From a virus: 56,713 bases of DNA. Both the position numbers and the translations under genes were made by a program. The notes beneath the pieces are model-generated. The model had not been told where the DNA came from. It worked only from the letters and a program-made list of their open reading frames with translations, and did not search any database. The stretch covers positions 1 through 56,713 of the IMG/VR virus record IMGVR_UViG_3300027623_000001, one strand, 5' to 3'. Below, in pieces: positions 1 to 56,713 of the stretch. The stretch's first letter is position 1. Each line of letters begins with the position of its first letter.

Positions 1-127
1 CTATATGAAAAGGATGAGCCTGGATTGTATTTAGGCAAAGCGATAAGATGGTATTACGCGCTTAATCAAGTGGGGCCCATAGTGTACGCAAAGTCCGGAA
101 ACAAAGTACCCAAGAGCGATGGAGCGA
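1..127. repeat. Left copy of 127-bp terminal direct repeat
   Basis: Bases 1-127 are identical to bases 56587-56713. The repeat lies inside the DNA polymerase gene and keeps its reading frame when the ends are joined. A length of 127 is the largest k-mer used by common de Bruijn assemblers, so this is most simply the overlap left on a circular contig rather than a biological terminal repeat. Confidence 0.97.
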
Positions 128-231
128 AGCCAGTAATGGAAATGCCAGATGAACTGCCTGATGATATAGATTACGACTGGTATATACGAGAAGCGTACGA
201 CATACTGAGTAAAATTGACGTCGTAGCATAA
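1..231 (+). CDS. DNA polymerase, C-terminal end (gene crosses the contig join)
   Basis: Frame 1 is open from base 1 to the TAA at 229-231 and is the 3' end of the polymerase gene that starts at 54646. Base 1 equals base 56587, a first codon position of that gene, so the join gives one uninterrupted gene of about 723 codons. This part is the C-terminal tail after the polymerase motifs and has no recognisable catalytic residues. An ATG at 25 is internal and should not be read as a start. The gene ends about 85 bp before a hairpin that separates it from the convergent tail genes. Confidence 0.93.
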   Translation, partial: LYEKDEPGLYLGKAIRWYYALNQVGPIVYAKSGNKVPKSDGAKPVMEMPDELPDDIDYDWYIREAYDILSKIDVVA

Positions 232-316
232 GCGCTGTGTTGCTCTGTGCAGCGTTAAATAATTAGCGCTACTACCCTACAGGGCACCCCCTTAAACGCT
301 TGCTATACAGCAGCAC

Positions 317-349
317 GCAAAGCGCTACACATTACGCGAAGCGCTTTGC
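317..349. terminator. Hairpin between convergent arms, likely bidirectional terminator
   Basis: A perfect 10-bp inverted repeat (gcaaagcgct at 317-326, agcgctttgc at 340-349) encloses a 13-nt loop. It sits in the 156-bp gap between the stop of the rightward polymerase and the stop of the leftward tail gene, the only place where the two arms converge. There is no strong T tract, so termination is inferred from position and stem strength. Nothing else recognisable lies in 232-387. Confidence 0.5.
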
Positions 350-387
350 CTGTTTAGCTACGTATTACATTTTAAACAATATGCGGT

Positions 388-1362
388 TTACAATTGGTAG
401 CCCGACGTTATCGTCCTCACAGGTTTAGTTTGAGGCTCCATTTTAAATGCACCATGACTTAACCACGGCAAGCATACTATAGCGGTATGTGTATTCTGCA
501 TTAGTAATTCAAAAACTACTGAATTTATAGTTGATGAACTATCTGAATCAATACTACCCGCAATATGATAAACAATGCCCGCCGTCAACTTATGATATGC
601 CCCACCAGCTTCACCGTTTGTGGTAGTCGCCTCAACACCGTTAATATATAGTTTTCCAATTGACGTAGGTGCATACCCCTTTGCATAGCCCCCATTAGTA
701 AATTTAATATAAAAAGAGAAAGACGCTTTTCCGTTAGGTACTAAAGGTAATATATTATTCGTATGAAAAAAACGATAATGATTATTATAACCATTACCAC
801 TAGGACTTTCTTGATTACCCGCCGTTACAATTCCTAATGCAAATGATGGTGTAAAAAGACTACAGCCTATCACATCAGCAAATTGTTTCACTGTAGCCGA
901 AAGTGCAGCTCCACCGCCGCCATATTCAGAACTTACATAAGAAAAACGACCAAATTCAGGCATGGTACTCATATTGGAACCGTTAAAACTGGATAAAAAT
1001 TTGAATGCTCGATTATTATAAATATCAGTGGCGGTGGCATATCCAAAATGTTTATCTAAGTATCCGCCGGGCGCTTCAATCATAGTGCCATGATCAGGCA
1101 AAAGGTTAGGTTGTGCGTTTTGTGCTGTTATGATTTGTCCCGCCGCCGCCGCATTAGCATTAATCGTATCGGCTAATGCAGTTTGCGCTTGCTGCGAAAA
1201 CGTTTGCATAGCTAAACTATTAGTACGAACATCATTTGCTAATATTTGTAATTTATTAATCATTGATTCGTACTTATCAACCGCCGCCGTTGTTTCACCA
1301 TCTAAGATAATGTCTGATGAAAGATCAACCGCATTGATAGGGACAATTTCAGTAATGCTCAT
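388..1362 (-). CDS. Putative distal tail / receptor-binding protein
   Basis: A 324-aa protein, last gene of the tail operon. Residues about 1-80 look helical and Ala/Gln-rich, typical of a trimerisation or attachment stem. The rest is rich in Gly, Ser, Thr and aromatic residues and looks beta-structured, as in phage tail-fibre tips. No enzyme motif is visible. Its place after the tape measure and the two tail-tip proteins, at the end of the structural operon, is where many siphoviruses encode the receptor-binding protein. The role is inferred from position and composition, not from a recognised family. Confidence 0.55.
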   Translation of the reverse strand: MSITEIVPINAVDLSSDIILDGETTAAVDKYESMINKLQILANDVRTNSLAMQTFSQQAQTALADTINANAAAAGQIITAQNAQPNLLPDHGTMIEAPGGYLDKHFGYATATDIYNNRAFKFLSSFNGSNMSTMPEFGRFSYVSSEYGGGGAALSATVKQFADVIGCSLFTPSFALGIVTAGNQESPSGNGYNNHYRFFHTNNILPLVPNGKASFSFYIKFTNGGYAKGYAPTSIGKLYINGVEATTTNGEAGGAYHKLTAGIVYHIAGSIDSDSSSTINSVVFELLMQNTHTAIVCLPWLSHGAFKMEPQTKPVRTITSGYQL

Positions 1363-1365
1363 AAT

Positions 1366-2778
1366 TTAAACTTCCAGTAATCGTAATTCGGTTTGGTGTA
1401 TGTTTTGTCTGAAGTGTGTATATTCAAGCGCATCTTCAAGTATAGCTAGAAATATATAATCACCTCTAAACCATGACACCTCGTTAGGGTATGGTGAAAT
1501 TAAAAAAGGTCGGCTCGCATTTTCTTTTTCAAATTGAGACATAACTAATCTATCATTATTACTCATGTGATCTAAATTAAGTGAAGCGCTTCGGATTTTG
1601 TTCTGTTCCCTAGCTGCTATAGAATGACCGCTAAGCGTTTTTTGTAAATTGGGTGAATCTAAAAACGTTATTGAACTCGGATAGCTAAAATTTTCCTCTA
1701 GTGTGATTGTATTACCCACCATAGCCATTCGTAATGATACGTTGTCGCCGCTTGTCACTGCACCGGCATAACCCGATTGAATAGTAGTACCAAAACTAGA
1801 TTCGGCAGGTCCGTTGTTTGTAGGTGCGGCACTTGCGACCGTTTGTATCACCATCTTATCAATACTTATATAATGGTCACGCGCTGATAAAGTAAGGTTG
1901 TGTAATTGTCCTGCTATTAAATTAATAGAACGCAATTCCAACCAGACCCAACCTTGATTGACTAATTCGCCGTTTACCCAAAAATGTGAAGAGTTTATAC
2001 CGTCAAACGTACTGTAGATCGAATTACCATCAGTTGAATACATACGTAAATATATTTTATACGAACCGCTTACCGTTGCATTAAATTTAAATTCAATTTT
2101 TGGCCCTTCATTAGCCGACCAGTAAAATTGTGAACCATTTTTATAAAGTCTTATATCATCAGACGCGCCAACATCACCAACACTTTCCCATGTATCAGAA
2201 TCGTTAGGAGTTACAACCCCGTTTTCAGCTTCTATACATACAACTCTTGTTACATCATCTTGACGGTATATACCATCACTAACATAAACTGGTGGTGGTT
2301 CAGTTGGTGGCACGTAACCATAATTATGTTCGATTGATATTTTAAAAGACAACGCACCAATCAAAGCACCGAAAAAATAACTAATAACATCGTTTAACGG
2401 GTCATTATCTTTTGATGCCCAAGGGTCAATCCCCCATCGAAATAAACCTTGTGGCAATATTTCGCCAATTTCCATCCAGTCACTACCACCCACCGCCGTT
2501 GTTGCGTCTTGTACCGTTGTACTGTTATAAAGTTGGAAAAGTACACGCGCATTATTAGGCAGGTTGTGTCCGCAAATTGCAAAAAAATCTATTTGTCTTT
2601 CTTCAGCAAACACACCAGTAATACTAATATAGGTTGTAGATAAATCGGTCCATTTTGTTTGTCGTCCACGGTATACCGTTCGTAAATTATCAAGTGAAGT
2701 AACAGGCTCTACATTTGACGATAAATTAGCAATAGGAACATAATTATCTTTGCTCAAAACTAAATGCTTGCAATCCAT
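1366..2778 (-). CDS. Tail-tip protein with inserted carbohydrate-binding-like domain
   Basis: A 470-aa protein starting one base inside the stop of its neighbour. The N-terminal 150 residues and the C-terminal 100 residues form one tail-type body (start MDCKHLVLS). Between them, at about residues 175-315, lies a module opening with the pattern IEAENG and ending in beta strands with WVWLEL and YISIDKMVIQ, which resembles CBM6/malectin-like sugar-binding sandwiches. A related end (WVW, then a hydrophobic strand) occurs in the N-terminal part of the next tail protein. Likely a tail-tip component that contacts the cell-surface glycan. Domain assignment is by motif only. Confidence 0.55.
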   Translation of the reverse strand: MDCKHLVLSKDNYVPIANLSSNVEPVTSLDNLRTVYRGRQTKWTDLSTTYISITGVFAEERQIDFFAICGHNLPNNARVLFQLYNSTTVQDATTAVGGSDWMEIGEILPQGLFRWGIDPWASKDNDPLNDVISYFFGALIGALSFKISIEHNYGYVPPTEPPPVYVSDGIYRQDDVTRVVCIEAENGVVTPNDSDTWESVGDVGASDDIRLYKNGSQFYWSANEGPKIEFKFNATVSGSYKIYLRMYSTDGNSIYSTFDGINSSHFWVNGELVNQGWVWLELRSINLIAGQLHNLTLSARDHYISIDKMVIQTVASAAPTNNGPAESSFGTTIQSGYAGAVTSGDNVSLRMAMVGNTITLEENFSYPSSITFLDSPNLQKTLSGHSIAAREQNKIRSASLNLDHMSNNDRLVMSQFEKENASRPFLISPYPNEVSWFRGDYIFLAILEDALEYTHFRQNIHQTELRLLEV

Positions 2779-4688
2779 TAAATTAAAACCTCAATTGTAC
2801 TTACATCAAATAACGGTTGACGTTTTACATTCACGACAACACCTAAGCCTGAAATCATAGGGTGTTGCAAACTAACTACATCACCCGCTTGGACTAAATC
2901 ATCAACACCAATAACGCCAAACTCCCAAACGTTGCGCAAGTTAGTGTATGCAAGCGCACGAGCATTACCCAAACTTTGTGCATCCGTTAGTGTGGTTAAA
3001 TAGGTTTCAATTGTTACACTTTCATTTAGATTTCCGGTTGTTGCTTGTGTTTCTATCGTTGTTGATAATCCATCACCGTAACCGATAACCACATTAGACA
3101 CCGGATATATGGTTTCTATAATAGACACTGTGTTTTTTATAACATTGTCACTGTTTAGAATTATTTCAGGCTCAATATTAAAATCAGGGTCAATAAAATC
3201 TGTATTCCCTGTTTGATTAGTTCGTCTATAAATGGTAACTGAATTGGTAATCGTATCCAATGCGTCTTGCATGGTTAGACTTTCAGTTACCGTGTATTCA
3301 ACTTGTTTATTTAATTTTGTATCACTTACGTTTAAAAATTTATACGTACCGGACAAATTCCATTCACCCATAATGTAACTGATAGCATCAATTACCGTTT
3401 GATTTTTAACAACATCAGCACCGGTATGAAATGTTCGATCAAATTTATTACTATCGCCAATGACATTAAAACTATATAAACGATCATCAACTAATTCGCA
3501 GCCTTGTTGGTTCGCACTGGCAATTAATTTAAACCTTGACCAGTCCCATGTTATATCACCCATGTATAAACTAGCTCTATAGCCGCGCCAATTTTTACCT
3601 AACCAATTTTCTGTTAAAACAGGGTTAACCGCTTCAATGTCACCGACACTACCATCGCTCCCTAAACCTTGTTCTAGATAAGGGGGTGCGGTTATCCAAT
3701 CATCAAATTCATTGTTTCTACTATCAACAAAACCCTTCGATGCAAGTCTCACCACTCCCTGCGCATTGTTTAATTCGATAGCTAATACTTTATTTTTATC
3801 TTTAGTTCTATCGGTTATAAATTCACCGTAGGTTTGTTTTATCTCTCCATCGTATAAAATAAATTGATATTCCATAGAGCCAAAAACATAACCGTTCCCT
3901 ATGTTCCAAAATAGACGCCCATGTATTATTTTAGGCTCTTTGGATATTTCTAAACCGGTAACGGTTGCGGTTATATCGTCAGGGTCGCCCAATGCAACAA
4001 AACTATTATAAATATCTAAACCGCCTTTTACCGTGCTCAATCTAAAAATCATTTGTGTAGGGTTTAAATCATTTACTAAAAATCTAAACGTGTGATCAGT
4101 ACCGTCTAGCTTTGCTCTATTGTGCGGGTATACGATAAGCGGAAAACTAGCGTCAGTTCCATATTGCGCGGTAATTTCAAAGCCATCAAAACGCCCATAC
4201 TTTTCTACAGGCATTTCAGTATCGGTGCCGTCGGTTATTAACGTGTTATCTGTACGCAGCAATACTAACCCTTCTATTAATAAATCTTTGCTGATTGAAT
4301 GCAGGGTAATTGTATTTCTACCCGCGTATAGAGTTACCTTTGTTTTAGTCAGCGCGTTAGACCAAACCCACGTTGATGAATTAAATTCCACACGGCCCAA
4401 AGCATTATTACCGATAACCGTTTGATTACCGTTTACATCAACCCACAACCAACACTTAACACCGTTAGTTTTCATTTTAAAAAAGATATAATAATTAGCG
4501 GCTGTTCCGATATTAAACGTAAATTTTACTTTACCCGCTAATGTTTTATCCCATGTTGAGCCGCTAGGCTGTACATAACGCCGACCCGCCGATGCTGTTT
4601 TTTTCTCCCATCGAATAGAATCACCCGCTATGATTTGGGCATTGTGGCAACGCATAGAAATTACATTGGGTTCAGTTTCAACAAACAT
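2778..4688 (-). CDS. Tail-tip / baseplate hub protein
   Basis: A 636-aa protein directly downstream of the tape measure (adjacent end to end), the usual place for the tail hub. Residues about 20-145 form a beta-rich module ending in WVWSN and a hydrophobic strand, similar to the carbohydrate-binding-like insert of the downstream protein. The remainder is a large mixed-fold body. Its last 120 residues (helix rich in Ala-Leu-Asn, then V-x-A-G-D-V-V-S-L) look like the hub or J-type C-terminal region seen in siphovirus tail tips. Function is inferred from order and general resemblance. Confidence 0.6.
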   Translation of the reverse strand: MFVETEPNVISMRCHNAQIIAGDSIRWEKKTASAGRRYVQPSGSTWDKTLAGKVKFTFNIGTAANYYIFFKMKTNGVKCWLWVDVNGNQTVIGNNALGRVEFNSSTWVWSNALTKTKVTLYAGRNTITLHSISKDLLIEGLVLLRTDNTLITDGTDTEMPVEKYGRFDGFEITAQYGTDASFPLIVYPHNRAKLDGTDHTFRFLVNDLNPTQMIFRLSTVKGGLDIYNSFVALGDPDDITATVTGLEISKEPKIIHGRLFWNIGNGYVFGSMEYQFILYDGEIKQTYGEFITDRTKDKNKVLAIELNNAQGVVRLASKGFVDSRNNEFDDWITAPPYLEQGLGSDGSVGDIEAVNPVLTENWLGKNWRGYRASLYMGDITWDWSRFKLIASANQQGCELVDDRLYSFNVIGDSNKFDRTFHTGADVVKNQTVIDAISYIMGEWNLSGTYKFLNVSDTKLNKQVEYTVTESLTMQDALDTITNSVTIYRRTNQTGNTDFIDPDFNIEPEIILNSDNVIKNTVSIIETIYPVSNVVIGYGDGLSTTIETQATTGNLNESVTIETYLTTLTDAQSLGNARALAYTNLRNVWEFGVIGVDDLVQAGDVVSLQHPMISGLGVVVNVKRQPLFDVSTIEVLI

Positions 4689-7600
4689 TTATAAATCACT
4701 CTGTCGTTTAGTGCGCCGACCGATACGGTTACCTTCGTTAATAGCTTTAGTTTGATTGTTAGTTTGTATAGCCACAGTGTCCAATCCTTTGTTATTTTGC
4801 ATAGCGGCCTTTTCGTTATCTTTGCGCATCTGTGCCAATTCATCTTTTATAGCTTTTAGGTCTGATGTTGAATCATTTGCAGAACTTCGAGCAGCTACTT
4901 TGGGCTGAACCATAGCACCGAAACCGTTACCCTTTAACCACGATGTAACAGGTTGCGGCATAACAGATTCACCCTGATGTAATAGAGCACGGTAACCATC
5001 AAACGGTATGTGCCCAATACCGCTAGCGTGTGAACCGTTATAAGACTTTAATAAATCAGCCGCGCTAGGGCCCGTATAATTATTAATAAGTCGCGAAACA
5101 TTATCATTCATTGTGTTTAGGTGTGATTGTGCAACCCCTGAAATACGTCCCAATTCAGTTCCAAATCCGCGAACACTGCTCGACGCAGCACCAGCCGCAC
5201 CCGCTATATGATTCAACGCGTTTTTAGATTCGTTATAAACACCGTTATTGATAGCCGTTTGATTCTTTAAACTTTCCAATGAACCTATTTGTTGATCAAT
5301 AGCAACCTTCGCATTGCTTCCCGCTTCGGTGCTACCGTCAATAGAATCTTTATACAATCGTAACGCGGCTATACTCGTATCGATCTGCTGTGTGTTCTCA
5401 CCCGTTACACCGTTAAGTGATCGTAGCGATTCAATTTGCATACTGGTCGCATCGTATGCCGCTTTACCCGCCTCGGTGTTTATATCAAGCGTATTAGAAT
5501 ATTGTACTAACTGTGCAATCGATGCCGCGTTACGTTCACTGTACCGACCAGCTTCTGCAAGGTTAGCAGCTTCGCGCGTAGCGCTTAACTCTAATAATTG
5601 CGCATTAGCTTCAGCACTAACCGCCGTCATATCAGCAAAGTTAGTTTTTAAATTTTCAGGCATTTGCGCCATAATTGCGGCAACGTCACCTTCAGCTTCT
5701 ACAATCATTCCCATAGAACTTACTACTTCCATAGCCGCCGCGTGTGCTTTCATACCAGCTTCAGTTTGTAGGTCCAACCCTTCTACATAAGTACGAAATT
5801 CACCTTTTGTATCGATTGCCGCCGCACCGGTTAAACCAAGTTCGTTATTAAAATTCTGTACCGCTGTTGCCGCTGTTGTTAATGCAATTTGCTTCTGTTC
5901 TTCTGCACTAAAAAATGTATCGTAATAATTTGCGTTAGCAGCGTTAAACGCATCTATACCACCGCTGATTTCAATAAGATCACTGGCAAACTTACCCGCT
6001 TTAGGCGATGTTGAATCGAAGTTAAGATTTAACAGTGTAGCCGCTTCACTAACTGTGTTCATCACTAGCGCTTGTCTCTCGCTACGTGCAATCAATGCAG
6101 CCGTTTGCGCTATCTGTTTATCCTCTACCGCAACAATAGCTTCTAACTGACTATAAGCGGCAACCGTTAGCGAATCCATCTGTTCGCGTGATGCTGCACT
6201 TGCAATACCACCTTTTTCCATTGCTTCAGTTTGTTGTTGTAAATATTTTATATATGTTTCAGCTTCAGCGCGTGTATTAATCATTCCATCAAATGTACCT
6301 TTAAACGCACCGGTTAACAGTGCTGTTTCTTGTGTACCTTTACTTAATGATTTATTCCATTTGGTTAGCTCTTGGGTTTTAGTATTAAAATCCACATCAA
6401 CTAAACCGGTTGAAAATTCACGCGCATATAGGTCAAGCGTCTGCATTGCAGCAGCAGTACCACCAAGCCCTTCAGTTAGTCGTATCGCATAAGCCGCATT
6501 CGCATCGCTGGTGCCGGTAAGCTTTAAGCCAACAGACTCTAAACTTGTGGTCATCAATGCAGCACTAGTCCCTATTTTTTCAAACACCGCTGCAATATCT
6601 TCAACCGTTGCTGTATCTAAATCTATTGCGTCATCAATTAACGATTGAACTTGTGGCCCTAACTTATCGAACGCATATTTATACGCATCGCCCGTTGAAT
6701 CAGTGACCCATTGTTTTAAATCTGCATCAAAAGTATTTGCGTAGAGCCTTATGCTATCAACTTCAAAACCATCTAACAGAGCGCCACTAGCTTTTCCGCC
6801 TAACGAATCGAAAGTTGTTATCACATTGGTTTTTAATGTGTCTAACGAGCCTTGGATAGCTGCTTCAATTTGTGGGTCAACATCAGAATAATTTGTAGTT
6901 CGTTTTGTACCTCTAAACATTGAACGTTTTTTAGTGAAGTTCTCAAAGTCATAAGCCTTTAGCTCGCCACCGCGTACCGAAACTTCTGTCCCGCCTTCAC
7001 GAAATTTTGTTTTACCACCCATTGCTTCTGAAGCAACCGCAATCGTTGCTGCTGCAATGGCAATTTGTGGAACAGCACTTGCTAAACTTGTTAGTAGTCC
7101 GCTAGTAGCTGTCGCTGTCGCTCCGCCTAATGCGCCTGGACTTAAACCTGCGGCTGTTGCTGTAGATCCTGCACCAAACAAGCCTCCTAGTTTAGAAGCG
7201 CCAGCGCTGAGCAAAGAACCAAGTCCGCCCGCGTCACCTGCGCCGCCACCGCCCCCGCTAAACATTCCAGAGAGTTGGGAAGCTAATCCTGCAACACCTG
7301 CGCCTCCCATACCCACAAATGCCATAATCTTATTAGCTGCAAAATATGCAATCTTTTCTTTTAGCCAGTCCTTTAGAAAGTCGCCTATATTACTGAAGGC
7401 GTCTTTTATATTACTAGAGTCTCTAATACTGCTAGCAATACCGTCTCTAATTTCAGTAAACCCTCTAGTTATAGCTTGGCCCATTTTCTTAACAGCTTCA
7501 GCTCCATCTTTTCCCTTCTCATCTATGCCGCCAACAAAGCCTGCAACAACGTCTGAAGCTATACGCCAAAAGGCTTTTGAAGGTGAGTTAGAATCAAATA

Positions 7601-9995
7601 CATCTACTTCTTTAACTGCTGAGATAACGCCTTTACCAAAGCCTTTAATTGCAGCAAACGCGCCAGATGCTTTTTCTTTCAATCCCTCAGTAAAGCCTGC
7701 AATTGCATCGCGACCTACTTGTTTTAAATCTGCTATAAAGCTATCGCCCAAAGCTTTGACATCAGGTAAATCTACTTTCAATTCAAAGGCTGCTAACTTA
7801 TTATAAATCCCTTTCCAGTATTCAACGAAACCTTTAATAGCTTCCATCGCTAACTCTACAGTCTTATAACCTAGCTCAGCTGCTCGTTTCTCTAAAGGCT
7901 TATCCCACCATGTTCTGAATTTCTCAATTAGTTCTTGAGCTTTTTCTATAGCAGTGAGTACGAACTGAGGTGTGTATGCTGTCAAGTTATACTTGTTCCA
8001 AGTAGCGACAAACAAGTCAGCCGCTGCCTTAGCTTTATCAAGCAATGCTGTCTTAACAGAAAGTTCTTTTTCTTCAAACGTAGAAGCTTTCCACCAGCTT
8101 ACAGCTGAAGCAAAGCTAGTCTTGGCAATCTGGATGCCCATTGCTTTAACTTGTGCAATTTTATCTTCCATAGATGTAGTCTCCCACCAGTGGAAGAAGT
8201 CCTTAGAAAGTTGCTCAGCGGCTGCCATACCTTTAACCACAAACTCAGGCGAATGCTTTTTCAGGACAGATGTATTCCATACACTAAATAAAGATTCAGC
8301 TACTAACTTAGCGCCCGACACTTGCAAGTCAACAACGTCTAAGAGCTTCTGCTCGAACGTCGTATTCTGCCACCAACTTAAGAAAGCATTTCCTGAGCTT
8401 TGCATAGCAGGCCATATTCCGTTCCACCAAGCAACGATCCCATCCCAGTTTTTGTATATTAGCAGCGCACCTGCGGCGATTGCAGCGATTACAAGCGTTA
8501 CAGGGTTAAGAAGCCCTGCTGCTGCCGCAATGCCCTTAAACACGCCCACAAGAGCACCTATAGCCCCTGCACCAATAGAAGCTGCTTTGATAGCTACTAA
8601 TGCTATAGCAAACTCATCCAAGTACGGTATTAAAGGCGATACAGCATTAACAACAATACGGACAACATCTGCGAACCTTTGCATCGCTACGCTACCTTTA
8701 TCAATCTCTCCGAATTGTATCTTGCTCAGAGGGGATTGGTCTAAGTCTGCGAATGCGTTTTGAAACTGAGTAACGAATGTGGTTATCATGTCTAAGCCGC
8801 CTCGCAGCTTAGTGAATACAGGCTGTATGCTATCAGCGATCCATATAAGCATTGGAACAGCTTTGTCGCCTATAGAACTACTTAGCGATAAGAACTCAGC
8901 AGTTAGTGTAGACAAGATACGTTTCATCTGGAAGCCTGGAGAGTTGTACATTTTAGTGAATGCTTCTTCACTAGCTCCAGCTTTAGTTCGCATCTGCTCC
9001 ATAGTTCCGATGAACTTTTCGTTCTGTGTACCTGCTAGAGCCATGATTGGTGTAAGTGCTTCTACACCTCCAAATAGTTTAGCAAGCTCTTCAGTGCTTC
9101 CGCCTGTCTTGTTTTTAACGTCTTTAAGAAATTCAGCGAACCCTTTTCCTTTAAGTCCAGCAGCACTAAAATCAATACCTAACCTTTCAGCAGCTTCTTG
9201 CGCTTCCTTAGTGGGCTTAACAACCGAAGCCATAACACCTCTAAGTCCGTTCATCGCAACTTTAGTATCCACACCGCCTGAAGTAAGCGTCGCAACTGCT
9301 GCCATCATTTCTTCAAACGATCCGCCAGCTTGAGCAGCGATAGGCGCCAAGTTACCGATAGCACTTGCTAATTCAGGAATAGTAGTCTTACCTGCTTTAA
9401 CAGCAGTAAACATCGTATCAGAAATGTCAGCAAAGCTTCCTGCTGCTCCATCATAAGCGTTCATAACAGTAGTAAGACCATCCACTGCTGTTTCTGTATC
9501 CGTTACACCGCCTATCGCTAACTTGTTAGCAGCAGTCATGGCGTCTGTTGCCATTTCCACTGTACTGGCACCAGCTGATATCGCTTGATAGAATGCTTTA
9601 ACGTTTGCAGTAGGCATAGAACCAAAGTCTCGTGACTGCTGTAAAGCAGCTTTGGACAATGCTTCCATATCGAATTTGGTTGTATCAACAAGAGTGCTAA
9701 CTTCAGCAAGCGAGTCAGCATATTGGAAAGTCATACGAGCAGCAGCGCCGAAGCCTACTCCTGCAATCAAACCTTTTATATTTCTAAGTCCGGATGTAAG
9801 TCCTGCTGTAGATTTGTTAGCAGTATTTATACCCGTAGAAGCTGTTCGCATAGATCGGTCAATAAGACCACCGCTTTTCTTAGCAGTCTTACCAACCGAG
9901 TCTTCTGCGCGATCAAGTTTGTCGAGCTGCTTAATAGCTTTGTCAATACCTCGAGTTTCAACTTCAAAACCTAGGTCCGCAATATCTTCAGCCAC
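4689..9995 (-). CDS. Tail tape measure protein
   Basis: At 1768 aa, the largest gene, placed between the tail chaperone and the tail tip. Residues about 90-350 match the TP901-type tape-measure core (sister motifs such as ISAGAS, LASAIGNLAPIA, AMNGLRGVMA). Hydrophobic stretches follow at about 455-510. Residues about 540-700 hold roughly four repeats each opening with WW and an E-K pair about 40-50 residues apart. A Gly/Ala-rich hydrophobic segment lies near 900-985. The C-terminal third is Ala-rich and helical. By the usual 1.5 Å per residue rule the tail would be near 260 nm. Base usage changes around 7000-7300, within this gene. Confidence 0.93.
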   Translation of the reverse strand: MAEDIADLGFEVETRGIDKAIKQLDKLDRAEDSVGKTAKKSGGLIDRSMRTASTGINTANKSTAGLTSGLRNIKGLIAGVGFGAAARMTFQYADSLAEVSTLVDTTKFDMEALSKAALQQSRDFGSMPTANVKAFYQAISAGASTVEMATDAMTAANKLAIGGVTDTETAVDGLTTVMNAYDGAAGSFADISDTMFTAVKAGKTTIPELASAIGNLAPIAAQAGGSFEEMMAAVATLTSGGVDTKVAMNGLRGVMASVVKPTKEAQEAAERLGIDFSAAGLKGKGFAEFLKDVKNKTGGSTEELAKLFGGVEALTPIMALAGTQNEKFIGTMEQMRTKAGASEEAFTKMYNSPGFQMKRILSTLTAEFLSLSSSIGDKAVPMLIWIADSIQPVFTKLRGGLDMITTFVTQFQNAFADLDQSPLSKIQFGEIDKGSVAMQRFADVVRIVVNAVSPLIPYLDEFAIALVAIKAASIGAGAIGALVGVFKGIAAAAGLLNPVTLVIAAIAAGALLIYKNWDGIVAWWNGIWPAMQSSGNAFLSWWQNTTFEQKLLDVVDLQVSGAKLVAESLFSVWNTSVLKKHSPEFVVKGMAAAEQLSKDFFHWWETTSMEDKIAQVKAMGIQIAKTSFASAVSWWKASTFEEKELSVKTALLDKAKAAADLFVATWNKYNLTAYTPQFVLTAIEKAQELIEKFRTWWDKPLEKRAAELGYKTVELAMEAIKGFVEYWKGIYNKLAAFELKVDLPDVKALGDSFIADLKQVGRDAIAGFTEGLKEKASGAFAAIKGFGKGVISAVKEVDVFDSNSPSKAFWRIASDVVAGFVGGIDEKGKDGAEAVKKMGQAITRGFTEIRDGIASSIRDSSNIKDAFSNIGDFLKDWLKEKIAYFAANKIMAFVGMGGAGVAGLASQLSGMFSGGGGGAGDAGGLGSLLSAGASKLGGLFGAGSTATAAGLSPGALGGATATATSGLLTSLASAVPQIAIAAATIAVASEAMGGKTKFREGGTEVSVRGGELKAYDFENFTKKRSMFRGTKRTTNYSDVDPQIEAAIQGSLDTLKTNVITTFDSLGGKASGALLDGFEVDSIRLYANTFDADLKQWVTDSTGDAYKYAFDKLGPQVQSLIDDAIDLDTATVEDIAAVFEKIGTSAALMTTSLESVGLKLTGTSDANAAYAIRLTEGLGGTAAAMQTLDLYAREFSTGLVDVDFNTKTQELTKWNKSLSKGTQETALLTGAFKGTFDGMINTRAEAETYIKYLQQQTEAMEKGGIASAASREQMDSLTVAAYSQLEAIVAVEDKQIAQTAALIARSERQALVMNTVSEAATLLNLNFDSTSPKAGKFASDLIEISGGIDAFNAANANYYDTFFSAEEQKQIALTTAATAVQNFNNELGLTGAAAIDTKGEFRTYVEGLDLQTEAGMKAHAAAMEVVSSMGMIVEAEGDVAAIMAQMPENLKTNFADMTAVSAEANAQLLELSATREAANLAEAGRYSERNAASIAQLVQYSNTLDINTEAGKAAYDATSMQIESLRSLNGVTGENTQQIDTSIAALRLYKDSIDGSTEAGSNAKVAIDQQIGSLESLKNQTAINNGVYNESKNALNHIAGAAGAASSSVRGFGTELGRISGVAQSHLNTMNDNVSRLINNYTGPSAADLLKSYNGSHASGIGHIPFDGYRALLHQGESVMPQPVTSWLKGNGFGAMVQPKVAARSSANDSTSDLKAIKDELAQMRKDNEKAAMQNNKGLDTVAIQTNNQTKAINEGNRIGRRTKRQSDL

Positions 9996-10764
9996 TATTT
10001 ATTTACTCGCATCATGGTCGCTAATCTCATCTCCGCATAACGTTTGCGAAGTTCTTTTGCACGTCCTTCAGTAAGCAAAGGGGGCAATTCATGTTCGTTG
10101 TCTAAACCTAGCGCTTCGATGTAAGTATTGGAAAGCGCATTAAACGTTTCAACTTCCCAAACATCCAATTCAATGCTAGTCAATTCACACCAAGCTTTAA
10201 TCTCCGCATAAGGAAGAACTTCTCGTCCTTGAGAAAGTCCAATTCCTTGTATAGTTTCAATTATCCAATAACCATAATCAGTTAATAGCGGAAACTCGGT
10301 TTCTAGTCTGTCTTCTCTTGCTTGGAGCCAACCGAGGCACTTGACCCAGAGTTTGCAGTCTTCTCGGAGCTGCCAAAAAAATGCGAACGATCATCCAAGT
10401 GGTCGCCCCATTGCTCTAGCATCCAACCGTATTGCGGATCATTTAAGTGAGCGGTTATACCTACCTGCTCGTTAAGGACAACAGGTGCGCCTTTGCTTTC
10501 GATACCGTCGATAGATTTTATTGCGCGACGTAAAATCTCTTCGCGCTTAATCATACCGTCGCTATCAAGTTCTATTGATTGCTTTCCCTTTTCAATAATA
10601 AGAGATTGCTTCTTGTTTGGGCCAACAACGTCTTTTTCTATCTTTTTCCATTCTTTAGAATCAGGCGTAATACCTGTGATAGATACGCTTAACGTTTCTT
10701 CTGTAACTGGGTGTTTTAAGAATAATGTAGTTGTGCTAGAACTACCTAATAGTGAAATGTCCAT
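9995..10764 (-). CDS. Tail assembly chaperone GT, made by -1 frameshift
   Basis: Two overlapping frames sit between the major tail protein and the tape measure. The first starts at 10764 and reads about 130 codons to a run of seven T on the coding strand (10375-10381). The second frame is open from that run down to the TAA at 9995 with no stop. A -1 slip on T-TTT-TTT joins them into a protein of about 256 aa. The second frame reads as sensible protein before its first possible start (for example YAEIKAWCELTS), the normal style of the T domain in lambda-like G/GT chaperones. GT chaperones are thought to load the tape measure for tail-tube assembly. Confidence 0.82.
10303..10764 (-). CDS. Tail assembly chaperone G (unshifted product)
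   Basis: The zero-frame product, 153 aa, starts at MDISLLG and ends at the TAG at 10303-10305. Residues about 14-25 (LFLKHPVTEETL) are typical of phage tail assembly chaperones. A longer reading from 10899 would overlap the major tail gene and add a hydrophobic leader that does not fit the family; the ATG at 10764 has an AAAGG-type site upstream and lies just beyond the major tail gene. The C-terminal Ser-rich tail (residues 131-153) is replaced by the T domain after frameshifting. Confidence 0.85.
   Translation of the reverse strand: MDISLLGSSSTTTLFLKHPVTEETLSVSITGITPDSKEWKKIEKDVVGPNKKQSLIIEKGKQSIELDSDGMIKREEILRRAIKSIDGIESKGAPVVLNEQVGITAHLNDPQYGWMLEQWGDHLDDRSHFFGSSEKTANSGSSASVGSKQEKTD
10375..10381 (-). 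promoter_or_regulatory. Slippery heptamer for -1 programmed frameshift
   Basis: On the coding strand the phase is T TTT TTT followed by GGC. This is a perfect X-XXY-YYZ heptamer in the zero frame of the G gene. Slipping back one base replaces Gly by Trp and enters the open T frame. Its position, after about 85 percent of G, matches the site in other G/GT pairs. Confidence 0.82.
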
Positions 10765-10870
10765 GTGGGTGATTATTACCTTTTCAGTTAAGTTAAAAGT
10801 TATACAGCTTAAATAGAAAGCACCGATGCCTGCGATAACCACAGACATCGGTGCAATCATTATGCCTGCA

Positions 10871-11317
10871 TTAAGCAGGTACGACGAGAATAGCGCCATC
10901 GATTTCCAAGCCTACAGACGCACGAAGGAAGTCACTTGAACCGCCTACTTGTGTTTTAAAGCTTGCTACATACGCTTGGTAATATAAGATATCTCCTGAC
11001 GATAGTGTTTCACGTACAGATACACTATCCTTAGTTTCGGCAGCAGTTGAAAGAACTGATTGAGCAGCGTTGCTGCCTTTGTAAGCTAGTTCTATAGTTT
11101 GCTGACCGAAGTTAGTCGCTCCTAAGCGTTTATTAATTACACCATCACAAACTGTGTTGAATGTAATTACTTCGTTTTCAGGACCAACATCACCAATCTG
11201 TGTTGCTTCGCCTGAAGCTTCGAACGCCAACGCGGCATAGCCGGCGGCGTCTACTGTTGCGGGTGCGCCTGCGATAAACGCCATGCAGCTCCCAATACTT
11301 GATACACCTTGACTCAT
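10871..11317 (-). CDS. Major tail tube protein
   Basis: A 148-aa protein, small and beta-rich, with many Gly, Ser and Thr residues and the segment GATNFGQQTIELAY, which is typical of siphovirus major tail proteins of the short (no Ig domain) kind. It lies just before the tail chaperone pair and just after the tail terminator, the conserved order in long-tailed phages. Many copies would polymerise around the tape measure to form the tail tube. The ATG at 11317 lies 14 bp below the stop of the previous gene. Confidence 0.85.
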   Translation of the reverse strand: MSQGVSSIGSCMAFIAGAPATVDAAGYAALAFEASGEATQIGDVGPENEVITFNTVCDGVINKRLGATNFGQQTIELAYKGSNAAQSVLSTAAETKDSVSVRETLSSGDILYYQAYVASFKTQVGGSSDFLRASVGLEIDGAILVVPA

Positions 11318-11331
11318 CTACTCGGTTCCTC

Positions 11332-11736
11332 TTAACTGATAACTTGACACCGGAACTGCACCGGAATATAAAACCAGCCCTTCTTTCTAATTTCAGGGAC
11401 TGGACTAGGAGGCGTTATAACTTTGAACTTATGTTCTGTACCTTCTAATAAAGAATTGACAGGGAATGACAATTTAAGATCATCAATCGTAGCCTTAGCT
11501 TTTAGATCACCTATCCCGTCAATTGAATGGACATTTATTTGGCATATCCATCTATGTATAGCGCTTCCATTACATACACCTATTACAGCAGGCGGAATTG
11601 GAAGTATTGCGACGCTCAAATGTGCGTCTAAATCTTTAGCGTTGAAATCTACATCAGGCCATTGGACTTTAAGCTGCCTAAAGTCTGCAAACGTCTTGAC
11701 ACGTTTATTAAACGCTATAGTTAAATCAAGCTCCAC
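11332..11736 (-). CDS. Tail terminator-like protein
   Basis: A 134-aa protein when started at the GTG at 11736, which has a good GAGG site seven bases upstream; a TTG five codons earlier is the alternative. It overlaps the preceding gene by 11 bases. The sequence shows alternating beta and helix and a C-terminal pattern (GWFYIPVQF) like the DUF4128 tail-terminator-like family. Such proteins cap the tail tube and join it to the head. Order between the tail-completion protein and the major tail protein supports this. Confidence 0.65.
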   Translation of the reverse strand: MELDLTIAFNKRVKTFADFRQLKVQWPDVDFNAKDLDAHLSVAILPIPPAVIGVCNGSAIHRWICQINVHSIDGIGDLKAKATIDDLKLSFPVNSLLEGTEHKFKVITPPSPVPEIRKKGWFYIPVQFRCQVIS

Positions 11737-12115
11737 GGGCAGCCTCGTCAACTATCTGTTGCCACTGCGCGACAGATATTCTTAACATCCCTGCTGGCGA
11801 CTGAGCGCTATGGCCTTCATATTCTAGCGGACGTATATAAGGCAATCCGTTTGTTAAAAAGAAACTATCTCCAGGCATTAATCTATTAATTACCTCAGAT
11901 ATCTTATTGCGAACCGCATAAGGATTATCTTTATTAACATACACATTCTTGGCGACAGGTGCGCCTATAGTAGCGTTCCAACTAGCGCGAGCAGTACCTG
12001 TATCCACTGCTGTACGCATAACAACCATTCCGCTTAGACCTGCTGTCGCGTTACGCGCTGTGGTTAAAAGCTTCTTACGATATTTGTCAGTATGTTTGCG
12101 AAGACGAGCCATCAT
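11726..12115 (-). CDS. Tail completion / HK97 gp10-like neck protein
   Basis: A 129-aa basic protein. The motif VDTGTARASWNATIG near residues 37-51 is characteristic of HK97 gp10-like neck or tail-completion proteins (pattern VDTG-x-L/A-R-x-S-W). It overlaps the upstream head-closure gene by four bases in an ATGATG context, and the next gene by 11 bases, so translation is probably coupled. It would act at the head-tail joint. Confidence 0.72.
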   Translation of the reverse strand: MMARLRKHTDKYRKKLLTTARNATAGLSGMVVMRTAVDTGTARASWNATIGAPVAKNVYVNKDNPYAVRNKISEVINRLMPGDSFFLTNGLPYIRPLEYEGHSAQSPAGMLRISVAQWQQIVDEAARGA

Positions 12116-12471
12116 TTACCTACATAAACTGTATAAAGAATGTTATTAGTTCCAGGCTGAAGCGGGTCAGCTTCGAGGATGCTGTATGTAACGTCATCCG
12201 CGCTATCCCATAACTTCATGCTGGTATCTATAAGGCCTGAAGTATTCGTATCTATAAGGAATACTTTCGCTGTCCGTTCTTTTAAATCGTTGTCTTTTTC
12301 TCCAACTTCAAATTCAGTAGTAACACCAATAACATCTTTACGATCTTCAGAACGACTGTTCTTAGCTGCTGGATCCCATTCATCAACAGGCTTACCGTAG
12401 CTTATAATTTTTAACAGGCGTCCGTTCTTATGTATTAGACGAGTCGCTAGTGATGAGAATTGCTCATGCAC
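12112..12471 (-). CDS. Head-closure / head-tail joining protein
   Basis: A 119-aa, beta-rich protein starting MHEQFSSLA, overlapping both neighbours (8 bases upstream, 4 downstream). The C-terminal half (SILEADPLQPGTNNIL followed by a strand ending VGK) fits small head-completion proteins that sit under the portal. Assignment rests mainly on gene order between the connector and the gp10-like protein, with only loose sequence resemblance. Confidence 0.55.
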   Translation of the reverse strand: MHEQFSSLATRLIHKNGRLLKIISYGKPVDEWDPAAKNSRSEDRKDVIGVTTEFEVGEKDNDLKERTAKVFLIDTNTSGLIDTSMKLWDSADDVTYSILEADPLQPGTNNILYTVYVGK

Positions 12472-12991
12472 GATGCACCCGCCCGCTGTTGTTACCTAAA
12501 CCATAAGTTCGTCTTAAATCTATTAGATGCTTAAGCAAATTATAAACGTTAGGTAAATCTTTCAATTCGACCTTTGTCGTATTTCCTAGCCCGTCTTGTT
12601 TAGGTGGAAAATACTCAACGTCTAACGGGCCAACCTTTTCTTTCTTTACCGTAGCTGTCGCAACAGCGCCAAGGCTGCTGCCTCGCGATTCATAATAAGC
12701 TAACCACAATTGCGCTTCGATAAGTTCAGGAGGAATAAAGTATTCAGAATAGGGAATGCCGTCTTTGTTAGCAACGCCCGTTCTAGGAAAGTCCAGTGCG
12801 CTTGCTGGATCAGTTTTTACACCTACGAAATATAATCCAGAGAACGCGCTCATTGTCTTTAACAGCAAAGGATCGAAACCACCTACAGGCGCAATTAATC
12901 CTCTGTCTGAAAAGAAAGCGGCAGCCACAGTCACATCCGCGTATGTATTAGCGTTCGCGACTATGGTGCCATTTTCAACGATTAAAGCCAC
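12464..12991 (-). CDS. Head-tail connector (DnaT-like family)
   Basis: A 175-aa protein. The N-terminus (NTYADVTVAAAFFSDRG) and the segment IPPELIEAQLWLAYYES are typical of the phage family often labelled 'putative DnaT-like ssDNA-binding protein'. In virions that family is generally regarded as the head-tail adaptor binding the portal ring. The C-terminal segment around residues 155-170 (LLKHLIDLRRTYG) looks helical. Placed directly after the capsid genes, as usual for an adaptor. Confidence 0.68.
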   Translation of the reverse strand: MALIVENGTIVANANTYADVTVAAAFFSDRGLIAPVGGFDPLLLKTMSAFSGLYFVGVKTDPASALDFPRTGVANKDGIPYSEYFIPPELIEAQLWLAYYESRGSSLGAVATATVKKEKVGPLDVEYFPPKQDGLGNTTKVELKDLPNVYNLLKHLIDLRRTYGLGNNSGRVHRA

Positions 12992-12997
12992 GACAGA

Positions 12998-13480
12998 TTA
13001 TGTGCCGAACTCAGACTTATGCTCTTTCATAAACTCTTTTAGAGCAGCAGCACCAGCAGCGTTCTTTTTACGTTGAGCTAATTGAGACTTCTGGAACGTT
13101 TTAATGTCGTTCGCATCCGTTGTTAATGAATTAGCTTTTTCTTCTTTAGCAATGATTTTATCCATGGCAGAGTTAGCTTCAGAAAGGCGGTTGTTAGCGT
13201 CTGCTAGATTTTCTTTCGCGTCTTTTAACTCTTGTCGAACTTTGGCGACTTCTTCGTCGCTTTCTTCGCTGCTTTCTTGGGCACCATCCAAAAAATTATC
13301 AGAGCCCTCTTTAAATTCCATATTGGTACGAGTAAAACCTTCAGCGGTTTTGTTCAATTCCGCACGTCCAATATCTTTGCCTAGCAATTCTTCAACGACT
13401 TCCATACGAGGCAGACCATCTGCTGTCCAGTGCTCATCGTTATCTGATTCCAGCAGCATTAATGCTTCACGAATATTCAA
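12998..13480 (-). CDS. Small acidic coiled-coil protein following the capsid gene
   Basis: A 160-aa, strongly acidic protein. The motif HWTADGLPRM at about residues 17-26 recurs in proteins next to capsid genes in related siphoviruses. Residues about 72-120 form a likely coiled coil (heptad-like runs of E, K, A, L). The role is unknown to me; possible roles are capsid assembly or decoration. It sits 65 bp below the capsid gene and 6 bp above the connector. Confidence 0.6.
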   Translation of the reverse strand: MNIREALMLLESDNDEHWTADGLPRMEVVEELLGKDIGRAELNKTAEGFTRTNMEFKEGSDNFLDGAQESSEESDEEVAKVRQELKDAKENLADANNRLSEANSAMDKIIAKEEKANSLTTDANDIKTFQKSQLAQRKKNAAGAAALKEFMKEHKSEFGT

Positions 13481-13545
13481 CTTAGTTTCTCCTAATGCTT
13501 AAAGATAAGCGCACCTATTTCTAGATGCGCCTGTTCTTATTTAGA

Positions 13546-14622
13546 TTATGCTTCGCGAGTAACTAAGCGAGCCATCTTGACTTGCTTACGTTCGCTGAAA
13601 ACACGCTGCCAACTTCCTTCATGTGCAAGGTTGTTGGTTGTAGCGGCATTAGAAGGACCGCCGTCGTCTGCTGCGCCAATATACTTGTGACCGCTTGGGT
13701 GAATTGCCCACTCGACACGGTTGTATAAGATTTCAGCACCACCGCCTTGACCAGCATCAGGATCACGCTTTGTTTCAGTAGGCACCTTAGCAGAACCAGA
13801 ACCGAAACGTAACGCACCGCCGCCAAACATCCAAGTCTCGTACACACCGCCAGAAGCAGGCATACCGTCGTCAACAACAACAATGCGACCAAGGAAAGTT
13901 GGGATAGGCAAGTTTGTAACAGGATCGATAACAGTACGATCAATCAACTTGTTTTTCAACATGCGGTTATAAACAATAGAGTGAACAAGAACAAGACCTA
14001 AGTCGTCCATTGAATCACCCATAGTAATTGCAGCATCAAGAAAAGCATGATCGCTGAAATCAGTAACGCCTTGCGCATAAGCAATTTGACCACCCGCACC
14101 GTCATCTACAAGGTCATTAGTCATATCACCTTGGATATGTTCAGCACCTGTAGGCGCAGAATTGTTATTCGCAAAGACTCCGCGAATAGTTGCGACAGTT
14201 GCTTTCTGCAAACGTCGAGTCCAGTAATCAGAAACACGATTTGCAATAGCTTCCATTGGATCAGTACCAATAAGCGCTGCCGCCAAATCCGCAGAACTCC
14301 AAGATTGGTTGCGAGACAAGCGAACAGAAATTTCTTTCGCAGTACCGATCTTCATTGGAGAAGAGTTTGTGTTTTGAGAAGGAACAAAACGATCATCAGC
14401 TTCGTCCGATGAAATGTTCTCATCGTCGTCATCCAAGTCACGGAATGAAGGAGTATTAAAAGTCAAGCCGCCACCAGACAAGTGCGAGTCCATAAGAGGA
14501 TCGCGTGTCATTGCGCCTGACATGAGAATACGTGATTTTTGTTCAGTCATCTGTTGCACGTATGGAGTAAAAATCTCCGGTACGATAACATCTGATAAAC
14601 GAGTGATTGGTCCAGTAGCCAT
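13546..14622 (-). CDS. Major capsid protein
   Basis: A 358-aa protein preceded by a strong AGGAGG site four bases from the ATG, fitting a very highly expressed product. The N-terminus (RLSDVIVPEIFTPYVQQ) and the later segments ISVRLSRNQSWSSADLA and LGRIVVVDDGMP match a family of HK97-fold coat proteins that need a separate scaffold. Its position after the scaffold and before the connector is standard. No prohead protease is seen nearby, which fits the scaffold-dependent type. Confidence 0.88.
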   Translation of the reverse strand: MATGPITRLSDVIVPEIFTPYVQQMTEQKSRILMSGAMTRDPLMDSHLSGGGLTFNTPSFRDLDDDDENISSDEADDRFVPSQNTNSSPMKIGTAKEISVRLSRNQSWSSADLAAALIGTDPMEAIANRVSDYWTRRLQKATVATIRGVFANNNSAPTGAEHIQGDMTNDLVDDGAGGQIAYAQGVTDFSDHAFLDAAITMGDSMDDLGLVLVHSIVYNRMLKNKLIDRTVIDPVTNLPIPTFLGRIVVVDDGMPASGGVYETWMFGGGALRFGSGSAKVPTETKRDPDAGQGGGAEILYNRVEWAIHPSGHKYIGAADDGGPSNAATTNNLAHEGSWQRVFSERKQVKMARLVTREA

Positions 14623-14699
14623 TGGTCCTCCTAGGATTATTTTGGCTGAGTTATTAAGTCAAGCCGCGAATCCCGTGACCGCAAGCTGGTTTCAACTAA

Positions 14700-14727
14700 G
14701 GCAACATAATACCCGTGTACTGTTGCC
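14700..14727 (-). other. Hairpin between scaffold and capsid genes
   Basis: The inverted repeat ggcaaca / tgttgcc (7 bp each, 14-nt loop) lies in the 129-bp gap between the scaffold stop and the capsid start. It lacks a T tract on the coding strand, so it is more likely an mRNA-processing or stability element for the capsid message than a terminator. Confidence 0.35.
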
Positions 14728-14751
14728 CTAGTTGTTACGTGTGATAATACA

Positions 14752-15558
14752 CTATTTTTCCGGTTTAGGGCCACCAATTGTAGTGCCAGCAGCTTTAGCC
14801 ATCGCTTCTGCTCTTGGCCTATCTGTATTAAGAAGCGCACCTTGTTCAGTCATATTCCAATTTGCATTACTGAACGGGTTAGCGCCTCCGCCTCCTGTAC
14901 CGCCACTGCCGCCACTGCCGCCTACTTGCGACTCCGGATACCAGTGTAGAGTCGTGGCTTGCTTCTCTGCTAACCACACAGTAGCGTCCACGCCTGGAGT
15001 TACATTAGGCATATCAGCTCTTGTTATTACACGTCCGTCCTCAGACACTTCGAAGATGCTTTCGTACATGAGCGCATCGCTAATTCCGTGCTCGTGTAAC
15101 TTAGCCTTACCTGCTGACTCGCGAATATGATCTTGTATCTTACGACTTGTATCTTGTTGCTGGTAAGTCTGTATCTGTGTTTCTGCTTCTGCATGCGATG
15201 CTTTCAAAGTATCAAGTTCGCGTTGCACTGGCCCCACTAAAGCTTGAGCACGTTTATCAGCAAGTTCTTTGATCTTAGTTTCATCCAGCTTACCTTCTGC
15301 GGCAGCTTCAAGTTCAGGTATACGGTCAAGTGATGCTTGCACTTCAGTGGGATCTAAAGAACCAAATTTCGAAAGCTTTGCTTTGGTTTCTTTGTGATCA
15401 TTACGTTCTTTCGCAATACTACCTTCCAAACGAATTACGCTATCGTTACGCTCAACTTGCGATGAAGTCTTTAACACAAACTTACCGTCAGCTTCTACAT
15501 ATAGATATTCAAATCCAGCAGGAATAAGATCCTTACTAGCGTACTCTTTGTCTAACAT
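14752..15558 (-). CDS. Scaffold protein
   Basis: A 268-aa protein with long charged helices at about residues 35-140 (Glu/Lys/Ala/Leu-rich, coiled-coil forming) and a Gly/Ser/Thr-rich linker near 215-228, followed by a short basic C-terminus. This is the layout of phage scaffolding proteins, in which a C-terminal region binds the coat and the coiled coil self-associates. It lies immediately upstream of the capsid gene. No protease catalytic residues are visible. Confidence 0.75.
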   Translation of the reverse strand: MLDKEYASKDLIPAGFEYLYVEADGKFVLKTSSQVERNDSVIRLEGSIAKERNDHKETKAKLSKFGSLDPTEVQASLDRIPELEAAAEGKLDETKIKELADKRAQALVGPVQRELDTLKASHAEAETQIQTYQQQDTSRKIQDHIRESAGKAKLHEHGISDALMYESIFEVSEDGRVITRADMPNVTPGVDATVWLAEKQATTLHWYPESQVGGSGGSGGTGGGGANPFSNANWNMTEQGALLNTDRPRAEAMAKAAGTTIGGPKPEK

Positions 15559-15591
15559 TGATTATACCTTTTTTATATAGTTAAATTTAAA

Positions 15592-15738
15592 TTAAGAAAA
15601 TACAGAAACCATTGCCATGATAACCCAATAAATTAGGATTGCCACAACTACTACCGCTACTATAGTGATCGGCTTATTATCTGCCCATTGATCTTTAAAC
15701 AAATCAATCACGCGCTTGCACACCTTTTGAACGTTCAT
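15592..15738 (-). CDS. Small single-span membrane protein (48 aa) after the holin
   Basis: Reading from the ATG at 15738 gives 48 residues. A charged N-terminus (VCKRVIDLFKDQWADNKP) is followed by about 24 hydrophobic residues that form one membrane segment, then a stop at 15592. An AGGTAG site lies about eight bases upstream. The gene starts inside the 3' end of the holin gene (35-base overlap), suggesting translational coupling. It may be a holin partner, antiholin or second lysis protein; this is inference from location. Confidence 0.6.
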   Translation of the reverse strand: MNVQKVCKRVIDLFKDQWADNKPITIVAVVVVAILIYWVIMAMVSVFS

Positions 15739-16378
15739 ATGTTCTACCTGTAAAATAAGAAACGAAAATGCCCATTAACAATGACAACCATTGCCAATTA
15801 TCGGCATATGATTTTGTTAATCGTACTGAATAAGAATCACGCTTATCAACAAAAGTTAAACATGATTCAAAACTTTTTTCAAATTCCTTTTTATCTATTT
15901 TAAAACAATTAGTCATTATCCAACTATCGGTAAAACCATCAGCTATTACAGCGACAATTAACGATATAATCATAATTGACGCTACAACAAACAAACGTCT
16001 AATAATCATAGGCCGTGTATGGCTTATGTATTTATCACCGCTTTGTATTTCCGTTCGTGCAGTTTGTTGTACTTGTGCAAAATTTCTAACCGAGGCCTCT
16101 AAAATAGATAATTCGTATTGACTGAATAATTCTTGTTTGCGTGATTTAATTTCAAGTTCAGCCAACATAATACGCCGCCGACCTTCGGCGCTTTGTGTGG
16201 CGCGTAATACTTGATTTTCAAAACTAGGGTCATTCTTATCAAAGCCTAATTTATCGGCTAATATATCGGCAACCACACCACCCACCGGCCCGCCACCGAT
16301 TTGCAAACCCGCAACAACGGTTTTAGCACCAACACCCAACAATGCTTTTAACCATCGTTTAATTTTCACGATTTTCAA
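15704..16378 (-). CDS. Holin, 3TM family
   Basis: A 224-aa protein. It has a glycine-rich N-terminal segment, a charged middle (residues about 60-118, with RRRIMLAELE and RTEIQSGDKYISHTRP) and two clear membrane segments at about 127-147 and 195-212. It ends in GRTYERSKG. This arrangement matches the 3TM holin family, in which an Arg-Pro just before the first main span and a Gly-Arg near the end are typical. Such holins permeabilise the inner membrane at the end of infection. It overlaps both flanking genes. Confidence 0.72.
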   Translation of the reverse strand: MKIVKIKRWLKALLGVGAKTVVAGLQIGGGPVGGVVADILADKLGFDKNDPSFENQVLRATQSAEGRRRIMLAELEIKSRKQELFSQYELSILEASVRNFAQVQQTARTEIQSGDKYISHTRPMIIRRLFVVASIMIISLIVAVIADGFTDSWIMTNCFKIDKKEFEKSFESCLTFVDKRDSYSVRLTKSYADNWQWLSLLMGIFVSYFTGRTYERSKGVQARD

Positions 16379-16841
16379 ACAACTTCCGCTTAACTTCTAA
16401 ATTTACATCTGAATACCATTCAACATGACGCAAAATAGGCAGCTTGCATTTCATAGAAAAGCCCATGCTCATACCAGTAGGGTCGGCAATACCTTCAGGA
16501 AGTACCCACGTTAATCTGACTGATGTGGGGGTTTTAGATGGTGGAAAATTTTGTAATACCAGCGGCTTGCCATTCTTAAGTAGTCTTGCGGGAAAACGAA
16601 CCGTTTCACCAAATGATAAAAACGCGGTAGCTGTACCCGACGTGGGCGCACAAAACCGCTTCTTTATAAATTGAACATCACCCTGTAATCCAGCGTCAGT
16701 TAAATGTATATTTGTTATTGTTTGATCTTTATAAATTGGGGATGCTATGTCATAGATGGCAAAGCAAATAATCAAACCAATAATAAATTTTAAAAACCCA
16801 TGTAACCAATTTACAGACTGTACAATTATTTTAGGTATCAC
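16359..16841 (-). CDS. Inner-membrane protein with periplasmic domain, lysis block
   Basis: A 160-aa protein with one membrane segment at about residues 16-32 and a remaining domain of about 125 residues, probably periplasmic. That domain is beta-rich and has two cysteines (about residues 64 and 132) that could form a disulfide. It overlaps the holin by 20 bases and the upstream small membrane protein by 4. A spanin-like or lysis-regulating role is possible, but I recognise no family; no outer-membrane spanin lipobox gene was found nearby. Confidence 0.5.
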   Translation of the reverse strand: MIPKIIVQSVNWLHGFLKFIIGLIICFAIYDIASPIYKDQTITNIHLTDAGLQGDVQFIKKRFCAPTSGTATAFLSFGETVRFPARLLKNGKPLVLQNFPPSKTPTSVRLTWVLPEGIADPTGMSMGFSMKCKLPILRHVEWYSDVNLEVKRKLFENREN

Positions 16842-17125
16842 CCGTAGAACTCCTTTAGAATATCAATTAATCCAGAAATATTTTTTAATGCGCCCGACTG
16901 ATATGCTGCTAACCCTGATAAAAATAACGGCCCCGCCCATTTTAGCGAATCCCCAAAATATTTAAACACTGCGATTATCCAGCGTATTAGTTTGCTTATA
17001 ATCCGAAACGTTTTCCTGTATTGCATAGTACGACGATGACTAGCAATAACCCACGCAATTTGTTCCTGTGTTAGTTGCTTGCACGGTTCCGCTTGCGCAT
17101 TTTCTATCGGTGTATCTTCGTTCAA
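16838..17125 (-). CDS. Small membrane protein, possible holin-like partner
   Basis: A 95-aa protein with an amphipathic basic stretch (residues about 30-48) and one or two hydrophobic segments at about 45-56 and 62-76. It follows the endolysin and precedes the membrane protein at 16841, overlapping it by four bases. Size and context suit a holin or antiholin, but another gene in the block is the better 3TM match. Confidence 0.5.
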   Translation of the reverse strand: MNEDTPIENAQAEPCKQLTQEQIAWVIASHRRTMQYRKTFRIISKLIRWIIAVFKYFGDSLKWAGPLFLSGLAAYQSGALKNISGLIDILKEFYG

Positions 17126-17160
17126 TTTTTCTTTTACCGTAGTTATTCATAAAACTACTT

Positions 17161-17799
17161 TTAAGCGATTAGCGTATCGGTTTTATCGGCTAGCTCCATT
17201 AAATCAGCATAAACCCGTTGACTATTCCAACCAAAACTATACTTCCGTTTATGCGGCTTCTGAATAGCGACCGCTGTATAATGTGCATCTTGTAAACAGT
17301 TTAAACGTGTGGCTAGTTTACGTTCACCTTGTTTCTTTTTTCTATGTAAAACAAATAATTCTAATTGTTTTAATGACTGTTCACCGATTAGACCATCAAA
17401 CGTTAAATCATCACCGTAAATTTGTTTACCGTTGCGTATGTGATTAAAACTAGTTATGGCTTGCTGTAAATGTTTTATAGCCACCACTATACCAGCAGGC
17501 CCGCCAGTATCAACAACCGTTTGCGCAATTAATGGTGACACTTCATTGATCAGATGAATGTTAGGACCGTACCAAAAAAGAGAAGTCCAAATTTGAGCGG
17601 CTGTATAGCGGTCTAAATATTCAATTGAACCGGTATACCCTGCACGATCAGCCGATAATTTGCGTATGCCGTAGCGTGTTGGATGATCTTCTTTATCATT
17701 AGTAAAAACGGAACCTTCACGCTCTAAAATTTGGTTGATCACTTGTCTAACGTGACTAGGTAAAAAATCAAACTCGATTGTATTGTATGGAACTTTCAT
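17161..17799 (-). CDS. Endolysin, GH108-type muramidase
   Basis: A 212-aa protein. Residues 26-45 carry the GH108 pattern E-x-E-G-x-(7-10)-H-P-T-R-Y-G-I, with Glu28 as the likely catalytic acid (EGS instead of the commoner EGG). The second half (DGLIGEQSLKQLE) matches the peptidoglycan-binding 3 domain that usually follows. The enzyme would cut the glycan strands of peptidoglycan. No signal peptide is seen, so release depends on the holin. Its ATG overlaps the stop of the preceding gene. Confidence 0.85.
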   Translation of the reverse strand: MKVPYNTIEFDFLPSHVRQVINQILEREGSVFTNDKEDHPTRYGIRKLSADRAGYTGSIEYLDRYTAAQIWTSLFWYGPNIHLINEVSPLIAQTVVDTGGPAGIVVAIKHLQQAITSFNHIRNGKQIYGDDLTFDGLIGEQSLKQLELFVLHRKKKQGERKLATRLNCLQDAHYTAVAIQKPHKRKYSFGWNSQRVYADLMELADKTDTLIA

Positions 17800-18062
17800 T
17801 TTAGTTTTTGCGCCAATCCATAAGACTTATCAAGATTAAACATAGAACCATAACTACCCAAACCGCTATGCTTTATTATGCGTTCAATCAAATGTGATTT
17901 ATTAATGTGGTTATACGGTCGCACCCATCCAAGCCCTATTTTTTCATTAGAGTAATAACTATCGTTATTTATAACAATATTACTTATTCCAGAACCACCC
18001 AGCCCGTTATGCGTTAAGTTGCGTTCAGTTATACGATTCTGTTTTAATCTAAGTTTGTTCAT
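17796..18062 (-). CDS. Hypothetical protein upstream of the endolysin
   Basis: An 88-aa basic protein rich in Asn, Ser, Gly and His with no recognised domain. Its stop overlaps the endolysin ATG (ATGA) and its own ATG overlaps the stop of the preceding broken reading frame, so it sits in a tightly coupled chain. No good ribosome site is visible, which suggests coupled translation. Real but of unknown function. Confidence 0.5.
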   Translation of the reverse strand: MNKLRLKQNRITERNLTHNGLGGSGISNIVINNDSYYSNEKIGLGWVRPYNHINKSHLIERIIKHSGLGSYGSMFNLDKSYGLAQKLK

Positions 18063-18241
18063 ACTATTAAACCTTTTGTAGCTTTGAACCGTTCTCGAAC
18101 AATTTCCTTTTTGAGCGGTATAAGTAAGTGATTATCCTTTTCTACTTGAGCAATAATATTATAAAAAAAAACCAGCCGTTAATAATTCTGTTTCTGCTTC
18201 AGACGATTGTTTGTTTATTAAGAATTTACTGAAAATGACAT
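18059..18241 (-). pseudogene. Small lysis-block gene with two apparent frameshifts
   Basis: From the ATG at 18241 the frame stops after seven codons. If one T is added in the four-T run (18232-18235, A on the plus strand) and one removed from the nine-T run (18163-18171), a single 60-aa reading frame appears. It begins MSFFSKFLIN and ends FKATKGLIV, with its stop overlapping the next gene's ATG. The start lies one base after the stop of the 42-aa gene. This neat fit implies a real gene that is either decayed, misread at homopolymers, or translated by slippage. Confidence 0.55.
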
Positions 18242-18242
18242 T

Positions 18243-18371
18243 TCAATTCCAGTAAATTAAATGATAGAAACCTTTGAATAAGGTTACAGTGATCCAACCG
18301 CTTATAAATACAACGACTATAAACATCCAAATGTATAAAAAAGCTTTTACAAACCTCCGTAATTTACGCAT
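18243..18371 (-). CDS. Small membrane protein (42 aa)
   Basis: An ATG at 18371 with a good AAAGGA site upstream opens 42 codons. The product starts with a basic MRKLRRFVK, then has a hydrophobic span of about 20 residues (IWMFIVVVFISGWITV) and a short tail. It lies at the head of the lysis block, one base from the next start. Probably a membrane-active lysis or regulatory peptide; no family recognised. Confidence 0.6.
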   Translation of the reverse strand: MRKLRRFVKAFLYIWMFIVVVFISGWITVTLFKGFYHLIYWN

Positions 18372-18383
18372 GAAATTATCCTT

Positions 18384-18761
18384 TCAGATCTGACTACCGT
18401 GATTTTCAATAATGACTGCAATCAAACGTTCCGCAAATTCAAGTAAAATGTCGTCATCTAATAATCCATTACTGTCTTTTATCTCAATTCCTTTTTCGTT
18501 TATGACTTGTGTAAGTGCGGGTAAGATATAATTATCTTTTCCTGTATCCGGATCAATATCACTCTTAACGATAAGCCGCATAGCAGCTATTATTTGAATA
18601 GCGCTGTATGCGTGTATTTCAAGAGTGACGTTACTATAGCCGGTGTGATCAACTTTGATATTAATAGCACTAACATCATTAAAAGGTTCGCCATTTCTTT
18701 CGATAATTGTGCCTAACCCGCCTATAGGGATATCGAATTTAAACTGATGACGATTGTCCAT
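18384..18761 (-). CDS. Hypothetical acidic protein, first gene of the lysis block
   Basis: A 125-aa protein with no signal peptide or membrane segment. It reads as a small alpha/beta fold (strand-rich first half, then helices with ILLEFAERLIAVII near the C-terminus). It is separated from the minor head gene by 81 bp that contain a possible promoter, and it begins the run of lysis genes. Function unknown. Confidence 0.6.
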   Translation of the reverse strand: MDNRHQFKFDIPIGGLGTIIERNGEPFNDVSAINIKVDHTGYSNVTLEIHAYSAIQIIAAMRLIVKSDIDPDTGKDNYILPALTQVINEKGIEIKDSNGLLDDDILLEFAERLIAVIIENHGSQI

Positions 18762-18821
18762 TTATATATGCCTGCTAATAACGGTTAAATAGTGCCTTAA
18801 CACATGGCAATTATTTTGGCA

Positions 18822-18851
18822 ATTATAACGTGAAAATAATGCTCATGGTAA
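18822..18851 (-). promoter_or_regulatory. Possible promoter for the lysis block
   Basis: The coding strand has a perfect TATAAT (18822-18827) with a weak TTACCA 18 bp upstream that overlaps the end of the minor head gene. It is about 60 bp upstream of the 125-aa gene. The -10 is good but the -35 is poor and the spacing long, so this is tentative. Confidence 0.35.
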
Positions 18852-20012
18852 TAAGTTTCGCGCCTTAAGTTGATCTAACGTGAGTGTATTGCCTAAACGG
18901 TTAGTAAACTGCGAAATCTCAAGTCCACCTTCACGATATAACTTAGCTCGTGTCACGCCTAGGTATTCATCTTGGAACGCTTTGTTTTGTGTCTTAAACC
19001 ATTGCGCAAAATTAGTTTCCGCCGGTAGCACACCCATCAACTCTCTTTTACGATTTCGATTAAACGATCTGTACTGAGTTTTATATCCATAAGGCAAATC
19101 CTTTGCACTGCCAACACGGCTCAACCCGTTGCTGCGAGTAAAGTCGTCCAAAGTCTTTTTCTCAACGTTCGAATTAAAAGGTCTATCTTTCATAAACCTA
19201 TATTCCATCAACATAATTCTTAACGAACGACATCTAAAATGTAACGGAGGGACAGGTCCTTGTTTTACCGGGAATACTTTACCGTCATGACTCGCGCATT
19301 GAAACGTCGTATGAATGTCCAATGTCGCAACAAAATATTCCTTACCTATCGTATCCGGATTAGCAAATGTGACATCACGGGTAGCTTTAGACCTAGTCTT
19401 AGCGATTGAAGAAGTCACAACTGAATCTATACCGTTCCAACTCTTTCTAAGAACGCCATCCTTACGTTTGAAAATAGCTGTGCCTACAACTGCCTTAACT
19501 ATCTGTCCAGGACTATTTAATTCTTGATCCTGGAGAGACATCTTAAAGCGATTACGGATATTAACAATCTCCTTCTGTTCAGCATCTTTAAACCAAACAG
19601 ATATCGCAGCACCCTCTACCTCTTCAGCTAAGCCTCCAGGCGTTTTAGGTTTCGGAGTTTTTAAATCTAAAGCGACAGGCATGTTCTTCTGAATAGCTTT
19701 AACCACAAATTCTGTTTCCTCCTTCAGCAATTCACGCAACTCAGAAGATATTTCCTTACGTATGGACAGCCAAGCTTCATGCCTAACTGCCCGGATTTCT
19801 TTTTCCATCTTCGCCAAATTGCGCTTGCCCATTTTCGTAGTTAGCGATTTGCCACTCAGCTTCTCAGCATAAACTAGAAGTATACGAGCCACTTCTCCTT
19901 CAGTGGCTTTTAACTTCTTAACAGAACTCTTACTAAGTCCGTTGCCGTAGCTAATTAAACGAATCTGATGCTTAACGAAATCGTCTAATAGTCTTTCGTT
20001 AGCTGTTTTCAT
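18843..20012 (-). CDS. Minor head protein, SPP1 gp7 / MuF-like
   Basis: A 389-aa protein. The C-terminal half carries the MuF/gp7 signature: TTFQCASHDGKVFP at about residues 235-248, then PPLHFRCRS about 10 residues later (C/H, DG, P, H, CR pattern). The N-terminal half is charged and helical. Such proteins are packaged in low copy with the portal and may enter the cell with DNA. The ATG overlaps the portal stop by one base. Confidence 0.82.
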   Translation of the reverse strand: MKTANERLLDDFVKHQIRLISYGNGLSKSSVKKLKATEGEVARILLVYAEKLSGKSLTTKMGKRNLAKMEKEIRAVRHEAWLSIRKEISSELRELLKEETEFVVKAIQKNMPVALDLKTPKPKTPGGLAEEVEGAAISVWFKDAEQKEIVNIRNRFKMSLQDQELNSPGQIVKAVVGTAIFKRKDGVLRKSWNGIDSVVTSSIAKTRSKATRDVTFANPDTIGKEYFVATLDIHTTFQCASHDGKVFPVKQGPVPPLHFRCRSLRIMLMEYRFMKDRPFNSNVEKKTLDDFTRSNGLSRVGSAKDLPYGYKTQYRSFNRNRKRELMGVLPAETNFAQWFKTQNKAFQDEYLGVTRAKLYREGGLEISQFTNRLGNTLTLDQLKARNLLP

Positions 20013-21514
20013 TACTCGTCCTTAGTAGGCGCTTTATTAGCAGCAGGAGAATCAAACTCATCTTCATCTTCTAATTCAGGTTCCTCTAATGCAAGCTTAG
20101 CCATTTCTTCTTCAAAGCTTAATTTAGTTATACCTTGTTCAACCATCCACTCATGTATAGACTCATCGGATAGCTTAGCGCCTAATGTCTTAGCCTTAAG
20201 CATATCGACAAGCGTCGAGCCATCAAACTCATCGTCCGTGAAATCCATATTAGGTATAATTTCTATCTCGTCTGGGTTAGCTCCAAACCAAGGCGCCATA
20301 AACTTAAGAACGTCTTCTAAACCTGCTGCTCCAGACAATGCAATTTGAGGCAGAGATGCAGTCTGCGCAGATGTACGACGACGCAAAGCATCCGCCGCTT
20401 CTTTTTGCTTAGACGTATCGTTGAGCTGGCCGCTTAGCTTTTCAGCTCGTATATAGTCGTTCTCTAACGAGCTACGCTGTTCACCAAGCCCTTCGGAAGC
20501 TACGCCTATATACTTAGCATCGCCATTCATTGGGACGTCTATGCGAGCACCTGCGCCTGTACGTACAGTGTCATCATCAACCTTGTTGTCCGGGTCAGTG
20601 TCTATACCTATGCGAACTAGAGTGTCTTGCCCTTGCATAAACAAGCTCTGTCTGTAATCAGCTTCCCCTCTGTATATAGCAAGAACAAGCAAAGCCAATC
20701 CAAGCATAGGCGGAGAACAAGGGGCAGCGACTACATCTATGGTATTAATAAAGCTAAAAGGTATCTTTTCAAGTTGCGATCCAAGCCTGTTAGGTATAAC
20801 AGCATCGACAGCCGTTTCTAATGTACCGCTCGCGTCCATTGTTGCCGTAGCGTAAAATTTACCAGTAGGATCATAACTTAGACCGCTCCCTTCAGAATCA
20901 CCTGAAGTCTTTGCAAGTATGCGATACTTCTCTTTAATTTCCCATTCAAACTCCGGATTCATTACATGCGAAGTTTCATCTAATATTACAAGATCTAATT
21001 CCGCTAACTCACCAGGCTCAGCAGTACCTAAATTCCAGTTACGTATAGACTCTTCACAGTATAGTGAAAGCTTACCTAACACTTCTTTGGTTTCAGGCGA
21101 CTTAACTAAATCGCCTAATACACCTATGCGGCCTGTTGTGATTTGCGCTTCGTTGATTTTACGTAGCACCATTTTAAGTGATTCACCGCTTTCTGTAGCA
21201 TGCTCTTCCAAGTGCTGCATGCTCTTGGGAAGCTTTATAACGGGATCTTTCCTGTGCATAGTACCAATAGCAGTCTCAACAGCTTTGCGGTACAGGTCGG
21301 GACACACAGCGCGTAATAAGTACGAATAATAAGCTTTATGGCCAAGCGAATCCGCCTTAGCTCCGCCCATCCCGTCATATACTTGACCACTGGTCGCAGG
21401 CAAGTATTTCACAGTCTTATCTTTTACAGAGATTTCACCTCCATATACATCTTTTACGAGCTCCCATATTGGAGCTATAGCATCGTGTGATGGATGCGTA
21501 GATTTAATTCCCAT
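20012..21514 (-). CDS. Portal protein, DUF4055-type
   Basis: A 500-aa protein, in the normal portal position between terminase and the minor head protein. The N-terminal segment (HKAYYSYLLRAVCPDLYRKAV, then TAIGTMHRKDP) and the later GLALLVLAIYRGEADYRQSL match the DUF4055 phage family, which supplies the portal in Seurat-like and 9g-like phages. A C-terminal acidic tail (residues about 470-500) is typical. A dodecamer of this protein would form the DNA entry pore. Confidence 0.8.
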   Translation of the reverse strand: MGIKSTHPSHDAIAPIWELVKDVYGGEISVKDKTVKYLPATSGQVYDGMGGAKADSLGHKAYYSYLLRAVCPDLYRKAVETAIGTMHRKDPVIKLPKSMQHLEEHATESGESLKMVLRKINEAQITTGRIGVLGDLVKSPETKEVLGKLSLYCEESIRNWNLGTAEPGELAELDLVILDETSHVMNPEFEWEIKEKYRILAKTSGDSEGSGLSYDPTGKFYATATMDASGTLETAVDAVIPNRLGSQLEKIPFSFINTIDVVAAPCSPPMLGLALLVLAIYRGEADYRQSLFMQGQDTLVRIGIDTDPDNKVDDDTVRTGAGARIDVPMNGDAKYIGVASEGLGEQRSSLENDYIRAEKLSGQLNDTSKQKEAADALRRRTSAQTASLPQIALSGAAGLEDVLKFMAPWFGANPDEIEIIPNMDFTDDEFDGSTLVDMLKAKTLGAKLSDESIHEWMVEQGITKLSFEEEMAKLALEEPELEDEDEFDSPAANKAPTKDE

Positions 21515-21515
21515 C

Positions 21516-21755
21516 TCAGTTCCTGTTTTGTTTGCGCGATTTCTTTGCTAGCTTGTCTCGCTTGCGATTGTTTTTCCGTCGCTCCATAAACGATTCAGTT
21601 TCATAACCGTCACGTCCAGAACGTTTACATTTATTCTTACCTGTCTTAGCCATTATTTTATTATCCTTTCGTCTTTGTTTTCTATTTCCAAACTCAGAAG
21701 ATAAAGCTACGCCTTTCATATCGTATTGCTGAGCTATAGGAGAAACTTCTCTCAT
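21516..21755 (-). CDS. Small very basic protein between terminase and portal
   Basis: A 79-aa protein whose second half is dominated by Lys, Arg and Asn (KNNRKRDKLAKKSRKQ near the end). It overlaps the terminase stop by one base and ends one base before the portal start region, so it belongs to the packaging operon. Probably binds nucleic acid; no family is recognised. Confidence 0.6.
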   Translation of the reverse strand: MREVSPIAQQYDMKGVALSSEFGNRKQRRKDNKIMAKTGKNKCKRSGRDGYETESFMERRKNNRKRDKLAKKSRKQNRN

Positions 21756-23311
21756 TAGTGATATCCTGTTGTTGACCCTGATCCAAAACGATTGCCTGTA
21801 GCTAAAATTACATATCTCGATTCGTCCGCTACGTGGTCTTCAGCGTCTGTATCAACATCGTCCAACTCTTTAAGGGAACGAGGTATCACAGGCACTGTAC
21901 GTATAAAGCCCTCTTGGCAATTGCGGAAAATAAATAGCCCAGGTCCTTCTCTTGGGCCGCCTCCTTCTGGTGGCTGAGCGTTGTAGATAGCTGTACGCAT
22001 TTTCTCCCATCCTTGTATTCGACTGCCTGGAGTTTTAATACTACGAGTGAAGCCAACGCCTGGATATGTCTTACCGTCTATAACGACATTAGCTCGCATT
22101 TGATTTGCTATACAGACGCCATTAACGTCATCGTTAATGGAGCTATCTGCCGGTCCAGGTTTACAACGCCCTTTGATTTTCATCTTAAGTTCGCGTTCAA
22201 CAATTCCTTTCGCTATCTTAGTCGCTAGCATGCGTGTACCTGTATTAGGTTTACCCGTCCAGCCATACCATTCGTTTATACGAAAGAGATCTCCAGGTAT
22301 AGTGGACAATACTTTGTTTCCAGGTAGCTGCACATCTTCACCATTAGACTCAGCCCACCAGCCCACGCTAAATGGTTTAGAACTACCCCAGTCAAACGAA
22401 CGAAAGATGCGCCAGTTATGAGGTATCTTAAACGGCTCGATGACGTTGTATTGTGATGACCACACATCGTCGAACATTCCGCCGCTCGTTATATCCCAGT
22501 CGCCCCACAACCAAGCTCGACGTTTATTCATGTCCGTTATGCTTTCAAGCTCCATAATATATTCTGGGCTTAGGTACTCGTTTTCCTTATACGAGCCAAA
22601 CAGACGTACTTGAGTCTTAGTTACTTCTTCGCGTTGCTTTGTTCTTGGATTATATACTTCCGCTTTATTAAATATAACTTGGCCTGGAGGTGCAGGATCG
22701 ATGAAGCGTTGTTTGACCCAAGTATGCCCAACGCCATAAGGATTCGTCGTGCTAAACACTACAAGAGGGATTTCCGGAAGTATGCGCCTTATTCTAGGCT
22801 CTTCTTGAATGATAGGACTGTGCTTGCTGGGTATAAATGACGTACGATTACAAGACATCATCATATCGTATAAGTCGCCTGTTGGATGCTTAGTTAATTC
22901 GTTCCAACCTATGAACGGGAACTCTTGTCCGTGATAATTCCAATAGTCTTGTTCTGTTTTAACTACACGAAACCAAAGCTCCTCACCTGTAGGCCATATC
23001 CACTTAAGGCCTGCTGTAGAACTTATAAACTTCGCGCCGTCACCAAACTGCCTATACCAGCGTTTAGACTTGCTTATTAAATCATCTAAGTTCTTATACT
23101 CGCGATCCAATATTATGCCGCGCCAAAACTGCCCGTACCCTTTACCAACAAAGCGACGGAAATACATTATCTGAGCGTCTGTCTTACCCGGACCGCGCGT
23201 TCCTTCGTATAAGATATGATTACATGGACAGCTAAGCGCCCGCATCTGCGAGCCGCTTAACGGGCGCCAAAATACTTCAGGGATATCCGTACTAGCTAAG
23301 GCACTATTCAC
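21755..23311 (-). CDS. terL: Terminase large subunit
   Basis: A 518-aa protein with both expected activities. The ATPase half has the Walker A loop EGTRGPGKT at about residues 37-45 and a Walker B region FPFIGWNELT near 140. The nuclease half has acidic residues in RSFDWGSSKPF (about 286), PADSSIND (about 385) and DHVADESRYV near the C-terminus. It would drive DNA into the prohead and cut the concatemer. It overlaps terS by eight bases. The closed circular map is consistent with either headful packaging or assembled-over termini. Confidence 0.9.
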   Translation of the reverse strand: MNSALASTDIPEVFWRPLSGSQMRALSCPCNHILYEGTRGPGKTDAQIMYFRRFVGKGYGQFWRGIILDREYKNLDDLISKSKRWYRQFGDGAKFISSTAGLKWIWPTGEELWFRVVKTEQDYWNYHGQEFPFIGWNELTKHPTGDLYDMMMSCNRTSFIPSKHSPIIQEEPRIRRILPEIPLVVFSTTNPYGVGHTWVKQRFIDPAPPGQVIFNKAEVYNPRTKQREEVTKTQVRLFGSYKENEYLSPEYIMELESITDMNKRRAWLWGDWDITSGGMFDDVWSSQYNVIEPFKIPHNWRIFRSFDWGSSKPFSVGWWAESNGEDVQLPGNKVLSTIPGDLFRINEWYGWTGKPNTGTRMLATKIAKGIVERELKMKIKGRCKPGPADSSINDDVNGVCIANQMRANVVIDGKTYPGVGFTRSIKTPGSRIQGWEKMRTAIYNAQPPEGGGPREGPGLFIFRNCQEGFIRTVPVIPRSLKELDDVDTDAEDHVADESRYVILATGNRFGSGSTTGYH

Positions 23312-23807
23312 GGACAGTCTCTTTCAGTTGCGCTTGTTCAGGAGCAGCCATAGCAGTCCACTCCTCGGGAGTAGTCATAGCAGGCACTTCCATAACACCG
23401 CCTAAACGATCGTTATTTTCCTCACCTGCTGCGAGCTCCATTTTTAAGATCTTGCTAATTTGTACTAATGCGCCTACTTGGTTTGCAGGCTTGTTAGCAG
23501 TCTTTGCATGAACCATCAATTGGCGAATAGTGCGATTTTTCATTCGCGTTTCTTCGTTCTTGCCAATAGGCTCTTCCATCACTTCGTCTATGAGTTTAAG
23601 AGTAAAGCCCTCATTCATAAACTGGTCGCCGAAAGCAGCCGCAAAGGCTTTATCAAAACCTACACGCAATGCAGCATGGTATTCATCCCTTCCACAAGCC
23701 ACATACTCCCTCGCGAACAATAGTCGCAACTTCTTTTCTCTTGTTGTTAACTCAGGTGCTCGTAACTCTTCATCAATGTAGGAATGTGTATCTCCCATTA
23801 AATTCAA
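23304..23807 (-). CDS. terS: Terminase small subunit
   Basis: A 167-aa protein upstream of and overlapping terL. The first half contains a helix-turn-helix-like segment (AREYVACGRDEYHAALRVGF, about 30-49) and the middle KNRTIRQLMVHAKTANKP region is helical, as in small terminases that form a DNA-recognition ring. An acidic C-terminal tail follows. Identity rests on the position, size and architecture. Confidence 0.75.
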   Translation of the reverse strand: MNLMGDTHSYIDEELRAPELTTREKKLRLLFAREYVACGRDEYHAALRVGFDKAFAAAFGDQFMNEGFTLKLIDEVMEEPIGKNEETRMKNRTIRQLMVHAKTANKPANQVGALVQISKILKMELAAGEENNDRLGGVMEVPAMTTPEEWTAMAAPEQAQLKETVRE

Positions 23808-23883
23808 CCATAAGAAATGTGGTATGATGGGGGATAATATAGCGCATTTTCATGATTAAGGTTTAAGAATTTAACGTCAACGA

Positions 23884-24327
23884 TTATCCAGTCATATTAT
23901 CTTTATAGTATTCACGGAACCATTTCTTAAAATCGTCAATACTAACTTCAGCTCTCATATCTACTAAACTGAATTCATCTGTGTTAACAAAACAACAGAC
24001 ATCAAGAATAACTTTCCATTGTTTGCGGTTCTGCCTGTACATTAAAATAGGCCTCCCGTCTGTACGTGCAGCAGATGCGACAGTTTGTTTCCACCAGCTA
24101 TTGATGCTTAGTTGCTCCTGTCGTTTTACTTCTATGGACAAGCCAAACGGGTTTGTTAAGTCATCCCCGCCTACAGCACTTTGATTCTGATTGCGTTGAA
24201 AAGGAAAGTCCCTAGGCTCCAATTCAAGCATACCCAACTGTTTACGAACATCGCATACGATTTCATTAAGCATTGTGGCTATCTCACGCTCAGCGCTTTG
24301 CCCTTTGGTACGGATATTAATACCCAT
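23884..24327 (-). CDS. PD-(D/E)XK nuclease (resolvase-like) near terminase
   Basis: A 147-aa protein. It opens with NIRTKGQSAEREIA, followed by GGDDL at about residues 54-58 and GLSIEVKRQE at about 63-72; the D and E-V-K form the active-site pattern of the PD-(D/E)XK fold. Then comes SINSWWKQTVASA, as in phage Holliday-junction resolvase-like or VRR-type nucleases. It could resolve branched DNA before packaging. Four-base-type coupling with the upstream GH16-like gene (shared base at 24327) suggests a common message. Confidence 0.72.
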   Translation of the reverse strand: MGINIRTKGQSAEREIATMLNEIVCDVRKQLGMLELEPRDFPFQRNQNQSAVGGDDLTNPFGLSIEVKRQEQLSINSWWKQTVASAARTDGRPILMYRQNRKQWKVILDVCCFVNTDEFSLVDMRAEVSIDDFKKWFREYYKDNMTG

Positions 24328-25871
24328 TACTTGGCTCCCCGATTACGCGCTCGACGTAGCAGTTCGTCTAGCTTGCTCATTACAGCGTCGCCTACAGCGT
24401 CGTGCGTAGCTGTTACAACAGGATTAGCAACTTGCTTACGTAATACTTTCATCTCCGCTAAGTGCTCACTCTCGCGCTTACGTAAGCGCATGGAAGCAGC
24501 TCTTAACGCTGTCATCTCTTCCTTGTATTGCTTGTTTAGCAGCATAGACTTCTGCAAGTTACCTTTCAATATACCTACTTGCTTGTTTAGACCCGCCCGT
24601 CTAATTTCAGAGCTTTCAAATAATGCTGCGAGTCGTATAACCTTCGATTCTAAATCTAAGTATCGAATGTCTGTTGTTTCATCTAATCCCGGATCAGTAA
24701 CTACCGGCGGCGCTACAGGTTTTTTATTTATAACTGGAGGAGGTATTGGCGTTACAGGTTTAATAGCAGGATAGCCACCTTTAGGCATATTCCATACACG
24801 CACATATTCAACTAATACCTCGTGATGGTGAACACGTTTACGTGAGTCTATCCAGCAACGAGCAGACAAGCCCGGATCAGGTGGTTGTTTAGGCCCGTTA
24901 GACTTATTCTCCCATGGCGATATATTTCCATGCGCTGGATCTTTGCAACCACTGCACATCTCGCAACTCATGATTAGATATGCGTTCATATTTACGCCAC
25001 GGTAATCCGTGTTAATTAATATACCATCGCAATAGAAGCGCAAGGTACCATCTAATTCCCACACTAAAGTGAACGTATGCCATCCGTTTCTTAAATCAAT
25101 ACCAAAATGCGCTTTCAAATCATAAGCGTTAATAGCGCTGTTTTCGCGTATAGGTGGAGGCGTATCTTTAGACGCACCTCCTATACATTTCATGAACGCT
25201 AAGTTACCGAAATCCGGATGGCTTTCTGGACACTCCACTTCTGGAAAATCAATTTCAACTACAGTTGGATTACTATCGTATTCAGTCCCAGCAATTACTT
25301 CAGCAGGGTTATCAGGCGTATCTACTTGTCCGCCTTTAGTTGCACCCATAGCCCACATCGACCAACGCACTCCGTCCATTACTTGATTTTCGAAGTTAAC
25401 TCTAGTTTCTACAATACTGCCTTTACCGAAAGTCATAACAGGCTTAGACCAGTCTGTTACATGTCGTTTATGTTTCTCAGACCACTTACGTGTCCACGTA
25501 CTAAGCCAAGGCGCATACGGAATCATATTGCCCATAGGCTTCTGTTTATTGTCACTCCCTATAAAATTATTACGATACGGGTTATGCACTGGATCAATGT
25601 ATTGTTTTAATACCAGCAAATTGTTTCGAGTGAATTGTACTTTGTTACGGTACTTGTTCATCAGTGCAGCATGACGTCCAGGTACTTTTATCCCGTCTAA
25701 CTTATAGTCTATGTCGCCATTAATTGTTAAGTGCCTATATCCTGCGCGATGTAAATCATCTTCTTCAAAAGTGTCCTGATACCACTTCTCTAAGCCTTTA
25801 TCAAACTCGTCGTTCCATGCAAGCTCTACATCTGGATATGAGTTCGTAGGTAAGGTAGGTGTAAACGACAT
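24327..25871 (-). CDS. GH16-like glycanase with C-terminal coiled coil
   Basis: A 514-aa protein. It starts with a WNDEFD-type strand (residues 19-24), then shows the GH16 catalytic pattern E-I-D-x-x-E at 206-211 (EIDFPE; Glu206 nucleophile, Asp208, Glu211 acid/base in the family). It also has GWHTFTLVWELDG near 260-272 and ends the domain with EYVRVWNM near 360-370. All are hallmarks of GH16 beta-glucanases, agarases and carrageenases. Residues about 395-510 are a Pro linker and a likely coiled coil. No signal peptide. Probably a virion-associated or released depolymerase; substrate unknown. Confidence 0.78.
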   Translation of the reverse strand: MSFTPTLPTNSYPDVELAWNDEFDKGLEKWYQDTFEEDDLHRAGYRHLTINGDIDYKLDGIKVPGRHAALMNKYRNKVQFTRNNLLVLKQYIDPVHNPYRNNFIGSDNKQKPMGNMIPYAPWLSTWTRKWSEKHKRHVTDWSKPVMTFGKGSIVETRVNFENQVMDGVRWSMWAMGATKGGQVDTPDNPAEVIAGTEYDSNPTVVEIDFPEVECPESHPDFGNLAFMKCIGGASKDTPPPIRENSAINAYDLKAHFGIDLRNGWHTFTLVWELDGTLRFYCDGILINTDYRGVNMNAYLIMSCEMCSGCKDPAHGNISPWENKSNGPKQPPDPGLSARCWIDSRKRVHHHEVLVEYVRVWNMPKGGYPAIKPVTPIPPPVINKKPVAPPVVTDPGLDETTDIRYLDLESKVIRLAALFESSEIRRAGLNKQVGILKGNLQKSMLLNKQYKEEMTALRAASMRLRKRESEHLAEMKVLRKQVANPVVTATHDAVGDAVMSKLDELLRRARNRGAK

Positions 25872-25888
25872 ATTCTTTTTCCTAAGGA

Positions 25889-26077
25889 TTATATTTCTAG
25901 TATTAAATTGTCAGCAGTAATAACAGTGCATATTGTTGGTCCGCTACTGATGCCGGTTTGGGTCATCCATGTTTGAACGTAATAACAAACTAAATCCCCT
26001 TCAGTAAATAAACGGGGCAGGGTAATTTCTTGATCCGGACGATATCGAAAACTAAAATTAGCAAGCTCGCCATTCAA
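25889..26077 (-). CDS. Doubtful small reading frame downstream of the secreted protein
   Basis: Sixty-two codons from a TTG without a clear ribosome site. The same frame is open upstream all the way to the TGA (26144-26146) of the 430-aa gene, so it could instead be an 84-codon readthrough tail of that protein. The peptide is mixed (LPRLFTEGDLVCYYVQTWM, then ISSGPTICTVITAD) and not low complexity. A remnant of a gene that lost its start is also possible. Confidence 0.35.
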   Translation of the reverse strand: MNGELANFSFRYRPDQEITLPRLFTEGDLVCYYVQTWMTQTGISSGPTICTVITADNLILEI

Positions 26078-26107
26078 AGTATGATAAACAAGATAAGACT
26101 CAACGCT

Positions 26108-26132
26108 ATCCGCCTCCAGAGTAGAGGCGGAT
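26108..26132 (-). terminator. Strong hairpin just after the secreted-protein gene
   Basis: A perfect 9-bp inverted repeat (atccgcctc / gaggcggat) with a 7-nt loop begins 12 bases past the stop of the 430-aa gene. On the coding strand it is followed by a moderately T-rich stretch, so it is probably a rho-independent terminator with a weak tail. Its closeness to the TGA also makes it a possible readthrough stimulator. Confidence 0.6.
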
Positions 26133-26143
26133 GAGCTGTCAGT

Positions 26144-27436
26144 TCAAGGTATTAACAATTGACAAGCGGCAAGGTCTGCTTGAGCAGTTGCTAGATCCGC
26201 TTGAGCAGTTGCTAGATCCGTGGCTACCAGTAGCGCTGCCTGCTCTGTAGTAGCGAGATCAGCTTCGCAGGTAGCCAAGTCGGCTTGTGCAGTTGCAAGC
26301 GCTGCGAGCGCGGCGGTCTCCGCTTGCTGTGCTGTTAGCAAATCGGCTTCCGCTTGCAGTTGCGCAGCTTCAGCATTAGCTTGGGCCGTCTCCGCAGCAA
26401 TTTGCGCAGCTTCGGCAGTAGCAACATCAGCTTCTAGTCCAATGATTGTCCCTTCTGCTGTCGCTAAATCTGCTTCCGCTGCCGCCTGCAAAGCCTGCGC
26501 ATCAAGTATATCTTGCGCTGTACCTGTATTGGCTAGTAGTGCAGCCGCAAGGTCCGCTTCCGCTGTTGCTAGCGCTGCTTCTGCTGCTGCTTGAGCTGCC
26601 TGGGCATCTAGCACGTCTTGAGCCGTTGAGTTCCCGGCAATTGCCGCAGCCAAATCTATCTGCGCCTGTTCTAAGTCCGCTTCTGTTTGAGTTAACGTTG
26701 CAAGAAGAGTTAAGTTAGCAGTTGTCAAACCTAAGTTAGCAGCTTCTATCACAGCACAATCAAGAGGGGCTGTCACACTGTTAGCTAAGTTAGAAGGACT
26801 TGATATGGAACCGTCCGGATATATCGCTGTTACGTAATACTCATTACCTACTACATGGTTTTCCACAGCATAGCTAGGTGAACCATTTGTGATAGTGTAT
26901 TCATAAACATCATTTCGATATACATTCCACTTAACTGAGTTAACAGGTGGCACCCAGGTCAACAGATCGTTATCATCTAACGAAACATTAGTTGGGATCG
27001 CATTAGCTGTAGAGCCTGAAAAGACTGAACATTCCGTGCTACCTCCTGCACCTATAGGCGTAGTGAAATCATAAGTTACGCTTTGCGAAGCAGAGGGCTG
27101 AGAACATTCTTCATTCGCGTTACAACCTATAACAAAATATTTATAGGTCTCGTTTTCGCTAACTTCAGTATCTGTCCATGCTGTTCCATTAATAAATGAT
27201 CCAACTTCATGTCCATCACGGTATACGCGATAAGATACAGCGCTAGAAGTTTGCTCCCAGTTTAAAACAACGCCACCTGGTTGAGATACGACAACTAGAT
27301 TAACAGGTACAGGTTCCCCGTTATCCATTGTAATACCGTTGCCATGCGTGTGATTCGCTGTTTCGTGCGCATAAGCAAGGGTCGTGGATAGTGTAGCTAG
27401 TATAGCGAAAGGTATAGCTATATGGGCTCGCTTCAT
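26144..27436 (-). CDS. Exported protein with Fn3-like domains and Ala-rich coiled coil
   Basis: A 430-aa protein. It has a clear Sec signal peptide (MKRAH, then a hydrophobic core of about 15 residues, cleavage likely after LAYA, residue 23). A His-rich mature start (HETANHTHGNG) follows. About residues 45-125 and 140-222 look like two fibronectin type III domains (LNWEQTSSAVSYRVYRDG; LTWVPPVNSVKWNVYRN). The last 190 residues are heptad-like repeats of A-x-A-D-L-A-x-A. A Sec signal on a phage protein implies export during infection, as for surface-exclusion or envelope-targeting proteins; the real role is unknown. Confidence 0.75.
   Translation of the reverse strand: MKRAHIAIPFAILATLSTTLAYAHETANHTHGNGITMDNGEPVPVNLVVVSQPGGVVLNWEQTSSAVSYRVYRDGHEVGSFINGTAWTDTEVSENETYKYFVIGCNANEECSQPSASQSVTYDFTTPIGAGGSTECSVFSGSTANAIPTNVSLDDNDLLTWVPPVNSVKWNVYRNDVYEYTITNGSPSYAVENHVVGNEYYVTAIYPDGSISSPSNLANSVTAPLDCAVIEAANLGLTTANLTLLATLTQTEADLEQAQIDLAAAIAGNSTAQDVLDAQAAQAAAEAALATAEADLAAALLANTGTAQDILDAQALQAAAEADLATAEGTIIGLEADVATAEAAQIAAETAQANAEAAQLQAEADLLTAQQAETAALAALATAQADLATCEADLATTEQAALLVATDLATAQADLATAQADLAACQLLIP
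26178..26219 (-). repeat. Perfect 21-bp tandem repeat in coiled-coil gene
   Basis: Two identical 21-base units (26178-26198 and 26199-26219) encode a duplicated seven-residue block of the Ala-Asp-Leu coiled coil. The repeat is in frame and probably arose by slippage, showing how the coil length can change. Confidence 0.9.
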
Positions 27437-27454
27437 AATAAGTGATTCCGGTTA

Positions 27455-27544
27455 TTAATTAAAAAGAAAATATAATGCAGCCAAGCTGAGTACCGGCAGG
27501 ATTGCCGCTACTAGTAAAAGTAGATAAAATTCTTTATGGCACAC
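27455..27544 (-). CDS. Possible 29-aa membrane peptide
   Basis: A GTG at 27544 opens 29 codons giving MCHKEFY followed by an almost wholly hydrophobic segment and a stop at 27455, 19 bp before the start of the exported protein. It lies directly below a strong promoter. The ribosome site is weak, so it may be an untranslated leader. If made, it is a single-span membrane peptide. Confidence 0.35.
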   Translation of the reverse strand: MCHKEFYLLLLVAAILPVLSLAALYFLFN

Positions 27545-27575
27545 AGCTTAAACTCATACTGATTACAACAGGGTT

Positions 27576-27603
27576 ATTATACGCGACTTTGCAACAGTCA
27601 CAA
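27576..27603 (-). promoter_or_regulatory. Promoter for the exported-protein gene (16-bp spacer type)
   Basis: On the coding strand, TTGTGA (27598-27603), 16 bp, then a perfect TATAAT (27576-27581). It lies in the gap between the block of small genes and the exported protein, and has the same 16-bp spacing as the other promoters found in this genome. Confidence 0.65.
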
Positions 27604-27611
27604 CAATAATA

Positions 27612-27950
27612 TTAACCTATGCCTAATAGTGCTTTAATCTCCTCAGCTCTAGCATCTCCACCCGCTTCCCATGCGTAAGTTATCAATTGTTCGGTTATTA
27701 CACTCATAGGGACATTCTCGTCCCAGCTTGCCTGGAACACGCCATAAAAGAAAAAAGACTGTAGGCCATCGTTAACGATACGCTGGTATTGTACGCCAGC
27801 GTCTACCTTATAGCTCCATTCAGGTTGGAGCTGTTCCACGCGCTTACGTGCAGCCATCACAAGCTGTCGCACTTGTGTGTCCTCGCACTGCTCCTCAAAC
27901 TTGATAAGTTCAATAATAAGCTCCGAATCTTGCATATCTAAATAGCTCAC
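27612..27950 (-). CDS. Hypothetical acidic protein, last gene of the small-gene block
   Basis: A 112-aa acidic protein, mostly helical, with the segment LIIELIKFEEQCED near the N-terminus and WSYKVDAGVQYQRIV in the middle. No domain is recognised. It overlaps the upstream zinc-ribbon gene by four bases (coupled start). It lies in the region where phages of this type keep early host-takeover genes. Confidence 0.6.
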   Translation of the reverse strand: MSYLDMQDSELIIELIKFEEQCEDTQVRQLVMAARKRVEQLQPEWSYKVDAGVQYQRIVNDGLQSFFFYGVFQASWDENVPMSVITEQLITYAWEAGGDARAEEIKALLGIG

Positions 27951-28165
27951 ATGCCTCTCCCATATTCAGCAGCACTTTGATCACAAACTTTCATCTTGAC
28001 CGTAAATAAAACCTTTTGACCACACTCCTTGCATTCGCAATTATCGTGATCCGGATCTGTTTGTGTGAATACAACATCTCCAAAAGGCTCGCTCTTAAGC
28101 GGCTTGCCCATATCGCGCTTATCATTACACGTGACACACAAATTATAGTTATAAAAATCGCTCAT
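27947..28165 (-). CDS. Small zinc-ribbon-like protein
   Basis: A 72-aa protein with two cysteine pairs, LCVTC near residues 9-13 and CECKECG near 43-49, spaced as in a zinc ribbon or rubredoxin-like knuckle. The start overlaps the stop of the 49-aa gene upstream (ATGA). Probably a small nucleic-acid or protein-binding factor; function unknown. Confidence 0.62.
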   Translation of the reverse strand: MSDFYNYNLCVTCNDKRDMGKPLKSEPFGDVVFTQTDPDHDNCECKECGQKVLFTVKMKVCDQSAAEYGRGM

Positions 28166-28311
28166 CTCATTTCCTCAATTTGGTATTCAAGCGAATCAAT
28201 TTTGTTAGCTAGATTATCAGCTTCAACTTGATCCATATCCCTACCTTCTCGGTCGTACTGCTCGCGGGCATCCGCGAGCTCCTCGATAAGGTCTTGCAAT
28301 TCGCTGTTCAT
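28162..28311 (-). CDS. Small acidic helical protein (49 aa)
   Basis: An ATG at 28311 with a very strong GGGAGG-type site opens 49 codons ending in the ATGA overlap with the zinc-ribbon gene. The product is almost entirely helix-forming and acidic (ELQDLIEELADAREQYD; a second helix after KIDSLEYQIEEM), likely a helical hairpin or dimer. The strong ribosome site and overlaps on both sides support expression. Confidence 0.65.
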   Translation of the reverse strand: MNSELQDLIEELADAREQYDREGRDMDQVEADNLANKIDSLEYQIEEMR

Positions 28312-28517
28312 CCCCCTACCTCCCAATCTTCGTTCTGCTTCTGCAACTCAACGAAGCTCACCAGGTTTCTTAGTTGCTCCGAACTTAGCGGCATTAGGTC
28401 GAACGTGCTAGCGAAGTGCGAAGCGATAATTTCAGCGTCGCTAGTCTCGCGTAGACAAGCGATTTCGCGAACTAGCGTTTCTATGATGCGTATGTTTAGA
28501 TTTCCGTAATGTGTCAT
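28308..28517 (-). CDS. Hypothetical small protein
   Basis: A 69-aa helical protein starting MTHYGNLNIR, with an AAAGGG site upstream and a four-base overlap with the following gene. No recognised family. It is part of the chain 28517 to 27612, in which each start touches the preceding stop. Confidence 0.58.
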   Translation of the reverse strand: MTHYGNLNIRIIETLVREIACLRETSDAEIIASHFASTFDLMPLSSEQLRNLVSFVELQKQNEDWEVGG

Positions 28518-28529
28518 TAGTAAGCCCTT

Positions 28530-28892
28530 TTATGAAGTGTAAATGTTGAAAAGATAAACAAAGCGTCCGCTAGGTAATTCATGCGTACCTGCAAATTCTT
28601 TATCGTCACGACCACAAGCATTTCGAGCGCCTGGTGCAGTAGCATAAGATTTTTTAGACTGGATTGTATCAAATGGGACAGGAGATACTGGCGTAGTAGC
28701 AGCGTCAACGCCGGCCTGGAAAGCTGCTGCTAATGCAGCTTTCATATTCCAGACTGCTATATCGTGGAAGTCGTCGCTGTCGTTATTGCGTGTCTCTAAC
28801 GTTTCAATGTTGAAACGCTTAACTGCAATAGCTTCTAGCTTCGCGTCGATGTCTGCGTCTGTCATTTGCGAGATTTTTGTAACTGTTGTCAT
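28530..28892 (-). CDS. Hypothetical protein behind its own promoter
   Basis: A 120-aa protein starting MTTVTKISQM. I chose the ATG at 28892 because it has an AAGGA site and because a promoter lies at 28934-28961; starting at 28946 would put the promoter's -10 inside the gene. The sequence has an N-terminal helical part and a C-terminal segment with TAPGARNACGRDD and a YLFNIY strand. No family recognised. Confidence 0.62.
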   Translation of the reverse strand: MTTVTKISQMTDADIDAKLEAIAVKRFNIETLETRNNDSDDFHDIAVWNMKAALAAAFQAGVDAATTPVSPVPFDTIQSKKSYATAPGARNACGRDDKEFAGTHELPSGRFVYLFNIYTS

Positions 28893-28933
28893 TTGCTTAA
28901 TTCCTTCGTAGTTAATTGTTAGTCGATGTGTGC

Positions 28934-28961
28934 AGTATACAGACATCTAGCGATTAAGCAA
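28934..28961 (-). promoter_or_regulatory. Promoter, 16-bp spacer type
   Basis: On the coding strand: TTGCTT (28956-28961), 16 bp ending in TG, TATACT (28934-28939). It is about 42 bp upstream of the ATG at 28892. It closely resembles the promoters at 29309, 29696 and 34360, including the TG before the -10. Confidence 0.72.
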
Positions 28962-28986
28962 CAACTAGATGTCTTTTATTTTTAAC

Positions 28987-29280
28987 CTAAAGAACGCCGT
29001 TGAATACTGCGAATTCTTCATCATCACATTTTTCCATTCTCACAAACTTAGCCGGTGCCCCCAATATCGCGCCCTGTTTGTATGATGCTGCTCGTAATTG
29101 CTTTTCCATTTCTGAATTAATATCATATTTACTTACTAGAACAAATTCACCAGCAATAAAGCATGCGGTCGTTATTCCAAATTGATCAGCGCCGTTTACC
29201 ATAGCAACCGCATTTTGCGTCATTTCGTCAATTAGGTGATCTTGGTTAGTTGTTGACATTACAGTGTTCATGTATTTCAT
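28987..29280 (-). CDS. Hypothetical protein behind its own promoter
   Basis: A 97-aa protein with a small alpha/beta look: helices around LIDEMTQNAVAMV, then strands (TTACFIAGEFVLVSKYD) and a C-terminal EEFAVFNGVL. The start could be at 29280 or at a Met seven codons later; the ribosome site is weak for both. A promoter lies 29 bp upstream. Unknown function. Confidence 0.6.
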   Translation of the reverse strand: MKYMNTVMSTTNQDHLIDEMTQNAVAMVNGADQFGITTACFIAGEFVLVSKYDINSEMEKQLRAASYKQGAILGAPAKFVRMEKCDDEEFAVFNGVL

Positions 29281-29308
29281 TCGCTGTGGTTATGTAAGTG
29301 ATGTGTCC

Positions 29309-29336
29309 AATATACAGTAATTATCACACCTAGCAA
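29309..29336 (-). promoter_or_regulatory. Promoter, 16-bp spacer type
   Basis: On the coding strand: TTGCTA (29331-29336), 16 bp ending in TG, TATATT (29309-29314), then GGAC. It drives the 97-aa gene and probably the genes after it. Confidence 0.72.
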
Positions 29337-29372
29337 CAACTATTTTCACCAGGTGTGATAAATGCGACCTAG

Positions 29373-29669
29373 TTAACACCTCCAACCGGATGGATCGCTT
29401 GCATCAAAATTATCGCTTTCCTCGTGCATTGGCTGCAATACCGATTCCAACAACTCCACCACATCCCAACCAACAGGCTGAGCAACGTCCCAGTTCTCAA
29501 TCTTCTGCAAAGCTGCCTTGGCTTGCTGAATGTGGAACTTCGCAGTTAGCGCGGCAGCATGTTGCATGGCTTCTTCTTTAGTATCGAACTCCGCTGTGAA
29601 GGCTTGCTTAGTGCCTTTCATGATGCGAAATTTGCCTTCTGCTGTTTCGTGTAATTTGCTGAATTTCAT
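29373..29669 (-). CDS. Hypothetical protein behind its own promoter
   Basis: A 98-aa protein starting MKFSKLHETAEGKFRI. The ATG at 29669 is chosen because a promoter occupies 29696-29723, inside any longer reading. The N-terminal part looks like a small beta-hairpin-plus-helix unit (KFRIMKGTKQAFTAEFDTKE), the rest is helical and acidic, ending in WRC. No family recognised. Confidence 0.62.
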   Translation of the reverse strand: MKFSKLHETAEGKFRIMKGTKQAFTAEFDTKEEAMQHAAALTAKFHIQQAKAALQKIENWDVAQPVGWDVVELLESVLQPMHEESDNFDASDPSGWRC

Positions 29670-29695
29670 TATTAAGCCCCGTAGTTGATAAGTCC

Positions 29696-29723
29696 AATAT
29701 ACAGACGTTATCGGGCCTGGCAA
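29696..29723 (-). promoter_or_regulatory. Promoter, 16-bp spacer type
   Basis: On the coding strand: TTGCCA (29718-29723), 16 bp ending in TG, TATATT (29696-29701), then GGAC, as in the promoter at 29309. It is 27 bp upstream of the ATG at 29669 and settles that start. Confidence 0.72.
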
Positions 29724-29779
29724 GCGAAACTTGAGAGAAGATGTGGTAAATGTGACTTCAGTCACAAAAAGGGGAAGTT

Positions 29780-29823
29780 CTACAGACTTCCATAGAAGTC
29801 TAGAAGTCTGTAGAAGTCTGTAG
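29780..29823 (-). terminator. Terminator built on tandem 10-bp repeats
   Basis: The arms ctacagacttc (29780-29790) and gaagtctgtag (29803-29813, or again 29813-29823) give a perfect 11-bp stem with a 12- or 22-nt loop. On the coding strand the stem is followed after a few bases by CCCCTTTTT (29766-29774 region). It lies right after the stop of the 96-aa gene. The unit tagaagtctg is repeated exactly at 29801-29810 and 29811-29820. Confidence 0.65.
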
Positions 29824-29826
29824 GCG

Positions 29827-30117
29827 TTAAGACTCGTCCTTATCTAACTCGATTAGCTGCATCGCAGACTTGAGCACTATATCTAAATCACTACCGTATA
29901 CAACGAAGCCGCCACTAGGCGTATTAGGAAAGAAGTCAAGCCTTACAACAATATCACGCTCTATCATATCTTTCATAACAGCCATATCGATATCCTTAGC
30001 TTCATTCTCCGTAAGCGTCTTAAGTAACCAGGCTTGGGCGCTTAAGCGTTCTATTAAATGCGGATCAACGTCCAGCACGAAGCCGCATTTGCATAGCCTT
30101 ATAAAATCATTCATCAT
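29827..30117 (-). CDS. Hypothetical acidic protein
   Basis: A 96-aa protein starting MMNDFIRLCKCG, with an AGAGGA site ten bases upstream and an overlap with the stop of the preceding gene; a longer reading from 30201 would overlap that gene by nearly 100 bases. The C-terminal half has a strand-turn pattern (GGFVVYGSDLDIV). Followed directly by a terminator, so it closes an early transcript. Unknown function. Confidence 0.58.
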   Translation of the reverse strand: MMNDFIRLCKCGFVLDVDPHLIERLSAQAWLLKTLTENEAKDIDMAVMKDMIERDIVVRLDFFPNTPSGGFVVYGSDLDIVLKSAMQLIELDKDES

Positions 30118-30394
30118 CGTTAAGGCGTCCTCTTCTTGTTTTCGGATCTGAGTTAAGCTGCTCAAGTAATGTCCCCAAATTAAAGCAAGATGATACATCA
30201 ATAGTCCCGTTTGTTATTACGTGCCATTTCCTAAGTGTTGTAAATGAAAGCTTCCCAAGCTTGACGCCATTAGCGAACAATTCGTTATCCCTAACATCAT
30301 TATAATAAACGGATACGACTCCATGCTTAATCGAATATTTCTTATCTGATGCTGCCATAATAATACTTTGCTCTATGATGGATTGAACGGGCAT
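30107..30394 (-). CDS. Hypothetical basic protein
   Basis: A 95-aa protein, beta-rich in its first two thirds (YSIKHGVVSVYYNDVRD, then GVKLGKLSFTTLRKW) and helical at the end. The start at 30394 has a weak GTGAG site; an internal Met 12 codons later is possible. Overlaps the downstream gene by about 11 bases. No family recognised. Confidence 0.55.
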   Translation of the reverse strand: MPVQSIIEQSIIMAASDKKYSIKHGVVSVYYNDVRDNELFANGVKLGKLSFTTLRKWHVITNGTIDVSSCFNLGTLLEQLNSDPKTRRGRLNDDE

Positions 30395-30436
30395 TATAGC
30401 TCACTTTTATTTGTGTGTTTTCCGTGCAAGATATTG

Positions 30437-30691
30437 CTAACCGTTACCGCCTGTATTATTTACTAGATCATTAATCACAGTCATATTTCCAAGTTCAATA
30501 TTCTTACCCACAAGTTCCATAATATACGCTGAACTGTGCTTAGTTTGATCTTGTAACGCAATAACTATACCTACCATTTGTGACATGAGCGCTAGTATCT
30601 CTTCAGCAGACATCTTATCCGAATGTTTATTAACAATAGATTCAACGTCTTTTTTGAGTTGTTGATGAAATTCATTAGTAGGTATATCCAT
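30437..30691 (-). CDS. Hypothetical helical protein
   Basis: An 84-aa, helix-rich protein (VESIVNKHSDKMSAEEILALM in the first half). Its ATG overlaps the upstream stop in a TAATG context, so the two are coupled. No recognised motif. Confidence 0.57.
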   Translation of the reverse strand: MDIPTNEFHQQLKKDVESIVNKHSDKMSAEEILALMSQMVGIVIALQDQTKHSSAYIMELVGKNIELGNMTVINDLVNNTGGNG

Positions 30692-30909
30692 TATTTGATA
30701 AGCTCCACGTCTACCGCTGAATAGACAACAGGTTTAGAATCTGCCTTAGCGACTGTATAACTACGCATCAAAGGATTATAATCAGGAAACACATCGATTG
30801 TGTGGTCCTCTAACCCGTTAACTTTACAGTAAGCATAGAATACCCTCGCGCAGAAATGATCCATAACTGCGAGCGCTATGCCGTTCTTAAGTATCAGTGT
30901 TCTCGTCAT
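30691..30909 (-). CDS. Hypothetical protein
   Basis: A 72-aa protein starting MTRTLILKNG. The ATG at 30909 is preferred over 30918 because the AGGAGG site directly abuts the latter but lies nine bases from the former. The start is inside the 3' end of the upstream coiled-coil gene. A beta-rich N-terminus and an aromatic segment (CARVFYAYCKVNG) are seen; function unknown. Confidence 0.57.
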   Translation of the reverse strand: MTRTLILKNGIALAVMDHFCARVFYAYCKVNGLEDHTIDVFPDYNPLMRSYTVAKADSKPVVYSAVDVELIK

Positions 30910-31153
30910 CAAAAGCATCCTCCTCTAAAGGCGTCTTATCTACCGCAGGATCGACATTAGCATCTATGTATAAGTCCCGAAGCTGAGCTTCTAAACGAAT
31001 CACTACATGCTGAGCCTTCCACAGTTGTGCTTCCAGGCTTGATATAGCAGCCAGCTGATCTGTTTTTTCTTCCAGCGCCTGGAAAGCCTCTCTAGCAGAC
31101 TCATAGTCTTCTTTTAGTTTCTTGCCACCGCGCAGATTACTAAATTTATCCAT
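30887..31153 (-). CDS. Hypothetical coiled-coil protein
   Basis: An 88-aa protein. Residues about 12-65 are predicted coiled coil (EDYESAREAFQALEEKTDQ and following heptads) with a basic start (NLRGGKKLK) and a strongly acidic tail. The ATG overlaps the stop of the membrane protein upstream. Function unknown. Confidence 0.58.
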   Translation of the reverse strand: MDKFSNLRGGKKLKEDYESAREAFQALEEKTDQLAAISSLEAQLWKAQHVVIRLEAQLRDLYIDANVDPAVDKTPLEEDAFDDENTDT

Positions 31154-31373
31154 CGTCTTTATTCCTGTTAACAGCCCCAGTGAAGCCTTTCTTAAATGAT
31201 GCGCAAAAAGTTACGCAGAAGTTAATTATAAACGCTAACAGTCCTAGCGGATAGATAAGGTTTACTATTAACACGTATCTAAACTGCACCTTAGTAACTC
31301 TCTTGCTTAGTATATGCAGAGTAATGAAAAGGAAAACAAGATAACCACAAATGTACCACTGTATCCAACTCAT
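31146..31373 (-). CDS. Small two-span membrane protein
   Basis: A 75-aa protein with hydrophobic segments at about residues 8-24 and 34-57 joined by a short basic loop (KRVTKVQFR) and a basic C-terminus; by the positive-inside rule both the loop and tail could be cytoplasmic only if one span is re-entrant, so topology is unsure. It lies in the early block, which suggests an effect on the host membrane, such as superinfection exclusion. That role is speculation. Confidence 0.58.
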   Translation of the reverse strand: MSWIQWYICGYLVFLFITLHILSKRVTKVQFRYVLIVNLIYPLGLLAFIINFCVTFCASFKKGFTGAVNRNKDDG

Positions 31374-31606
31374 TTATTAGGCTCTCCCGTATAATCCTCG
31401 TTTAGACCGAATCTGTTTACTGCACCGGCAGCAGTTACTATTGATACAAGCTCATCGGTATCTGTCCTTCTAATTTGATGGATACCTAACAGATAGTTAG
31501 CAATCATCGCGCAGCCAAATTGCCCTGTAGCCTTAGCCATCTCCAATTGTACAATATCAAAAGAACAGTGCATTTCATTACTAGTTATAGCTATAGGCAT
31601 AGTCAA
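31370..31606 (-). CDS. Hypothetical protein
   Basis: A 78-aa protein with Met/Ala-rich helices (LEMAKATGQFGCAMIANYL) and a C-terminal ELVSIVTAAGAVNRFG. It overlaps both neighbours by four bases (ATGA type), indicating coupled translation. No recognised family. Confidence 0.56.
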   Translation of the reverse strand: MTMPIAITSNEMHCSFDIVQLEMAKATGQFGCAMIANYLLGIHQIRRTDTDELVSIVTAAGAVNRFGLNEDYTGEPNK

Positions 31607-31830
31607 TCCTTAAAGATCATTTTCATGCCCATTACAGTAGGCGGGTTTATGTGTACTGTCGCGTCAAAGCCTATATCGGGAACGTGCAGGCAAGCGAAGT
31701 CAAATTGAGGACGTGTCACGTACACTCGCTTAGGCAGTGTAGAGTCATGTTTATCATGATGGGCTCTAACTGCATTATTGAGTTCCGTTAATGTGAAACG
31801 TGCGGGTAGGTGTGTTATATCTAAAATCAT
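31603..31830 (-). CDS. Hypothetical protein
   Basis: A 75-aa protein with His-rich segment RAHHDKHDSTLPKRVYV and a strand-rich C-terminus ending in GMKMIF. It starts directly after the stop of the upstream gene and overlaps the next by four bases. No recognised family. Confidence 0.56.
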   Translation of the reverse strand: MILDITHLPARFTLTELNNAVRAHHDKHDSTLPKRVYVTRPQFDFACLHVPDIGFDATVHINPPTVMGMKMIFKD

Positions 31831-32058
31831 TTAATGTATGTCCTCGAATTTAAAACAAGCGTCTACAACACCTCGATCAAACGCTTTCTCTTGTGGAATT
31901 TTATTGAATATATGATTACATGCTTTACGTCTAATCAATTCAATTTCCCAGTTACGCAAAAAGAATACCTTGCATGCCCATAGGTATCCGCGCTCGTAAG
32001 CTTTATCGCATGCGTTTTGAATGCGTTCCTCTTTCCAGTCCTTATACCATTTAAACAT
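31831..32058 (-). CDS. Hypothetical basic helical protein
   Basis: A 75-aa protein starting MFKWYKDWKEER, with an AGGAGA site six bases upstream; the longer reading from 32103 would overlap the upstream gene and lacks this site. It is helical, with four or five Cys residues (CDKAYERGYLWACK and others) and many aromatics. Function unknown. Confidence 0.58.
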   Translation of the reverse strand: MFKWYKDWKEERIQNACDKAYERGYLWACKVFFLRNWEIELIRRKACNHIFNKIPQEKAFDRGVVDACFKFEDIH

Positions 32059-32059
32059 G

Positions 32060-32401
32060 TTATCTCCTCTGTTGTAACTGTTGTAACTGTTGTATATGTA
32101 CATTGGCTAGTGTAACGGATCGCTCTATCATCCATTCTAGCTGTTCCTCTTGGAATGCTTTTATGTCATCGCGTGTAAATAGTTCAGCGCTTAAATGCTT
32201 TAATGCTTCCGCTAAATATTCATCACTATGATTAGGTCCATAACTATAGAACTTTGGATTGTCCGGAACAGGCTCGGGCATTGTGTTATTCCATATCATT
32301 CGAATAGTATAAAACAGATGGTCCGTAGTCATTTCTGTTACTGCTGTTACTGTGCCTTTGTTGCGCCAGTAAAAAGGTATCTCGCTTTTAAATATGTTCA
32401 T
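32060..32401 (-). CDS. Hypothetical protein with glutamine-leucine repeat tail
   Basis: A 113-aa protein. The C-terminus is a QQL repeat coded by three tandem copies of caacagtta, followed by two Arg and a stop two bases before the next ATG. The body is acidic and helical. A GAGGAG site precedes the ATG. The upstream 155 bp contain inverted repeats. Confidence 0.57.
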   Translation of the reverse strand: MNIFKSEIPFYWRNKGTVTAVTEMTTDHLFYTIRMIWNNTMPEPVPDNPKFYSYGPNHSDEYLAEALKHLSAELFTRDDIKAFQEEQLEWMIERSVTLANVHIQQLQQLQQRR

Positions 32402-32427
32402 GATAACTCCTCTAGATAATGCCAGCT

Positions 32428-32450
32428 AACTGTACGTTAATTGTACAGTT
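32428..32450. promoter_or_regulatory. Operator-like palindrome
   Basis: The sequence aactgtac / gtacagtt is a perfect 8-bp inverted repeat with a 7-nt loop, 27 bp upstream of the 113-aa gene. It could be an operator or a 5' leader hairpin. No clear promoter of the 16-bp spacer type lies beside it. Confidence 0.4.
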
Positions 32451-32503
32451 ATTTAATTTACAATCCTAGATCAGGAACTTTTATAGTGCGGGTAGTTTTG
32501 TTT

Positions 32504-32535
32504 GCTTGTCGTTGCTTGTCCCTAGTACGACAAGC
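32504..32535. repeat. Direct plus inverted repeat in intergenic region
   Basis: The 7-mer gcttgtc occurs at 32504-32510 and 32514-32520, and its complement gacaagc at 32529-32535, so two alternative stems are possible. It lies 22 bp after the stop of the 83-aa leftward gene. It has no T tract, so it may be a factor-dependent stop or an RNA-processing element. Confidence 0.4.
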
Positions 32536-32556
32536 GTACTTAATAACAGTACGTTA

Positions 32557-32808
32557 TCAGTAAATCTTACCGTTAAGCGTAGCGTCGTCGTGTATGCAAA
32601 GGATGAACTCATCATCATCTACCTTTTTACAACTCCACTGTACAAAGTTCTTAGGCGCGTCTTTTAAGTGCAGCTTAAGACGTGTCTTATCAATACTGGC
32701 ATAGAGCATGCTCCCAGCAACGTTGACGCCTACATGCACATCTTGACATATTGTTAGTGCATGGCTAAATGATTTAATCGATTTAATTTTCTCTTCTGCT
32801 GTACTCAT
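32557..32808 (-). CDS. Hypothetical protein
   Basis: An 83-aa protein with helices at the start (STAEEKIKSIKSFSHAL) and strands at the end (WSCKKVDDDEFILCIHDD). Overlaps the 403-aa gene by four bases (coupled). It is followed by a 155-bp region with inverted repeats, so it may end this transcript. Unknown function. Confidence 0.57.
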   Translation of the reverse strand: MSTAEEKIKSIKSFSHALTICQDVHVGVNVAGSMLYASIDKTRLKLHLKDAPKNFVQWSCKKVDDDEFILCIHDDATLNGKIY

Positions 32809-34016
32809 GCTGCTATCTCCTGTACTCGTGTAATGACAGTTTGTGCCATGCCGTTGAACTCATCATGCTTTTTAACAGTTGCCTTTACATTGTAAGTATT
32901 GCCCTTTTCCATTTCAAAAGCTAGATCAGAAGTTCCGAACCAAGTGTACTGGCGTCCGTCGTTATCAACCAGGCCCATAATAACCGTTTCACCGTATGTA
33001 CCCATTCGAGAAGTCTTACGCTTAACAGTTAGCGCCAGCTCGTAACGTGTCTTTACGTCGCCATAGTGCTCGTTTAACATGCTTTCCTGTTCTTTCTGTG
33101 CTTTGACCAGCTTATCCATATCGCGCTGGTAAGCGGCTACTAAGCTAATCCACATTCCAAGGGTCTTGTGGCTAACTCCGCCAGCTTTGTTTAATAGGCG
33201 CAGATTGTGGATGTAATCGTTGTTGCCTGTATGCGCTGCAATCCATTCGCGGGCAAGTGATGCTTCTTTTATATCAGCATCTGTTGGCTTTACTTTCTTT
33301 TTATACTCAATCCAAGTTGCGATATCTCTATCCGTGAATGGCTTGTTTAGCACGTAAGTCACGCGATGCTTAGTTGGGTATACGTCGTTATCCATGTTAT
33401 CAGGATCGAATGCTGACATAGGTACCCATCCGTGTATTCTAACAATCGCAGCAGCTTGGGCAAGTATAGTAGACGAATCATAAGCTAAATCGTCCATACG
33501 CATATCGCACATCTTTTCACCAAAGCACTCATATGCAAACACCTCGAAAATCTTAGACATGTAATCACATAGCGCTTCCACATCGTAGCCAATGTAATCA
33601 CGTACACATGAACGACCGATTGCAACGTGCTCGCCGGTCTCGTTGTTGCGCAGCACTGCTACCAGCTTCCGTATGCGCTTAGTATTGCAATGGTCACAGT
33701 TGCCGTCATGCTGCTGGTAATGCTCGGGACAAGTCTCTCCAGGCACTGTACGGACAATGTTCTCACCCTCGACCACAGTTCGATCTAAGCTAGCTACCAG
33801 GCTGTATCCAGACACAACTAAGTCTCCGCTTTCTACAGTGTATTCCCGGCACTCAACTTTTCGGCTTTTATGATCAGGATGGTCAACGAAAGAAGTTTGA
33901 TCAGCAGCAGTTACGCTGAAAGGGACATTAATTTTCTTTGCACGTTTTTTCAGGAACGTAATCTTGCGGTTAAATTCCGACTCAACTGCGATTGCGATGT
34001 TTATTGTCTTTTTCAT
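32805..34016 (-). CDS. Large early protein with zinc knuckle and OB-like C-terminus
   Basis: A 403-aa protein, far larger than its neighbours. Residues about 95-140 hold a zinc-knuckle motif (ETCPEHYQQHDGNCDHCNTKRIRK) then VAIGRSCVRDYIG. The pattern C-x2-C, basic stretch, V-G-x-x-C-x-x-D-F/Y is common in phage and plasmid proteins of unknown role. The last 60 residues (WFGTSDLA, then YNVKATVKKHDEFNGMAQT) look like an OB-type nucleic-acid-binding domain. An AAAGGG site precedes the ATG. Probably binds nucleic acid; exact job unknown. Confidence 0.62.
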   Translation of the reverse strand: MKKTINIAIAVESEFNRKITFLKKRAKKINVPFSVTAADQTSFVDHPDHKSRKVECREYTVESGDLVVSGYSLVASLDRTVVEGENIVRTVPGETCPEHYQQHDGNCDHCNTKRIRKLVAVLRNNETGEHVAIGRSCVRDYIGYDVEALCDYMSKIFEVFAYECFGEKMCDMRMDDLAYDSSTILAQAAAIVRIHGWVPMSAFDPDNMDNDVYPTKHRVTYVLNKPFTDRDIATWIEYKKKVKPTDADIKEASLAREWIAAHTGNNDYIHNLRLLNKAGGVSHKTLGMWISLVAAYQRDMDKLVKAQKEQESMLNEHYGDVKTRYELALTVKRKTSRMGTYGETVIMGLVDNDGRQYTWFGTSDLAFEMEKGNTYNVKATVKKHDEFNGMAQTVITRVQEIAA

Positions 34017-34041
34017 GATTAAGCCCTTTAAGTCTTTTAAT

Positions 34042-34326
34042 TTATTTAAGCACTACACGAATAACTAACCCAGTAGGAGTTTCGTCGATGTTAATCATAT
34101 CATCATCAAGCTCCTCTGTACAGTCAATGCGTACGCCCTGCATGTTAAACAAAGCATCACCAACAAACTCTAAAAAACCAAGCTCATCAAGATCAGTTTC
34201 AACGTAAGCAATAATGCCTTTCACTCTATTGCCCTCAAGCACTACATTTAACGTTAAGTCAGCAACTGCCTGCGCGGCAGCATATGTAAGTAACTCTTGC
34301 ATATTTTGGTAAGTAAATGTAGACAT
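34042..34326 (-). CDS. Hypothetical acidic protein, first gene of the leftward arm
   Basis: A 94-aa very acidic protein starting MSTFTYQNMQ. The ATG at 34326 has an AAGGA site and is downstream of the promoter at 34360-34387, so the longer reading from 34371, which would cover the -10, is rejected. Beta-alpha alternation with ETDLDELGFLEF and an acidic ELDDDMINIDE. Being the first gene transcribed leftward, it could be a DNA-mimic or early host-takeover protein, but that is a guess from charge and place. Confidence 0.62.
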   Translation of the reverse strand: MSTFTYQNMQELLTYAAAQAVADLTLNVVLEGNRVKGIIAYVETDLDELGFLEFVGDALFNMQGVRIDCTEELDDDMINIDETPTGLVIRVVLK

Positions 34327-34359
34327 GACGTTTTCCTTATTAGTTAGTTGATGTCTTGC

Positions 34360-34387
34360 AGTATACATCAATAGCGGACTTGATCAA
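34360..34387 (-). promoter_or_regulatory. Promoter at the head of the leftward arm, 16-bp spacer type
   Basis: On the coding strand: TTGATC (34382-34387), 16 bp ending in TG, TATACT (34360-34365), then GCAA. It starts the leftward early transcript next to the divergent region. Confidence 0.72.
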
Positions 34388-34936
34388 CAGAAATTTAATT
34401 CAATCATGATTTCTGTGACACCAGGCGCATTAAGCTAATAACCACAATTAAAATAATGGTAGGAATCGCAGAAATTCCTTGTTATTCCTAAATATTTATG
34501 GATGGCAGGGGGAGCTCAATAATTCAGCGTTTCCGTATAATAAACATAATACAGTATAAAAAAATTTCATTATGCCACAAGAGCCGCATTCCTGCTTACT
34601 ATTAGTACACTATATATACACATATATTACTATAATACTTTTTTCTATATATTTTAATTAACCCTCCCTACCCTCTATAGTAATTTTTATATATACATAT
34701 TAGCGACGTACCCTACCCTGCTAATAATATATTGTTTTTATTAAGCGGTAACATTATTTTGCTATTTCGCAGTCCTACAAGCTATGAGCCTTATTTCCAA
34801 GTAATTTGCTCAAATATTATACATTATGTTCATTATTTTAAGCGTATACTTGCGCACTGCCAGTACCCTGCCAAATATTTATTCTTTAAGTTTAAACATG
34901 GGGTACATTAATAATTCAACTATAAAAGAGACAATT
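34388..34936. other. AT-rich divergent region, candidate origin and control region
   Basis: About 550 bp without a convincing gene separate the two arms. The centre (about 34600-34750) is very AT-rich with alternating TA tracts. The 6-mer TACCCT occurs at 34669, 34709, 34714 and 34864 on the plus strand, twice in direct succession. A TATACT at 34844 may be the -10 of the first rightward gene. These features fit a replication origin or main control region. No DnaA box was recognised. A Met codon at 34826 opens a longer reading of the next gene but has no ribosome site. Confidence 0.45.
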
Positions 34937-35869
34937 ATGTTAGTAATTTTAGATGAAGACATAGATAGATTGCGCAAAGAGCACAATTTAATCAGCGAGG
35001 GTTTCATCCTTGCACAGTTCGGACAGCAGGCATTTTGGCCTGCGAAAATATTTCCATACGCTACAGATTTCGCTCATATTGTTATTAGGGATATTCTCAC
35101 TTTTAAGGATGACGCCCAAACTATAAGGCTTGCACAAGCCTTGGATGATAAATTAGTCATTCAGCGCGTTGCGCCTTTATTGGAGCTTAACCAGCCCAAC
35201 TCAGGCATACCTGATTCCAAACTCGTAGACATAAGCCATAAAGATTTTGAGTATGATATTGCTTGTCCGTATGATGAAGTTGATTTAAGCCTTTCGGAGT
35301 ATTACGGCTTCTGTTACGAATACAAATATCATATGGCGATGCAAATAGCGTTTCCGGAGTTAATGACGGAACATTGTGGTTATCTAATGACTCACCCAAG
35401 GGAATGGCCTAAGTACCGCGAGCTATTATATGAAGCTGTAAATAAGTTCGCAAATCCACAGCAATACGAAGAACCTAAGCGTCCAGGTAGGCCTGCTGCA
35501 CCAATAGATGAGAAAGCTGTTAAAGAGAAAGAGCTGAAAACGAACAGCTACAATCTTTGGATAGCACAGTGCCAAGCTCGTAAGTCTGCTATCAGCCAAG
35601 CATGGGAAGCATTTGAAACTAGACAATTAAAAGTTCGTGAAGAGCGAACACAAGCCACTTCTTATATCGCAACTCTTAAGGCGGAGATTAATAAGTTAAA
35701 AGCAGAAAATGCCAGTGCTGTTGATATTGAGAAAGCTAACATCGCTTGGCGTTCTACTCGGCTTACATTGGAGGAGCATAAAGTACAATGGGCCAAAGAG
35801 CTTCACGAATTAAAAGCAACATACAAGAAGCTTAAAAACACACCCGCACCGCAGAGAATAGTAGAGTGA
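34937..35869 (+). CDS. First rightward early protein, AT-hook-like and coiled coil
   Basis: A 310-aa protein starting MLVILDEDID, with an AAGAGA site seven bases upstream. A globular first half is rich in aromatics and acids. The linker near residues 179-187 reads KRPGRPAAP, close to an AT-hook core (R-G-R-P). The last 100 residues are a likely coiled coil (YIATLKAEINKLKAEN). It sits first beyond the AT-rich divergent region, so binding to that region is an attractive idea. No family recognised. Confidence 0.6.
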   Translation: MLVILDEDIDRLRKEHNLISEGFILAQFGQQAFWPAKIFPYATDFAHIVIRDILTFKDDAQTIRLAQALDDKLVIQRVAPLLELNQPNSGIPDSKLVDISHKDFEYDIACPYDEVDLSLSEYYGFCYEYKYHMAMQIAFPELMTEHCGYLMTHPREWPKYRELLYEAVNKFANPQQYEEPKRPGRPAAPIDEKAVKEKELKTNSYNLWIAQCQARKSAISQAWEAFETRQLKVREERTQATSYIATLKAEINKLKAENASAVDIEKANIAWRSTRLTLEEHKVQWAKELHELKATYKKLKNTPAPQRIVE

Positions 35870-36051
35870 AGATCCATGCAGTAGTTTTTGACCACAATGA
35901 AAAGATATATTTGTTTCGCGCAGTCAAAGGAAATCAATTTGAAGTATTATTACAAAGCACGATGAAAGTGTTATGTTCGTGTGGATGCGCGGACGTAACT
36001 GAAGACAATATAGACATGATACTTAAACAAGTAATGAGGATGATAGAATGA
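35866..36051 (+). CDS. Hypothetical small protein
   Basis: A 61-aa protein from a GTG that overlaps the upstream stop (GTGA). It has a strand-rich first half (HAVVFDHNEKIYLFRAV) and a Cys cluster LCSCGCADV at about residues 36-44. Its 3' end and the next ribosome site are part of a sequence that is duplicated at 36240-36277. Function unknown. Confidence 0.55.
   Translation: MKIHAVVFDHNEKIYLFRAVKGNQFEVLLQSTMKVLCSCGCADVTEDNIDMILKQVMRMIE
36014..36051 (+). repeat. 38-bp imperfect direct repeat, first copy
   Basis: This stretch recurs at 36240-36277 with about four mismatches (shared cores acttaaacaagt and aggatgatagaatga). The first copy encodes the end of one gene and the start site of the next; the second lies between genes and supplies the ribosome site of the Tat-signal gene. 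It suggests that a gene cassette was inserted or duplicated between the copies. Confidence 0.8.
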
Positions 36052-36239
36052 ATTACAGTATTGACGGTAATCAAGTTATGTGTGTTGGGCGACATTTCGT
36101 AAACATACAAGAGTCACATGCGGGTTTCGGCGATTCGTTGCGTGAAGCGTTTATTAACTACTGGGATACTAAGAAAGAAGTTCCGTTAAGGTCAAGTCTG
36201 GAAGTGTGGGAGCTTCCTTGGTGTGATGAACTTAAATAA
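36048..36239 (+). CDS. Hypothetical small protein in a repeat-flanked cassette
   Basis: A 63-aa protein starting MNYSIDGNQVMCVG, overlapping the upstream stop by four bases (ATGA) and served by the AGGA site in the first 38-bp repeat. It has a Trp-rich C-terminus (LEVWELPWCDELK). It is flanked by the direct repeats, so may be a movable single-gene insert. Function unknown. Confidence 0.55.
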   Translation: MNYSIDGNQVMCVGRHFVNIQESHAGFGDSLREAFINYWDTKKEVPLRSSLEVWELPWCDELK

Positions 36240-36277
36240 ACATGCTACTTAAACAAGTGATAAGGATGATAGAATGA
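36240..36277 (+). repeat. 38-bp imperfect direct repeat, second copy
   Basis: Second copy of the element at 36014-36051. Here it is non-coding up to the ATG at 36274 and supplies an AAGGA-type ribosome site at the same distance from the start as in the first copy. Confidence 0.8.
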
Positions 36278-36810
36278 GTATAACAAGACGTGGCTTCTTG
36301 CAAGCCTTAACCGCAATACCTGCCGCAGGTGTTTTATTAAAAACTGCCCCTATAATGGCAGCGCCTGATCCTATAAAAGAGATCCGGAGAATAGCGCATG
36401 AGATAGCAGCACCTAAGAAGATAATAACAGACTCGTATTACTTGCAAGGTGTTACTAGCGCACATTTGAATAACGAGGACGAGTATGTAGAAATGCACGT
36501 TGTTAATCCTAAAAAGCGGCGACACGTTATTCAAACATTAACTATAAAAACGTTAGTAGCTATACCTGATGAATTAGGTATAGCTACTCGTGAAGAAGTC
36601 GCTTGGCGTTTTAGAGTAGGTGGTTGGGAGAACATTCTTGCTGTCGGGCATGTAACTAGAGCTATGTCTATGGTTAGTCACAGTGAAATGGTACCTGCTA
36701 CGAATCCGGATGGCTCTATAAATTACCTTGCACCTGAGGTTCGCATACCTGTTATTCATTATGAATATGAAATGATTTGCAGCCATATTTCAAGCGGTGC
36801 AATAACATGA
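36274..36810 (+). CDS. Protein with twin-arginine (Tat) signal
   Basis: A 178-aa protein. Residues 4-11 read TRRGFLQA, matching the Tat motif S/T-R-R-x-F-L-K, followed by a hydrophobic stretch and a likely cleavage after APIMAA (about residue 30). The mature part is beta-rich (YLQGVTSAHLNNEDEYVEM; VIHYEYEMICSHISSG) with no enzyme motif recognised. A Tat signal means export of a folded protein, very unusual for a phage early gene. The ATG is preceded by AAGGA. Confidence 0.65.
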   Translation: MSITRRGFLQALTAIPAAGVLLKTAPIMAAPDPIKEIRRIAHEIAAPKKIITDSYYLQGVTSAHLNNEDEYVEMHVVNPKKRRHVIQTLTIKTLVAIPDELGIATREEVAWRFRVGGWENILAVGHVTRAMSMVSHSEMVPATNPDGSINYLAPEVRIPVIHYEYEMICSHISSGAIT

Positions 36811-37157
36811 TGACATTCGAACAGTTCTTATACATGAAGCTTGCTGAAGAGGCTTCAGAGGTTTCTCAAGACGCAATTAAAACAATGCAATTCGGGCCTG
36901 AGGAAAGATGTGTGGACCTTGTTGATAACAATAAAGAACGTGTCAACAAAGAAGTCAAAGATATGTTAGTTATATTGAGTTGGATTAACCCTAATACGGA
37001 CTATACTCATTTAATAGACAAAGCCCATTATGACGCCAAAATGATAAAACTCAGGCACTATTATTTATATTCTGTTTCATTAGGTTTAGTAGAAGTTCTG
37101 CCTGACGGACATAATTTTCTTTTCTATGGCTTATTAAGCGATCCTACTAAACCATAA
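36807..37157 (+). CDS. MazG-like nucleotide pyrophosphohydrolase
   Basis: A 116-aa protein starting MMTFEQFL; the ATG overlaps the upstream stop (ATGA), so a reading from 36777 is rejected. The helical motif KLAEEASEVSQ (residues about 11-21, E-E-x-x-E) and the later NKEVKDMLVIL (E-x-x-D) are the metal-binding pattern of the MazG/all-alpha NTP pyrophosphatase fold. It may hydrolyse non-canonical or host nucleotides. Phage MazG-like enzymes have also been linked to starvation signalling; which applies here is unknown. Confidence 0.72.
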   Translation: MMTFEQFLYMKLAEEASEVSQDAIKTMQFGPEERCVDLVDNNKERVNKEVKDMLVILSWINPNTDYTHLIDKAHYDAKMIKLRHYYLYSVSLGLVEVLPDGHNFLFYGLLSDPTKP

Positions 37158-37211
37158 GTCTCGTTCATTATTTGTACAGTCAGCATGTAGGATAGTGCAT
37201 TGGTTTAAAAA

Positions 37212-37275
37212 TAGTTTGGTGCAACAGTTGCATTATGTTAATAAATGCGTACACTGTGCAGCTCGCACCAAACTA
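37212..37275. promoter_or_regulatory. Operator-like inverted repeats around the replication promoter
   Basis: A perfect 11-bp inverted repeat (tagtttggtgc at 37212-37222, gcaccaaacta at 37265-37275) flanks the promoter at 37228-37255. Inside it, gcaacagttgc (37221-37231) is a smaller palindrome touching the -35, and gtgc/gcac arms (37256-37268) follow the -10. The layout suits a repressor or autoregulator, possibly the HTH protein encoded next. Confidence 0.6.
37228..37255 (+). promoter_or_regulatory. Promoter of the replication operon, 16-bp spacer type
   Basis: TTGCAT (37228-37233), 16 bp, TACACT (37250-37255), then GTGC. It is 40 bp before the ATG of the HTH gene and shares the 16-bp spacing of the leftward promoters. 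Confidence 0.62.
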
Positions 37276-37295
37276 GCTAATTAGAATCTAAAATA

Positions 37296-37547
37296 ATGGC
37301 ATCTACAATTACTCAAGAAGCGTTCGACAAGAAATATATAACGCCAAACGAAATTGAGCAAAGGCTTAGCGTTGCACGTTCAACTATTTTATACGCAAGA
37401 AAAAAAGGTACGTTACCTAACGCCATCTATATAACAGGCGCCAATATATACATTTGGGAGCGCGAGCTACTTGAGCCGCACTTAGTAAAATGGGCCGAGC
37501 AATTAACAGAACGCAGGCGCAAATCTGCGGAGCTTTTAAATGGTTGA
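37296..37547 (+). CDS. Small HTH DNA-binding protein
   Basis: An 83-aa protein. The segment ITPNEIEQRLSVARSTILYA (residues about 15-34) followed by RKKGTLPNAIYI is a winged-helix or excisionase/MerR-like reading head. A basic C-terminal helix (LTERRRKSAELL) follows. It overlaps the primase gene by eight bases and lies right behind an operator-like promoter, so it may control the replication operon or assist initiation. Not an integrase partner, as no integrase is present. Confidence 0.68.
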   Translation: MASTITQEAFDKKYITPNEIEQRLSVARSTILYARKKGTLPNAIYITGANIYIWERELLEPHLVKWAEQLTERRRKSAELLNG

Positions 37548-39933
37548 TAGTTCTCGCTGGGGCAACATACCCGCAGAACTTCAAGCTTTACCTATTTGGT
37601 GCATTGCAAACGAAAACAAAGCACCTTGTCTCATAGGACAAAACGGACTGTACAACGCCAGTCCCGTTACAGGTCCATGGCACACCTTTGAAGATGCGTG
37701 TATTTATGCTGCACAACTAAACAAGGACATCGGCTTTATAGTTCCTGTAGGCTATACGGTTATAGATCTCGATGTAAAAGACTTCGACAGTCGCGACAAA
37801 TTTGGACAGGAGCTACCACTTGAACAACTAACACCTAATAATACGCTGGATGAGTTTGCCAGCATGGTTACTATCGCCAACTCTTACGCTGAGCTATCGC
37901 AAAGCGGCAAAGGTATCCACATTATTGTCAAAGCGGATATTGGTGCAGGTAAGAAATCACAATTTTTAGAAATCTATTCGCGAGATAGGTTTATGATCTC
38001 CACGGGCAACACTGTTGCCAAACTGGTCTACGTTAACGCGCTCGGCGTAGTTGTCCCATTAGTAAAGGACAGTACAGCGTTACCTATAGAGGAGCGCCAA
38101 GCGTTCGCTAGCAACATAGCGGATAACATGACCACAACTCAAGCGAAAACAATTGAGCTTGAAGAAGTGGAGCAGGTACACACAGATGAAGAAATCTGGC
38201 GCATGGGTGTCCATGCAGAGAACGCTTCTAAGTTTATAGACTTATGCGCGGGTAACTGGCAGCAACTAGGCTATCCAAGTCAGTCCGAAGCAGACAACGC
38301 GCTGCTGTCCATGTTTACCTTTTACACTAAGTCTAACGAACAAGTACGGCGCCTGTTTAGAGAAACAGAATTAGGGCAACGCGCTAAGGCAGCAGTCAAC
38401 GACGTATACCTTAATCGAACGCTGAGACATATACGTTCTCGTGAAGCGAAAGAAGCTGAAATAGCTGTCGTTATAGACACCCAGTCGTTAATGGAAAACT
38501 CGCGAATCCGTAATGAAGCTAACAAAGCTGAACACAAAGAAACAATAAGCACCCTTCAGCAAGAATACATTCCAACAATTAACGAAGAACATAAGCCTCC
38601 TGATATAGAAGGGTTAGAGTGGCCGCCTGGCTTCACGGGTGTCCTTGCGGGCTACATATACAGTAGCAGTCCTCGTCCTGTTAAGGAGGTAGCTATAACT
38701 GCCGCTCTAGGGCTTATAGCAGGCTTAGCAGGAAAGGGATGGCATACACCTAGCAAGTCCGGTTTAAACTTATATATCATTCTTGTTGCTCGCAGTGCTA
38801 TAGGTAAGGAAAGTATGCACAGCGGTATCAGCTCTCTACAGAAACAAACAGGCACGTCTTTGGACAATTTTATAAACTTTAATGACTTTGTCAGTGGGCC
38901 CGCGCTTGTCAAAGCTTGCGAGAAAACAAAATCGTTTGTTAACATATCCGGTGAGTGGGGTCGTAAACTTAGACGCCTCGCTTATGAAGAAGGACGAGAT
39001 GGCCCTATGCAACAACTTCGCACAGTAATGACTAATCTGTACCAAAAGTCCGGTCCGGATTCTACTGTAGGCGGAGCAACATACTCGGCTAATGAAAAAG
39101 ATATTAACAGTGTTAAAGGCGGTGTCGCGTACAGCATGATTGGCGAAACTACACCAGGCACATTTTACGAGTCGTTAACGCAGAGCATGATGGAGGACGG
39201 GTTTCTTTCTCGCTTTACTGTCATTAAGTACGAAGGGGAGCGGCCTGCTGCTAACCCAAATACAAACTTACAACTAGATAAAACGTTTACAGGCTACCTG
39301 ACAGGTATAAGCATGGCAGCCGCTAGACATGTCTCTCACAACACTTCGCAAATGGTTTCGTTAAGCCCTGAAGCGGTTAAAATATTTAGCGACTTTGATT
39401 TGTATTGCGATAATGAAATCATAGCGTCAGGTATGGAGGAGATGGAGCGACAAATGTGGAATCGTGCGCACCTAAAAGCGTTGCGAGTTGCGTGTCTTTT
39501 AGCTGTAGCGGAGAACCACGGAATCCCTGTGGTTACTAAAGCGGATTCTGATTGGGCTATTTACTTAATAATGAAAGATATCAATATAATGAAAGAGCAT
39601 ATTAAAGACGGGGATATAGGTATTGATGACTCCTCACGTATGCGCAAACTCATTAATCTTTTAAAAGACTATTTAACGAAACCTGTACCTAAGAGTTATA
39701 AGATAGATGAACGTCTAGTAGCTGCTGGTATTATCCCTCGCAAGTATTTACACACTAGAACCTCTTCATTATCATCGTTTAGCAAACATAGATTAGGCGC
39801 AACTATATCGCTAGAGCAAGTAATAAAAGCGGCGGTGGTGAACGGGTATATCGTAGAGGTAGATAAGCATGCGATAATTAAGGACTACGCATTTCACGGG
39901 CAGTGTTTTAAGGCCGTAAATTTGCCCGATTAA
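37540..39933 (+). CDS. Primase-polymerase / DUF3987-type helicase fusion
   Basis: A 797-aa protein. The first ~190 residues look like an NrS-1/PrimPol-type catalytic domain: IDLDVKD at 75-81 supplies the D-x-D metal site, then SGKGIHIIV and EIYSRDRFM. Residues about 360-640 resemble DUF3987, with a Walker A loop ARSAIGKES at 417-425, a likely Walker B/sensor region NISGEWGRKL and DGFLSRF near 555. Such proteins prime and unwind at phage origins. The C-terminal region is helical and may bind DNA. No separate DnaB- or DnaG-like gene was seen, which makes this the likely primase-helicase. Confidence 0.75.
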   Translation: MVDSSRWGNIPAELQALPIWCIANENKAPCLIGQNGLYNASPVTGPWHTFEDACIYAAQLNKDIGFIVPVGYTVIDLDVKDFDSRDKFGQELPLEQLTPNNTLDEFASMVTIANSYAELSQSGKGIHIIVKADIGAGKKSQFLEIYSRDRFMISTGNTVAKLVYVNALGVVVPLVKDSTALPIEERQAFASNIADNMTTTQAKTIELEEVEQVHTDEEIWRMGVHAENASKFIDLCAGNWQQLGYPSQSEADNALLSMFTFYTKSNEQVRRLFRETELGQRAKAAVNDVYLNRTLRHIRSREAKEAEIAVVIDTQSLMENSRIRNEANKAEHKETISTLQQEYIPTINEEHKPPDIEGLEWPPGFTGVLAGYIYSSSPRPVKEVAITAALGLIAGLAGKGWHTPSKSGLNLYIILVARSAIGKESMHSGISSLQKQTGTSLDNFINFNDFVSGPALVKACEKTKSFVNISGEWGRKLRRLAYEEGRDGPMQQLRTVMTNLYQKSGPDSTVGGATYSANEKDINSVKGGVAYSMIGETTPGTFYESLTQSMMEDGFLSRFTVIKYEGERPAANPNTNLQLDKTFTGYLTGISMAAARHVSHNTSQMVSLSPEAVKIFSDFDLYCDNEIIASGMEEMERQMWNRAHLKALRVACLLAVAENHGIPVVTKADSDWAIYLIMKDINIMKEHIKDGDIGIDDSSRMRKLINLLKDYLTKPVPKSYKIDERLVAAGIIPRKYLHTRTSSLSSFSKHRLGATISLEQVIKAAVVNGYIVEVDKHAIIKDYAFHGQCFKAVNLPD

Positions 39934-39937
39934 AGCT

Positions 39938-39965
39938 TTGCTTTCGTGCTAACTGTTGCTATACT
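39938..39965 (+). promoter_or_regulatory. Promoter with flanking direct repeats, 16-bp spacer type
   Basis: TTGCTT (39938-39943), 16 bp, TATACT (39960-39965); both hexamers are identical to those of the leftward promoter at 28934. The octamer taactgtt occurs at 39950-39957 and 39967-39974, on either side of the -10, and gctaac/gttagc arms (39948-39953, 39972-39977) enclose it, so a regulator may bind here. It begins the 40.0 kb operon. Confidence 0.7.
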
Positions 39966-40019
39966 TTAACTGTTAGCAATTTAACTATATCAATGAAAGG
40001 AAATAAACGGAGAATATAA

Positions 40020-40430
40020 ATGACTAAGCTACCTAAAACAATGGATGAAGATTTAGCACTTTGGTTTCAAAAGCAAAGAGAACTCAAAATTCTCAAGTAT
40101 GAAGAGTCCGCTTTACGTAAGCGCCTATTTAGTCACTTCTTTCCTAAAGCAACGGAAGGAACTAACAAGCATGACTTACCTAACGAATACGTTCTTAAAG
40201 GCGTTCACAAAATTAGTCGTACTGTTGATCCAGCATCATTTGACGCTATAAAGACTCAGCTACGCAAAAAGAAGTTAAACCCGGACGAGCTGGTAAAGTA
40301 CAAACCTGAGTTAGTGCTTCGCGAATATCGTAAGTTAACGGACGTACAGCGCGAGCTGTTTGACCAAGCGCTTATTATAAAAGATGGTTCACCTGCGATG
40401 GAAGTTGTTGCGCCAGTTACTGCGGAGTAA
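40020..40430 (+). CDS. Hypothetical basic protein
   Basis: A 136-aa charged protein: a long N-terminal helix (LALWFQKQRELKILKYEES), a beta-like middle and a helical C-terminal half. Similar proteins occur in many lytic phages beside recombination genes, with no known function. It is first behind the promoter at 39938. Confidence 0.6.
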   Translation: MTKLPKTMDEDLALWFQKQRELKILKYEESALRKRLFSHFFPKATEGTNKHDLPNEYVLKGVHKISRTVDPASFDAIKTQLRKKKLNPDELVKYKPELVLREYRKLTDVQRELFDQALIIKDGSPAMEVVAPVTAE

Positions 40431-40432
40431 AT

Positions 40433-40714
40433 ATGTTTACACATATAAAGCTCTTCAATACTACATACTTAATTCCAATAACGAAAGTAGGCGAACCTGC
40501 GCCTACTGCTAAGACACCAATTGAGTCTATTAATATTGACCCGAATACATTACCCACTGAGGAGCAAGTTATATCATATTATAATGACAATAAAATGCGC
40601 TTCGATGGGATGCAGCATGTTCTCTATTTAGCAGAGAACAATTCAAATATGGCTTCAGCACAGCCATACCACTTTAGGAAGTTAACTATAGGAGAGTCAC
40701 ATGGCTCTAAGTAA
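40433..40714 (+). CDS. Hypothetical protein
   Basis: A 93-aa protein starting MFTHIKLFNTTYL. It has a Pro/Thr-rich linker and a helical segment (EEQVISYYNDNKMRF). Overlaps the following gene by 14 bases. No family recognised. Confidence 0.52.
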   Translation: MFTHIKLFNTTYLIPITKVGEPAPTAKTPIESINIDPNTLPTEEQVISYYNDNKMRFDGMQHVLYLAENNSNMASAQPYHFRKLTIGESHGSK

Positions 40715-41210
40715 TAAGAAACTAGCGTCTAACATCGTAAAAGAAATTAGAGAGCTCAATAGCCGCATGGCAAGCGACCAATATAGAATGGCTAAACTGC
40801 TTTTCACATTGCATACGGGTTCGTTACATTTAGAATTTGGATATGATAATTTTGCTGAGTTCTGTGATGAAGAATTACCTTGGGGCTATAACACCGCGCT
40901 TGCGAATGTTTCTATGTTTCGAGATATTAAACGGCTTAAGTATAACCAAAAAGAAGCGATCGAAATCTTGTCGCGTCTTGGGCTTAGCCGTACACGAACG
41001 TCATTACGTAGAATGGAAAATAAAGCAACTCCAGCCAGCCTGGAAAAGTTGTTTAAGGTAAGCGCAACAACGTTCACCGTTCATATGCCTAGCTTTACAG
41101 ATATGCAACGCATAGAAAAGAAGCTGCTGAAGCATGGTTTAGATGTAGCAACTAACGGACGTCGCCTTAACATGAGTGAGACTGTTCGTATTGCATTGCT
41201 AGCCTCGTAG
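40701..41210 (+). CDS. Helical DNA-binding-like protein
   Basis: A 169-aa basic, all-helical protein with GGAGAG six bases before the ATG. Residues about 45-75 (LEFGYDNFAEFCDEELPWGY) and the preceding helix resemble the ParB/DUF3102-like group, in which a substrate- or DNA-binding helix-turn-helix follows. The C-terminal ATNGRRLNMSETVRIAL looks like another DNA-contact helix. It may regulate genes or mark DNA; this is inference. Confidence 0.52.
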   Translation: MALSNKKLASNIVKEIRELNSRMASDQYRMAKLLFTLHTGSLHLEFGYDNFAEFCDEELPWGYNTALANVSMFRDIKRLKYNQKEAIEILSRLGLSRTRTSLRRMENKATPASLEKLFKVSATTFTVHMPSFTDMQRIEKKLLKHGLDVATNGRRLNMSETVRIALLAS

Positions 41211-41217
41211 GTAGCAC

Positions 41218-41239
41218 TAAAGCTCAGGGACGAGCTTTA
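41218..41239. other. Intergenic hairpin before the RNase H gene
   Basis: The inverted repeat taaagctc / gagcttta (8 bp, 6-nt loop) lies between the stop at 41210 and the RNase H ATG at 41248. Without a T tract it is more likely to lower translation or be an RNA-processing site than to terminate. Confidence 0.4.
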
Positions 41240-41247
41240 TACAATGA

Positions 41248-41724
41248 ATGTTTATAACTATAATTACAGACGCATCTCACTGTCCTAATACCAGCGCAGG
41301 GGGTTACGGATTCTGGATAGCATCAAAGCGCGGTAAACGTGCTGGAGGCGGTTCTTTCCGTAACAAGATAAGAGATAGCACCACAGCGGAAGCCATGGCG
41401 ATTGTTAACGCTTTACATGTAGGTCTTCAAACAGGATTGTTACAAGAAGCGGATAACTTATTAGTACAAACAGATTCTAAAAATGCCATAAAAGCTTTCC
41501 AGAAAAGACATTCCAGAATAGATGATTTGAATCATGTTGTGTCTATTTATTTAAAGATAATAGAAGATAATAACTTTTCCGTAGAATTTAGACATGTTCG
41601 CGGACATACTGGAAAGAAAGACGCACGAAGTATCACGAACAGTTTATGTGATAAGCGAGCGAAGCAGGGTATGCGTATAGCCCGCAAGAAGTTTAATAAA
41701 CAACAGGAACACATTAATGAATAA
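41248..41724 (+). CDS. Ribonuclease HI
   Basis: A 158-aa protein with the full RNase HI catalytic set: Asp8 in ITDAS, Glu48 in TTAEAM, Asp76 in QTDSKN, and Asp135 near the end, plus His120 in HVRGHTG. Length is typical of bacterial RNase HI. It would remove RNA primers and R-loops during phage replication. The start has no clear ribosome site and sits behind a hairpin, which suggests low or coupled expression. Confidence 0.88.
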   Translation: MFITIITDASHCPNTSAGGYGFWIASKRGKRAGGGSFRNKIRDSTTAEAMAIVNALHVGLQTGLLQEADNLLVQTDSKNAIKAFQKRHSRIDDLNHVVSIYLKIIEDNNFSVEFRHVRGHTGKKDARSITNSLCDKRAKQGMRIARKKFNKQQEHINE

Positions 41725-42442
41725 AGACTTATTTCAAGTAGACGTTCTAGATCATGGCTTCGTTACGCTTCGTAACCTTTCGGGACCTACGCGTCGCCCG
41801 GGTAAGCTTTTTGATGCAAGCGATATAGACCCTGCAAATACAGCGCGGATCTCTTTCGACAATTTGGACAGCGGGCGCACATATGAGGATGACTTGAAAC
41901 TTATCGAATACCTTATTAAGAATAGCCACAATACGCCTATCGAAATGATTGAAGTGTGGTTAGAGATGAAACTACCTATATTCGTCGCGCGGCAATTTGT
42001 ACGTCATCGAACGGCTTGTATAAACGAAGTCTCCGGGCGTTATGTTACGTTACCTGCCGAGTGGTATATTCCTGCTGTTGTTGGTGGCAAGCCTGTAAAC
42101 GCTAAGCAAGGGCAGGAGGATAGTTTACCTTTAGAATTACAGAAGAGATTCAAACATAATTTGAATGAGACATGTGAAAAGAGCTATGAGCGATATAAGC
42201 ATCATATAAATTTCGGCGTCGCGCCTGAACACGCTAGAATGTTCCTACACTTAAATCACTATACGCACTGGGTTTGGAAACAAGATTTACATAACATGAT
42301 GCACTTCTTAGCATTGCGCGATCATAGCCATGCGCAGATAGAAGCTCAGCTATATGCCAAAGTTATTGTAGATCTATTAATAGTAGCTATTCCGGATCTA
42401 ATGAAACTATACACAAAGTATAAAGCAGAAAACAATGGATAA
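41717..42442 (+). CDS. thyX: Flavin-dependent thymidylate synthase
   Basis: A 241-aa protein. Residues 96-109 read RHRTACINEVSGRY, the ThyX signature R-H-R-x-x-S-x-N-E-x-S-x-R with Cys at the usual first Ser. Length and the His-rich C-terminal half (LHLNHYTHWVWKQDLHN) fit the family. It makes dTMP from dUMP using FAD, NADPH and methylene-THF, supplying replication. It overlaps RNase H by eight bases and the next gene by eight. Confidence 0.92.
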   Translation: MNKDLFQVDVLDHGFVTLRNLSGPTRRPGKLFDASDIDPANTARISFDNLDSGRTYEDDLKLIEYLIKNSHNTPIEMIEVWLEMKLPIFVARQFVRHRTACINEVSGRYVTLPAEWYIPAVVGGKPVNAKQGQEDSLPLELQKRFKHNLNETCEKSYERYKHHINFGVAPEHARMFLHLNHYTHWVWKQDLHNMMHFLALRDHSHAQIEAQLYAKVIVDLLIVAIPDLMKLYTKYKAENNG

Positions 42443-42680
42443 ACCTAAACCAGAACACTATGAAATGGTAGATCACCCGGACCATTATAATAAACATGCA
42501 AGCGGTGTCGAGTGTATAGATGTTATCGAACACATGAGTCATAACGTAGGTGCAGCAGTTAAGTATCTTTGGCGTTTAGGCTTGAAGCCTGGTAACAGTT
42601 CGGAGCAGGAGTTAGATAAAGCGATATGGTATTTGCAGCGTGAGAAAGCACGTTTCGAAAAGATGGATATAACAGAGTAA
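42435..42680 (+). CDS. DUF3310 protein
   Basis: An 81-aa protein. DHPDHYNKHASGVECIDVIE (12-31), then AAVKYLWRLGLKPG and a C-terminal DKAIWYLQREK are the DUF3310 signature, a phage family often called nucleotide kinase-like without good proof. It is coupled to thyX, which supports a link to nucleotide metabolism. Confidence 0.85.
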   Translation: MDKPKPEHYEMVDHPDHYNKHASGVECIDVIEHMSHNVGAAVKYLWRLGLKPGNSSEQELDKAIWYLQREKARFEKMDITE

Positions 42681-42682
42681 TA

Positions 42683-42691
42683 TGTTATAAT
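42683..42691 (+). promoter_or_regulatory. Extended -10 promoter
   Basis: TGTTATAAT at 42683-42691 is a perfect extended -10 element (TG, one base, TATAAT). No good -35 is visible. It lies 51 bp upstream of the Sak4-like gene and just past the DUF3310 stop. Confidence 0.5.
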
Positions 42692-42741
42692 AGTCGGCCC
42701 GCTTCTAGTAAAGGATAAGTAATGATAAACAGGCAAACAAT

Positions 42742-43572
42742 ATGACTTCAATTTTAGGTACAGTGAATACAGAGCGGCGAGCAGAAGGCGTTCGCATGGT
42801 TATTGCAGCGGGTGAGAAAGTAGGTAAGACAACGTTTGGTGCTAGCGCACCCGCTCCATTACTTATCCCGTTAGAAGTAGGTTATGGAGGTGTTAATATA
42901 CCCAAGAGCGCTATGCTCCAAGAGTTTGCGCAAGTAGAAGCGCTCATGACGGAGATACTAGCCCAAGCTCAGGCGGGAACATTTCCTTATAAGACCTTAA
43001 TCTTTGACAGTGCAACAGCGCTAGAACGTCAAATACACGATAGTATCTTATACATGGACTCCGCTTATAGTCCGGGCAATAAAAAAGCGGTAACGATGGA
43101 AAGCGCGTTAGGCGGTTATGGTAAAGCGTACACTTACGCGAACGAGAAGTTTAGTCGTTTCTTAAAGCAGTGCGACATATTAGCAGTATATGGCGGCATC
43201 AATATTATTCTTACATGCCATGTATTTGCAGCAAAGCTTATAGATCCAAACGCAGGCGAATATGATTCATGGGATTTACGTCTCCATAGTCCTAAGAATC
43301 AAAAGACATTTGGTAAGCGTGAAATGATTACTGAGTGGGCTGACATTATAGGTTTCTTATACGAGCCTATCTATGTCACTAAAGGAGACACAATGAGTAA
43401 AGGTGTAAGCGCAAACAAGGGACGTATGTTAGGCTTAAGTAGAACTCCTTCTTATATAGCGGGCAACCGTTATAGAATTGAAGGAGAGGTTCCCATTCCA
43501 GCGGATGACGGGTGGAATCATTTTGCACAAGCACTATACCAATCTTCTGGTATAGATGTATTTAAACGTTAA
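42742..43572 (+). CDS. Sak4-like RecA-fold ATPase
   Basis: A 276-aa protein with Walker A GEKVGKTT at residues 24-31, a Walker B strand TLIFDSAT near 90 and a conserved GINIILTCHV strand near 150. Length and architecture match phage Sak4-like/AAA_24 proteins, which act as single-strand annealing recombinases with the neighbouring ssDNA-binding protein. The next genes (SSB-like, exonuclease) complete such a module. Confidence 0.78.
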   Translation: MTSILGTVNTERRAEGVRMVIAAGEKVGKTTFGASAPAPLLIPLEVGYGGVNIPKSAMLQEFAQVEALMTEILAQAQAGTFPYKTLIFDSATALERQIHDSILYMDSAYSPGNKKAVTMESALGGYGKAYTYANEKFSRFLKQCDILAVYGGINIILTCHVFAAKLIDPNAGEYDSWDLRLHSPKNQKTFGKREMITEWADIIGFLYEPIYVTKGDTMSKGVSANKGRMLGLSRTPSYIAGNRYRIEGEVPIPADDGWNHFAQALYQSSGIDVFKR

Positions 43573-43589
43573 TAGGAAAACTATTCAAG

Positions 43590-44339
43590 ATGGCATTATT
43601 AAACTTTGACGCGAGTACAGTCGCGCCTAATGAAGGTTCACTCGGTGCAATACCAGCTGGCTGGTATAACGCTGCTATAGTGGAATCAGAAATGAAACCT
43701 GCTAAGGCTAATCCGGAGCATGCGTACTTACAACTTACATTCCAAGTATTGGACGGGCGGTATGTAGGACGTAAAATTTACGTTCGTCTAAATTTAATTA
43801 ACTCTAACGAGCAGACTCGTTCTATTGCATACGCAGATCTATCTGCTATAGGGCACTCTGTTGGAGTTATTAAAATCGCAGACTCAGAAATGCTACATAA
43901 CATCCCGTTAAAAGTTCGCGCTAAGGTTAATCCAGCGCAAGGTGATTATGAAGCAAGCAACGACATCCGCGCTTACAAGAATATCAACGAAGTTGTTGAT
44001 ATGGCAGATGCCGGCGGTATAGCTCCAGGTCCAGGTGCAGCACCGATGGCGCCTACAGCAGCTCCGCCTCCTGTATCAGCACCAGCACCTACAGCAGCTC
44101 CGCCCGAAGCTGGCGGAGTACCCGGAGGCCAGCCTTGGCCTCAGCCTGGAGCTGGAGCTGCGCCCGCACCTGTGCCTGGAGCTGCGCCCGCACCGTTAGC
44201 GCCTATGCCTGGAGCACCTGTGCCTGGAGCTATGCCTGGAGCTGCGCCTGTACCTGCTGCTGTACCTGTGCCTGGAGCTGTACCTGCTGCTGGCGTAGCA
44301 GGCCAGCAGCCTCCTCCTTGGACTGGTGCTACACAGTAA
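43590..44339 (+). CDS. DUF669-type ssDNA-binding protein with elastin-like tail
   Basis: A 249-aa protein. Residues 1-135 match DUF669 (start MALLNFDAS, G-W-Y-N-A, YLQLTFQVLDGRYVGRKI). These proteins bind single-stranded DNA and accompany Sak4-type ATPases. The remaining ~100 residues are low complexity, made of Pro, Gly, Ala and Val in repeats like VPGA and PGAAPAP, coded by repeated gcctggagct DNA (about 44030-44320). The tip ends QPPPWTG, similar in style to the Pro-rich C-terminal tips by which SSBs bind partners, but without the acidic end. Confidence 0.8.
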   Translation: MALLNFDASTVAPNEGSLGAIPAGWYNAAIVESEMKPAKANPEHAYLQLTFQVLDGRYVGRKIYVRLNLINSNEQTRSIAYADLSAIGHSVGVIKIADSEMLHNIPLKVRAKVNPAQGDYEASNDIRAYKNINEVVDMADAGGIAPGPGAAPMAPTAAPPPVSAPAPTAAPPEAGGVPGGQPWPQPGAGAAPAPVPGAAPAPLAPMPGAPVPGAMPGAAPVPAAVPVPGAVPAAGVAGQQPPPWTGATQ

Positions 44340-44390
44340 GTTCTAATAACGGGGGCTATCTTAGCTCCCGTTCAACCTTGTGAAACATAT

Positions 44391-45284
44391 ATGCGATATC
44401 TAGCTGAAAAAACTGTTGCGCTAATTGAAAGCGTAATTAAAGAAGACCAAGGCAGTAGTTACCGGGATTACTTAGGTAAAGTTATTCCGCATATAGGTGA
44501 CGCATACGAAGCCGATAGCTTTCCTTTTAGATCTCATATGGGTGCTTCATTAATTGGACGCGAATGCCCTCGCGAAATTTGGTATAGCTTTCGATGGGCA
44601 ACAGACAAGAAACACAAAGGGCAGTTACTAAGATTATTTAATCGCGGGCATTTAGAAGAAGCGCGTTTCATAGCAATATTATTGGCTATAGGTGTAGAGG
44701 TTTACCAGCAGGACGAGAACGGTAAACAATTTCGAGTTTCTGATGTTGATGGACATTTTGGCGGTAGCGGAGACGGTAGGTTGGTAGGCGTTCCGGACTT
44801 GCCTGAAGGTACGCATGCGCTTGGCGAATTTAAAACTGCAAACGATAGTTCCTTTAAGAAAATAAAAGCGAACGGAGTGCGAGAAGAAAAAAACGAGCAC
44901 TATGTACAAATGAATATCTATATGGGTCGCATGGGATTACCCGCGGCTCTGTATTTAGTAGTTAATAAGAATGACGATGAAATATATGGAGAGATAGTTC
45001 CGTATAACAAACTTATAGATGACGAGTACACTAACAGAGCGCATCATTTAGTGTATACAGAAACACCTCCAGCTAAAATAAATGAGAGCGTTGGTTTCTG
45101 GAAGTGCCGTTTCTGTGACCACAAACCTGTTTGTCATATGAAAGCTGTTCCGGATGTTAACTGTCGTACCTGTTCACTTTCCAAATTGTTAAAAGATGGG
45201 CAATGGGCCTGTGGTAGGACAGGTGAAATTTTAGACAAGCAAGCGCAATACAACGCATGCGAAGACCACACGAGATTAATATGA
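44391..45284 (+). CDS. Cas4/RecB-like PD-(D/E)XK exonuclease
   Basis: A 297-aa protein. Asp128 (GSGDGRL), Glu146 and Lys148 (GEFKT) and a YVQMNIYM motif near 172-179 form the RecB-family PD-(D/E)XK active site. The C-terminal quarter contains at least eight Cys, including CRFCDHKPVC, CRTCS and a late WAC, as in Cas4/AddB-type iron-sulfur nucleases. It probably resects DNA ends for annealing by the upstream proteins. No other CRISPR-related gene is nearby. The stop overlaps the J-domain start. Confidence 0.78.
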   Translation: MRYLAEKTVALIESVIKEDQGSSYRDYLGKVIPHIGDAYEADSFPFRSHMGASLIGRECPREIWYSFRWATDKKHKGQLLRLFNRGHLEEARFIAILLAIGVEVYQQDENGKQFRVSDVDGHFGGSGDGRLVGVPDLPEGTHALGEFKTANDSSFKKIKANGVREEKNEHYVQMNIYMGRMGLPAALYLVVNKNDDEIYGEIVPYNKLIDDEYTNRAHHLVYTETPPAKINESVGFWKCRFCDHKPVCHMKAVPDVNCRTCSLSKLLKDGQWACGRTGEILDKQAQYNACEDHTRLI

Positions 45285-45892
45285 TAGATTTATACAGCAC
45301 CTTAGGCGTAGTTCGTGAAGCTAGTGCGATAGAAATTAAAAACGCTTACAAGAAACTAGCTCAGAAATACCATCCGGATAAAGACCCTAGTCCTGAAGCT
45401 ACTAAAAAATTCCAAGACATTAAATTCGCATATGAAATTCTAAGCGATTCAAATCGTCGAGAAGTTTATAACGAATCAGGTATGACAGAGCAGGTACTGA
45501 CGCCTGAAGATGAAGCTAAGTTTATTGTGAACGCTTTTATTGCAAAGATAATGTCTGAAAACGAATACCAAAGCATAGACTACGCTAAGGATCTTCAGAT
45601 TAATATTAAGCGCGAAATTAAAGCAGGTAAGAAGTTTCTAAAACAGCAAGAAAAGATTCTTAGTCGCGTTCAAAAGTTATCGGGTAAGTTTAAAGGCGAT
45701 CCGTTCGTAGATCATTTGGAAGCGCAAGAACATATAATCGAAGAACGTTTAGAAGGTGTAAGCGCAAAGATAGAAGTCTTTGAATTAGCGTTAACGCTAG
45801 CAAACAGTTATGAATACTTTGGTGACATTGAAGAACTAGAAGTAAATCCTGAACGTTCATTATTAGAAATGTTGACATCTCTGCATGATTAA
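45281..45892 (+). CDS. J-domain (DnaJ-like) protein
   Basis: A 203-aa protein starting MIDLYSTLGV at an ATGA overlap. The first 65 residues are a canonical J domain with HPD at 31-33 (KYHPDKD) and the QDIKFAYEILSD helix. No Gly/Phe or zinc domain follows; the rest is a charged, helical domain of its own. J domains stimulate Hsp70 ATPase, so it may bring host DnaK to the replisome, as lambda does with host DnaJ. It overlaps the helicase by eight bases. Confidence 0.85.
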   Translation: MIDLYSTLGVVREASAIEIKNAYKKLAQKYHPDKDPSPEATKKFQDIKFAYEILSDSNRREVYNESGMTEQVLTPEDEAKFIVNAFIAKIMSENEYQSIDYAKDLQINIKREIKAGKKFLKQQEKILSRVQKLSGKFKGDPFVDHLEAQEHIIEERLEGVSAKIEVFELALTLANSYEYFGDIEELEVNPERSLLEMLTSLHD

Positions 45893-47711
45893 GCCAAGAG
45901 ACTATCAAGTAGCTGCTAGGGAAAGTATATGGAAATACTTTCGAGACGGTAAAACAGGCAATCCTCTTGTGGCTATGCCTACAGGTACGGGCAAGAGTAT
46001 TGTTATAGGCGATTTCTTACAGTCTGTTTATACCCATTACCCAATGCAGAAAATAATGGTATTAACTCACGTTAAAGAGTTAATTCAGCAGAATTATGAA
46101 AAGCTCATAATGATGTGGACTAATGCACCGGCGGGAATTTATAGCGCGGGTTTAAAACGCAGAGAAGCAAACGATAGCATAACGTTTGCTGGCATAGGCT
46201 CTGTAGCTAAGCGAGCAGATGAGTTCGGCTTTGTTGATTTGTTAATTATAGATGAAGCGCATCTAGTGAGCCCTAACGAAGGGACAATGTATCAAAAGTT
46301 TATTAAAGCACTAAAGAAATTCAACCCTCATTTAAAAATTATAGGCTTTACTGCTACGACATACCGACTTAAGCAAGGCAGTCTGATCGAAGAGGACGGT
46401 TTATTCACAGATATATGTTTCGACTTAACAACACCCGAATCATTTAATTGGCTTATACAAGAGGGCTATCTTATGCCACTTGTCCCAAAGAAAACGACCT
46501 CGGAATTAGAAGTTGATGGAGTTACTAAAAGAGGTGGAGAGTTTGTTGCTAAGGATTTGCAGCTAGCAGTAGACCGGGAAGAAATAACTTTCGCAGCACT
46601 TAAGGAAGCTATAGAGCTAGGTCACGACAGACACTCGTGGCTTGTTTTTACTACAGGTATAGAACACGCTATACACACAAACGATATGCTCATTAGCTTT
46701 GGCATAGATAGCGAAGTGGTACATTCTGGAAATAAAGACTATCCGATGCTTCCAGGCCAGCGAGATGAAACACTGCGCAAATTAAAAGCGGGCGAGATAC
46801 GTGCTGTGGTTAATAACAACGTACTCACAACAGGCTTTGATCATCCCGCAATAGATTTTATAATTATGTTGCGCCCATCTGCTTCTGCTGGCTTGTGGGT
46901 TCAAATGCTAGGACGTGGCACCAGGCCTATGTACGCGGAAGGGTTTGACTTAACTACAAGAGAGGGGCGTATACAAGCTATAGAAGCAAGCCAAAAACAA
47001 AATTGCCTGGTGGCAGACTTCGCAGGTAATACAAGACGCCTGGGTCCTATTAATGATCCAATGCTGCCAACTAAGCGAGGAAAAAAGAAAGGAGGCGAAG
47101 CTCCTGTCAAAGTTTGTGACAGTTGCGATTGCTATGTTCACGCCAGCGTTCGTATATGTGAATACTGCGGATTTGAATTTCACTTTGCAACACATCTAAA
47201 CGAAACAGCAGCAACAGACGAATTAATAAAGGCGGACTTACCTGTAGTAGAGTCGTTTAAGATTGACCACATTACATATGGCTTGCATCATAAAGCAGGC
47301 AAACCGGACAGCATGAAAGTTTCTTATTATGCTGAGTACCAGATGTTTACTGAATATGTCTGTTTAGGGCATGGCGGCTTTATGCAAAAGAAAGCAGAAA
47401 AGTGGTGGGAAGTTCGCGCTACTTATAAACGGGCTCTTGAGGGAGAGTCTTTAGATGATGACGAAGCTGTTGAAACGCCTAGCACAGTTAAGCGAGCTAT
47501 TGAATTAGCGTCCGCACGTATAGCAACGCCTACACATTTGCGTGTATGGATTAATAAGAAGTACCCGGAAATTATGGATTATTGCTTTGACGGTACGGAT
47601 TTCGGGCAGACGGACGAGATAGCAGACTCGCCTACTGCTGTCAGTATTGCTGATAACAGTGCTAATCCAGTAGTAGATGTAGCTGATTTTGTGGACGACA
47701 TCCCATTTTAG
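45885..47711 (+). CDS. SF2 DEAH-type helicase
   Basis: A 608-aa protein with the superfamily 2 motifs: Walker A MPTGTGKS at 31-38, DEAH at 123-126, GFTATT (motif III) near 153 and LGRGTRP (motif VI) near 340. A zinc-knuckle segment CDSCDCYVHASVRICEYCGF follows near 408-427, then an extra C-terminal domain. It resembles RecG/UvsW- or ResIII-type phage helicases used in origin melting and branch processing. It overlaps the J-domain gene, suggesting joint work. Confidence 0.85.
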   Translation: MIKPRDYQVAARESIWKYFRDGKTGNPLVAMPTGTGKSIVIGDFLQSVYTHYPMQKIMVLTHVKELIQQNYEKLIMMWTNAPAGIYSAGLKRREANDSITFAGIGSVAKRADEFGFVDLLIIDEAHLVSPNEGTMYQKFIKALKKFNPHLKIIGFTATTYRLKQGSLIEEDGLFTDICFDLTTPESFNWLIQEGYLMPLVPKKTTSELEVDGVTKRGGEFVAKDLQLAVDREEITFAALKEAIELGHDRHSWLVFTTGIEHAIHTNDMLISFGIDSEVVHSGNKDYPMLPGQRDETLRKLKAGEIRAVVNNNVLTTGFDHPAIDFIIMLRPSASAGLWVQMLGRGTRPMYAEGFDLTTREGRIQAIEASQKQNCLVADFAGNTRRLGPINDPMLPTKRGKKKGGEAPVKVCDSCDCYVHASVRICEYCGFEFHFATHLNETAATDELIKADLPVVESFKIDHITYGLHHKAGKPDSMKVSYYAEYQMFTEYVCLGHGGFMQKKAEKWWEVRATYKRALEGESLDDDEAVETPSTVKRAIELASARIATPTHLRVWINKKYPEIMDYCFDGTDFGQTDEIADSPTAVSIADNSANPVVDVADFVDDIPF

Positions 47712-47741
47712 ATGATAATTTAAAAAGAATCACGAAAGTTG

Positions 47742-47770
47742 TTGACACCTTTATCCGATAACTAGATACT
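47742..47770 (+). promoter_or_regulatory. Sigma70-like promoter
   Basis: TTGACA (47742-47747, perfect), 17 bp, GATACT (47765-47770). It is 47 bp upstream of the ATG of the first of three related genes, and marks a new transcription unit after the helicase. Confidence 0.68.
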
Positions 47771-47817
47771 GGCTACAGATGCAGCAAAGCATCAAACAAC
47801 TTACAGAGGGCTTAACA

Positions 47818-48438
47818 ATGAACAAGAAGCAAACATACGCAACTAAAGCAGCAGCAAAGAAAGGCGCAATTCGCGCAAACTCGAAAACTCATAACTTCGA
47901 CATTGCTGAAGTTACTTTCCAGAAAATGGAAAATGATCGTTGGATTTGGATCGACGAATGTGATCAATCAATTTTAGATCGTACCGGCGGAGCGTTTATC
48001 CATTGCCCTCATTGTGGTATCCATTTAGAAAACGGACTGGTCGAGCATGATTACAGCATTACACAAGCTGAAGTTGATGCAGGTGAAGCTGATTACAGAA
48101 ACGATACTCACGAATTGTCTTGCATGGCATGCAATGGAGAATTTGGTAACGAGCTTTCTGCTGCACCTTGGAGCGCTAAGAAAGTAACAGCACCAACTGG
48201 CGAAGGACTTAAGATCGAAAAGAATCGCCCAGTTAGTAACGGTATCGCACGTCCAAGTGTTAGCGGAAAGTGTCGTGCAGTTTGGGATACATGTGATGCG
48301 CTACTTGCAGAACATGGAGAATTTCCGAAGCCTAAAATGCTTAAAGAAGTTATAGCTAAGAGTCACCCGGAAGTAAGTCCAGTAACAGCCACAGTCCAAC
48401 TGTACCGCTGGAGAGCTTTCCAAAGTGTTGAAGGTTAA
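47818..48438 (+). CDS. Zinc-ribbon protein with shared C-terminal domain, paralogue 1
   Basis: A 206-aa protein starting MNKKQTYATK, with a GAGGG site; the earlier Met at 47779 lacks a site. A lysine-rich start is followed by HCPHCGIHL and CMACNGEFG, a zinc ribbon (residues about 60-115). The last ~65 residues (about 142-206; RPSVSGKCRAVWDTCDALL, then TATVQLYRWRAFQ) form a domain also present at the ends of the next two proteins. The domain occurs in many phage proteins of unknown role and looks like a small helical DNA-binding unit. Confidence 0.68.
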   Translation: MNKKQTYATKAAAKKGAIRANSKTHNFDIAEVTFQKMENDRWIWIDECDQSILDRTGGAFIHCPHCGIHLENGLVEHDYSITQAEVDAGEADYRNDTHELSCMACNGEFGNELSAAPWSAKKVTAPTGEGLKIEKNRPVSNGIARPSVSGKCRAVWDTCDALLAEHGEFPKPKMLKEVIAKSHPEVSPVTATVQLYRWRAFQSVEG

Positions 48439-48447
48439 TAAAAAGAA

Positions 48448-48470
48448 AGCGTCCGCAATAAGCGGGCGCT
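48448..48470 (+). terminator. Hairpin after paralogue 1
   Basis: The arms agcgtccgc and gcgggcgct pair over 9 bp with one G-T wobble and a 5-nt loop, 10 bp past the stop. No T tract follows, so it may attenuate rather than stop transcription. Confidence 0.45.
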
Positions 48471-48494
48471 CCTTCCTAACTTGGAGATTTTAAA

Positions 48495-49250
48495 ATGACA
48501 CGCCATGTATCAGTAGACTTAGATAATTTAAGGATAGCGTACCTGCATAATGACACCCGTATACTGCATGACATTTCTTGGATTAGTATGCGAACAGTAT
48601 CTTACTGTATTTTCCCGGTAAGCCATGATGATGGGAATTGCTTTGAACGCTTTACAGACTTGGAATTAAAATTAATTTATACGTCAATGACTGGACTAGA
48701 ATGGCCACACATATTCAAACGCAAAGCTGTTATTCAAGTTCTTGTAGATATGTGCCTGGAAGCTCCGGAAACTAAAGCCAAGCTTTCTGAAACATTAGCG
48801 CAATCTGATTATGTAGACGTTAATGATGATAAAGATTGGACATACGTATATGGAGCTAAGCGTCCAACAATACAAACTGAGCTTTTCCCGTCCGTAACGG
48901 TAGCAGTAAACAAGGAAGCAGAAGCGAAAGCAGTTGCAGGTGAAACGCCAGCAGTCGCTAACAAGCCGAAGCTTAACTTGGAGCCCACACAGGGCGTAGA
49001 GCAGCGCGTAAGCACAGCAGCAGCTAAGCCTAAGCGAGCAGCCAGTAAAGCTCCTAAGGGCATTACAGCGCTTATACGTGCAGAAGCTCAGCAAGCATGG
49101 GAAGCAGCGGGCAAACCTGTAGAAAAAGACCAGTTAACAGAGATAAGAAAAGCGGTTCGTGATAAGTTTATTGAAGAAGGTGTTAATAAAAATACACTTA
49201 GCGTACAACTTTCTAAATGGCAGAAAACAATATTGGGCACTAGTAGCTAG
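48495..49250 (+). CDS. Protein with shared C-terminal domain, paralogue 2
   Basis: A 251-aa protein with a GGAG-type site. The first 130 residues are a globular domain of unknown type (aromatic and acidic). A Lys/Ala/Pro-rich linker (about 140-185) joins it to a C-terminal domain (about 187-250; AQQAWEAAGKPVEKDQLTEI, then NTLSVQLSKWQKTI) that aligns with those of the neighbours: helix with R/Q-x-x-W, a Pro-containing loop, and a final Q-x-x-x-W segment. Function unknown. Confidence 0.62.
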   Translation: MTRHVSVDLDNLRIAYLHNDTRILHDISWISMRTVSYCIFPVSHDDGNCFERFTDLELKLIYTSMTGLEWPHIFKRKAVIQVLVDMCLEAPETKAKLSETLAQSDYVDVNDDKDWTYVYGAKRPTIQTELFPSVTVAVNKEAEAKAVAGETPAVANKPKLNLEPTQGVEQRVSTAAAKPKRAASKAPKGITALIRAEAQQAWEAAGKPVEKDQLTEIRKAVRDKFIEEGVNKNTLSVQLSKWQKTILGTSS

Positions 49251-49254
49251 ACAA

Positions 49255-49286
49255 AGCAAGGTAAATACACTTATACTTACCTTGCT
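49255..49286 (+). terminator. Hairpin after paralogue 2
   Basis: A perfect 10-bp inverted repeat (agcaaggtaa / ttaccttgct, 12-nt loop) begins five bases after the stop. No T tract follows. It may be a weak terminator or a barrier protecting the upstream message; the tandem repeat region follows directly. Confidence 0.5.
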
Positions 49287-49291
49287 CGCAG

Positions 49292-49328
49292 TAATTAACT
49301 AATTAACTAACTAATTAACTAACTAATT
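49292..49328. repeat. AT-rich tandem repeat (TAATTAAC units)
   Basis: Units TAATTAAC, then two copies of the 12-mer TAATTAACTAAC, then TAATTTT. It lies between the hairpin and the next gene. It could be an UP-element-like promoter booster, a protein-binding array or simple slippage product. It is too short and lacks spacers, so it is not a CRISPR. Confidence 0.8.
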
Positions 49329-49355
49329 TTATTTAAACATAAAGGATAACTTATC

Positions 49356-50000
49356 ATGAGTACATTAAAAGAATTGAACGCTGCTGTAACTGCATCTAAC
49401 AAAGCAGTAACAGCTTCTGAAAAAGCTGTTGCAAAATTAGAAGGAGCAAAGACTCCGGACAAAGATGCAATCAAAGAAGCGAAAGCCGAATTGCGAACTG
49501 CTAAATCTGAAAACAAGAAAGCCGTCAATGCGGTGACCAAGTTTGAGAAAGCAGCAGAGCGCGAAGCTGCTAAGGAAGAGCGCGAAGCGGCTAAGGCTGA
49601 GAAAGCGAAAGAACGCGAAGCAGCTAAGCAAGAACGCGAAGCGGCCAAGGCTGCTAAAGCAGCAGAACGTGAAGCTAACGAAATGCCTGTTCAAAACGAT
49701 GTGCGTCATCCTAAGCCTGGTACCAAGTGTGATGAGTGCTGGGGTATCAACGAAGCGATTACAGTTAAACTAGGGCAGACTGCGCCTATTGCGCATGTTC
49801 TTGAAGCTGGCCGTAAAGCTGGCCTTGAAGACGCTACGCTCAAGACTCAATATGCTCGTTGGAGAAAATTCAACGGCATTACAGGTCGAGTTGTTGACCC
49901 TGTTAAGGAAGCCGCAGCAGAAAAAGCCGCAGAAGAAAAAGCGAAAGCGAAAGCGAAAGCTGCTAAGGATAAGGCTGCTAAACTAGCGAAAGCAGCATAA
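49356..50000 (+). CDS. Protein with shared C-terminal domain, paralogue 3
   Basis: A 214-aa protein. Residues 1-108 are an Ala/Lys/Glu-rich coiled coil with repeated AKxEREAAK units. Then comes the shared domain at about 113-175 (RHPKPGTKCDECWGINEAI, then TLKTQYARWRKFNGITGRV), the best match of the three to the widespread phage pattern ending Q-Y-x-R-W-R-K-F. A second Lys/Ala-rich tail follows. A strong terminator lies 31 bp downstream. Probably a DNA-binding protein; no proven role. Confidence 0.66.
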   Translation: MSTLKELNAAVTASNKAVTASEKAVAKLEGAKTPDKDAIKEAKAELRTAKSENKKAVNAVTKFEKAAEREAAKEEREAAKAEKAKEREAAKQEREAAKAAKAAEREANEMPVQNDVRHPKPGTKCDECWGINEAITVKLGQTAPIAHVLEAGRKAGLEDATLKTQYARWRKFNGITGRVVDPVKEAAAEKAAEEKAKAKAKAAKDKAAKLAKAA

Positions 50001-50030
50001 CGAACTTCAGTTAAGCCCTGAAGGTAGGTT

Positions 50031-50069
50031 GGCGGAAAGATTCCTCACAGTCTCTTTCCGCCTTTTTTT
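50031..50069 (+). terminator. Rho-independent terminator before the que cluster
   Basis: A perfect 10-bp stem (ggcggaaaga / tctttccgcc, 12-nt loop) is followed at once by seven T (50063-50069). It is a textbook intrinsic terminator and separates the early replication genes from the DNA-modification genes. Confidence 0.92.
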
Positions 50070-50099
50070 GTTCCCGTCTATAAATGAGATCCTCTAAGT

Positions 50100-50807
50100 A
50101 TGAAACCAAACGTTCAAGTTATCGAAAAACGAATCGCTTCTAATGGCGCCGAAATAGATATTGTAGATGTCTTTTTAACTATACAAGGGGAAGGACCTTT
50201 TACCGGTCGTCCTGCTATCTTTATTAGGCTCGCTGGATGCAACTTGCAATGTCCAGGCTGTGATACGGACTACACTAGCAATAGAGAATCTTTTGAATAC
50301 GGCAGTATTATTGATAAGGTAGTTGACTTAGATAATTTTAATGACTTTCATAATGCGCCTACTCTCGTTGTTATCACAGGAGGCGAACCTTTCAGACAGA
50401 ACATTACTGCATTATGTAATAAACTTATCGAACTTACTTACGAAGTCCAAGTAGAAACAAATGGTTCTTTCGCGCCCATAGGTGCGCTAGATAAAAATGT
50501 GGTTATTGTGTGCAGTCCGAAAACTGGATCTGTAAACAAAGAAATCCAAGAACTTGCTTCTTGTTATAAATACGTCATGGCTGCTGACAGTGTAGATCCA
50601 GAAGACGGGTTACCTATACAAGCTTTACAGCATGCGGTAAAATCTAAGCTCGCACGTCCTCCCAAAGGTATGCCTGTATATTTGCAACCTATGGATGCGC
50701 AAGATACCAAAGTGAATGAGGCAAACTTAAAAGCCGTCCTCGATAGCTGCATGAAGTTTAATTACCGATTGCAAATTCAAATTCATAAAATTTTAGGAGT
50801 TGATTAA
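50100..50807 (+). CDS. queE: 7-carboxy-7-deazaguanine synthase
   Basis: A 235-aa radical-SAM enzyme. The cluster motif C-x3-C-x2-C is CNLQCPGC (Cys47, 51, 54), preceded by the QueE start VFLTIQGEGPFTGRPAIFIR and followed by a GGEP motif (TGGEP near 99). It turns carboxy-tetrahydropterin into CDG, third step to preQ0. The start lacks a clear ribosome site; a TATAAA at 50082-50087 has no good -35, so the cluster may depend on readthrough of the terminator or on a phage-specific start signal. One-base overlap with queC. Confidence 0.92.
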   Translation: MKPNVQVIEKRIASNGAEIDIVDVFLTIQGEGPFTGRPAIFIRLAGCNLQCPGCDTDYTSNRESFEYGSIIDKVVDLDNFNDFHNAPTLVVITGGEPFRQNITALCNKLIELTYEVQVETNGSFAPIGALDKNVVIVCSPKTGSVNKEIQELASCYKYVMAADSVDPEDGLPIQALQHAVKSKLARPPKGMPVYLQPMDAQDTKVNEANLKAVLDSCMKFNYRLQIQIHKILGVD

Positions 50808-51499
50808 TGATACACACAGATAAGAAAGCGCTTGTCGTTCTTAGCGGCGGTCAAGATAGCGTTACGTGTTTAGGTGTTGCGCTTAAACAATATGGAAACG
50901 TCGAGGCTATTTGTTTCGAGTATGGACAAAGACATACTATAGAGCTCGAACAAGCTGAACAGGTGTGTAGGATGTTTAACGTCAACCTTGTGGAGCATAC
51001 AATTCCTTCATTAGAAACGCTTGCTGATAGTGCGCTTATTGGAGGTAAAGGTGATGTCAGCGATAAGCATCATGACCACAAAGACTTGCCAGCTTCTTTT
51101 GTCCCAAATCGAAACGCGCTATTCATTACGATCGCTCATGCTTATGCGCAGAAGATAAAAGCTGATCATCTTATACTAGGCGTATGTGAAACAGATTACA
51201 GCGGGTATCCAGACTGTCGTGCTGCATTTATTGATGCGATGGAAGAAACGTTAAACCTTGGCTATCAGACAGCCATTAGAATTAGAACTCCTTTAATGTA
51301 CATCGACAAAGCAGCTACTTTCCAATTAGCTGAAGATGTAGATTTCTTAAATGTTGTGTTGGAACATAGCCACACCTGCTATAACGGCATCCGTAATACT
51401 AAACACGAATGGGGGTATGGTTGTGCTCAATGTCCCGCTTGTGAATTGCGGGCAAAAGGTTACGATGCTTATCTAGCAAATAGAAAGCAAACCGCTTAG
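50807..51499 (+). CDS. queC: PreQ0 synthase
   Basis: A 230-aa protein with the ATP-pyrophosphatase loop SGGQDS at 13-18 and a C-terminal zinc cluster (HTCYNG, then GCAQCPACELR). These are diagnostic of QueC, which makes preQ0 from CDG, ATP and ammonia. It is a single-domain QueC, without the glutamine-amidotransferase fusion found in phages that make archaeosine-type dG+. That points to dPreQ0 as the end product. Confidence 0.93.
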   Translation: MIHTDKKALVVLSGGQDSVTCLGVALKQYGNVEAICFEYGQRHTIELEQAEQVCRMFNVNLVEHTIPSLETLADSALIGGKGDVSDKHHDHKDLPASFVPNRNALFITIAHAYAQKIKADHLILGVCETDYSGYPDCRAAFIDAMEETLNLGYQTAIRIRTPLMYIDKAATFQLAEDVDFLNVVLEHSHTCYNGIRNTKHEWGYGCAQCPACELRAKGYDAYLANRKQTA

Positions 51500-51529
51500 C
51501 ATAGGCTTACAACTTAAAAGGAATACTAC

Positions 51530-51958
51530 ATGAAAATAATAGCAAGCAGGTATCATGATTTCTGTATGGGGCATCGTGTTGTAGGTCATGAAGGCAAGTG
51601 CAAGAACTTTCACGGCCATAACTACCGTTTCACATTTGAGTGTGAATGTCTAACTGTTGGAGGGCTTGATGTTCTTGGGCGTGTTATAGATTTTAGTGTT
51701 ATCAAGTCTACTCTTTGTCAGTGGCTTGAAGAAAACTGGGATCATAAAATGATGCTGTGGGACCAAGATCCTTATGTAGACGCTATGAAAGAAATGGACA
51801 ACGAAGTATTCTCTGTGCCATTTAATCCAACAGCTGAAAACATAGGCAAATATTTCTTAGAAGAGATTGCGCCGGAATTGTTATTAGATACTGGAGTCTC
51901 TTTAACTCGCATACAAGTTGAAGAGACTCGTAAGTGCTCAGCTATAGTGGAACTCTAA
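51530..51958 (+). CDS. queD: 6-carboxy-tetrahydropterin synthase
   Basis: A 142-aa protein. GHRVVGHEGKCKNFHGHNY (about 14-32) holds the catalytic Cys24 and zinc ligands His15, His28 and His30 of the QueD/PTPS fold; the C-terminal TRIQVEETRKCSAIV carries the conserved Glu. It turns dihydroneopterin triphosphate into CPH4. AAAAGGA lies about eight bases upstream. Its TAA is two bases before folE. Confidence 0.92.
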   Translation: MKIIASRYHDFCMGHRVVGHEGKCKNFHGHNYRFTFECECLTVGGLDVLGRVIDFSVIKSTLCQWLEENWDHKMMLWDQDPYVDAMKEMDNEVFSVPFNPTAENIGKYFLEEIAPELLLDTGVSLTRIQVEETRKCSAIVEL

Positions 51959-51960
51959 TA

Positions 51961-52530
51961 ATGGATCGTAAAGAGCTGGAACTTATTGTTGGCCGCATGC
52001 TATTTGAAATTGAGCCTACTGAAGAAGATATCTTACGCGAAGGGCTTTTAGAAACACCTGTTCGCGTTGCCAAAGCTATGGAGCATTGGTTTAATGGATA
52101 TGATAAAAACCCTAAAGACATCCTCAAAGTATTTGAGGATGGAGCTGAAGACTATGATCAAATGATTGTAGTTAAAGACATCCCCATCTATAGCAAGTGT
52201 GAACACCACATGGCGGATATCTTTGGGACTTGCACTATCGCTTATGTACCTAACGGTAAGATTGTAGGCTTGTCTAAATTGTCCAGGCTTGCTGACATGT
52301 ACGCTCGTCGTTTGCAAGTGCAAGAACGTTTGACGCAACAGATAGCGAACGCTTTACAGAAACATCTAGAGCCTATAGGTGTTGGCGTTATGATTAAGGC
52401 ACGTCATATGTGTATGGAGTCTCGCGGCATTTGCCAGCAAGGACACTGCACAATTACATCCGCTTTGCATGGTGCTATTAAAAACAACACCACAGCAAGA
52501 GCTGAGTTCTTATCGCTAGCTAGTAGTTAA
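51961..52530 (+). CDS. folE: GTP cyclohydrolase I
   Basis: A 189-aa protein started at the ATG at 51961, just past queD; the earlier Met at 51934 lies inside queD. Zinc ligands Cys80 and His83 are in SKCEHH and Cys151 in RHMCMESRG. The GLSKLSRLADMYARRLQVQE stretch is the GTP-binding core (about 103-122). It opens the guanine ring of GTP to start the preQ0 route. Length fits the bacterial enzyme. Confidence 0.94.
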   Translation: MDRKELELIVGRMLFEIEPTEEDILREGLLETPVRVAKAMEHWFNGYDKNPKDILKVFEDGAEDYDQMIVVKDIPIYSKCEHHMADIFGTCTIAYVPNGKIVGLSKLSRLADMYARRLQVQERLTQQIANALQKHLEPIGVGVMIKARHMCMESRGICQQGHCTITSALHGAIKNNTTARAEFLSLASS

Positions 52531-52549
52531 ACCTTGGATTGTCAGCAAC

Positions 52550-53467
52550 ATGAATATCTATATGGCGGCACTGCACTCGAACGGGTATAGACACACAAAC
52601 CGCTACGAGAAGTTAAACGATAGAGAGAAACATGTTGTTGACAATCTCCCACATCTTTTAGAATCGTACCACTACATACACAAAGACAGTTTTGTTCAAG
52701 CTATACGCGAGAAAGGTGATTTGGTTTTTCTTGATTCCGGCGCATTCTCTGCTTATACTCTAGGCGTTACTATTGACTTGCCTGGGTATTGCGATTACAT
52801 AAAAAAGAACGCTGATATACTACGCTATGAAGATAATTCTGTTATGGCTTCTGTGTTGGATGGTATTGGCGACCCTCAAAAGACTTATGAAAACCAATTA
52901 GCGATGGAGTCGTTAGGTGTACGTCCGCTGCCCTGCTTTCACTACGGTGAAGACGAACGTTATTTTGAATGGTATATGAAAAACTACGATTACATTACTA
53001 TAGGAGGCATGGTAGGCAAGTCTAGTCAAAATTTAATTAAATGGCTAGACAGATTATGGGAGCGTTATGTTATCGACGGAAGCGGTACGCCTCGTGTTAA
53101 ACTGCACGCATTCGGTATTACTGCTATACCTATAATGAAAAGATATCCATGGTACAGTGTAGATTCGTCCTCTTGGATTCAGTCAGCAGCGTTCGGAACT
53201 GTAATAACTCCGGAGTTTGGAGCAGTGAGCGTATCCTCACAATCGCCTAGCAGGCACAAAGCAGGACAACACGTAAGCACGTTAAGACATTTGGATCGCA
53301 AGTATGTGATGGATATGTTTATCGAACAAGGTTTTGACTATGAAAGGCTGTCCACAGTATACGAATCTAGAGCAGCGTATAACTTGTGGTCATTCACTGA
53401 AATAAGCAAACAACTAGCAGCAATAGGAAATAAGACTTTTCAACCCGACATACAGGAATTATTTTAA
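52550..53467 (+). CDS. dpdA: DpdA-like DNA transglycosylase (7-deazaguanine insertion)
   Basis: A 305-aa TGT-fold protein. LDSGAF with Asp62 at residues 61-66 matches the TGT base-binding DSGGF loop, HAFG at 186-189 matches the family's LMGVG-like loop, and SVDSSSW at 203-209 with Asp205 matches the nucleophile. The C-x-C-x2-C zinc site of tRNA-TGTs is absent, as in phage DpdA proteins. Next to queE-queC-queD-folE it should swap guanine for preQ0 in phage DNA. Related phage systems protect DNA against host restriction enzymes. Confidence 0.85.
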   Translation: MNIYMAALHSNGYRHTNRYEKLNDREKHVVDNLPHLLESYHYIHKDSFVQAIREKGDLVFLDSGAFSAYTLGVTIDLPGYCDYIKKNADILRYEDNSVMASVLDGIGDPQKTYENQLAMESLGVRPLPCFHYGEDERYFEWYMKNYDYITIGGMVGKSSQNLIKWLDRLWERYVIDGSGTPRVKLHAFGITAIPIMKRYPWYSVDSSSWIQSAAFGTVITPEFGAVSVSSQSPSRHKAGQHVSTLRHLDRKYVMDMFIEQGFDYERLSTVYESRAAYNLWSFTEISKQLAAIGNKTFQPDIQELF

Positions 53468-53703
53468 TGCAGGTACTAAACCAAAAACAACTAGATAGTA
53501 TCAAAAATACTATTGCTATCCAATGCTCTGAAGGTAATTGGAACGCAGATCCTTACATGCTAGGTATGGCGAACGGGATGTTATTAATCCAATCTATTAT
53601 TGACAATACTGAACCTGAATATTTAAAAGGACCTAAAAAATGGACAGGTATAAGGTCGTTAGACATAGTTAGAGAGAATCCATATAATGATAAAAGAACT
53701 TAA
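53467..53703 (+). CDS. Hypothetical protein between dpdA and the clamp
   Basis: A 78-aa protein starting one base inside the dpdA stop (TAATG). It has the segment WNADPYMLGMANGMLL, which recurs in small phage proteins of unknown function, and a basic C-terminus. It overlaps the clamp-like gene by 17 bases. Confidence 0.6.
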   Translation: MQVLNQKQLDSIKNTIAIQCSEGNWNADPYMLGMANGMLLIQSIIDNTEPEYLKGPKKWTGIRSLDIVRENPYNDKRT

Positions 53704-54646
53704 ATTTGTACAGGGCGCGGTATCTAGTAAAGGTTTCACTCCAGAGCTAAGTCATTTCAAAATAAAAGAGGGTGTCGTGCAAAGCTATAACGGCTCGCTT
53801 GCATTAAGTACACCTATCGCATTTGATATCGATTGTATTCCTAAAGCTGCGCCGTTCGTTAAGGCCATTAGTAACTGTGACGAAACAGTGACTATGAGTA
53901 TGACACCGGCGGGCAGGCTTGCTATTAAATCAGGTAAGTTTCGAGCGTATATTGAATGTCTTGATCCGGGCACTGCACTTGCTCACGTTGAACCTACGGG
54001 CGATGCTTTCGAAATTAATGGAGAGGGCTTGCTTACTGCTCTTAAAACCATAGTCCCGTTTATAGGCAACGACGCTTCCAGGCCTTGGACTAATGGCGTA
54101 CTGCTAGCAGGGAACAGCGCTTTCGCTACTAATAATGTCACAGTTGTTGAATACTGGATAGGCACAGAGTTCCCGTTAAAATGTAATGTACCTAAGGAAG
54201 CTATTCGCGAGATGCTACGTATTAATGAAGCGCCTATATCTGCACAAGCAGACGAGTCTAGTATTAGCTTTCATTATGCCGATAAACGTTGGGTTCGCTG
54301 CCAGTTGTTAGCTACGGACTGGCCTGACATTAATGCTATCGTCAGCAAAGAATGCAACGCTTCTGAAATTAATCCAGAATTATTTAATGCGATAAATGTA
54401 GTTAAGCCTTTTGTTGATGATGCAGGCAGAATATATTTCAATGAGGACGTTATACGCACCAGCGTTATAGACAGTGAAGGAGCTACGCACGAAGTTGAAG
54501 GTATTCCCGATGAAGGTGTTTATAATTATGAGATGCTTAACTTGCTTAAGAATACAGCAACTCATGTTGATTTTAGTTTATATCCCAAGCCTTGTATTTT
54601 CTACGGAACTAATCTTCGAGGTGCGATAGTAGGTATGCGCACCTAA
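53687..54646 (+). CDS. Sliding-clamp-like protein (DnaN-related)
   Basis: A 319-aa protein that directly precedes the polymerase. The fold reads as repeats of beta strands with short helices: RLAIKSGKFRAYIECL near 85-100, NGVLLAGNSAFATNNV near 140-155, and a C-terminus ending GAIVGMRT. This resembles bacterial beta-clamp C-terminal strands, and similar proteins beside family B polymerases in phages are annotated as clamps. The identification is by pattern and position, so moderate. The polymerase starts one base inside its stop. Confidence 0.6.
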   Translation: MIKELKFVQGAVSSKGFTPELSHFKIKEGVVQSYNGSLALSTPIAFDIDCIPKAAPFVKAISNCDETVTMSMTPAGRLAIKSGKFRAYIECLDPGTALAHVEPTGDAFEINGEGLLTALKTIVPFIGNDASRPWTNGVLLAGNSAFATNNVTVVEYWIGTEFPLKCNVPKEAIREMLRINEAPISAQADESSISFHYADKRWVRCQLLATDWPDINAIVSKECNASEINPELFNAINVVKPFVDDAGRIYFNEDVIRTSVIDSEGATHEVEGIPDEGVYNYEMLNLLKNTATHVDFSLYPKPCIFYGTNLRGAIVGMRT

Positions 54647-56713
54647 TGCGAAGCGATGCTCTAGGTCTTTTTTGGGAAGACGTTAACGCAAAATTAACAA
54701 AGAAAAAAGACTTGCTCTATGAACAAGATTGGACTGAGCTTGCGCCTGGGCGTTGGATACGGGCGTATCTTATGGAACTTAATCCGGAAGACGATAATTT
54801 ACAAAAGACATTATCTGTAGACGAAGCGTATCTTGAAGCTAAGGCTAGTAAGCAAAATATAAAAGCAGAACCGCCAGATCCTGTTTGGCTTGCTGATGAT
54901 TATTTGCCCGGGTTAGAAGAAGCTCTAGCTTTTGATATTGAACTGTATACGGACGAACAGCTCGTTGAAGATGGATTATCTTGGCACACCCATCCTGAAG
55001 GTCGAAAACACATACTTATATTTGACGTTGAGTCTTATATTAATTACTTTCTAGTAGCTTTTAAATCTCTAACCAACAAAAAAGTTGTGTACTTTGAAAT
55101 CTCTGAAACTGCTGTTGAAATGGATTTACGTAAACTCGCCTGGGTGTTTGAAAGCTTCTGCGTTGTAGGTTTCAACTCCAAGAATTATGACTTACCTATA
55201 TGTTCATTGGCGCTTGCAGGTTACGGGTATGAAACGCTTAAGAAGTTTACTAATAATATAATCGTTAACGAAGAAAAGTATTGGCATTTATTGCGCAGTG
55301 CTAAGGTGAAGTTAATTGAGTGTAACCACATTGATTTATTCGACGTCGCGCCGTTACGTGCGAGTCTTAAACTTTATGGCGGACGTATACATGTGAGGAA
55401 GATGCAGGACTTACCTTTTCCATCGGAAATAAACCTGTCGTTCAATCAGGTAGCTATAACTCGCCTGTACTGTATTAATGATTTAGATAATACAGCGGAG
55501 CTCTATAATAAGTTAAGTAAGGATCTAGCTTTGCGCGAAACACTAAGCCTGGAGAACGGTATAGACTTACGTTCCAAATCTGATGCGCAAATCGCAGAAG
55601 CAATTATAGGCAAAGAAGTTGAGAGTCTTAACGGATACAAGGCATACCCGCCTAAAATAATTCCAGGCCAAACGTTTTACTATAAAGTTCCAGAGTTTAT
55701 AGAGTACGAAAGCGAATTAATGAAGTACGTTATAAACCAAATAGCTAACACTCCACTCGTAGTATCTGAAATAGGTCGTGTAGACTTGCCTAAGAGTCTT
55801 AAGGACTTGCCTGTTAAAATTAATGAAAGCACCTATCGCATGGGTATAGGCGGATTGCATAGTTCGGAAAAGTCTGTATCCCATTACAAAACAAAAGACC
55901 ATATCCTTGTAGACCGCGATGTCGCGTCTTACTACCCGCGCATAATATTAAACCAAGCATTGTATCCATCACACTTAGGAACTAACTTTCTGCAAGTGTA
56001 TAACACTATTGTAGAGCGTCGCTTAGAAGCTAAGGCCGCAGGCAACAAGACTGTCGCAGACACACTTAAAATCACTATTAACGGAACGTTCGGTAAGCTT
56101 GGAAGTAGATGGTCTATTCTGTATAGCCCGGACCTTTTAATTCAAGTTACGTTGACTGGACAGCTCGCGTTACTAATGTTAATAGAGCGAATGGAGCTTG
56201 CCGGTATTCCTGTGGTTAGCGCCAACACAGATGGAATAATAATGAAATGCCCTACAGGTAAAATAGATGAAATGGAATCTATCGTAACTGACTGGGAATA
56301 CGACACTAACTTTGAAACGGAAGCCACTTACTACAAATCAGTCCACAGTCGCGACGTTAACAATTACATCGCTATCGTAGATGAGCCCGAAGAGAATGAA
56401 GATAAAGCAAAATTAAAAGGCGTATTTTCAGATCCAGGCTTAAAAAAGAATCCTCAAACTAATGTCTGTATTGATGCTGTAAACAACTACCTTATAGATC
56501 GCAAGCCTATAACCACAACAATTAAAGAATGCCAAGAGCTGTGGAAATTCGTTAGCGTTCGCACAGTAAACGGAGGTGCGGTTAAACTATATGAAAAGGA
56601 TGAGCCTGGATTGTATTTAGGCAAAGCGATAAGATGGTATTACGCGCTTAATCAAGTGGGGCCCATAGTGTACGCAAAGTCCGGAAACAAAGTACCCAAG
56701 AGCGATGGAGCGA
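54646..56713 (+). CDS. Family-B-type DNA polymerase (continues at 1-231)
   Basis: The gene starts at the ATG inside TAATG and leaves the window at its right end; joined to 1-231 it is 723 aa. Exonuclease motifs: FDVES (Asp127, Glu129), FNSKNYD (Asn177 to Asp182) and YCIND (Tyr275, Asp279). Polymerase motifs: A, DVASYYP (Asp425); B, KITINGTFGK (Lys475); C, ANTDGI (Asp529). Motif C has Asn where family B normally has the first Asp of DTD. It is the replicative polymerase, coupled to the clamp-like gene. Confidence 0.88.
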   Translation, partial: MRSDALGLFWEDVNAKLTKKKDLLYEQDWTELAPGRWIRAYLMELNPEDDNLQKTLSVDEAYLEAKASKQNIKAEPPDPVWLADDYLPGLEEALAFDIELYTDEQLVEDGLSWHTHPEGRKHILIFDVESYINYFLVAFKSLTNKKVVYFEISETAVEMDLRKLAWVFESFCVVGFNSKNYDLPICSLALAGYGYETLKKFTNNIIVNEEKYWHLLRSAKVKLIECNHIDLFDVAPLRASLKLYGGRIHVRKMQDLPFPSEINLSFNQVAITRLYCINDLDNTAELYNKLSKDLALRETLSLENGIDLRSKSDAQIAEAIIGKEVESLNGYKAYPPKIIPGQTFYYKVPEFIEYESELMKYVINQIANTPLVVSEIGRVDLPKSLKDLPVKINESTYRMGIGGLHSSEKSVSHYKTKDHILVDRDVASYYPRIILNQALYPSHLGTNFLQVYNTIVERRLEAKAAGNKTVADTLKITINGTFGKLGSRWSILYSPDLLIQVTLTGQLALLMLIERMELAGIPVVSANTDGIIMKCPTGKIDEMESIVTDWEYDTNFETEATYYKSVHSRDVNNYIAIVDEPEENEDKAKLKGVFSDPGLKKNPQTNVCIDAVNNYLIDRKPITTTIKECQELWKFVSVRTVNGGAVKLYEKDEPGLYLGKAIRWYYALNQVGPIVYAKSGNKVPKSDGA
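56587..56713. repeat. Right copy of 127-bp terminal direct repeat
   Basis: Identical to bases 1-127. Removing one copy gives a 56,586-bp circle and leaves the polymerase frame intact. Confidence 0.97.

What the first reader, a model, noticed from the sequence alone, without database searches (positions are those of the whole stretch)
50100..53467. Complete preQ0-to-DNA modification cassette
Seen: queE, queC, queD, folE and a TGT-fold gene in one run, with motifs intact (Cys47/51/54 in QueE, SGGQDS in QueC, HGH in QueD, CEHH in FolE, Asp62 and Asp205 in the transglycosylase). Known: phage DpdA homologues put 7-deazaguanines into DNA in Seurat/9g-like phages and this blocks many restriction enzymes. 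Inferred: no amidotransferase fused to QueC, no QueF-like gene and no other tailoring gene are present, so the base should be plain dPreQ0.
Basis: partly seen in the sequence, partly recalled or inferred. Interest (0 to 1): 0.8.

Follow-up and report, generated by a model that had tools for sequence, protein, structure and literature searches.

The report
Phage operon swapping guanine for preQ0
This uncultivated phage carries the five-gene operon, already known from phage CAjan and its relatives, that makes a modified guanine called preQ0 and swaps it into the phage's own DNA to resist restriction enzymes; the newer part is that its queC gene and its insertion enzyme both differ from those of its closest relatives in ways that suggest the phage switched from one modified base to another.

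Summary
Window 50100-53467 holds queE, queC, queD, folE and a phage-type dpdA in one run, all with intact catalytic motifs. The last gene matches phage DpdA (PHROG 887, 1e-80; 59-69% identity to CAjan, Seurat and R7M DpdA) and no tRNA TGT model; its AlphaFold model has the TGT fold. A 127-bp exact terminal repeat shows a complete 56,586-bp circle, and no Gat amidotransferase or QueF was found in it. This is the minimal set that gives dPreQ0 in CAjan and Rosebush (PMC6884629). The chemistry was not measured. What was not stated: the nearest named relative, Alteromonas phage R7M, has Gat-QueC (predicted dG+) in the same slot. QueC and Gat-QueC are two separate clades, yet on the DpdA tree the label changes about 5-7 times, so this slot is swapped repeatedly. 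DpdA residue 157, beside the GG loop, is Gly/Ala/Ser in all 41 Gat-QueC phages and large in 74 of 84 others. The window's DpdA sits among Gat relatives but carries the CAjan-like set (Y132 I151 K157 A187), suggesting that DpdA adapts to the free base on offer. Ordinary cassette, with a testable specificity lead.

The parts
50100..50807 (+). queE, 7-carboxy-7-deazaguanine synthase (radical SAM, C47xxxC51xxC54)
   Evidence: PHROG 2076 3.1e-57; NCBIfam QueE models; motif check; groups with L003 and L005 QueE
50807..51499 (+). queC, stand-alone 7-cyano-7-deazaguanine (preQ0) synthase, 230 aa, PP-loop SGGQDS and Zn motif CxxCxxC, no Gat domain; start overlaps queE stop (TAATG)
   Evidence: Pfam PF06508 3e-71; QueC tree: stand-alone clade with CAjan, S0112, L003; motif check
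51530..51958 (+). queD, 6-carboxytetrahydropterin synthase (HGH)
   Evidence: PHROG 2389 1.1e-48; PF01242
51961..52530 (+). folE, GTP cyclohydrolase I (CEHH); ATG 51961 preferred over GTG 51934
   Evidence: PF01227 3.3e-66; sequence and upstream region
52550..53467 (+). dpdA, phage DNA-guanine transglycosylase (DpdA of the Queuovirinae), 305 aa; D62, D104, H131, G152-G153, D205 conserved; Y132 I151 K157 A187 = pocket signature common in stand-alone-QueC phages
   Evidence: PHROG 887 1.1e-80; tblastn 69% R7M, about 59% CAjan/Seurat; AlphaFold2 pLDDT 91 with TGT fold; covariation
53467..53703 (+). 78-aa ORF of unknown function, coupled to dpdA by TAATG; not related to the small ORF at this place in CAjan
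   Evidence: weak PHROG 23796 2.5e-4; no relative in the loci searched
53687..54646 (+). DNA polymerase processivity factor (clamp), flanking gene, used as an independent tree marker
   Evidence: PHROG 947 4.7e-75; tree
54646..56713 (+). family B-like DNA polymerase; continues across the circle join to window position 231 (723 aa in all)
   Evidence: weak PF00136 match; open frame across the join
56587..56713 (.). 127-bp exact terminal repeat (copy of 1-127): the record is a complete circle of 56,586 bp

Best explanation
A DNA hypermodification operon of a Queuovirinae phage. FolE, QueD, QueE and QueC turn GTP into the free base preQ0; DpdA (a TGT-fold enzyme with D205 as nucleophile and D62 as general acid/base, by analogy with TGT) cuts chosen guanines out of phage DNA and puts preQ0 in their place, so that the genome carries dPreQ0 and resists part of the host's restriction enzymes. 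The final base is set by which queC allele sits in the second slot of the operon: stand-alone QueC (here, CAjan) delivers preQ0, Gat-QueC (R7M, 9g) leads to G+. Shown here: the genes, their motifs, the completeness of the genome, the absence of Gat and QueF, the fold of DpdA (by prediction), and the repeated exchange of queC alleles. Inferred: the chemistry, the protection, and that this lineage moved from a dG+ to a dPreQ0 state.
For: Profile hits and motifs for all five enzymes. DpdA orthology to CAjan and R7M over 305 residues. TGT fold: top PDB matches are archaeal, bacterial and human TGTs, E 3.6e-6 to 1e-4, probability 1.00. Complete circular genome with no GATase_6 and no QueF over cut-off. 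The minimal set without an amidotransferase gave only dPreQ0 (about 32% of G) in CAjan, and inactivation of dpdA removed all modification (PMC6884629). QueC clades solo/Gat supported 100/100, but the DpdA tree needs 7 label changes and rejects one solo clade, AU p 1.6e-5; clamp, FolE and QueE trees need 9-10 changes.
Against: No virion DNA exists to measure. Several orphan ORFs (for example 34826-35869, 347 aa) match nothing in Pfam, PHROGs or PADLOC and could hide an unknown tailoring enzyme. The genome is depleted in many G-containing palindromes, including ones with GA, so any protection is probably partial. TM-scores to TGT are moderate (0.5-0.57) and rmsd is large.
Confidence: 0.9

Rival explanations
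1. The DNA carries a further derivative (dADG, dG+ or dPreQ1) made from dPreQ0 by an unrecognised phage gene or a host enzyme.
For: Gene content has mispredicted the base before: Dp-1 and HVTV-1 carried dPreQ1, Salmonella phage 7-11 traces of dADG (PMC6884629). The genome has orphan ORFs without family matches.
Against: No Gat, QueF or known Dpd tailoring protein was found in the complete genome. The DpdA pocket residues resemble those of CAjan (dPreQ0 measured) and of HTN2, whose QueC is 98.9% identical to that of Iggy, which is reported to carry dPreQ0 (PMC11008142).
Confidence: 0.08
2. The operon feeds queuosine synthesis in host tRNA: the phage supplies preQ0 to the host and the TGT-like gene acts on tRNA.
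For: preQ0 is a queuosine precursor, and the R7M paper mentions this possibility (PMC8265664).
Against: The transglycosylase has no Pfam TGT match and no CxCxxC zinc site, groups with phage DpdA, and inactivation of its CAjan ortholog removed DNA modification (PMC6884629). No QueF was found and no other queuosine gene was seen in the family scans.
Confidence: 0.02
3. The association of DpdA position 157 with QueC type reflects shared ancestry or target-sequence preference rather than the size of the base's 7-substituent.
For: Gat-linked DpdAs cluster on the tree; independent-pairs tests have too few pairs to reach 0.05; ten stand-alone-QueC phages keep the small residue; sequence motifs other than base identity may differ among DpdAs.
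Against: On the 126-row tree position 157 ranks first of 177 columns (LR 25.1, nominal p 5e-5; 29.8 with small/large coding). The exclusion is one-sided (0 of 41 Gat phages with a large residue), and the window, L086 and L016/L050 each carry Lys/Arg next to Gat relatives.
Confidence: 0.45

Closest known systems
Escherichia phage CAjan (Seuratvirus) dPreQ0 operon
   Same: FolE, QueD, QueE, stand-alone zinc-type QueC and DpdA; same gene order around the clamp and polymerase; similar DpdA pocket pattern (CAjan F132 I151 R157 A187)
   Different: CAjan has extra genes in the cassette (putative preQ0 transporter gp41 and small ORFs) that the window lacks; DpdA about 59% identical
Alteromonas phage vB_AcoS-R7M (Amoyvirus)
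   Same: closest named DpdA (69%) and clamp (59%); same gene order from primase to polymerase
   Different: R7M has Gat-QueC (468 aa) and is predicted to make dG+ (PMC8265664), has a different QueD type, and its DpdA has the Gat-type pocket A132 L151 G157 G187
Enterobacteria phage 9g (Nonagvirus) dG+ operon
   Same: same operon plan; DpdA about 57% identical
   Different: Gat-QueC, dG+ measured; pocket A132 L151 A157 G187
Pseudomonas phage Iggy/HTN2 (Iggyvirus)
   Same: no Gat domain; Iggy reported to carry dPreQ0 (PMC11008142 citing Olsen 2023)
   Different: its QueC is a second stand-alone subfamily that lacks all four zinc cysteines

Membership tests
Phage DpdA (DNA-guanine transglycosylase of the Queuovirinae) | full-length homology to characterised phage DpdA | tested here: met
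   PHROG 887 1.1e-80; tblastn 305/305 residues with R7M, CAjan, Seurat
Phage DpdA (DNA-guanine transglycosylase of the Queuovirinae) | two catalytic aspartates and TGT fold | tested here: met
   D62, D205 invariant; Foldseek TGT matches of the predicted structure
Phage DpdA (DNA-guanine transglycosylase of the Queuovirinae) | inserts a 7-deazaguanine into DNA | not testable with these tools
   needs expression and LC-MS/MS
tRNA-guanine transglycosylase (Tgt, QTRT, arcTGT) | match to the Pfam TGT family and CxCxxC zinc site | tested here: not met
   no PF01702 match with 14/14 controls positive; no CxCxxC
Minimal dPreQ0 cassette (FolE+QueD+QueE+QueC+DpdA, no amidotransferase) | all five genes present with intact motifs | tested here: met
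Minimal dPreQ0 cassette (FolE+QueD+QueE+QueC+DpdA, no amidotransferase) | no Gat and no QueF in the genome | tested here: met
   complete circular genome; Gat; QueF:
Minimal dPreQ0 cassette (FolE+QueD+QueE+QueC+DpdA, no amidotransferase) | no ArcS or other tailoring enzyme | tested here: inconclusive
   nothing in Pfam, PHROGs and PADLOC scans of most ORFs, but not every ORF was scanned and some match nothing
dG+ cassette of the 9g/R7M kind | Gat domain fused to QueC | tested here: not met
   QueC is 230 aa and lies in the stand-alone clade
Queuovirinae | shared replication module and DpdA with classified members | tested here: met
   DpdA, clamp, FolE, QueE homology and gene order as in R7M; no whole-genome phylogeny was made, and there is no megablast match of 48000-56713 to any phage record

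The most novel reading that the evidence does not exclude
The final base of Queuovirinae DNA is set by an exchangeable queC slot, and DpdA then adapts its pocket: Gat-QueC makes free G+, which DpdA can take only with a small residue at position 157 (and usually 132), whereas preQ0 allows large residues there. The window is a lineage among Gat-QueC relatives that changed to stand-alone QueC and gained, in parallel with CAjan, the preQ0-type pocket (Y132 I151 K157 A187). This implies that the amidotransfer happens before insertion, a point Hutinet 2019 leaves open.
Probability: 0.45. Interest if true: 0.62.

Novelty: new member of a known kind. Interest (0 to 1): 0.42.

Why it matters
The cassette itself adds one more, complete, uncultivated phage to a well-described defence-evasion strategy. 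The useful part is comparative: the base-determining gene is exchanged independently of its neighbours, and DpdA residues on the catalytic face follow it. That gives a short list of point mutations (157 first, then 132 and 187) that could show whether DpdA selects preQ0 or G+ as a free base, and so whether Gat-QueC acts before or after insertion.

Tried and rejected
Domain loss as the origin of the stand-alone QueC: rejected, because it falls in a separate clade from the QueC part of Gat-QueC. A Gat gene elsewhere in the genome: none found. The idea that the record is a fragment and absences are weak: rejected by the 127-bp terminal repeat. A tRNA-type TGT: rejected. Sequence-level mapping of DpdA residues onto E. 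coli Tgt by hhalign: aligned only the DSGxF motif and is not usable, so the match of G156-K157 with Tgt G234-E235 rests on the GG(L/M)xVG motif only and is an inference. Profile search of PDB sequences: no TGT match; only the fold comparison showed it. CAjan's preQ0 transporter: absent here. Palindrome statistics as a sign of a modified GA motif: in the window GA-containing palindromes are as depleted as other G-containing ones (0.79 against 0.80), so no support; the GAATTC deficit (2 seen, 12.4 expected) is not shared by R7M (13/8.9) or 9g (8/8.8) and fits the report that EcoRI cuts dPreQ0 but not dG+ DNA, but other sites vary as much. Independent-pairs tests of the covariation had too few supported pairs. 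L007 was first typed 'solo' from a partial gene and was left out of the later tests. The papers by Kot 2020, Olsen 2023 and Cui 2023 are not held in the library, so they are cited only through other papers or not at all.

Full report
1. Observation. Pfam, PHROGs and NCBIfam identify them as QueE, QueC, QueD, FolE and a DpdA-type transglycosylase at E-values from 1e-48 to 1e-80. The motifs are intact, and D62 and D205 are invariant across 35 aligned relatives and all 127 typed ones. queE-queC and dpdA-ORF78 overlap as TAATG, and folE most likely starts at ATG 51961. This is one run of closely spaced genes on the + strand, followed by the clamp and polymerase genes.

2. The record is complete. 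The first and last 127 bases are identical and the DNA polymerase frame closes across the join to 723 aa, so this is a circular assembly of 56,586 bp. Statements about absent genes can therefore be tested. GATase_6 has no match while ringing in all 14 control genomes; Gat domains of R7M, 9g and NP1 find nothing in the window; the only QueF match is inside FolE and below cut-off; the Tgt family is absent. Pfam, PHROGs and PADLOC scans of most other ORFs show no known tailoring enzyme, but several ORFs match nothing.

3. The last gene is phage DpdA. PHROG 887 matches at 1e-80, and 244 phage records hold relatives, best R7M at 69%, then Nipunavirus, Seuratvirus and Nonagvirus phages near 57-61%. 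AlphaFold2 gives pLDDT 91, and Foldseek's best solved structures are archaeosine TGT (1j2b, E 3.6e-6) and bacterial and human TGTs. The zinc site of tRNA TGTs is missing.

4. What it makes. [quoted passage not shown] Rosebush about 28%), and inactivation of dpdA in CAjan removed the modification and the restriction resistance (PMC6884629). The window has the same minimal set and its QueC belongs to the same clade as CAjan's. dPreQ0 is thus the best prediction; no chemistry was measured.

5. The queC slot is exchanged. R7M, the nearest named relative, has Gat-QueC at the same place and was predicted to make dG+ (PMC8265664). Among 54 typed loci, stand-alone QueC and Gat-QueC form two clades with 100/100 support. 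On the DpdA tree the same label needs 7 changes, at least 5 forced by well-supported branches, and one clade of stand-alone types is rejected (AU p 1.6e-5). Window and L003 (stand-alone) lie with R7M and L005 (Gat) in a supported clade (99/96). Clamp, FolE and QueE trees need 9-10 changes. The exchange is a replacement by a different allele, not loss of a domain.

6. DpdA follows QueC. An alignment of eight DpdAs suggested that positions 132, 151 and 157 differ by QueC type. In 126 distinct DpdAs (85 stand-alone, 41 Gat), position 157 is Gly/Ala/Ser in 41/41 Gat phages but large in 74 of 84 others; 151 is Leu and 187 Gly in all Gat phages. A test of correlated evolution on a tree built without these columns puts 157 first of 177 columns (LR 25.1; nominal p 5e-5, about 0.009 after Bonferroni; 29.8 for small/large coding). 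In the secondary structure of the model, 131-133, 153-157 and 187 lie at or just after the C-terminal ends of strands, as do D62 and D205, which in a TIM barrel is the catalytic face. By motif, G152-G153-M-V-G156-K157 corresponds to GGLAVGE of Tgt, where the Leu231/Ala232 peptide flips with preQ1 or guanine and is held by Glu235, and where nearby Val233 governs room for queuine (PMC3660597); this mapping is inference. The pattern is one-sided: small residues occur with either QueC, large ones never with Gat. That is what is expected if free G+ needs room and preQ0 does not. In E. coli, 9g Gat-QueC failed to restore queuosine in a queC mutant yet gave only dG+ with DpdA (PMC6884629), which also points to a free G+ base. 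The window carries Y132 I151 K157 A187 among Gat relatives, like CAjan (F I R A), whereas its near relative L003 has stand-alone QueC with a Gat-like pocket (A L A G).

7. Limits. The column was picked from part of the same data; the coding favours Gat-conserved columns (column 293 in the poorly modelled C-terminus scores nearly as high); independent-pairs tests lack power; on the 126-row tree the branch grouping the window is weaker than on the 56-row tree; and QueC type in contigs is read only from 5-10 kb around dpdA. Target-sequence preference is an alternative reason for the covariation.

8. Verdict. As a system it is already well described (CAjan type), here in a new, complete, uncultivated phage. 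The exchange of the base-determining gene and the matching DpdA residues are the parts worth following up.

Noticed in passing
window 1-127 and 56587-56713: Exact 127-bp terminal repeat: the record is a complete circular genome, although the search tool listed it without a completeness estimate.
   Followed up: yes
L057 8428-9486 (-), L016, L027, L030, L072 and others; 57 of 142 distinct loci: A second stand-alone QueC subfamily lacks all four zinc cysteines and has instead a strongly conserved HTSYDGKYPPTDMNHANVLRA stretch. Phage Iggy, reported to carry dPreQ0, has it. How a QueC works without its zinc site looks open.
   Followed up: partly
window, whole genome: Six-base palindromes with G are depleted: CTGCAG 0 (13.7 expected), ATGCAT 0 (11.6), GCGCGC 0 (10.5), GAATTC 2 (12.4), GGATCC 1 (7.9). 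R7M and 9g do not lack GAATTC.
   Followed up: partly
L002 17440-17886 compared with window 51530-51958: Two distinct QueD types occur at the same operon position in related phages; the R7M type does not match the window type in tblastn at 1e-4.
   Followed up: no
window 34826-35869 and 36274-36810: Two orphan ORFs (347 and 178 aa) at the start of the early region without any match in Pfam, PHROGs or PADLOC.
   Followed up: no
window 53467-53703: 78-aa ORF coupled to dpdA by a TAATG overlap; small ORFs occur at this place in other phages (CAjan, MiCath, HTN2), but CAjan's is not homologous to this one.
   Followed up: partly
L003 about 7100-7900: A 135-aa open frame that reads like a small membrane protein lies between queC and queD, where CAjan has its putative preQ0 transporter.
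   Followed up: no
window 26144-27436 and 45257-45892: A structural-region protein with a rhamnogalacturonan-lyase-like beta domain (PF18370) and an early protein with an N-terminal DnaJ domain (PF00226).
   Followed up: no
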